IMG/VR virus record: IMGVR_UViG_3300032291_004449
Coordinates: 1 to 24,588 of that record
From: a virus
Length of the DNA stretch: 24,588 nucleotides
Reading direction: 5' to 3' (one strand)
Positions 1 through 24,588 of this stretch are shown here, one piece after another. A program made the position numbers and the translations under genes. The notes beneath the pieces were generated by a model that worked only from the letters and a program-made list of their open reading frames with translations, was not told the DNA's origin and did no database searches. Within the stretch, counting starts at the first letter, position 1. Each line of letters begins with the position of its first letter.

Positions 1-32
1 AATAAAAATATTTTAAAAAAATATATAAATAA

Positions 33-63
33 TTTGATTATTTAAAAAAAAGTGTTACATTAG
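33..63 (+). promoter_or_regulatory. Candidate Bacteroidetes-type promoter for the left operon
   Basis: TTTG at 33-36 and TACATTAG at 56-63 are separated by 19 nt. This matches the Bacteroidetes sigma-70 pattern (-33 TTTG, -7 TAnnTTTG, spacing near 19), with one mismatch in the -7 box. It lies 33 nt before the first start codon at 97. The match is by eye; no transcription data support it. Confidence 0.45.
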
Positions 64-96
64 CTCTATCAAATAACCATTAAATTTTATCAAACC

Positions 97-399
97 ATGA
101 AAAAATTAACACTTGAAATGAAAGAAAAAGTTCAAGAAATTCTAAAAGATTTACCTAAAGAAAAAAGTTATTACGATGACGATTATTTTTGTACGTATGA
201 ATTAAAAATTTATACAACGTATGAAGAAGGTCAATATGACTTTGATGAGTACCATCAATTCAAAGGTATAAGACAATTAGAAAAAGCAATTAATGAAATT
301 ATCAAACAATATAAAGATACACTTTATTGTATTGATTTCAAATATTCATACGAAGAAGGTGATTTTGACCAATTTACAATTTACGAACACAATAAATAA
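97..399 (+). CDS. Hypothetical acidic small phage protein, 100 aa
   Basis: I do not recognise a family. The protein opens with a Lys/Glu-rich helix (residues 1-25), then is rich in Tyr, Asp and Phe, with two acidic stretches (SYYDDDYF near 24-31 and YEEGDFDQF near 85-93). There is no signal peptide, membrane span or cysteine cluster. The ATG follows CAAACC directly with an A-rich leader and no Shine-Dalgarno, as for most genes here. It is the first gene after the candidate promoter at 33-63 and begins the run of small plus-strand genes, a typical early-region setting. A DNA-mimic or anti-defence role is possible from the acidity alone but is not supported further. Confidence 0.75.
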   Translation: MKKLTLEMKEKVQEILKDLPKEKSYYDDDYFCTYELKIYTTYEEGQYDFDEYHQFKGIRQLEKAINEIIKQYKDTLYCIDFKYSYEEGDFDQFTIYEHNK

Positions 400-407
400 A
401 AATAGTT

Positions 408-563
408 ATGAGATATTTAGTAAGATATTGGGATGGTAAAAATATTATTAACGACTTATGTTCAGATGATTATGATAAAATATTTGAACGTCAACAAGAG
501 TTGAAAAAAATATATGAAGATGTTTGGTATGCAGATGCCATCATTGAAATGCTAGTAGGTTAA
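408..563 (+). CDS. Hypothetical micro-ORF, 51 aa
   Basis: An uninterrupted ATG-to-TAA frame fills the gap between its neighbours, starting 8 nt after the previous stop and ending 28 nt before the next start. The product begins MRYLVRYWDGKNIINDL, has an acidic middle (CSDDYDKIFERQQEL) and a predicted amphipathic C-terminal helix. Codon choice (AT-ending, AAA/GAA/TAT) is the same as in the neighbours. I know no function for it. The tight fit into the gap and the lack of any other content there argue that it is a real gene. Confidence 0.6.
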   Translation: MRYLVRYWDGKNIINDLCSDDYDKIFERQQELKKIYEDVWYADAIIEMLVG

Positions 564-591
564 GTTATACAAATCATAAAAAAAACAAACC

Positions 592-816
592 ATGAAAAAA
601 AATCTAACAAATGACCAGAAGTTAATTAAGTTAATTAAAACTAATTCTCCTATGGAAAATGCATTATTAAGAGAGCGAATTGTTAAAATTATGGAAATAA
701 CAATTGAAGATATAAGAGAAAACCCTGATACATGGAGACGTGGTTTTATTGCTGAATCATTAATTGTAGACCTTTCTAATAATGTAAATAAAATAATTGG
801 ATTTGATAATCAATAA
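592..816 (+). CDS. Hypothetical helical protein, 74 aa
   Basis: The protein is predicted to be almost entirely alpha-helical. Its central part, near SPMENALLRERIVKIMEIT and IRENPDTWRRGFI, looks like short conserved proteins common in Bacteroidetes phages that have no assigned role; that resemblance is from memory and not checked. It has no Cys, signal or membrane segment. The start has the context AACAAACCATG, again without a Shine-Dalgarno. It sits 18 nt before the next gene in the same direction, so it is part of the left operon. Confidence 0.7.
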   Translation: MKKNLTNDQKLIKLIKTNSPMENALLRERIVKIMEITIEDIRENPDTWRRGFIAESLIVDLSNNVNKIIGFDNQ

Positions 817-834
817 TCATAAAAAAAGTAAAAC

Positions 835-1137
835 ATGAAAACTTTAGTAAACATTACAACAAGACATTTTGAAAATTACAGTGATACAGACACTCCTTCA
901 TGGAGAAAAAAAGGACAACATTCTTTTCACATAGATGCAGACATGTACACATTCATGTATCACGAAGAAGATTGTATCGAAGCTATTAAGCTTATGCTAT
1001 TTGAATTATCTAATGACCATGAAAGATTTGAATATATTTCTCATGAGTTAGTATTTACACTTCCTACTAAATTGCATGAGTTTTTGTTTCTTGAAAAATT
1101 AAAAAAAGTTATCTCTGAAACTTCAGTAAATGATTAA
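835..1137 (+). CDS. Hypothetical protein, 100 aa
   Basis: No family was recognised. The N-terminal 45 residues look beta-rich (MKTLVNITTRHFENY, then QHSFHIDADMYTFMY). The remainder looks helical, ending in a Lys-rich segment (FLEKLKKVISE). There are four His but no ordered metal motif. The final 8 nt overlap the start of the membrane micro-ORF at 1130 (ATGATTAA), which suggests translational coupling. The start is preceded by AAAAAAAGTAAAAC. Confidence 0.7.
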   Translation: MKTLVNITTRHFENYSDTDTPSWRKKGQHSFHIDADMYTFMYHEEDCIEAIKLMLFELSNDHERFEYISHELVFTLPTKLHEFLFLEKLKKVISETSVND

Positions 1138-1297
1138 AAAAATATTTATATTAATTAAATTCTTTATTATTGATGTACCTATATTTGTAATTATATATAG
1201 CATAACAATGACAATTATTTATATCAATAATAGTTTTAAAACCATCAAAAAATCAAATCATGGATATAGGTTCAAAAGTTTTTGGAAAAGAAGATAA
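1130..1297 (+). CDS. Small single-span membrane protein, 55 aa
   Basis: This frame starts inside the stop of the previous gene (ATGATTAA, 8-nt overlap) and runs 38 nt into the next gene. The product is MIKKIFILIKFFIID followed by VPIFVIIYSITMTIIYI, which gives one or two hydrophobic helices across residues 5-32, then a basic C-terminus (KTIKKSNHGYRFKSFWKRR). The positive tail suggests N-out/C-in topology. The arrangement is the same as at 4550-4735, a second membrane micro-ORF. The last residues are read from DNA that also encodes the next protein, so the true 3' end could be opportunistic. Function is unknown; small early phage membrane proteins can act in exclusion or takeover, which is only a suggestion. 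Confidence 0.5.
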   Translation: MIKKIFILIKFFIIDVPIFVIIYSITMTIIYINNSFKTIKKSNHGYRFKSFWKRR

Positions 1298-1727
1298 ACA
1301 AGGCAATCAACTTTTAGTTCGTGGTTTCTACGACGAAAACAAACAGTGGACTCATGCTTCTGTTCATTTAAAGTTAGCTCAACTATCAAAGCCTAGGCTT
1401 CTAGGTCATGTTGATGTACAAGATGCTATACTACATGTCACAAGAGATTTAGAAAAGCACTATCACTATAAAAGTAAAGGGTTTGGTTTTAATTGGGAGT
1501 TATTGAGTGGTAACTTGATTCACATTAAAACTATTTCTCTTAGAGTTGATGATGACAAACTATATGTATTTCCTAAAACTTTAATTAAAGATTATGGAAC
1601 TTTTTTAAACTTTAAACAACAAGGATTTGAATTACAACGTTTTTTGAGATTTGACTTAATTAAAAAATATGAAAAAATTATAGAAAATGATACCAAACTC
1701 AGTTTTGTTCAAATTGCGCAACAGTAA
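1260..1727 (+). CDS. Hypothetical protein, 155 aa
   Basis: No family was recognised. The N-terminal half looks beta-rich with an acidic/basic mix (GSKVFGKEDKQGNQLLVRGF). The centre contains many His (LEKHYHYKSKGFGF), and the C-terminal part is helical and basic (LIKKYEKIIENDTKLSF). There is no signal peptide or membrane span. The ATG is preceded by ACCATCAAAAAATCAAATC. The 3' end overlaps the next gene by 41 nt in another frame, so the two are probably cotranscribed and coupled. Confidence 0.7.
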   Translation: MDIGSKVFGKEDKQGNQLLVRGFYDENKQWTHASVHLKLAQLSKPRLLGHVDVQDAILHVTRDLEKHYHYKSKGFGFNWELLSGNLIHIKTISLRVDDDKLYVFPKTLIKDYGTFLNFKQQGFELQRFLRFDLIKKYEKIIENDTKLSFVQIAQQ

Positions 1728-2016
1728 ATATTTTGATTATGCTTTTGCAAATACTATTCAGATAGATAAATGTAAGGACCAATATGAAGTTTTTGAAAAA
1801 GTTTTCACTTCTATTGCAAAAGAGAATAAACTAAAATGGCAAGATATATATCATGCTAACAATAAAAGTGCAAGAAAGTTTATTTTACTTTGTACTTGTT
1901 GTATATTAGTAGACAAGTTTTTAAGAACAGAGTTTAGAATGAAAATAGAAGATAGGTCAACTTTGTTAGGTTATTACAAAAATGAGTTAGTGAGGTATTA
2001 CTATAGGTTTAATTAA
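1687..2016 (+). CDS. Hypothetical protein, possible DnaA-C-like helix-turn-helix, 109 aa
   Basis: The C-terminal half is helical and contains an IEDRSTLLGYYKNEL segment (residues 87-101). It recalls the DnaA domain IV signature, in which a D-H/R-S/T-T-V motif in the second HTH helix follows a long helix, here ARKFILLCTCCILVDKF (62-78). If right, it would bind double-stranded DNA near the replication genes. The match is only local and the rest is unlike DnaA, so treat this as a hint. No alternative in-frame ATG lies close downstream, so the 41-nt overlap with the previous gene is accepted. A Cys triplet area (C69, C71, C72) is unusual. Confidence 0.6.
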   Translation: MIPNSVLFKLRNSKYFDYAFANTIQIDKCKDQYEVFEKVFTSIAKENKLKWQDIYHANNKSARKFILLCTCCILVDKFLRTEFRMKIEDRSTLLGYYKNELVRYYYRFN

Positions 2017-2017
2017 T

Positions 2018-2025
2018 TAATTTTG
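2018..2025 (+). promoter_or_regulatory. Candidate -7 promoter box (TAATTTTG)
   Basis: TAATTTTG is a full match to the Bacteroidetes -7 consensus TAnnTTTG. It lies right after the stop of the previous gene and 28 nt before the start at 2054. No convincing -33 TTTG is present at the expected distance. The predicted leader carries an unusual C-run (GTCCCCCTTG), out of keeping with the local AT richness. Confidence 0.4.
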
Positions 2026-2053
2026 TCCCCCTTGTTTAGGTTAAATTATATAT

Positions 2054-2935
2054 ATGGCACAAAAAAAAGTTAGAGTAAAAGTAAGTGAATTAAAAGGTGT
2101 TAAACTTTATAATTATTTACTACGTGAATTGGGAAATTTAAACTCTAAATTGCCGAATCAACAAAAACTTAGTATTTCATCTAAGAGAGCTATTATTTCA
2201 AAAGATGTATACCCAAAATATAAAGCTCAACAAACTATTGCTTTACGTGAGATAAAAAAAGATTTAAACAAGATTGTTAAAGCTCTTCCACCTAGAGAAA
2301 TATGTAATCCTTTATACTTATCTGAAGCTTATTTATCTTTCGTTGAATATTATGAAATAGATAACCATATTAAAACAGTTCTTCCAGATTGTTTAGATAT
2401 AAAAATAGATGCTAATGGGTATGGTAAAACAAAAATATTTAATACAAGGAATTATAGTTATTATGGAGATGGCGTTAAAAAAATAATTGAAAAAATTAGA
2501 GAAGATGCCAAAAATAGACCATCTGGTGAGAACCCATATTTCTCAGGTATAGTTAAATTAAAGCCTAGAAGAAAGAATAATGGAGAACCTGACAACTATT
2601 ATGTAGAATATATTTTATACATTCAGAATGAACCTGTATCTGATGACGAGCAAATTGATTATGAACTACCAAAAAAAGAAAAAAAGAAGGTAGAAGAAAT
2701 TAAAGATTATTTAGCGGATAAGTTTAAAACTCTTCAAAAAGAGAAACGTAAACGTATTAGAAAAGCTATAAAAAGTACACCTAAAAAACCTGCTGAACAA
2801 AAAAAAGAAATTAATACAGCAATAAGAGTGGCAATAAATTCATTAAAAAGTTTACTAAAAAAAGGAGTTATAACTAAAGCTCAGTTTGAAAAACAAAAAG
2901 CAAGTATCAACGCATACAAAAAAGTAAAAAAATAA
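2054..2935 (+). CDS. Hypothetical basic protein with Lys-rich C-terminal tail, 293 aa
   Basis: Residues 1-75 are basic and helical; 85-200 look mixed alpha/beta with many Tyr and a YYGDGVKKIIEKI segment; 205-293 are very Lys/Glu rich and predicted to be long helices, probably coiled coil (KKEKKKVEEIKDYLADKFK). The tail suggests nucleic-acid binding. Its place directly before the polymerase-palm-like gene and a few genes before the nuclease and recT fits a DNA-replication role. No known domain was recognised. It has its own candidate -7 box at 2018-2025. The start is chosen as the first ATG after AAATTATATAT. It is one of the largest early genes, so it is likely important. Confidence 0.75.
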   Translation: MAQKKVRVKVSELKGVKLYNYLLRELGNLNSKLPNQQKLSISSKRAIISKDVYPKYKAQQTIALREIKKDLNKIVKALPPREICNPLYLSEAYLSFVEYYEIDNHIKTVLPDCLDIKIDANGYGKTKIFNTRNYSYYGDGVKKIIEKIREDAKNRPSGENPYFSGIVKLKPRRKNNGEPDNYYVEYILYIQNEPVSDDEQIDYELPKKEKKKVEEIKDYLADKFKTLQKEKRKRIRKAIKSTPKKPAEQKKEINTAIRVAINSLKSLLKKGVITKAQFEKQKASINAYKKVKK

Positions 2936-2955
2936 AACCGTAAAAAAACCATAAA

Positions 2956-3699
2956 ATGTCTTCAAGTAATAATTTCACTGTTCTGAGAGATGAACAAAAA
3001 AAGCTTGTTTTTGAAAAGCTTAAAAATAAAAAAGGAATTGCCTATTATAGAAAAGGTTCATATTCTGATGAAATAATATGGCAAGATAGAAAGTTTCTAT
3101 TTCCTTCTCCATTAAAAAAGATACAGGCTGGGATGTGGGTATTTCGTTCAGTATTAAATGATGTTAAGAACTATGTAATATATAAAAAGATTATTGCAAA
3201 AAAACAACTTCCAGTAAATTTTTGGAATGAAAAAAACAAAAAGTTTCGTGGAAAAGTAACTGCCACTGATTTAGACCATGCTTATTGGAGAATAGCATAC
3301 CTTGAAGGTATTATTAAGCCTAAAACTTACGATAATGGTTTACAAATCAAAGATAAGTCTATTCGTTTAGCAGCTCTTGCTAATTTAAGTTCAAGTAAAG
3401 AATATCAAATAATTATTGATGGAGTGTTGACTAATAAAACTAAAGTTTTTAAATACAATCAAGTGTATCATAAAATATATAATAATATTAGATACATCTG
3501 TTATGAACACATGAACATTTTAGCTGATATGCTTGCTGATGACTTTATTTGTTATAAAACAGATTGTATATATTATAAAGATACCGTAAAAAATAGAGAA
3601 TTAGTACAAGTATATTTGGATTCTGTAAATATGGAATGGAAACAATTGATTGAACCAGACAAAACTGAAATGAAAAAAGAAGATATAGAAATAAACTAA
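2956..3699 (+). CDS. Conserved phage protein with polymerase-palm-like motifs, 247 aa
   Basis: Three spaced motifs recall family-B DNA polymerase palm motifs A, B and C in order: D105-L-D-H-A-Y110 (cf. DxxSLYP), K134-S-I-R137-L-A-A-L-A-N143-L-S-S (cf. Kxxx-NSxYG), and C-Y-K-T202-D203-C-I-Y-Y (cf. DTDS). A helix before the last motif (YNNIRYICYEHMNILADML) matches the helix that precedes motif C. At 247 aa it is far shorter than any working family-B polymerase and lacks an exonuclease domain, so it may be a stand-alone or degenerate palm, or an unrelated fold. I recall similar proteins being widespread but unannotated in Bacteroidetes phages. The start follows AAAAAAACCATAAA, the local start-context motif. 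A structured leader (3702-3779) follows its stop at once. Confidence 0.8.
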   Translation: MSSSNNFTVLRDEQKKLVFEKLKNKKGIAYYRKGSYSDEIIWQDRKFLFPSPLKKIQAGMWVFRSVLNDVKNYVIYKKIIAKKQLPVNFWNEKNKKFRGKVTATDLDHAYWRIAYLEGIIKPKTYDNGLQIKDKSIRLAALANLSSSKEYQIIIDGVLTNKTKVFKYNQVYHKIYNNIRYICYEHMNILADMLADDFICYKTDCIYYKDTVKNRELVQVYLDSVNMEWKQLIEPDKTEMKKEDIEIN

Positions 3700-3701
3700 A
3701 A

Positions 3702-3779
3702 AAGAGCAGAATGGTGCAAACCGAGACTGCTCTTAGTAACGAAGTTTCACAAATTCGGACCAGAAGTAAGTGAACGTTA
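3702..3779 (+). ncRNA. Candidate structured RNA element (two stem-loops) upstream of 3790
   Basis: Stem 1 is a perfect 8-bp pairing, AAGAGCAG (3702-3709) with CTGCTCTT (3727-3734), with a 17-nt loop. Stem 2 is TAACG (3737-3741) with CGTTA (3775-3779), then a 4-nt bulge, then TTCAC (3746-3750) with GTGAA (3770-3774). Loop 1 holds CCGAG and loop 2 holds TTCGG, which could pair as a kissing interaction. By hand count about 44% of bases are G/C over 3702-3776, well above the surrounding DNA. It ends 10 nt before the next start codon, so it could be a cis-acting leader, a processing site or a small RNA. No known Rfam family was recognised. Confidence 0.45.
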
Positions 3780-3789
3780 AATCAAAATT

Positions 3790-4242
3790 ATGAAAAACTA
3801 CTTAAAAGAAAAAATATTTAAAAACTTTTTATTTATATTTGAAAAAGAGATACCAGGCCTTACAGAATCTAATAAAAGAAAACTTTGTGAAGCATTGGTA
3901 GAAAGTTCTTATCAAGTTTTTTTGATAAATAGTCAAGAGCTTATTAAACAAAGTTCAACGTCAATAAAAGAATTTGAATACAATAGAAAGCAGTTTAAAG
4001 ATTTAATAGATGAAATTCAAAAGTCTACTGACAAACTTTTAACTGTGTATAAATCTAATTCTTTTGTATCAAAAGAGTTTGATGAAAGAACTAGAACTTT
4101 TATACTAAAACCAAGAACTACAATGGTTAACGAGATGGTTGAGTATTTAAACATGTTAAATAAATTAGTAATAAACTTTTATAAAGAAGTATATAAAATA
4201 GAACAAACATCAATAGACTATCCAAAAATTAGTTTATTTTAA
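3790..4242 (+). CDS. Hypothetical helical protein, 150 aa
   Basis: Predicted to be all alpha-helical, with a likely coiled coil around residues 65-95 (KEFEYNRKQFKDLIDEIQ) and no Cys-rich or membrane part. I recognise no family. The ATG lies directly behind the structured element at 3702-3779, so its translation is the one most likely to be controlled by that element if the element is regulatory. It is followed 9 nt later by the next gene of the operon. Confidence 0.7.
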   Translation: MKNYLKEKIFKNFLFIFEKEIPGLTESNKRKLCEALVESSYQVFLINSQELIKQSSTSIKEFEYNRKQFKDLIDEIQKSTDKLLTVYKSNSFVSKEFDERTRTFILKPRTTMVNEMVEYLNMLNKLVINFYKEVYKIEQTSIDYPKISLF

Positions 4243-4251
4243 AACAAAAAC

Positions 4252-4557
4252 ATGGAATTTTATCTAAATCAAAAAAGCCTACCAATGATTCGAAAGTGTA
4301 GTAGTTGTAGGTTTTACCATACTGAATTTAAAAGTTGTTCTTTAATGAGAGTAACTAATGCTTTTGATTACAAAAAAAATATCTTTTTAACAACTGGAGA
4401 TAATTTATATTGTGATAATCATAAGTTTAAAAATGAAGAGATACTTGCAGATGAAGCAATAGTTGTTGAATATGAAACAATTGAAGATGCTATGAAAGTA
4501 ATAGATAAGGCTAAAAACTTAAAAGAAATAAAAAAAGAATACTTTTCACATGATTGA
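4252..4557 (+). CDS. Small zinc-binding protein, 101 aa
   Basis: Residues C16-x2-C19-x9-C29 and then C54-x2-H57 make a probable zinc site (KCSSCRFYHTEFKSCSL, then LYCDNHKF). The C-terminal 40 residues are acidic and helical (ETIEDAMKVIDKAKNLKEI). Zinc-ribbon proteins of this size are frequent in phage early regions, but no specific function is known for this one. The last 8 nt (ATGATTGA) also serve as the start of the membrane micro-ORF at 4550. The start context is AAAACAAAAACATGG. Confidence 0.7.
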   Translation: MEFYLNQKSLPMIRKCSSCRFYHTEFKSCSLMRVTNAFDYKKNIFLTTGDNLYCDNHKFKNEEILADEAIVVEYETIEDAMKVIDKAKNLKEIKKEYFSHD

Positions 4558-4735
4558 ATTAACTAAGCCAGTAGTTTTTACATTAATATTTATATTTACA
4601 TTAGTAGCTATACCTGTATTTATTATAGTAATATATTTATCTGGTGGTGCATGTGTAGTATTTTTTAATATAATAAGAACAATCAAAAAAACCATAAAAA
4701 AATGCAAAAACCGAACGTATCTCAATCGCTTCTAA
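4550..4735 (+). CDS. Small single-span membrane protein, 61 aa
   Basis: The product opens MIELTKPVVFTLIFIFTLV and has a hydrophobic run at about residues 8-40, long enough for one or two membrane helices, then a basic tail (RTIKKTIKKCKNRTYLNRF). It starts by an 8-nt overlap with the previous stop and ends 34 nt inside the nuclease gene, an arrangement repeated at 1130-1297. Its basic tail is encoded by DNA that also holds the start context (AAAAAAACCATAAAAAAATG) of the nuclease gene. Function is unknown. The hydrophobic codon pattern is too regular to be chance, but expression is unproven. Confidence 0.55.
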   Translation: MIELTKPVVFTLIFIFTLVAIPVFIIVIYLSGGACVVFFNIIRTIKKTIKKCKNRTYLNRF

Positions 4736-5502
4736 AATCTTACATTGACTATTACGATGAAAATGTAAAAGAATGCGGATTAAAAATCAGAAAACAATAT
4801 TTTGAAAAGATTCCTACTACTTCTGGCCCTGCTGCCAAGTTAGGTATTTACTTTGAGTATTTATGTACAAAATATGTAAGACCTGGAGACGAAATACCTC
4901 AACCAGATATGGTATGGAAAGGAACTTCAAAAGAAACTCTTCAGATAGATTATCAAAGAGCTATACAAGCTGTAAAACTTTTTAATAAAATAATTGAAGA
5001 CCATAATATTGAAATAATACAAGTTGGTGAGTATATGTCTCATGATGGATGTAGTGGAATATCAGATATTAGAGCTAAATGGAATGGAGAAGAATGCGTT
5101 ATTGATTTAAAATACTCTGGGCTTATTGATGATAAATGGAGTGAATATGGTTGGCATACTGAAAGTTTAGTAAATAAACCTAAAACTTTACTTCAACCTA
5201 TTCATTACAAGTATTTAGTTAAGCATATACATGGGATAGAAGATGTACCTTTTTACTTTTTTATATTCTCTTCAAAAGACCCGAATAAAGCAAAAATTAT
5301 TAAAGTAAATGTACAAGAAGAGCATATTAGCTTACATGAGAATGTTGTTATTCCTAAAATAAAAAACTATATTGAACATCATTATAAAAACCCTGAAAAA
5401 CTAGAAGCTAGACCAAATTATATTCGTTGCTTAGAATGTTCTTTTAAAGATGATTGTGATAAAAAAGCAACTGTTCCTATAATTGAAAATATTCACTATT
5501 AA
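4702..5502 (+). CDS. PD-(D/E)XK nuclease with probable Fe-S cluster, RecB/Cas4/AddB-like, 266 aa
   Basis: The catalytic core is visible: E52 in the first helix (KLGIYFEYL), D122 (GCSGISDIRAKW), D135-L-K137 (ECVIDLKYSG), then the Q165 helix motif (LLQPIHYKYLV). Three C-terminal cysteines, C243-x2-C246-x5-C252, with upstream C55 or C25, follow the four-Cys pattern that holds a 4Fe-4S cluster in AddB and Cas4 nucleases. In a phage operon with recT, this protein most likely resects double-strand ends to make the 3' strand used for annealing, the job of lambda Exo or RecE. Four small genes lie between it and recT. Fold assignment is firm; the iron-sulfur cluster is inferred from cysteine spacing. 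Confidence 0.85.
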   Translation: MQKPNVSQSLLKSYIDYYDENVKECGLKIRKQYFEKIPTTSGPAAKLGIYFEYLCTKYVRPGDEIPQPDMVWKGTSKETLQIDYQRAIQAVKLFNKIIEDHNIEIIQVGEYMSHDGCSGISDIRAKWNGEECVIDLKYSGLIDDKWSEYGWHTESLVNKPKTLLQPIHYKYLVKHIHGIEDVPFYFFIFSSKDPNKAKIIKVNVQEEHISLHENVVIPKIKNYIEHHYKNPEKLEARPNYIRCLECSFKDDCDKKATVPIIENIHY

Positions 5503-5503
5503 T

Positions 5504-5611
5504 ATGTACGATTTAATTAAAACTATAGCAGCTTTATTTTGCTTTATAATGGCTTTTCTAATAATATTAACAGTAGTAAAATTTGAAGAAAAAAATGAAA
5601 AAAATACTTAA
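5504..5611 (+). CDS. Membrane micro-ORF, 35 aa
   Basis: The ATG lies one base after the nuclease stop (TAATATG). The product, MYDLIKTIAALFCFIMAFL followed by IILTVVKFEEKNEKNT, is one hydrophobic helix (residues 7-25) with a short charged tail. It ends 17 nt inside the next gene. It is the third hydrophobic micro-ORF placed at a gene junction in this operon (with 1130 and 4550), which raises the chance that it is real. No function is known. Confidence 0.45.
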   Translation: MYDLIKTIAALFCFIMAFLIILTVVKFEEKNEKNT

Positions 5612-5834
5612 AAAAGAAACTCAATACGGAGAAATTTGTTTTGAGTTTGATGTAACTTATCAAGAAGAAACAAATGTAGAAGAAGGACATGGGTTTCATA
5701 CTTTTTATGACTCAGAAGAAGTAAATAGAGTAATTACTAGTGTTATAATATTTTTAGATAATGGAGAGAAAATAGATATAACACAAAAATTAAATAGGCA
5801 AGAATTAAAACTTATAGCAGATTCCTATGTTTAA
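5595..5834 (+). CDS. Hypothetical acidic protein, 79 aa
   Basis: Predicted to be mainly beta-strand. It contains FEFDVTYQEETNVEEGHGFHTFYD and ends in a helix (QKLNRQELKLIADSYV); it is strongly acidic. A TTG 12 nt upstream (5583) is in frame, but ATG at 5595 with the A-rich leader GAAGAAAAAA is the better start. The last 8 nt (ATGTTTAA) contain the start of the next micro-ORF. No family was recognised. Confidence 0.65.
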   Translation: MKKILKKETQYGEICFEFDVTYQEETNVEEGHGFHTFYDSEEVNRVITSVIIFLDNGEKIDITQKLNRQELKLIADSYV

Positions 5835-5946
5835 GTACAGATGTTACAAATGTGGCCAAATAATACATTTGCCATATAATAAAGCATGGGTAAAATATTG
5901 GTGTGAAGTAAAACAGCAATACACAAAAATTTATAGAACAAAATAA
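5827..5946 (+). CDS. Zinc-knuckle-like micro-ORF, 39 aa
   Basis: The frame starts within the previous stop (8-nt overlap) and ends 7 nt before the next start. The product begins MFKYRCYKCGQIIHLPYN and has C6-x2-C9, H14 and C26, which could make a small zinc site. It is basic and Tyr-rich. The Cys-x2-Cys-Gly opening is typical of zinc ribbons. Placement between recombination genes hints at nucleic-acid binding, which is inference only. Confidence 0.5.
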   Translation: MFKYRCYKCGQIIHLPYNKAWVKYWCEVKQQYTKIYRTK

Positions 5947-5953
5947 CCATAAA

Positions 5954-6241
5954 ATGATAGTACAAACAATTCATGAAATTTTAAATCCTTTCGATGTAGA
6001 AACGCCATTAGGCTATGGAGTTGCAATCTTTATGATTGCTGGCTCAATTCATTCTAATCCTCAGTTTATAATTAGATTATATGATACTGGAGATGTTAGA
6101 ACAGTAGACCAAAATGATGTAAAGATTTATGGAAATCCTACAACCGGAGAATCGTTAATTCCTAAAAAAGAATTTCCAACTAATCAACAACTTATTAAAG
6201 GCATGAAAAACCATTTTGGTAAAAAATCAAAAAATAAATAA
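5954..6241 (+). CDS. Hypothetical small beta-rich protein, 95 aa
   Basis: The first half (ETPLGYGVAIFMIAGSIH, then NPQFIIRLYDTGDVRTVD) looks like a small beta-barrel fold; the second half is a basic, disordered tail ending KKSKNK. Similar short proteins with a TPLGYG-like core occur in Bacteroidetes phage early regions as far as I recall, without known function. The start is a model example of the local context, AAATAACCATAAAATG. Despite a hydrophobic stretch (YGVAIFMIAG), it is too short and interrupted for a confident membrane span. Confidence 0.65.
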   Translation: MIVQTIHEILNPFDVETPLGYGVAIFMIAGSIHSNPQFIIRLYDTGDVRTVDQNDVKIYGNPTTGESLIPKKEFPTNQQLIKGMKNHFGKKSKNK

Positions 6242-6244
6242 AAT

Positions 6245-6385
6245 ATGGAATACTTAATTGTAATTGGATGCAGCGTATTTTTAGCAGCAATTATCTCTTT
6301 CTTTTGGGTAACAGGGATTGATTATATGAAAGAAAACCATCCTAATTATAATGGTGAAGACATATTTGATGAAGATAAAAATTAA
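6245..6385 (+). CDS. Single-span membrane micro-ORF, 46 aa
   Basis: Starts 3 nt after the previous stop. The N-terminus MEYLIVIGCSVFLAAIISFF forms one membrane helix (about residues 3-22), followed by a short acidic, soluble tail (YNGEDIFDEDKN). This topology differs from the basic-tailed micro-ORFs at 1130 and 4550. It ends 12 nt before recT in the same direction. Function is unknown. Confidence 0.55.
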   Translation: MEYLIVIGCSVFLAAIISFFWVTGIDYMKENHPNYNGEDIFDEDKN

Positions 6386-6397
6386 ACAAAAAATAAA

Positions 6398-7348
6398 ATG
6401 AAAGAAACCACAAAAAAACAGCTAATACAGCTAGAAATTCCACAGCACGATGATTTGATTACTGAGTTAAAACCAGATGAAGTAAAAAAAGAATTAGAAA
6501 ATGCAATTGAAACACCTAAACAAGTTCAAAAGCAGTTAACTCCAATTCAAAAGTTTCAATCTTATATAGAATCGTATAAGGAAACTGTACTTCCTAATTT
6601 ACTAAAAAAGCATAACATTGAACCAGCTCAATTTGTCCAAATAGTAATATCTGAGCTTAAAAAAAATGAAAAACTAGTTCAAGCTTTTTCTGAAAATCCA
6701 AGTTCTATGTTTGCTTCAATACTTGCTGGAGCTGAAATTGGTTTAATTCCTTCAGATATGTTAGGTGAGTTTTATTTAATACCTCGTAGAATTGATTCTA
6801 GATTAACTGTGACTCCTTTAATTGGTTATAAAGGATTAGTAAATATTTTATTAAGGTCAGGAGAAATAACTAAAATTCACACTGAATGTGTTTTTGAAGG
6901 AGATGAATTTGAACCAATTTATGGACTTGAGCCTAATATAATTCATAAGCCTAACTTTAATGTAGAAAGAAATGCTTCAACTTTAAAGTTTGTATACGCT
7001 GTTGCTAAATTAAAGAATGGAGAACATCAATTTACAGTTTTGTCAAAGTCTGATATATTGAAAATAAAAGCTTTATCACGATATGACAATGATTTATACT
7101 TTAATGATAGAAAAGACCCAAACTTATGGATGGTCAAAAAAACTACATTAATACAATTATCTAAAATGTTGCCAAAAGATTTTTATGGCAAAAAAGCAGT
7201 TGAAATGGACAATCAACTTGAAGGTGGAGCTTTCTTGAGTTTAGATGAAGATAACAATATTAAAATTGTTGATTCTAAAAAAATCTCATCTAACAAACAA
7301 TCTAATGTTGTTAATACAATAAATTCTCTACCTGAAATACCTGAATAG
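6398..7348 (+). CDS. recT: RecT-family single-strand annealing protein, 316 aa
   Basis: Residues 50-200 carry the RecT signature: SMFASILAGAEIGLIPS (103-119), GEFYLIPR (123-130), TVTPLIGYKGLVNILLRSG (137-155) and the EGDEFEPIYG strand (167-176). RecT binds single-stranded DNA and anneals complementary strands during phage recombination. The first 45 residues are a charged extension rich in Lys, Glu and Gln and probably flexible. The C-terminus (residues 290-316) is Asn/Ser rich. The partner nuclease is at 4702-5502. The 3' end overlaps the convergent glycosyltransferase gene by 38 nt. Length is slightly above the usual 270-310 because of the N-terminal tail. Confidence 0.93.
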   Translation: MKETTKKQLIQLEIPQHDDLITELKPDEVKKELENAIETPKQVQKQLTPIQKFQSYIESYKETVLPNLLKKHNIEPAQFVQIVISELKKNEKLVQAFSENPSSMFASILAGAEIGLIPSDMLGEFYLIPRRIDSRLTVTPLIGYKGLVNILLRSGEITKIHTECVFEGDEFEPIYGLEPNIIHKPNFNVERNASTLKFVYAVAKLKNGEHQFTVLSKSDILKIKALSRYDNDLYFNDRKDPNLWMVKKTTLIQLSKMLPKDFYGKKAVEMDNQLEGGAFLSLDEDNNIKIVDSKKISSNKQSNVVNTINSLPEIPE

Positions 7349-8132
7349 GTACGTATTTACTAACCAAGTCTAACGGGAAATCTTCAACATATTGTCTTAA
7401 ATAATGATAATATGGCTTGTAGGTTTCCCTTATTTTTTCCTCTGATAATTTCTCTAAAGGTCTTGTAGCATAATCTTTTGATGCTTCTTTATGATTTTCA
7501 AAGTTATTTGGGCTACCTATAGCTCCACTTTGTTTATGTCCTGCTATTTCATGTGGGTCTGACCAGTTAAAGCAATAAGATGGCACATATCGCTTATTAT
7601 GCTCATCAAGATGCTTTTCGTCTCTTAATTGAGTATACCAACTTAAACCTTCATAGCCTGTTATATCGCTTCTAAAGCCTATTTCCCTAATTCGTTCCAT
7701 TTTTACAATAACTGATGCCTCAAGTGTATTCATACACATTTGAACTTTATTGGGTGTTGCAAAAAAGCTTTGTTCAGGCTTCCAAGCATCCTTTCCATTT
7801 GCTTCAATACCATCTACGGCTTGTTGCATGTGCCAAGGCAAATAAATATCATCATCATCTGCCAACATGAAATAATCGCCTGTGGCGTGAGTTACTGCAT
7901 CTCTACATATCTGTCCTCTATTTTCATAAGGAGTTCCTGTTTCGTAGTTTATGCCATTATTTACAATGATTATTGAGCTGTCCTCAAATCCTAAACTATA
8001 AGGATACTCCTCATCTGTATTAAAAATGATTAATTCCTTATTAGGATATGTTTGAGCATGATATTGAGCTACAATTCTTTCAACGCAAGTAAATCTGCGG
8101 TATGATGTACATACAAAGCTTAATTTTTTCAT
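7311..8132 (-). CDS. GT2-type glycosyltransferase (GT-A fold), 273 aa
   Basis: The N-terminus (LSFVCTSYRRFTCVERIV) is a typical GT2 nucleotide-sugar strand-loop, followed by PNKELIIFNTDE and the acidic metal/nucleotide motif GDYFMLADDDDIYLP (DDDD near residues 92-95). This predicts a metal-dependent transferase acting on an activated sugar; donor and acceptor cannot be told. Two starts are possible: 8141 and 8132. I prefer 8132 because its ATG overlaps the stop of the upstream gene by 4 nt (ATGA), a common arrangement here. It is the last gene of the minus-strand glycan operon, and its 3' end runs 38 nt into the end of recT with no obvious terminator between them. Confidence 0.85.
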   Translation of the reverse strand: MKKLSFVCTSYRRFTCVERIVAQYHAQTYPNKELIIFNTDEEYPYSLGFEDSSIIIVNNGINYETGTPYENRGQICRDAVTHATGDYFMLADDDDIYLPWHMQQAVDGIEANGKDAWKPEQSFFATPNKVQMCMNTLEASVIVKMERIREIGFRSDITGYEGLSWYTQLRDEKHLDEHNKRYVPSYCFNWSDPHEIAGHKQSGAIGSPNNFENHKEASKDYATRPLEKLSEEKIRETYKPYYHYLRQYVEDFPLDLVSKYVPIQVFQVENLLY

Positions 8133-8779
8133 TTTATCCATTTTTTATATGCTTCTTGATATATTTCGGTTCTTTTAATTTTACCATGCCACAAATCACT
8201 TACAAAATCTTCATCTTGTAATACTAATAGGTCTTTTGACATTACATAGTTCTTATTATTTCTATCATAAAATAAGAATAAAGTGTCAATAACACCTGCA
8301 GTATATGGTATACTTAATATTTTATCATAAAATGATTCATTAATAGCATAAGCATGGGTACCATATAGTCCTGTGGTACATTTAGCAAGATTATTAGAAA
8401 TAGAATGACATTCAGCATTAGGCTCTCCACCCATATAAAACATATCCCATTCTATTTGTTTTAATTCTTCTACACAAACTTTCATTTTTTGAATAAAATT
8501 TGGTTTAAATACGCAATCATCTTCAAATATTAGGCAATTCTTAAATCCTCTTTTTTTAGCTTCTTTAATCATCTCAAAATGAGAGTAAGTGCACGATATT
8601 TTAATATGCCAATCTTTATTTTGTAATGGGTTTGGTACATCCCCTTCACCTAATTGAGTTGCAGAAAACCTTTCGGCTTGTATTCCAATTTCTGAGCTTC
8701 TTTTTTCAAAAGCCTCTTTTCTTTCTGTACGCTTATCTAAATTCAAATAGAAAGCTCCTTCAAAGTAATCTAATATCAT
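8129..8779 (-). CDS. Glycosyltransferase family 25-like protein, 216 aa
   Basis: The opening AFYLNLDKRTERKEAF is the GT25 (LPS biosynthesis/LgtB type) hallmark. It is followed by ERFSAT, then CTYSHFEMIKEAKKRGFKN and the acidic motif IFEDDCVF (E86-D87-D88), which binds metal-nucleotide sugar. Known GT25 enzymes add galactose or similar sugars to LPS, or to collagen in eukaryotes. The start at 8779 is 2 nt from the stop of the upstream FkbM gene and the end overlaps the next gene by 4 nt, so the operon is tightly coupled. The acceptor is unknown; the nearby Thr-rich virion protein glycan is a candidate. Confidence 0.85.
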   Translation of the reverse strand: MILDYFEGAFYLNLDKRTERKEAFEKRSSEIGIQAERFSATQLGEGDVPNPLQNKDWHIKISCTYSHFEMIKEAKKRGFKNCLIFEDDCVFKPNFIQKMKVCVEELKQIEWDMFYMGGEPNAECHSISNNLAKCTTGLYGTHAYAINESFYDKILSIPYTAGVIDTLFLFYDRNNKNYVMSKDLLVLQDEDFVSDLWHGKIKRTEIYQEAYKKWIK

Positions 8780-8781
8780 GG

Positions 8782-9489
8782 TTATTTTGGTATTGCAACA
8801 TAATCAACCAAATGTTCAGCATCTAATACCTTTGTATAGGTATAACCTAATGCTTCTATACGGCTAAATATGTCATTTTCATTCCACCCATAAATACTTA
8901 ATTGAGGTGGTTCTACTTCAATAAATATTACAGGTTTGTTTTTTAAAATTGTTTCTTTTGCTCCATCTAAAACTTTTGGCTCATAGCCTTGTACATCTAT
9001 CTTTAAAACACTTACATTTTCAATATTAAAAGAGTCTAATGTATTGACATCTACCATATTATAAGCTAAATGAGTACAAGCATCTAAATGAGCATTACCA
9101 ATATTTATTGCTTCATCTGAATAATATTGAAGATTTTCCATTTTTAATGTAGTCTTTTCATCACTCAAAGCATAATTATGAGAATATATATTAGCATGAC
9201 CATTCAAAATAATATTACCACATAATTGATAATACACCAATCTTTGCGGCTCAAATGAATAAACTTTTCCTTCATCTCCTACTAAATCTGCAAACTCTAA
9301 TGTATGGAAACCAAAATTGGCACCTACATCAATAATTGTAGTGCCTTGTACATTTAACTTTTCTTTAATGTAGTCGAAGATATAATGTTCATAAATACCC
9401 CCTCTGCGTGTCATATCTGTAACACCACAATCATTTTTGAAAAGTATGTATTTTTTTCTAATATCTACATACTCAATAGGTAGTTTCAT
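8782..9489 (-). CDS. FkbM-family SAM-dependent methyltransferase, 235 aa
   Basis: SAM-binding motif I is TIIDVGANFGFHTLEFA (residues 51-67), then VYSFEPQRLVYYQL (FEP at 79-81), and the FkbM hallmark VLKIDVQGYEPKVLDGA (161-177) followed by FIEVEP. FkbM enzymes methylate hydroxyl groups, often on sugars of polysaccharides or antibiotics. Here it probably caps or modifies a glycan made by the neighbouring transferases. It has a 2-nt gap to the genes on both sides. The N-terminal 48 residues include a strand-rich lead (VDIRKKYILFKNDCGV) usual for the family. Confidence 0.9.
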   Translation of the reverse strand: MKLPIEYVDIRKKYILFKNDCGVTDMTRRGGIYEHYIFDYIKEKLNVQGTTIIDVGANFGFHTLEFADLVGDEGKVYSFEPQRLVYYQLCGNIILNGHANIYSHNYALSDEKTTLKMENLQYYSDEAINIGNAHLDACTHLAYNMVDVNTLDSFNIENVSVLKIDVQGYEPKVLDGAKETILKNKPVIFIEVEPPQLSIYGWNENDIFSRIEALGYTYTKVLDAEHLVDYVAIPK

Positions 9490-9491
9490 AA

Positions 9492-9992
9492 TTAGTAATT
9501 TGTGAAATAACCATAATGGTCATCTCCAATTAAGTATTTCATACATGTATATCTTTCTAAAAAAAGCTCTTTAGTCAAATCAGGTTGTTTATGTATCTCA
9601 TGTACATTACCAAATTCGGCACCTTGCTCATAATTATAAGGTACAGCAATCATCATAAACTTATCTGCTCTGTGTATTTTATCAATCAAGTTTTTAGCTT
9701 CGTAAAATGCTAAATGCTCGATAATGTCTCCCATTATGAATAAATCATAGGGCTTGATGTCAAAATCTAGTATGTTGGTTATATATAAGTTATTGTACTT
9801 TGAACGCAAATCAAAATCTTGAACATATTGCTCAAAAATCTCAATTCCATCCATATTGGGAAAATTGTCTTTAAGCAGGGTTGAATAAGTTCCACATCCT
9901 GCACCTACATCCAAAATTTGAATATCTCTTTCAAATGTGTTTACAATATTATGTTTTACCTCATCTTTAAAGAGGTTATATGAATATGGCAT
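9492..9992 (-). CDS. Class I SAM-dependent methyltransferase, 166 aa
   Basis: Motif I reads IQILDVGAGCGTYSTLL (25-40), motif II ends GIEIFEQYVQDF (49-60), and the post-I region has LFIMGDIIEHL (84-94), a Methyltransf_11/23-type layout. At 166 aa it is short and has little room for a substrate domain, so the substrate is not predictable. Next to FkbM and glycosyltransferases it probably methylates a sugar or a sugar-linked group. It is separated from the zinc-ribbon gene by 9 nt. Confidence 0.82.
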   Translation of the reverse strand: MPYSYNLFKDEVKHNIVNTFERDIQILDVGAGCGTYSTLLKDNFPNMDGIEIFEQYVQDFDLRSKYNNLYITNILDFDIKPYDLFIMGDIIEHLAFYEAKNLIDKIHRADKFMMIAVPYNYEQGAEFGNVHEIHKQPDLTKELFLERYTCMKYLIGDDHYGYFTNY

Positions 9993-10001
9993 AAATTAAT
10001 T

Positions 10002-10232
10002 TTAGATTGTCCATTTGCCTAAAGGGCAGGCTTCTTGACCTTTTGGAGTAAATACTTTTGCTTTTGTAGCACACCCACATTTCGAGCAATGGTCTACAGG
10101 AACATTTCTCCAAGCTTCACAAGTCATACAAACTTGTAATCTTCTTGCAGCTACTTCTTTTTGTTCTTCAGTAGGATTCATCATAGTTGAGTATGCTGTT
10201 ACGATTTCTTGTATTTTATCAAATAGTCCCAT
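10002..10232 (-). CDS. Small Cys-rich zinc-ribbon-like protein, 76 aa
   Basis: The soluble helical N-terminus (MGLFDKIQEIVTAYS) is followed by a cysteine cluster C35-x2-C38, C49-x2-C52-x-C54 and C69, consistent with a zinc ribbon. A longer reading from 10301 would overlap the upstream gene by 83 nt and add a stretch that looks like noncoding translation, so the MGLFDK start, overlapping only 14 nt, is preferred. Similar short proteins ending in a CPLGKW-type motif occur in phage genomes near tail or glycan genes, with no assigned role. It is the only non-enzyme in the glycan operon, so it could be a chaperone or assembly factor for it; that is a guess. Confidence 0.7.
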   Translation of the reverse strand: MGLFDKIQEIVTAYSTMMNPTEEQKEVAARRLQVCMTCEAWRNVPVDHCSKCGCATKAKVFTPKGQEACPLGKWTI

Positions 10233-11208
10233 ATAAACATGAATTTTTACCGATTGATTTAATAATTTCAAAATACTTAAAAGAAGCCTTTTCAGTATCA
10301 TAATCTAATCCTTCATCTTCGTAAGGTAATTGATTAATATAATTTCCTTTATAGAATAATTTTTCAGCAGGATTTCCTGTTACACCTGCATTATGGAATA
10401 ATATCTTTTCATCCCATGTTTTAGATAAGTCAGTAGCCCAACAAAAATCCATTTCTTTAATTACATTAGTATTATAACCTCTCATCCATGCGTTCCATAA
10501 AACAGCCCACATGTCAGCACACCAAATTTGTAATTCATGATGAGTTGGGTCAGCTTGCCTTTTTTTATTATTAAGTTCAGTTATTTCTTTAAATAGCTTT
10601 TCTGAATCCTTTTCTACTTTATGAAAAAAAGCATAGTCTACATTTTTCATAATGTATTGAGCACCACCTGATTGTACTTCTCTAAGTCTTACTTCATCTG
10701 TATATATACCAACTATATCACACATTTTTTTCAAAACATCGTCTCCTTTAGATAGTATATAATCATGCCCTATGTAAGATATAGTATCAGATACATACCA
10801 ATTATTATCTTTTTGTTGGTAATTGTGTAAGAATAGAGGGAAACGAGTAAAAACCACATCGCAATCGTGGTAAAATATAGCTTCATCACTTAATTCAGGA
10901 AATGCTTGAAAATGCTGTTTTAGAATATTTGGTCTAATTGAGCTAATGTAACTAATTGGGTATTCTCTTGTGTCCTCGTAATAATGAAATTCAGCCACAT
11001 CAGAGTAAGCATCTTCTACTTTCTTGATAATGGCTCTTTTTTCTTCCCAATCGGCTTCATTCTTATTAAAAGCCCAAAGGGTATGAACATTAAATTCTTC
11101 GTGGATTCTTAGGTTTTTGAAATTTGTTAACATCACTTCCACTTGCCAAGCATAGTATTGTATGCAAGGCTGAACACACATTAGTGTTAGGGTCTTATGT
11201 TTGTACAT
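10219..11208 (-). CDS. GT-A-fold glycosyltransferase-like protein, 329 aa
   Basis: The sequence AIFYHDCDVVFTRFPLFL (110-127) holds a D115-x-D117 motif in a strand context typical of GT-A enzymes that bind a metal and a nucleotide sugar. The first 60 residues (TLTLMCVQPCIQYYAWQVEV) fit the N-terminal nucleotide-binding half. Later there is a His/Trp-rich region (HHELQIWCADMWAVLW) that is common in large plant and phage transferases acting on proteins, but I cannot name the subfamily. It heads the glycan operon, with a start context AAAAAAAACCATAAAATG and a candidate promoter at 11228-11260. Confidence 0.75.
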   Translation of the reverse strand: MYKHKTLTLMCVQPCIQYYAWQVEVMLTNFKNLRIHEEFNVHTLWAFNKNEADWEEKRAIIKKVEDAYSDVAEFHYYEDTREYPISYISSIRPNILKQHFQAFPELSDEAIFYHDCDVVFTRFPLFLHNYQQKDNNWYVSDTISYIGHDYILSKGDDVLKKMCDIVGIYTDEVRLREVQSGGAQYIMKNVDYAFFHKVEKDSEKLFKEITELNNKKRQADPTHHELQIWCADMWAVLWNAWMRGYNTNVIKEMDFCWATDLSKTWDEKILFHNAGVTGNPAEKLFYKGNYINQLPYEDEGLDYDTEKASFKYFEIIKSIGKNSCLYGTI

Positions 11209-11227
11209 TTTATGGTTTTTTTTAGGT

Positions 11228-11260
11228 TATAAAAATAAGTTATTTATATATAATATTCAA
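11228..11260 (-). promoter_or_regulatory. Candidate promoter of the minus-strand glycan operon
   Basis: On the minus strand, TTG (11258-11260) and TATTTTTA (11230-11237) are 20 nt apart, close to the Bacteroidetes -33/-7 pattern except that the last G is A. The wider 11-mer TTATTTTTATA lies at 11228-11238, 19 nt from the ATG at 11208. The same 11-mer occurs ahead of 16646 and 17638 at similar distances. Called by eye. Confidence 0.45.
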
Positions 11261-11275
11261 TATTTTATTAAAATT

Positions 11276-13687
11276 TTAAGGGCAAGGTGTTCCTGTAGTA
11301 GTAACTGAACCATATCCAAAATCCATATAAGGAGTAGGAGTTCCTGAATTTAGTACGCAAATATCAAATTGGTTGCCATCGGATATAGGTGTAGATTGAG
11401 AATTACCTGCACAATCTATATAGTTAACAGTATCTCCTAATCCAAATCCATTGAAATTAGATACATTCCAAGTTGTACAAGGTGGAGGTGTTGTGCTTGT
11501 AGTTGTTGAACTTGTAGTCGTTGTTGTACAATTTATTGATACTGCTGTATTTTGAACTGATGTTTGAGGTAATGAATCTCTAACTGCCGTATACCATAGT
11601 TGATTTGTAATACCACTAAAATCATAGAATGTAGCACCGCCGCCTAAAGTAACTCTAAACCCACCTGTACCACAAGCACCGCCTGCAACACAAATTGCTG
11701 CATTTGCTGGTGAATCTGCAATCGCTACAAAAACATAAGTACCTGTTCCTCCTGAGAATGAAGCTCTAAATGAGCCTGTTGTACCACTACAAGTTACACC
11801 ACCATTAGTTATTACTAAAGGAGGTAAAGTAGTTGTCGTAGTTGTCGTACTTGTTATAGGTAAAGTAGTTGTTGTAGTTGTGCTACTAGTTGTAGTTGTA
11901 GTTGTCGTAGTACAAGTTTGTCCTCCTGATTTTACAACAGGAGCACCTGCAGTTGAAGTTACATATACATATCTAGTTCCATTAGGTTGGCTAGGGTAAC
12001 TTATTGAACCTGAAACAGATTGCATAGCACCTGCAACAGCACTTCCAGGGTCTCCATAAGTTGTTGTATTTGCAAAGTAAGTTCCTGTACCTCCACCGAA
12101 GGTATCAACAGTTATTGTTTGAGTGATTCCTGTACAAACAGAGCTAATATTTGCTGTTACAGGAGGCACAGTTGTAGTGGTAGTAGTGGTAGATGTAGTA
12201 GCAGGACATCCACTTAAACCTGAGTTAGTTATTCCTATTAGAGTTCCACCGGGATTAGATGTTAAAACTGCATTTACAACTAATGTTCTTGGAGTGCCTG
12301 AAACGGTTCCAAATACTCTACTTCCAACAATAGCGTACCCAATATCATAATTTGTAGAATTAGCAGTTCCACCAACATAACAAATATCCATTGCATACCA
12401 TACTTGTTGTATAGTTGTTGTAGTAGTTGTAGTCGCATTACAAGAAACAATAGTAAGTGCAGATATACCAATATTTCCTAAACTATCAACAATAGCAACC
12501 CAATAATTAGCATTTACTAATGAACTAAATGTTACACTAGGACCTGAAATAGTTACTCTTGTTGCAGGGTTTAAAGCTGCAGAAATTGCATTTGCCTCAG
12601 AGGTTCCAATACCTGCGTACTGATATGTTCCACTTCCACCTGCAAAATTATCTGCTACAATTCTACCATCTCCATTTAATCCTACACCTACACATGATGC
12701 AGTTGTAGATAATGTAACTACAGCTAATGTCGTAGTTGTTGTAGTAGTAGAAGTAGTAGGACAACCTGTTAAACCTGAATTAACAATACCTATTTGAGTT
12801 CCACCGGGGTCGCTAAATAATACACTTGCCACTACTAATGTAGAAGGTACACCTAAAACATTTCCAAATACTCTATCTCCCACTATCGCATATCCAACAT
12901 CATAATTAGTAGTATAAACTGTACCACCGCCATTACAATTTGTTAATTGAAACCATCTTTGTGATAGAGTTGTAGTTGTTGTAGTTGTAGTTGTACTTAA
13001 AGGACAAGTTCCACATCCAAAACTAGTAACTGTAGCAGTTGTAGTAGGGAATCCTGAAATATTAATATCTAAAGTACTACCAAGATACGCTAACACATAG
13101 TTACCATTAGGAAGTGTAGCGAATCCATTTGAAGTAAATATAGTAGATGTACAGAAAGCTGTAGAATTACCTACTACATTTTGTGTTCCTGTAGGATTTA
13201 AGCAAGCATCGGTTTGGTTACTTGCATAAGTTACAGTTTGTGCAAATATTGTTGTTGTAGTAGTTGTCGTACTTGTAGTAGTAGGTCCTGCAGGAGGAGT
13301 AGTACTTGTTGTTGTGGTACTTGTACTAGTAGTTGGTACAAGAGTTGTACTTGTTGTTGTTGTACTTGTAGTAGGTGCTATAGTTGTACTTGTAGTACTT
13401 GTACTTGTAGTCGTTGTTGTACTTGTTAGACTAGGAGCTAAAGTAGTACTAGTCGTAGTAGTGCTCGTTGTTGTGGTTGTTGTAGGGTCAGCATTAGTAG
13501 AAGCCACGCCATATACATCACTATCGTCAGTAGTAGTTAATACATTATTGCCACTAATTTGTTCAATCCAAAATATGCCAAAGCCTAAATTATTTAAAGC
13601 AGGAAGTAACCCTTGTGGACTATTAAATGTTCCATCATAACCTACTGTATAGTTATCTCCATTAATATTTATTGTAAAACTTGGCAT
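11276..13687 (-). CDS. Mosaic virion/adhesin-like protein with Thr/Ser tracts, 803 aa
   Basis: After an N-terminal domain (about 1-60), an approximately 80-residue Thr/Ser/Pro tract is followed by modules separated by shorter T/S tracts: an early Cys module (~148-230), then A (~244-310), B (~325-416), A (~428-493), B (~507-590), B (~622-718) and a C-terminal Cys-containing domain. Modules A share patterns such as TNYDVGYAIVGDRVFG and end in GLTGCP; modules B share a GG-S/T-GTY core and end in a Cys. Such strings of beta domains with flexible linkers are typical of phage tail or surface proteins, and Thr/Ser tracts are classic O-glycosylation regions. There is no signal peptide. A 1-nt stop/start overlap links it to the upstream 223-aa gene. 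Function as a host-binding or decoration protein is inferred. Confidence 0.85.
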   Translation of the reverse strand: MPSFTININGDNYTVGYDGTFNSPQGLLPALNNLGFGIFWIEQISGNNVLTTTDDSDVYGVASTNADPTTTTTTSTTTTSTTLAPSLTSTTTTTSTSTTSTTIAPTTSTTTTSTTLVPTTSTSTTTTSTTPPAGPTTTSTTTTTTTIFAQTVTYASNQTDACLNPTGTQNVVGNSTAFCTSTIFTSNGFATLPNGNYVLAYLGSTLDINISGFPTTTATVTSFGCGTCPLSTTTTTTTTTLSQRWFQLTNCNGGGTVYTTNYDVGYAIVGDRVFGNVLGVPSTLVVASVLFSDPGGTQIGIVNSGLTGCPTTSTTTTTTTLAVVTLSTTASCVGVGLNGDGRIVADNFAGGSGTYQYAGIGTSEANAISAALNPATRVTISGPSVTFSSLVNANYWVAIVDSLGNIGISALTIVSCNATTTTTTTIQQVWYAMDICYVGGTANSTNYDIGYAIVGSRVFGTVSGTPRTLVVNAVLTSNPGGTLIGITNSGLSGCPATTSTTTTTTTVPPVTANISSVCTGITQTITVDTFGGGTGTYFANTTTYGDPGSAVAGAMQSVSGSISYPSQPNGTRYVYVTSTAGAPVVKSGGQTCTTTTTTTTSSTTTTTTLPITSTTTTTTTLPPLVITNGGVTCSGTTGSFRASFSGGTGTYVFVAIADSPANAAICVAGGACGTGGFRVTLGGGATFYDFSGITNQLWYTAVRDSLPQTSVQNTAVSINCTTTTTSSTTTSTTPPPCTTWNVSNFNGFGLGDTVNYIDCAGNSQSTPISDGNQFDICVLNSGTPTPYMDFGYGSVTTTGTPCP
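12204..12399 (-). repeat. Module A, copy 2, of the Thr-rich protein gene
   Basis: Encodes the segment from WYAMDICYVGG to GLSGCP. The homologous copy is at 12759-12955. Similarity is clear in protein and in stretches of the DNA (both include TTCCAAATACTCTA on the plus strand), but the copies have diverged. Each is bordered by T/S tracts. Confidence 0.7.
12759..12955 (-). repeat. Module A, copy 1, of the Thr-rich protein gene
   Basis: Encodes the segment from WFQLTNCNGG to GLTGCP. It is the partner of 12204-12399 and is likely the result of an intragenic duplication with a B module in between. Confidence 0.7.
13247..13492 (-). repeat. Long low-complexity Thr/Ser-codon tract
   Basis: On the plus strand the DNA is a run of GTN-type triplets (GTAGTTGTCGTACTTG and variants), encoding about 80 residues of Thr with Ser, Pro, Ala and Leu on the minus strand. 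Codons are mixed (ACA, ACT, ACC, ACG), which breaks perfect microsatellite repeats. Shorter tracts recur near 12970, 12740, 12420, 12190, 11890 and 11490, and one at 23684-23704. Confidence 0.8.
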
Positions 13688-14358
13688 TATTCATTATCGA
13701 TTAAATAGTTACAATAATCAGTAAATACATCAGAACCTAAAGCTTTTTCAACTTCAGCAAAAGTATTATTTTTATAACCAGATATTTCATCTAATATTTG
13801 TGTAGGCGATGTGGTACTTGAAAATACTTTTAAATTTAAAGTAGTGTCAGGGAGCATTGTAAAGTTCAATGAACTAGTTCCATTAAAAGTAACAAGATTC
13901 TCAGGAGGGTAATAGTAAACAGCACATTGAGATTGATATGGGTCTAAAGTAAATGGTAGTGCATTTACTGTTCCATTACCTGCAATATCTGTATCATTAT
14001 AAGTAAATACTTGACCTACTTGATTACAATTTACAGATTGAGCATAAAAGAAATTAGTGTTATAGTTATTTGTTGAAATTGACTCAGTTACTTGCTGATA
14101 AGTTAATTGTGTACCTGTAGTAACATCTATTGGAATTACAGTTTGTAATGCAGGTATTAGTAAAGTAGTAACTACAGGTGTAATTATAGTTGGTATATTT
14201 AAGTTAGCAGGTAAAGTATATTGATATTGAGTAGTAGCATTAAAAGTAACATTAGGTGTAAGAAACGGAATATTAGGGACAGGGAAATTTGAATTATTCA
14301 CTATCTGAAATTGCAGCAATTGCTCCTGCGTTAATGCTGTTGCCTGTAATTCTGCCAT
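13687..14358 (-). CDS. Putative virion protein, 223 aa
   Basis: The composition is Thr/Asn/Ser-rich and beta-strand-like, with a helical N-terminus (MAELQATALTQEQLLQFQIV) and a C-terminal helix (YKNNTFAEVEKALGSDVF). There is no signal or membrane span. A Cys pair (QSVNCNQVG and YQSQCAVYY) is present in the middle. It sits between small membrane proteins and the Thr-rich protein in a densely packed operon, so a structural role is likely, perhaps a tail or fibre-base component. No named family was recognised. Its stop shares one base with the next start (TAATG). Confidence 0.7.
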   Translation of the reverse strand: MAELQATALTQEQLLQFQIVNNSNFPVPNIPFLTPNVTFNATTQYQYTLPANLNIPTIITPVVTTLLIPALQTVIPIDVTTGTQLTYQQVTESISTNNYNTNFFYAQSVNCNQVGQVFTYNDTDIAGNGTVNALPFTLDPYQSQCAVYYYPPENLVTFNGTSSLNFTMLPDTTLNLKVFSSTTSPTQILDEISGYKNNTFAEVEKALGSDVFTDYCNYLIDNE

Positions 14359-14369
14359 TTTAAGTTAAG

Positions 14370-14702
14370 TTATATAACCTTATTTCCTTCTAAATCAGCT
14401 ATAAATAATTTGCCATCGCTTTTATTTGGCATAACTTTTAATCCATACTCTTTAGAAAACTCTCTATTCATATCAGATAAAAATTCTTTTGATTCACCTG
14501 CTTTTCTTGCTTCCATAAATGCTTTCAAACATATTTTAGCATTTTTTGTTTTCTCTTCAGAATTGCCATCAGCAGAAGCATTTGAATCTGCTTTAGAGGT
14601 AGTTTTCTTTTTAACATCAATAGGCTTAATTTTTTTAAAAGCCCAAAAAAGCAAAAATCCACCACCAAAAATTAATAAAAGTTTTTTTACATTCGTGTTC
14701 AT
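14370..14702 (-). CDS. N-terminally anchored small membrane protein, 110 aa
   Basis: The N-terminus MNTNVKKLLLIFGGGFLLFW holds one membrane helix (about residues 7-22) followed by a strongly basic segment (KKIKPIDVKKKTTSK), which predicts N-out/C-in or a signal anchor. The rest is soluble, Lys/Glu/Asn rich (KNAKICLKAFMEARKAGES). It overlaps the previous gene by 4 nt. It is the only one of the five membrane proteins in this cluster with the span at the N-terminus. No family was recognised; a virion or lysis-associated role is possible. Confidence 0.7.
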   Translation of the reverse strand: MNTNVKKLLLIFGGGFLLFWAFKKIKPIDVKKKTTSKADSNASADGNSEEKTKNAKICLKAFMEARKAGESKEFLSDMNREFSKEYGLKVMPNKSDGKLFIADLEGNKVI

Positions 14703-15061
14703 TTTGCACTATTTTTTGTATAATAATATAATCCTGCTCCTGCAGCAATAGCAATAGCTATATAAATTCCATATTTTTTGATACTTCCATAAAAATCGTT
14801 TTGAAGTCTTGCTCTTTTAGCTTCATCAATTTTCTTTAAAGCATCATCAGTTTCATCAGGAGTAACAACCCCTCTTTTACTTAATATGCTATTTAAAACT
14901 TTTTGAATAGCTACTTTACTAGCATCTACCGCTTGTTTTTGACCTGCATCAATACCTCCAATAGCGATGGCTTTATTTAAGTTATCTAACTCAAGTTTAA
15001 GCTCATCTGCCAACATAGACTTTTTATTTGGCGTTAATATCTGTCCTTCTAAAACTCCCAT
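14699..15061 (-). CDS. C-terminally anchored small protein, 120 aa
   Basis: A long amphipathic helical region (SMLADELKLELDNLNKAIAI, residues 15-34, and KKIDEAKRARLQNDFYGSI later) is followed by a C-terminal hydrophobic helix (YGIYIAIAIAAGAGLYYYTK, about 97-116) with a short Lys tail. It is therefore a tail-anchored protein facing the cytoplasm or virion interior. It overlaps the next gene by 4 nt (ATGA) and starts 1 nt after the previous stop. Function is unknown. Confidence 0.7.
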   Translation of the reverse strand: MGVLEGQILTPNKKSMLADELKLELDNLNKAIAIGGIDAGQKQAVDASKVAIQKVLNSILSKRGVVTPDETDDALKKIDEAKRARLQNDFYGSIKKYGIYIAIAIAAGAGLYYYTKNSAK

Positions 15062-15062
15062 T

Positions 15063-15413
15063 TTATGATTTTTTAGTAGTATATAATAAGAAACCTAAAA
15101 GACCAATACCTGCAACAACTCCTAAAATAGTTACAACTTGATTAGTTTTTTCTCTTTCTAATGCAATATTGCCAAAAGTTTGTACTCTAGCCTGACTAAC
15201 ACCTCCTAAAGCATTTGCTAATATTTGCTGCCTAGATGTTTCATCTTGGGCTTTAATCAAAGCATCGTTTAATTGCTTTTTTTGGTCAAAGTCTAAAAGA
15301 CCTAACTGTTGTTCATATTGTGTTCTTAATCTATTATCTCTTGTACTTGCAATGGTACTCGCTACTGCGGTACCTGCTTGAACAACTGATGCTCCTGTCA
15401 TTAACCATGCCAT
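15063..15413 (-). CDS. Small protein with hydrophobic ends, 116 aa
   Basis: An N-terminal Ala/Gly/Thr-rich helix (MAWLMTGASVVQAGTAVAST) is followed by an acidic/Gln-rich helical core (YEQQLGLLDFDQKKQLNDAL) and a clear C-terminal membrane helix (TILGVVAGIGLLGFLLY) ending in TTKKS. The layout resembles the proteins at 15916 and 14699, so these may be paralogues with the same topology. Role in virion membrane, internal scaffold or lysis is unknown. Confidence 0.7.
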   Translation of the reverse strand: MAWLMTGASVVQAGTAVASTIASTRDNRLRTQYEQQLGLLDFDQKKQLNDALIKAQDETSRQQILANALGGVSQARVQTFGNIALEREKTNQVVTILGVVAGIGLLGFLLYTTKKS

Positions 15414-15415
15414 AA

Positions 15416-15916
15416 TTATCCAATTTTATTTTTATCAATCTTTTCTTTATAATCTAAATGAATATTAGTTCCTGTAATACAATTTTGGTGCGGTTCTATT
15501 ATTTCATTTTCAATTTCATCTACAATATTTTGTTTTTCTTGTTCAGTCAAATCATTATAGGACAATTTCATATCTTCTAATGGATGATAGGTTGTCCAAA
15601 TACAATCTTCAACAATATATAAAACCCTTCTTGTTCCTGCTACAGTTATACCTGTAAAAGGAGCAGCTAACTCAATCCATTCTCCTGCATCAATTTGTAC
15701 CATCGCTATTCCTTGAGAAATAGTATATGGGTGATTCGTATTATGAATCTTACTAGTTAACAAAGAATCCTTTGGCATGAATATCTCTCTAATGTACATT
15801 CCGTCTGTGAATCTGTGTACAACAGGACATTCAACCAACTCAAAATTATCAACTATAGCAGCCTCTAATTCATCAATCCTTTGGTCATTTTCTCTTTTTA
15901 TGGTTTCGTTTTGCAT
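15416..15916 (-). CDS. Cupin-like conserved phage protein, 166 aa
   Basis: After a helical N-terminus (IKRENDQRIDELEAAIV), residues 30-112 look like a small beta-barrel (cupin/jelly-roll type): CPVVHRFTDGMYIREIFMP, LLTSKIHNTNHPYTIS, AGEWIELAAPFTGIT, AGTRRVLYIVEDCIWTTYHP. His residues at about 34, 58, 62 and 111 could bind metal as in cupins. Proteins of this type are frequent in phage structural regions; their role is not established. The only soluble member among the membrane proteins, it shares a base with the next gene's stop. Confidence 0.75.
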   Translation of the reverse strand: MQNETIKRENDQRIDELEAAIVDNFELVECPVVHRFTDGMYIREIFMPKDSLLTSKIHNTNHPYTISQGIAMVQIDAGEWIELAAPFTGITVAGTRRVLYIVEDCIWTTYHPLEDMKLSYNDLTEQEKQNIVDEIENEIIEPHQNCITGTNIHLDYKEKIDKNKIG

Positions 15917-16347
15917 TAATCTTTTTTTCTTGAATAAATTAAACCAATAGCTAGTAAACCTAATAAGGAGATAATAACTATCTTTTCTATTCTAATATTT
16001 CTATTTATCTGCTCTTGTTGTACTATTACACCTGCAAGGTTTTCAACTCTTTTTGCTTGTGCATTTTGTATAACAGCAGCAATAATTCTATATGTCTCTT
16101 CCTCTGTTTTAGCTTTATCTATCGAATTAATCAAAGCTTGTTGTTGGTCATCGCTAAGATTAGACAAATAGTTTTGAAACTGTTGGGCTTTTTTTGCATC
16201 ATTTATAGCTGCTACCCCACCTGCTAAAGAAGATGCTATTTCAACAATTTGTCCAATTGCTTCTGCTGTCCCGATTTTTTTTAAGTCTCCTTTAGAGAAC
16301 ATTTTTTGAAAAGGGTTTATAGCTGTAGGGTCTCCTTTTGGTATCAT
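15916..16347 (-). CDS. C-terminally anchored small protein, 143 aa
   Basis: A mixed N-terminus (PFQKMFSKGDLKKIGTAEAI) is followed by a small hydrophobic helix (VEIASSLAGGVAAIN), a Gln/Glu-rich helical region (QNYLSNLSDDQQQALINSID) and a C-terminal membrane helix (EKIVIISLLGLLAIGLIY) with a basic tail SRKKD. It shows the same plan as 15063-15413. It overlaps the upstream gene by 4 nt (16344-16347) and shares one base with the next. Function is unknown; structural or lysis roles fit the position. Confidence 0.7.
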   Translation of the reverse strand: MIPKGDPTAINPFQKMFSKGDLKKIGTAEAIGQIVEIASSLAGGVAAINDAKKAQQFQNYLSNLSDDQQQALINSIDKAKTEEETYRIIAAVIQNAQAKRVENLAGVIVQQEQINRNIRIEKIVIISLLGLLAIGLIYSRKKD

Positions 16348-16646
16348 TTTAAAAAGCTATTTTTGATTACTTCCCACAAAATTGTCCAAACTGCTCCACC
16401 TACAACAAATGCCCCCATTAATTTATTTCTGAGAGCATTCGTCTTTTCGTTTTGGTCTTCCAATTTTTTAACTCTTGAAATCAACCCTTCCTGTTGAAAA
16501 GCTTCATTTCCAACTATTACTTTATAAATTTCATCAATTTGAGGACTAATTTTCATGATAGTTTTCTCAATATGATTAACTCTTACACTCAAGTTTTCAC
16601 TTGAGCTTACAGTCCTAGTCGTTGTCCTTTTAGTAGAAGTAGCCAT
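16344..16646 (-). CDS. Coiled-coil plus C-terminal membrane span, XhlA/holin-like, 100 aa
   Basis: The chosen start gives MATSTKRTTTRTVSSSE, a Thr/Ser-rich tail, then a coiled coil (RVNHIEKTIMKISPQIDEIY and RVKKLEDQNEKTNALRNKL) and one C-terminal membrane helix (MGAFVVGGAVWTILWEVI). This order is like XhlA-type hemolysin/holin proteins and some phage tail membrane proteins. A longer start at 16679 adds residues over the candidate promoter 16664-16674, so 16646 is preferred. It is the first gene of the minus-strand virion operon. Holin identity is only a suggestion; no endolysin is recognised nearby. Confidence 0.7.
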   Translation of the reverse strand: MATSTKRTTTRTVSSSENLSVRVNHIEKTIMKISPQIDEIYKVIVGNEAFQQEGLISRVKKLEDQNEKTNALRNKLMGAFVVGGAVWTILWEVIKNSFLK

Positions 16647-16658
16647 TAACACACATAA

Positions 16659-16699
16659 TTTAGTATAAAAATAATACAATTTTACATTTATATACTAAA
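16659..16699. repeat. 9-bp inverted repeat overlapping the virion-operon promoter
   Basis: TTTAGTATA (16659-16667) and TATACTAAA (16691-16699) are perfect inverted copies separated by 23 nt. The left arm overlaps the putative -7 box (TAAAAATA on plus, 16666-16673). It could be an operator for a dimeric repressor/activator, or a weak stem at the 3' side of the kinase gene. No T-run follows it, which argues against a terminator. Confidence 0.45.
16664..16674 (-). promoter_or_regulatory. Candidate promoter of the minus-strand virion operon
   Basis: The minus-strand 11-mer TTATTTTTATA is 17 nt before the ATG at 16646, the same element and distance as at 11228 and 17609. It contains TATTTTTA, one base from the TAnnTTTG consensus. 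The flanking inverted repeat (16659-16699) may regulate it. Confidence 0.45.
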
Positions 16700-16723
16700 A
16701 AACGATTAATATTTAATGATTAT

Positions 16724-17179
16724 TTATAAAGACATATAATCTAATATTCGGTCAATACACATTTCAGGAGTAAAATTTGTAGTATTTATGGAACAATTCT
16801 TTTTAAATTCAACATAAGGGGGGTCAAAATCTTTTACATGAAATTCTTGCCTTTCTCTAAAATCAACATTGAATAAATGAACCCAAAACACATTATTGCA
16901 TATACTATCTAAGTATTCTCTAGCTTCCTTTATTGGATATACTGCACTGATAATCACTAAGTTATATTTGCTTTCTAAAAAAGTGGCTATATCGCTTATC
17001 CTTCTAAGGTTATTCAATGTACCTTCTTTTGAATAGTCGGTATCTTTAAAAATAGTGCGAATTTCATCCCCATCTATAATTACAGGGGTTGGCTGATTTT
17101 GTAAGAAAACCCTTTCTTGGAGCAATTTAGCCAAAGTAGTCTTTCCTGAACTAGGTTGGCCGTAAAAAACTACTATCAT
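16724..17179 (-). CDS. APS-kinase-like (CysC-type) P-loop kinase, 151 aa
   Basis: Walker A is FYGQPSSGKTTLAKLL (G7-x4-GKT); VIIDGDEIRTIF (34-44) matches the DGDxxR motif of adenylylsulfate kinases; the following YSKEGTLNNLRRISDIATFL matches the FSxxDRxENIRR region, and IISAVYPIKEAREYL resembles the SPYRxxR strand. APS kinase makes PAPS, the sulfate donor for sulfotransferases. No sulfotransferase was found, and CysC-like folds also phosphorylate other small molecules, so the substrate is open. In a glycan island, a role in sulfation or in making an activated sugar is plausible. It ends 77 nt before the virion operon. Confidence 0.75.
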   Translation of the reverse strand: MIVVFYGQPSSGKTTLAKLLQERVFLQNQPTPVIIDGDEIRTIFKDTDYSKEGTLNNLRRISDIATFLESKYNLVIISAVYPIKEAREYLDSICNNVFWVHLFNVDFRERQEFHVKDFDPPYVEFKKNCSINTTNFTPEMCIDRILDYMSL

Positions 17180-17191
17180 ATTGATTTATAA

Positions 17192-17563
17192 TTAGTTATA
17201 AGATTTTTCCTCTACATATTGACTCCCATAAGCCAAATTTATCTCTTTTTTAATCATAGCTCTAGCATCATTTAGTAAATAAACAGACCTAGCAAGTTTA
17301 ATGAAATCTTCTCCAAACTCATGTTTTTTCTCGTATTCTCTTAATTTATCTTCTACAACCCATAATTTAGAGTTTATATTTAACAATCTTTTAAAATCTT
17401 CATTATCCTCATCTACTTCCAATTCTTCCTTCATAAGGTTAAGTAAGTAGAAATACTCCTTTATCACATTAGTGAGTTTGGCCTCATCTTTAATCTTTTC
17501 TGATTTAATTTTTAAGATGGTAAGTCTGTCAAATGCTTCTCCGATGCTAATTTCAATTATCAT
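17192..17563 (-). CDS. DUF6165-like protein, 123 aa
   Basis: The opening IIEISIGEAFDRLTILKIKSEK is close to the DUF6165 pattern (SIGExxDKxTILxIK) from memory, followed by KDEAKLTNVIKEYFYLLN and a second helical half with acidic stretches. DUF6165 proteins often sit beside glycosyltransferases and heptosyltransferases in bacterial genomes; their function is unknown. Here it directly precedes the kinase, 12 nt apart, and is divergent from the GT9 operon at 17638. This placement supports a link to glycan assembly. Confidence 0.7.
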   Translation of the reverse strand: MIIEISIGEAFDRLTILKIKSEKIKDEAKLTNVIKEYFYLLNLMKEELEVDEDNEDFKRLLNINSKLWVVEDKLREYEKKHEFGEDFIKLARSVYLLNDARAMIKKEINLAYGSQYVEEKSYN

Positions 17564-17608
17564 AAAATTATTTTATAATGTAAATATACAAAATATGTGT
17601 AAAATATG

Positions 17609-17619
17609 TTATTTTTATA
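17609..17619 (+). promoter_or_regulatory. Candidate promoter of the plus-strand glycosyltransferase operon
   Basis: TTATTTTTATA at 17609-17619 lies 18 nt before the ATG at 17638, in the divergent intergenic region 17564-17637. It is identical to the elements at 11228 and 16664. No clear -33 TTTG is present 19 nt upstream. The promoter for the divergent gene at 17563 is not resolved; TATATTTA on the minus strand within 17574-17600 is a weak candidate. Confidence 0.45.
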
Positions 17620-17637
17620 AAATAAAGATAATTAAAA

Positions 17638-18603
17638 ATGGATAATATTTGTCTCGATTTATCAGAATGTAATGGTCTAGGAGACTTAATATGTGCTACT
17701 CCTACTATTAAAAAGATAAGTGAAGCGTATCAAAAAAAAATAACAGTTATCTCAAATTTGCCTGAATTGTTTAAAATGAACCCTTATGTAGAGAAAAGCT
17801 ATAAAGCTTCATCTATTGATAAAGAATATTTTAACAAAAATTATATCATGCACAACTCCTTTTATCTAGTAGGCAAAAAAGATGAAAGAGGTATAGAGAT
17901 GAAGCATAACATGATGGATATTAGACAGTTCCATGCTATACACCTAGGCTTTATGCTTGGACATGATGAAATGGAATGTTTCTACAGACCTACAGAAGAA
18001 TGTTCTTTTGAAATACCTAAAAAACCTTATATTTTAATACATCCTGTAAGCACTTGGCCCTCAAGAACTTGGTCTACTAAAAATTGGATGAATTTAACAA
18101 AACAATTGAATGATAGTGGTTTTGATGTAGTTTCTATTGGAAAAGATTCATCTGAAACAGGATTTTTTAATGTAGAAAAACCTGTATTTAATTTTCAAAT
18201 TGAGAAAGGTTTGAACTTAATGAATAAGACTTCTATATCTGATTGTTGGCATTTAATGAATAATGCTACAGCATTTGTTACTATGGATAGTGGATTATTA
18301 CACCTTGCAGGTACTACAAATGTTCCTATTATTCATTTAGGTTCATCAATTAAACCTGAATTTAGGATTCCTTATAGATATGGAGAAAATGGTAGAAAAC
18401 ATTATTATAATGATAAATTAGTTTATAATTATGTGCGTGGTGGATGTGGATTAGAATGTGCATCCAATATGAAATATGCTCTTGAATATTGGCCTACAAT
18501 AGATTCTGTACAACCTTTAATTGGATGTTTAGAAAAGAAAGAAACCTACGAATGTCATCCATCTGTAGAACAAGTCATTACTGTAATTAAAAAAGAACTA
18601 TGA
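17638..18603 (+). CDS. GT9 (heptosyltransferase-type) glycosyltransferase, 321 aa
   Basis: GT-B fold landmarks of family 9 are clear: GLGDLICATPTIKKISEAY (13-31) as the N-terminal loop, ILIHPVSTWPSRTWSTKNW (132-150), and FVTMDSGLLHLAGTTNVP (213-230) before IIHLGSS. GT9 enzymes transfer ADP-heptose, usually to LPS core. A cysteine cluster at the C-terminus (C270-x3-C274, C297, C306 in YECHPS) resembles the one in the last gene of this operon and is unusual for LPS heptosyltransferases. It is the first gene of the operon and overlaps the next by 4 nt. The acceptor could be protein or glycan. Confidence 0.88.
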   Translation: MDNICLDLSECNGLGDLICATPTIKKISEAYQKKITVISNLPELFKMNPYVEKSYKASSIDKEYFNKNYIMHNSFYLVGKKDERGIEMKHNMMDIRQFHAIHLGFMLGHDEMECFYRPTEECSFEIPKKPYILIHPVSTWPSRTWSTKNWMNLTKQLNDSGFDVVSIGKDSSETGFFNVEKPVFNFQIEKGLNLMNKTSISDCWHLMNNATAFVTMDSGLLHLAGTTNVPIIHLGSSIKPEFRIPYRYGENGRKHYYNDKLVYNYVRGGCGLECASNMKYALEYWPTIDSVQPLIGCLEKKETYECHPSVEQVITVIKKEL

Positions 18604-21305
18604 AGAAGTTATTAATTATTACACCACATTTATCTACAGGCGGAGCTCCCCAATGTTCAGTTAAAAAAATTGAATTAATCAAAAATGATTTTCACATTAA
18701 AGTCATTGAACATTCTTTTCTTGCTTGGTCTTTTGTTGTACAAAGAAATAGAATTATTAATCTAGTTGGACAAAATAATTTTCATTCTTTAGGTCATAAT
18801 AAGTTTGATGAAATGAAGTCTATTATTAATGATTTCAAACCTGATGTTATCAGTATGGAAGAGTTTCCTGAAATGTTTATGGATGATGAAATGTCAAGTT
18901 TTTTATATTCTGAAACAAGAACTTGGAAAATAGTAGAATCAACTCATGATAGCAGTTTTAATCCAAAAAACAAAAAATGGATGCCTGACAAATTTGTATT
19001 TGTTAGCCCATATAATATTATGAAATATGACCATTTGGATATACCTCAAGAAATAATTGAATATCCTATAGATGCAAAAACTTCAAATAAAAGAATAGCA
19101 AGAGAGAAATTAGGTCTCGAGCATGATTACAAACATGCAGTAATAATTGGTTTATTTACTCCTAGAAAGAACCAAAAATATGGCTTTGAAATGGCAGAAA
19201 AGCTTAAAGATTACAAAATTAAATTTCACTTCTTAGGTAATCAAGCAGGTAATTTTGAAAGCTATTGGAAGCCATTGATGGATAAAAAGCCTGAGAACTG
19301 CGTAATTTGGGGTGAAAGAGGCGATACAGAGGACTTTATCAAAGCTGCTGACCTATTCTTCTTCCCATCCAAAGGAGACAGAGGAAATAAGGAATTAAAC
19401 CCTATTGTGATAAAAGAAGCTGCTGAGTATAAACAATTACCCAAACTTATATACAACTTAGATGTTTATTTGAATAGGTGGAATGAGTACGAAGACTTTC
19501 ATTATTTAACAGGCAATCTTACTGAAGATGCTGAAAAGGTCTTACAATTAACTCAAGCAAAAGCAACTAACAATAAAAGAGAGCTCATAATTGTGGGTAC
19601 TTGGCCTAATTTAGAAAGTAGAGTACAATTAACCAAAGACACTATTAATAGCTTAAAGCCATTAGGTAGAAAGATTATGCTATTATCTCACTATCCTGTT
19701 GATGAAGATATTCAAAAGATGGTAGACTATTACATATATGATAAGCATAACCCATTAACTCATCATTCTTACTATACTAGATTTTATAGATATACAGATG
19801 ATTTTCATGCTGAAATTAATATTAATGGCCTGAAGAATAGTAATCAGTCATTAACTGTTCTGACTAATTTATTTAATGGTGCAAAGGCTGCAAAATCTTT
19901 AGGATATGAAGCGTTCTTTTATACTACTTATGATGTTGTTTTAGATGCTAGAGATATACCTGTAATTGAAAAAGCATTAGATATTGGAGATAAAACAAAT
20001 CCATATTTATATAAAGCCTATTTAGGTAGTTTAAACACACCTTTTGGTAAAGGTATTCAGACAAATGGCATGGCTTTTGAAGTGGACTTTTTTTTAAAGA
20101 CTTTTGATGATGTTAGAACTACTGAAGAGTATAATAACATTTGCGAAAATATTGGTGCTCAAAACTTTCTTGAAGACTATTTAGTTAAAAAGTTAAGAGG
20201 TTCAGAAAAAGATTATATGATTGAGCATAATAAAGAGGAAACTTTACTAAAACATAGTGGACTTGGAGTAGCTTCTAATAGTGAATATTACTCAATAATA
20301 CCTATTGTAAATAGGCCTAACAATTATATGTTTTATTTCTATACCTATAATGTAGATAATAGAAAGGTTAATATAACGATGCGTGAATCAGGGCAAGATT
20401 TTTTTATATATAGATGGCAAATTGATAAAACAACTGAATTTAAAAAAGAATTTGAATATAAAGGCCTTGAGATTGAAGTAGAGCTTGACTTTTATGATGG
20501 AGATAGAATATATAAAAATGAAAAGTATGTTCTAAATAATAAAACGATTGATAAATTTCAGCATACAGGACATTATAAGATTAAAACTAGAAAACCAAAA
20601 ATTAGATTAATTCACTTACAAACAACTAGAAATGATGAAAGAGAACAAAAAAGTAGAGAATCACTCAAGCATGTGGCAAACTACGGATGGGAATATATCA
20701 TACACACAAATACCCCTTACGCAGACTTACCACCTAAATACAACTGTCAAAGACCCAATTGTGTTTCTATGGAACTCTTCAATGAGCAGCAAGTTCAGGA
20801 ATTGGGAACAGCCCTTACACCCTCTCACTATGGATGCTTTGAATCCTTCAAAAATGGGATAATGAGTGAATTTGATGATAGTATTGACTTTTTGGTAGTA
20901 TGTGAAGGCGATTGTATAATAGAAGTACCTATGCAGGAATTTGTAAATAAAGTAGAAAGTTCTTATCAAATTATAGAAGATAATAAAATAGGCTATATGT
21001 CTTTTGGAGATGTAAAAACATTAGAGCATGGTTGGTTGCAATCTACTGTTAAAGAGGTTGTTCCTGACAAAGATTTATTATTTATTACCGACCATATCAT
21101 TGGGCTTCAATGTATTGCGTTTCCAAGAAGTGTTAAAAAGTGGCTTTTAGAAAGACTTAGAACAGAAAAGTGGGATGCCTCAGATATTTTTTTCAATCGT
21201 GTTTTTTATGGTAGCCCATACAAATTTGGAATAGTTCACAATAGATTAACTACACAAGCTGAAGGATTTTCGTTAATTGATAAACAAGAAAAAAAATTTA
21301 TATGA
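18600..21305 (+). CDS. Three-domain glycosyltransferase fusion, 901 aa
   Basis: Residues 1-320 are a GT-B, GT4-like domain (start LLIITPHLSTGGAPQCS, then AVIIGLFTPRKNQKYGFEMA at 180-199 and LFFFPSKGDRGNKELNPIVI at 252-271). Residues 326-560 look like a GT-A type domain (RELIIVGTWPNLESRVQLTK, then AFFYTTYDVVLDAR with an acidic motif). A beta-rich spacer (~565-665) leads to a GT25-like domain at 668-901 (LIHLQTTRNDEREQKSRESL, LTPSHYGCFESFKNGI, DFLVVCEGDCII). Three transferases on one chain would let consecutive sugars be added without release. Both ends overlap neighbours by 4 nt (ATGA), so it is well coupled. Which sugars are used is unknown. Confidence 0.85.
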   Translation: MKKLLIITPHLSTGGAPQCSVKKIELIKNDFHIKVIEHSFLAWSFVVQRNRIINLVGQNNFHSLGHNKFDEMKSIINDFKPDVISMEEFPEMFMDDEMSSFLYSETRTWKIVESTHDSSFNPKNKKWMPDKFVFVSPYNIMKYDHLDIPQEIIEYPIDAKTSNKRIAREKLGLEHDYKHAVIIGLFTPRKNQKYGFEMAEKLKDYKIKFHFLGNQAGNFESYWKPLMDKKPENCVIWGERGDTEDFIKAADLFFFPSKGDRGNKELNPIVIKEAAEYKQLPKLIYNLDVYLNRWNEYEDFHYLTGNLTEDAEKVLQLTQAKATNNKRELIIVGTWPNLESRVQLTKDTINSLKPLGRKIMLLSHYPVDEDIQKMVDYYIYDKHNPLTHHSYYTRFYRYTDDFHAEININGLKNSNQSLTVLTNLFNGAKAAKSLGYEAFFYTTYDVVLDARDIPVIEKALDIGDKTNPYLYKAYLGSLNTPFGKGIQTNGMAFEVDFFLKTFDDVRTTEEYNNICENIGAQNFLEDYLVKKLRGSEKDYMIEHNKEETLLKHSGLGVASNSEYYSIIPIVNRPNNYMFYFYTYNVDNRKVNITMRESGQDFFIYRWQIDKTTEFKKEFEYKGLEIEVELDFYDGDRIYKNEKYVLNNKTIDKFQHTGHYKIKTRKPKIRLIHLQTTRNDEREQKSRESLKHVANYGWEYIIHTNTPYADLPPKYNCQRPNCVSMELFNEQQVQELGTALTPSHYGCFESFKNGIMSEFDDSIDFLVVCEGDCIIEVPMQEFVNKVESSYQIIEDNKIGYMSFGDVKTLEHGWLQSTVKEVVPDKDLLFITDHIIGLQCIAFPRSVKKWLLERLRTEKWDASDIFFNRVFYGSPYKFGIVHNRLTTQAEGFSLIDKQEKKFI

Positions 21306-22321
21306 AAATAGCACAAGTTATAAGTAGTAGTATACCAATTCTTCCTACAGGAGAAAGAGGATGGGGTGCGACTGAATTAATTATGGATGAATATTCTAAA
21401 AATTTGAGGAAACTTGGACATGAAGTAGATTTAACATGGTTAGATTCAGTAGAACCTGATAAATATGATATTGTACATATTCATGTAGCTAATTTATGTT
21501 TAGAAGCTGCTAAAAGAGGTATTGAGTATGTTTATTCAACTCATGACCATCATAGCTACCATTTTGGTAAAAATAGTGGTAATTATAGAGAACAATTAGA
21601 AGCTATGAAGAAATCAATGTTTTCGTTAGCTCCTGCAGAATATGTAGTAGATTATTTTGATGATACTGACAAGCTATTTTATTTATCTCATGGAGTAGAT
21701 ACTAGCTACTACATACCTAATTTTGGTTATAGTAACCATAAATTGTTAATGTGTGCAAATAACGGAGTAGCAGGTGATTATGGAGCAGACAGAAAAGGAT
21801 TTAGATATGGAATTGAAGCTGCTAAATCATTAAACTTACCTATTACTATAGTTGGAGCAGATGCCAATACCAAGTTTTTTGAAATTCATAAAGACTTATT
21901 AGAATATGATAAGCTGACTATTATTGACACAAATCCTACTGAGGCAGAGAAGTTGAAGATATTTCAAGACCATACCATATTCTTACATCCATCTAATTTG
22001 GAGTTTGGACATCCTAATTTAACTTTATTAGAAGCTGCAAGTTGTTGTATACCAATAGTTGGTACTTATAAAGGAACCGATAAAATTGAAGGGATGTATG
22101 TAATGAATGAATTAAATACTGAAGAAGTTATTAAAGGTATAAATTTTGTATCTAGAAAATATGATGTATTAGTTGTAGAAATGTCAATAAAGAGAGAATC
22201 TTATGATTGGTTAAATGTTTGTAAAAATTTACAAAAGAAGTATAACGCAGTAAAACAATTCCAAAATTTTGATAGTCAAACTATAAGGAATAAATACATA
22301 GAAATATATAATAATTTGTAG
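21302..22321 (+). CDS. GT4-family glycosyltransferase (GT-B fold), 339 aa
   Basis: The N-terminal half begins KIAQVISSSIPILPTGERG and contains WGATELIMDEYSKNLRKLGH, typical of GT4. The C-terminal half has LPITIVGADANTKFF (179-193) and the donor-site segment FLHPSNLEFGHPNLTLLEAA (227-246) with E244. GT4 enzymes transfer hexoses or similar from nucleotide sugars with retention of configuration. It overlaps the fusion protein gene by 4 nt and precedes the heptosyltransferase-like gene by 4 nt, so it works in the same pathway. No N-terminal signal, so it acts in the cytoplasm. Confidence 0.9.
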   Translation: MKIAQVISSSIPILPTGERGWGATELIMDEYSKNLRKLGHEVDLTWLDSVEPDKYDIVHIHVANLCLEAAKRGIEYVYSTHDHHSYHFGKNSGNYREQLEAMKKSMFSLAPAEYVVDYFDDTDKLFYLSHGVDTSYYIPNFGYSNHKLLMCANNGVAGDYGADRKGFRYGIEAAKSLNLPITIVGADANTKFFEIHKDLLEYDKLTIIDTNPTEAEKLKIFQDHTIFLHPSNLEFGHPNLTLLEAASCCIPIVGTYKGTDKIEGMYVMNELNTEEVIKGINFVSRKYDVLVVEMSIKRESYDWLNVCKNLQKKYNAVKQFQNFDSQTIRNKYIEIYNNL

Positions 22322-22325
22322 TGTT

Positions 22326-23402
22326 ATGATTGAATATAAGTTAACTCATGTACAAGGCCTTTACTTTGAAATAATAGATGATGGAGGCAAAAATAGAGAA
22401 TACGATGTTGTTTTTATTGATAAAAAAGACAATAGTATTATTTATGAGGTAAAACTTGGTTTAAAACATTGGGCTAAATTAGATAGAAAGTACTTTTCAG
22501 ATATAGGTATATTCATAAAATATGAAGGAAGAACTATTAAACAAGTTAACTTATTAGATGAAATAGAAGGGAAAAATGTATTTATAAATTTTGAAAGCTC
22601 AAGTATAGGAGATACTATCGCATGGATTCCATATTGCAGAGAGTTTAGTACACATTATAATTGTAAAGTGCATGTTTCTACTTTTCATAATTATTTGTTT
22701 GAAAATATGTATTCTGATTTAACTTTTGTGGCTAGAGGTTCTGTCGTTAACAATATACATGCTATGTTTGATTTAGGTTGGTTTTATGATAAGATGAAAG
22801 AACCTTTTTTGCCATCTACGATACCTTTACAAAAAACAGCTACTAATATCTTAAACCTACCTTTTGTAGAGACATTGCCAATAATTGATTTTCAGCCTAA
22901 AGAAAGGCCATACGAAGCTAAATATATCGCTATTTCGACCATATCTACATCTCAACTAAAGCATTGGTATTATTGGCAAGAGCTAATTGAAGAGCTAATC
23001 AATATGGGCTATAAAGTAGTTGAAGTATCTAAACAAAGCACTCATTTTGATAATATTATTACACCTGAAGACAAATCCTTGCAAAATGTGATGAATATAC
23101 TACACCATGCAGATGGGTATATAGGCCTTTCTAGTGGCATTAGTTGGCTAAATTGGGCACTTGGCAAGAAAGGGTATATGATTTCCAACTTTACCTCAAA
23201 AGACCATGAATTTCAAAGTAATTGCGTTAGGATAGTAAAAGAGGATGTTTGTCATGGATGTTGGCATAATCCTGCATTTCGCTTCAACAAAGGTTCGTGG
23301 AATTGGTGCCCTGAACATGAAGATACGCCAAGACAATTTGAATGCCATAAAAGTATTACCCTTGGCATTGTATTAGATAAAATAAAAAAGGTAGGATTTT
23401 AG
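22326..23402 (+). CDS. GT9-related protein O-heptosyltransferase-like (TibC/Aah type), 358 aa
   Basis: After a beta-rich N-terminal domain (1-85), the catalytic part has FINFESSSIGDTIAWIPYCR (86-105), where the GDTIAW motif is characteristic of autotransporter O-heptosyltransferases (BAHT family: TibC, Aah). A C-terminal Cys set C309-x2-C312-x15-C328-x11-C340 matches the type of iron-binding finger described for TibC. The last segment, GLSSGISWLNWALGKK (267-282), fits the GT9 donor loop. Known members attach heptose to Ser of adhesins. Here the Thr/Ser-tract virion protein is a likely acceptor, but no enzyme-substrate link is shown. Its stop lies inside the terminator hairpin region (23383-23410). 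Confidence 0.78.
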   Translation: MIEYKLTHVQGLYFEIIDDGGKNREYDVVFIDKKDNSIIYEVKLGLKHWAKLDRKYFSDIGIFIKYEGRTIKQVNLLDEIEGKNVFINFESSSIGDTIAWIPYCREFSTHYNCKVHVSTFHNYLFENMYSDLTFVARGSVVNNIHAMFDLGWFYDKMKEPFLPSTIPLQKTATNILNLPFVETLPIIDFQPKERPYEAKYIAISTISTSQLKHWYYWQELIEELINMGYKVVEVSKQSTHFDNIITPEDKSLQNVMNILHHADGYIGLSSGISWLNWALGKKGYMISNFTSKDHEFQSNCVRIVKEDVCHGCWHNPAFRFNKGSWNWCPEHEDTPRQFECHKSITLGIVLDKIKKVGF

Positions 23403-23410
23403 CCCTACCT
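23383..23410 (-). terminator. Intrinsic terminator for the minus-strand gene group 24515-23420
   Basis: AGGTAGG (23389-23395) and CCTACCT (23404-23410) form a 7-bp stem with an 8-nt loop. On the minus strand the stem is followed by a run of T (complement of AAAAAA just before 23389), the standard rho-independent form. It overlaps the 3' end of the convergent O-heptosyltransferase gene; on the plus strand the T-run is poorer (CTCTCTTGT), so it mainly serves the minus strand. Confidence 0.75.
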
Positions 23411-23419
23411 CTCTTGTAA

Positions 23420-23629
23420 TTAGTTTGTTTTTTCGACAATTTGAGCTTCTTCAACATTAGTCTGAGATGCTCTATCTAGCTCAATAGCTACCTTTTCAAT
23501 AAAGGCTAAGATTTCTTTACCATATTTTGTTGGTAATTGTTCGTTGGCGTAATTCATGATTACTTGAACTTGCTCTGCTGTCAATGATGGAACAGGCAAT
23601 TGTTTTGTTTCTTGTGTTTCTTGACTCAT
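23420..23629 (-). CDS. Hypothetical small soluble protein, 69 aa
   Basis: A Gln/Glu-rich N-terminus (MSQETQETKQLPVPSL) is followed by one or two helices (TAEQVQVIMNYANEQLPTKY and GKEILAFIEKVAIELDRA). There is no Cys, signal or membrane segment. It is the last gene before the terminator at 23383-23410 and lies 25 nt after the stop of the 129-aa gene. No family was recognised. Small helical proteins in this position of phage genomes are sometimes chaperones or accessory tail proteins, which is speculative. Confidence 0.7.
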   Translation of the reverse strand: MSQETQETKQLPVPSLTAEQVQVIMNYANEQLPTKYGKEILAFIEKVAIELDRASQTNVEEAQIVEKTN

Positions 23630-23654
23630 TTTTTTGATTTTTTTGTTATTAAAA

Positions 23655-24044
23655 TTATATTGATTTACCTATAATTTGAGTAGTAGTTGTGGTTGTAGTA
23701 GATGTAATAGGGTCCCATGGATTAGGCAAAACTACAATAGGAGGATTAATTAATGATTCTAAAGTATTTGCTAAACCTAAATCAATAGCAGGTACATCTA
23801 ATCCTGATTCAAGCCATGCCTCTACTTGACTTTCTAGTAAGTCTTGATAAGGAGTAAAGTCGCTTGGATTAGGTGAAGAACAAGCATATTGTCCATAAAC
23901 TGAAGTATAATACTCTATTTCATTTACAATGGTGGTAGCAGACCTTCTCCAATTAATAAACTTAACCACATCTGTTAAGCCATCATCACTAGGTGCAGTT
24001 TCCATACACCCATTTTGTAATATCCAATTATATACTATATCCAT
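23655..24044 (-). CDS. Small conserved phage protein with C-terminal Thr tract, 129 aa
   Basis: The segment TSVYGQYACSSPNPSDFTPYQDLLESQVEAWLESGLDVPAI (47-87, here in fragments VYGQYA, DFTPYQDL, QVEAWLESGL) and the following NPPIVVLPNPW resemble a short, widespread phage protein family (DUF7936-like, from memory) found near tail genes. The C-terminus has STTTTTTTQIIGKSI, a short Thr tract of the same kind as in the 803-aa protein. This suggests the same linker code and possibly the same modification. A Trp-rich N-terminus (VYNWILQNG, FINWRR) is present. Candidate -7 box TAAATTTG at 24062-24069. Confidence 0.72.
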   Translation of the reverse strand: MDIVYNWILQNGCMETAPSDDGLTDVVKFINWRRSATTIVNEIEYYTSVYGQYACSSPNPSDFTPYQDLLESQVEAWLESGLDVPAIDLGLANTLESLINPPIVVLPNPWDPITSTTTTTTTQIIGKSI

Positions 24045-24061
24045 ATTTTATAATTTAATGT

Positions 24062-24069
24062 CAAATTTA
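24062..24069 (-). promoter_or_regulatory. Candidate -7 promoter box (TAAATTTG)
   Basis: On the minus strand TAAATTTG is a full match to TAnnTTTG, 17 nt before the ATG at 24044, similar to other boxes in this window. No good -33 box was found at the usual distance; it overlaps the 3' end of the HNH gene region. Called by eye. Confidence 0.35.
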
Positions 24070-24086
24070 CTAATTTTTTACAAATT

Positions 24087-24515
24087 TTATGAAAATAATT
24101 CTTTTAGTCCTCTTTGCTCTACAAGGCTATTTCTATTGTCTTTTTTGTCATGAAACCATCTATGACATTCACAGCATAGAACAATAAGGTTTCTTGGGTT
24201 GTTAAGGTGTTTATGGTTGGGCATTTCAGACCTAAAGAATATATGATGAGTCTCCCACATAAAACTATTATTGATACCACAATGTTGACAACTCACATAT
24301 CCATCTTCTTTTATAATATTTGATTTTAAGGTGCTTTTTACAGCATCAAATTTTCTATTTAATATAGATACCCTTTTCTTTGTAAAAGTCCTAGAAATAG
24401 GCTTAGAATCGCTTATGGCACACTTTGGAGAACAATATCTATCAGTAGTTTTCCTTTTTATGAAATTTTCATCGCAAACCTTACATTTGTAAGTTTTTTG
24501 ATTTATTTCTTTCAT
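24087..24515 (-). CDS. HNH endonuclease with N-terminal zinc finger (NinG-like), 142 aa
   Basis: N-terminal C11-x2-C14...C28-x3-C32 (KCKVCDENFIKRKTTDRYCS) forms a zinc finger, and the C-terminal half holds an HNH core: C76-x2-C79, H90-H91 (WETHHIFF), N109 and C114-x2-C117-H118 ending FH122. This combination is like lambda NinG/Rap-type and phage HNH proteins. It is expected to nick or cut DNA; it may act in recombination, packaging or as a homing nuclease. The basic region between the domains (SRTFTKKRVSILNRKF) fits DNA binding. A candidate -7 box lies 20 nt upstream (24536-24543). Confidence 0.85.
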   Translation of the reverse strand: MKEINQKTYKCKVCDENFIKRKTTDRYCSPKCAISDSKPISRTFTKKRVSILNRKFDAVKSTLKSNIIKEDGYVSCQHCGINNSFMWETHHIFFRSEMPNHKHLNNPRNLIVLCCECHRWFHDKKDNRNSLVEQRGLKELFS

Positions 24516-24535
24516 ACTTAATTAATTTAATTATC

Positions 24536-24543
24536 CAAATGTA
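24536..24543 (-). promoter_or_regulatory. Candidate -7 promoter box (TACATTTG)
   Basis: On the minus strand TACATTTG matches TAnnTTTG fully and is 20 nt before the HNH start at 24515. It lies just after the stop of the partial upstream gene, an expected promoter position. The -33 region has no clear TTTG. Confidence 0.4.
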
Positions 24544-24544
24544 G

Positions 24545-24588
24545 CTACAACCCTGCTTTGTTTAATCTTTCATTTAATTCTTGAATAG
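24545..24588 (-). CDS. C-terminal end of an upstream gene (partial)
   Basis: The minus strand opens in frame at the window edge and reads IQELNERLNKAGL, then TAG. The heptad-like Leu/Ile spacing suggests the end of an amphipathic or coiled-coil helix. Only 13 residues are visible, so neither function nor reality is certain; the clean stop followed by a promoter-like box supports a real gene end. Confidence 0.4.
   Translation of the reverse strand, partial: IQELNERLNKAGL

Follow-up and report, generated by a model that had tools for sequence, protein, structure and literature searches.

A thumb-less relative of the TibC glycosyltransferase encoded by phages and linked to Gly-Thr-Ser collagen-like proteins

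The closest described relatives of the protein presented here are TibC and AAH (bacterial autotransporter heptosyltransferases, BAHT, profile TIGR04414; PDB 4rap and 4rb4), which glycosylate adhesins of the autotransporter type. In TibC four cysteines, Cys339, Cys342, Cys358 and Cys370, hold a ferric ion, Arg286 contacts N1 of the adenine of ADP-heptose and without it the activity is absent or much reduced, and a β-hairpin thumb builds a dodecamer, with mutants of the thumb tip (Phe265/Val266) being inactive dimers (PMC4358343). The LPS heptosyltransferases of family GT9, WaaC and WaaF, share the GT-B catalytic core with the protein described below but have neither an N-terminal barrel nor a Cys4 finger, and their acceptor is a lipid. 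In giant viruses, the viruses' own enzymes are thought to glycosylate virus proteins, collagen-like and capsid proteins among them; such systems resemble the one proposed here in that virus-encoded enzymes serve virus proteins, some of them collagen-like, whereas the enzymes and the viruses are unrelated to ours. Collagen-like proteins with GTS repeats have been described in Burkholderia, with no mention of a glycosyltransferase (PMC4565658). The openly accessible papers covered by our literature search mention neither an enzyme of this type in phages nor a link between such enzymes and Gly-Thr-Ser collagen-like proteins, and it is the pairing with neighbouring (Gly-Thr/Ser-Ser)n proteins that is new here.

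The window, i.e. the whole stretch of 24,588 nt of viral DNA that was analysed (IMG/VR record IMGVR_UViG_3300032291_004449), carries near its end a complete CDS with an ATG start that is open up to its stop codon (Table 1). The inferred protein has an N-terminal β-barrel (about residues 1–80) followed by a GT-B catalytic domain and a Cys4 finger at residues 309–340. In a search of the NCBI profiles it scores 223.1 bits (E 5e-66) against TIGR04414, for which the curated equivalog cut-off is 200 bits, while the model for LPS heptosyltransferase I, TIGR02193, gives 17.3 bits where 185.3 are needed. The score against Pfam GT9 (PF01075) is 26.2 bits with a gathering cut-off of 22, which places the protein in the superfamily, but the best profile is not that of ordinary GT9. 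TibC is its only sequence relative in the PDB (4e-35), with all four finger cysteines aligned, and no family was found for it in PHROGs.

Table 1. Positions in the window of the TibC-like gene, its key codons and the other genes discussed
Feature	Position	Strand	Basis or remark
GT2 glycosyltransferase (second cluster, 7311..11208)	7311..8141	-	profile match
GT25 glycosyltransferase (second cluster)	8129..8779	-	profile match
FkbM methyltransferase (second cluster)	8782..9489	-	profile match
Methyltransferase-like protein (second cluster)	9492..9992	-	profile match
phrog_4417 protein (second cluster)	10219..11208	-	profile match
Thr-rich protein, 803 aa (25% Thr)	11276..13687	-	TTTTTSTTTT linkers between repeated domains; alternative acceptor candidate
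APS-kinase-like P-loop kinase beside the cluster	16724..17179	-	Pfam 52 bits; 25/102 viral loci
DUF6165 protein	17192..17563	-	Pfam 37.4 bits; near the TibC-like gene in 60/102 viral loci
GT9 glycosyltransferase, C-terminal cysteines of its own at 270/274/297/306	17638..18603	+	Pfam GT9 61.9 bits
Multidomain protein with GT4 domain, 901 aa	18600..21305	+	Pfam Glycos_transf_1 28 bits
GT4-like glycosyltransferase, 339 aa, immediately upstream	21302..22321	+	Pfam Glycos_transf_1 and Glyco_trans_1_4, E ~2e-5, just under cut-off
TibC/BAHT-like glycosyltransferase of the thumb-less branch, 358 aa	22326..23402	+	TIGR04414, PDB TibC, AF2 model, VIA-align
Codon of Asp96, equivalent of the TibC catalytic base Asp110	22611..22613	+	TibC alignment; Asp in 83/83 viral rows
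Codon of Val255, aligned with TibC Arg286	23088..23090	+	TibC alignment
Cys4 finger (Cys309, Cys312, Cys328, Cys340)	23250..23345	+	TibC alignment

An earlier AF2 model built from 13 sequences had a finger with pLDDT below 50, which was solved with an alignment of 70 rows, giving a mean pLDDT of 96.1 and 90–95 in the finger. With Foldseek this model matches TibC at E 8e-30 and TM 0.83, and in VIA-align the superposition with TibC covers 348 residues of the model (residues 1–358), N-terminal barrel included, at Z 37.5 and rmsd 2.9, to be compared with Z 18–20 for GT9 structures (best 20.1). The original prediction had assigned the protein to the BAHT type rather than to the LPS heptosyltransferases on the basis of its cysteines and the SSSIGDTIAWIPY motif, and had proposed profile searches and modelling of the cysteine cluster as checks; both agree with the assignment, and the translated CDS has the motif at residues 91–103 (S91–Y103) and cysteines at positions 104, 113, 300, 309, 312, 328 and 340. 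The last four follow the spacing C-x2-C-x15-C-x11-C, identical to that of the iron-binding set of TibC. That the gene would encode an ordinary LPS heptosyltransferase, a reading which agrees with the Pfam GT9 match and the common GT-B fold, is so improbable as to be negligible given the TIGR02193 score, and given that barrel and finger of the model align with TibC and not with WaaC; the scores for TIGR02193 and TIGR04414, the PDB search and the structure comparison led to its rejection.

By alignment, Asp110, Thr226, Lys230 and Trp305 of TibC, i.e. the catalytic Asp and the Thr, Lys and Trp of the sugar site, correspond to Asp96, Thr208, Lys212 and Trp274, and these four positions are conserved almost throughout an alignment of 83 viral and 21 cellular relatives, in which all four finger cysteines are invariant. 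The departures from TibC and AAH are found elsewhere. At the position of Arg286 the window protein has Val255, and an Arg is present in only 7 of the 83 viral rows. The thumb segment is 10 residues shorter, the model has no hairpin strands there, and the two thumb-tip positions are gaps in 69 of the 83 viral rows. In the tree the protein falls within a virus-only clade of 56 rows (support 98/89), apart from the TibC clade (100/99). Heptose and ring assembly can thus not be transferred from TibC, where both Arg286 and the thumb are needed, and the label "O-heptosyl" of the original prediction, which had taken the gene product for a protein O-heptosyltransferase, is unsupported for a protein outside the autotransporter clade without the thumb and without the adenine-reading Arg. 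Judged by its sequence the protein is a member of TIGR04414 but in the features that define function it is not a BAHT, and strictly speaking it does not belong to the autotransporter heptosyltransferases.

The gene could also be a captured BAHT that adds heptose to AIDA- or TibA-type adhesins of the host, in line with the TIGR04414 score above the equivalog cut-off. We regard this as very improbable from the position in the tree and from the loss of two features on which TibC activity depends (PMC4358343). In addition, the target repeats of autotransporters (TIGR04415) are found in 0/34 virus records, the window itself being a fragment, and about 18 of them in each of the two TibC-type plasmids used as controls, and on this basis an autotransporter partner in these phages was rejected. 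The domain of ADP-heptose enzymes, TIGR02199, has no match over the cut-off in 33 virus records; phage-made ADP-heptose was rejected since the only matches, in three of these records, are below the cut-off.

The original prediction considered such an enzyme unexpected in a phage. The location in a virus contig stands but the enzyme is not rare, as a pattern scan of IMG/VR gave at least 598 confirmed viral stretches encoding relatives, and TIGR04414 scores lie above the cut-off in each of the 31 virus records that were scanned. By profile searches 9 of these 31 records carry a terminase and 7 a T4-type capsid protein (gp23), with no match to either profile in the window's own clade. One relative comes from a phage that has been isolated, Microcystis phage Mel-JY01 (PP395634); there the domain is the last part of a long fusion protein that carries the annotation FkbM methyltransferase. 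The GenBank phage sequences yield two further carriers, both metagenomic giant phages, and one of these was apparently deposited twice. Unlike TibC and AAH the viral branch is often fused to GT4 domains; this is seen in many virus contigs, and some of the fusions also contain GT9, methyltransferase or DUF6165 parts. Some virus contigs have two TibC-like domains in tandem, one of them divergent (L019, L020 and L023, 10846–11733; L022, 8105–11761).

In the neighbourhoods of the cellular relatives, proteins with Gly-Thr-Ser repeats adjoin the gene. A looser scan for runs of at least six Gly-x-y triplets rich in Ser/Thr is positive in 15 of 22 cellular and 74 of 106 viral stretches. Of 19 cellular genomes, 16 contain a strict DNA pattern of four (Gly-[Ser/Thr]-[Ser/Thr]) triplets, in many cases only once and on the contig that also carries the enzyme; of the three that lack it, two belong to the TibC clade. 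Among the virus records 30/33 have the strict pattern, counts that are not independent since the viral rows are related, versus 0/2 TibC-type plasmids; it is absent from G004, G013 and W03, the first two of which are fragments. The linkage was also followed in the order to which a Methylobacter genome belongs, where 151 genomes were scanned with TIGR04414. Eight pass: three TibC-type genomes score more than 650 bits, and the five from the other branch about 305–327 bits. The repeat is found in all five genomes of the non-TibC type versus 12 of the 146 others (Fisher p 1e-5), some of these 12 being non-coding repeats, and in four of the five it lies within 0.6–0.8 kb of the enzyme. With the looser scan a partner is located within about 1.5 kb at 5/5 of these loci versus 0/3 TibC-type and 0/22 ordinary GT9 loci. 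In the reverse direction, virus contigs were selected by nothing but the repeat, or by a Gly-Pro repeat as control, and the enzyme is encoded in 16 of 48 of the former versus 1 of 46 of the latter (p 5e-5), the Gly-Pro control set being mixed because its pattern is nearly palindromic in DNA; in contigs above 80 kb picked by the repeat it is found in 9 of 13.

Cellular TIGR04414 proteins without the thumb, from Methylococcaceae as well as other bacteria and archaea (e.g. L033 and L040), share with the viral ones the features of the branch and the adjacent Gly-Thr-Ser repeat gene; a signal- or lipoprotein-like N-terminus in several is counted among the likenesses, and was read by eye in several of the partner proteins. 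They differ in being mostly stand-alone and mostly without a linked set of GT4 and GT9 genes. The phage repeat proteins have matches to tail-fibre PHROGs and to Pfam Collagen, and in some a Peptidase_S74 chaperone forms the C-terminus. The window ends just short of the fibre genes, and the repeat gene, which lies outside it, is seen in a near-identical contig of 75 kb (G001, 97% identical over the gene), which on the 3' side encodes repeat proteins of 1643 and 250 residues, 1.6 kb away and further. In Mel-JY01 (PP395634.1) a frame of 1016 codons with Gly-Ser-Ser/Gly-Thr-Ser repeats is present on the + strand (stretch L025, 1–3049), where the annotation places a fragment and, on the opposite strand, a hypothetical gene (WWT39287).

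As this enzyme branch occurs beside Gly-Thr-Ser collagen-like proteins in both phages and bacteria, phages may well use it to coat their own fibres with sugar. We consider it probable that the gene product is a thumb-less protein O-glycosyltransferase which starts glycans on collagen-like fibres of the phage, with linked GT4 and GT9 enzymes extending and methyltransferases capping them. Our inferences on its activity, on donor and acceptor, on the metal and on the biological role are as follows. As a GT-B-fold relative of TibC and AAH from a separate branch without the dodecamer-building thumb, the enzyme would transfer the first sugar, most likely in the host cytoplasm, to Ser/Thr of the (Gly-Thr/Ser-Ser)n repeats in fibre proteins that the phage itself encodes, so that its partner would be a collagen-like protein and not an autotransporter. 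Asp96 should act as the base and Lys212 and Thr208 should hold the phosphate, while the Cys4 finger might order the C-lobe and bind the substrate. The sugar could then be extended by the neighbouring or fused GT4, GT9, GT2 and GT25 enzymes and capped by methyltransferases, and the product would be a glycosylated receptor-binding fibre.

The main doubt is that fibre and glycosyltransferase genes of phages may share a region for other reasons, as they do in the host-recognition region of pelagimyophages (PMC7029224). With such a shared region as the whole cause of the proximity to fibre genes, the enzyme could, like other phage transferases acting on surface glycans, remodel LPS or another surface glycan of the host and lead to superinfection exclusion, which is how the fibre-region glycosyltransferases of pelagimyophages are read (PMC7029224), and the GT9, GT25, GT2 and GT4 genes of the window would fit. 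This seems unlikely, as the relatives of solved function act on proteins and the pairing is absent at the ordinary GT9 loci. The best answer to the doubt is given by the enzyme and Gly-Thr-Ser pairs on bacterial chromosomes, since they sit among housekeeping genes.

A protein O-glycosyltransferase might also have another virion protein as acceptor, for example the Thr-rich protein encoded in the same window, with a quarter of its residues being Thr and with Thr-run linkers. This is quite improbable, as CDSs with Thr runs are found at few loci, near the window clade, against Gly-Thr-Ser repeats in most of the virus records; a PDB sequence search with the Thr-rich protein gave no convincing relative. 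As for the enzymes that would extend the glycan on the collagen-like fibre, many relatives have the counterpart of the GT4-like gene immediately upstream joined to the TibC-like domain in one protein, and at 91 of 102 viral loci a homologue of the 901-aa protein lies close to the TibC-like gene or forms a fusion with it. The four cysteines of the GT9 neighbour are invariant in 30 of 30 relatives and a metal may thus be held there too. The DUF6165 protein may belong to the same pathway as the TibC-like enzyme; this domain of unknown function is fused to the TibC-like gene in two viral loci.

Whether phages share one widespread system with bacteria and at least one archaeal bin is an evenly balanced question: in it the thumb-less, non-autotransporter branch would hyperglycosylate (Gly-Thr/Ser-Ser)n collagen-like proteins, its donor not being ADP-heptose and its assembly not the TibC ring, and in phages it would give glycan-coated receptor-binding fibres. 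If so, many phage glycosyltransferases usually read as LPS modifiers would have a concrete acceptor, the TibC family would extend from adhesins to collagen-like fibres, and the recurrence of proline-poor Gly-Thr-Ser collagen repeats in phages and bacteria might be explained by a role as glycan carriers. In several bacteria the gene of the enzyme directly adjoins that of its likely partner, which makes the claim testable in E. coli with two plasmids.

PDB sequence searches with the putative capsid and ATPase proteins gave nothing convincing. In the lineage of the window (window 14370–16679 and the 75-kb contig, L130–L133) there is a P-loop ATPase with a weak Zot-like match, together with many small proteins that start with a hydrophobic helix, a PAP2 protein and several lysozyme-like proteins, and the lineage may be one of membrane-containing or tailless phages.
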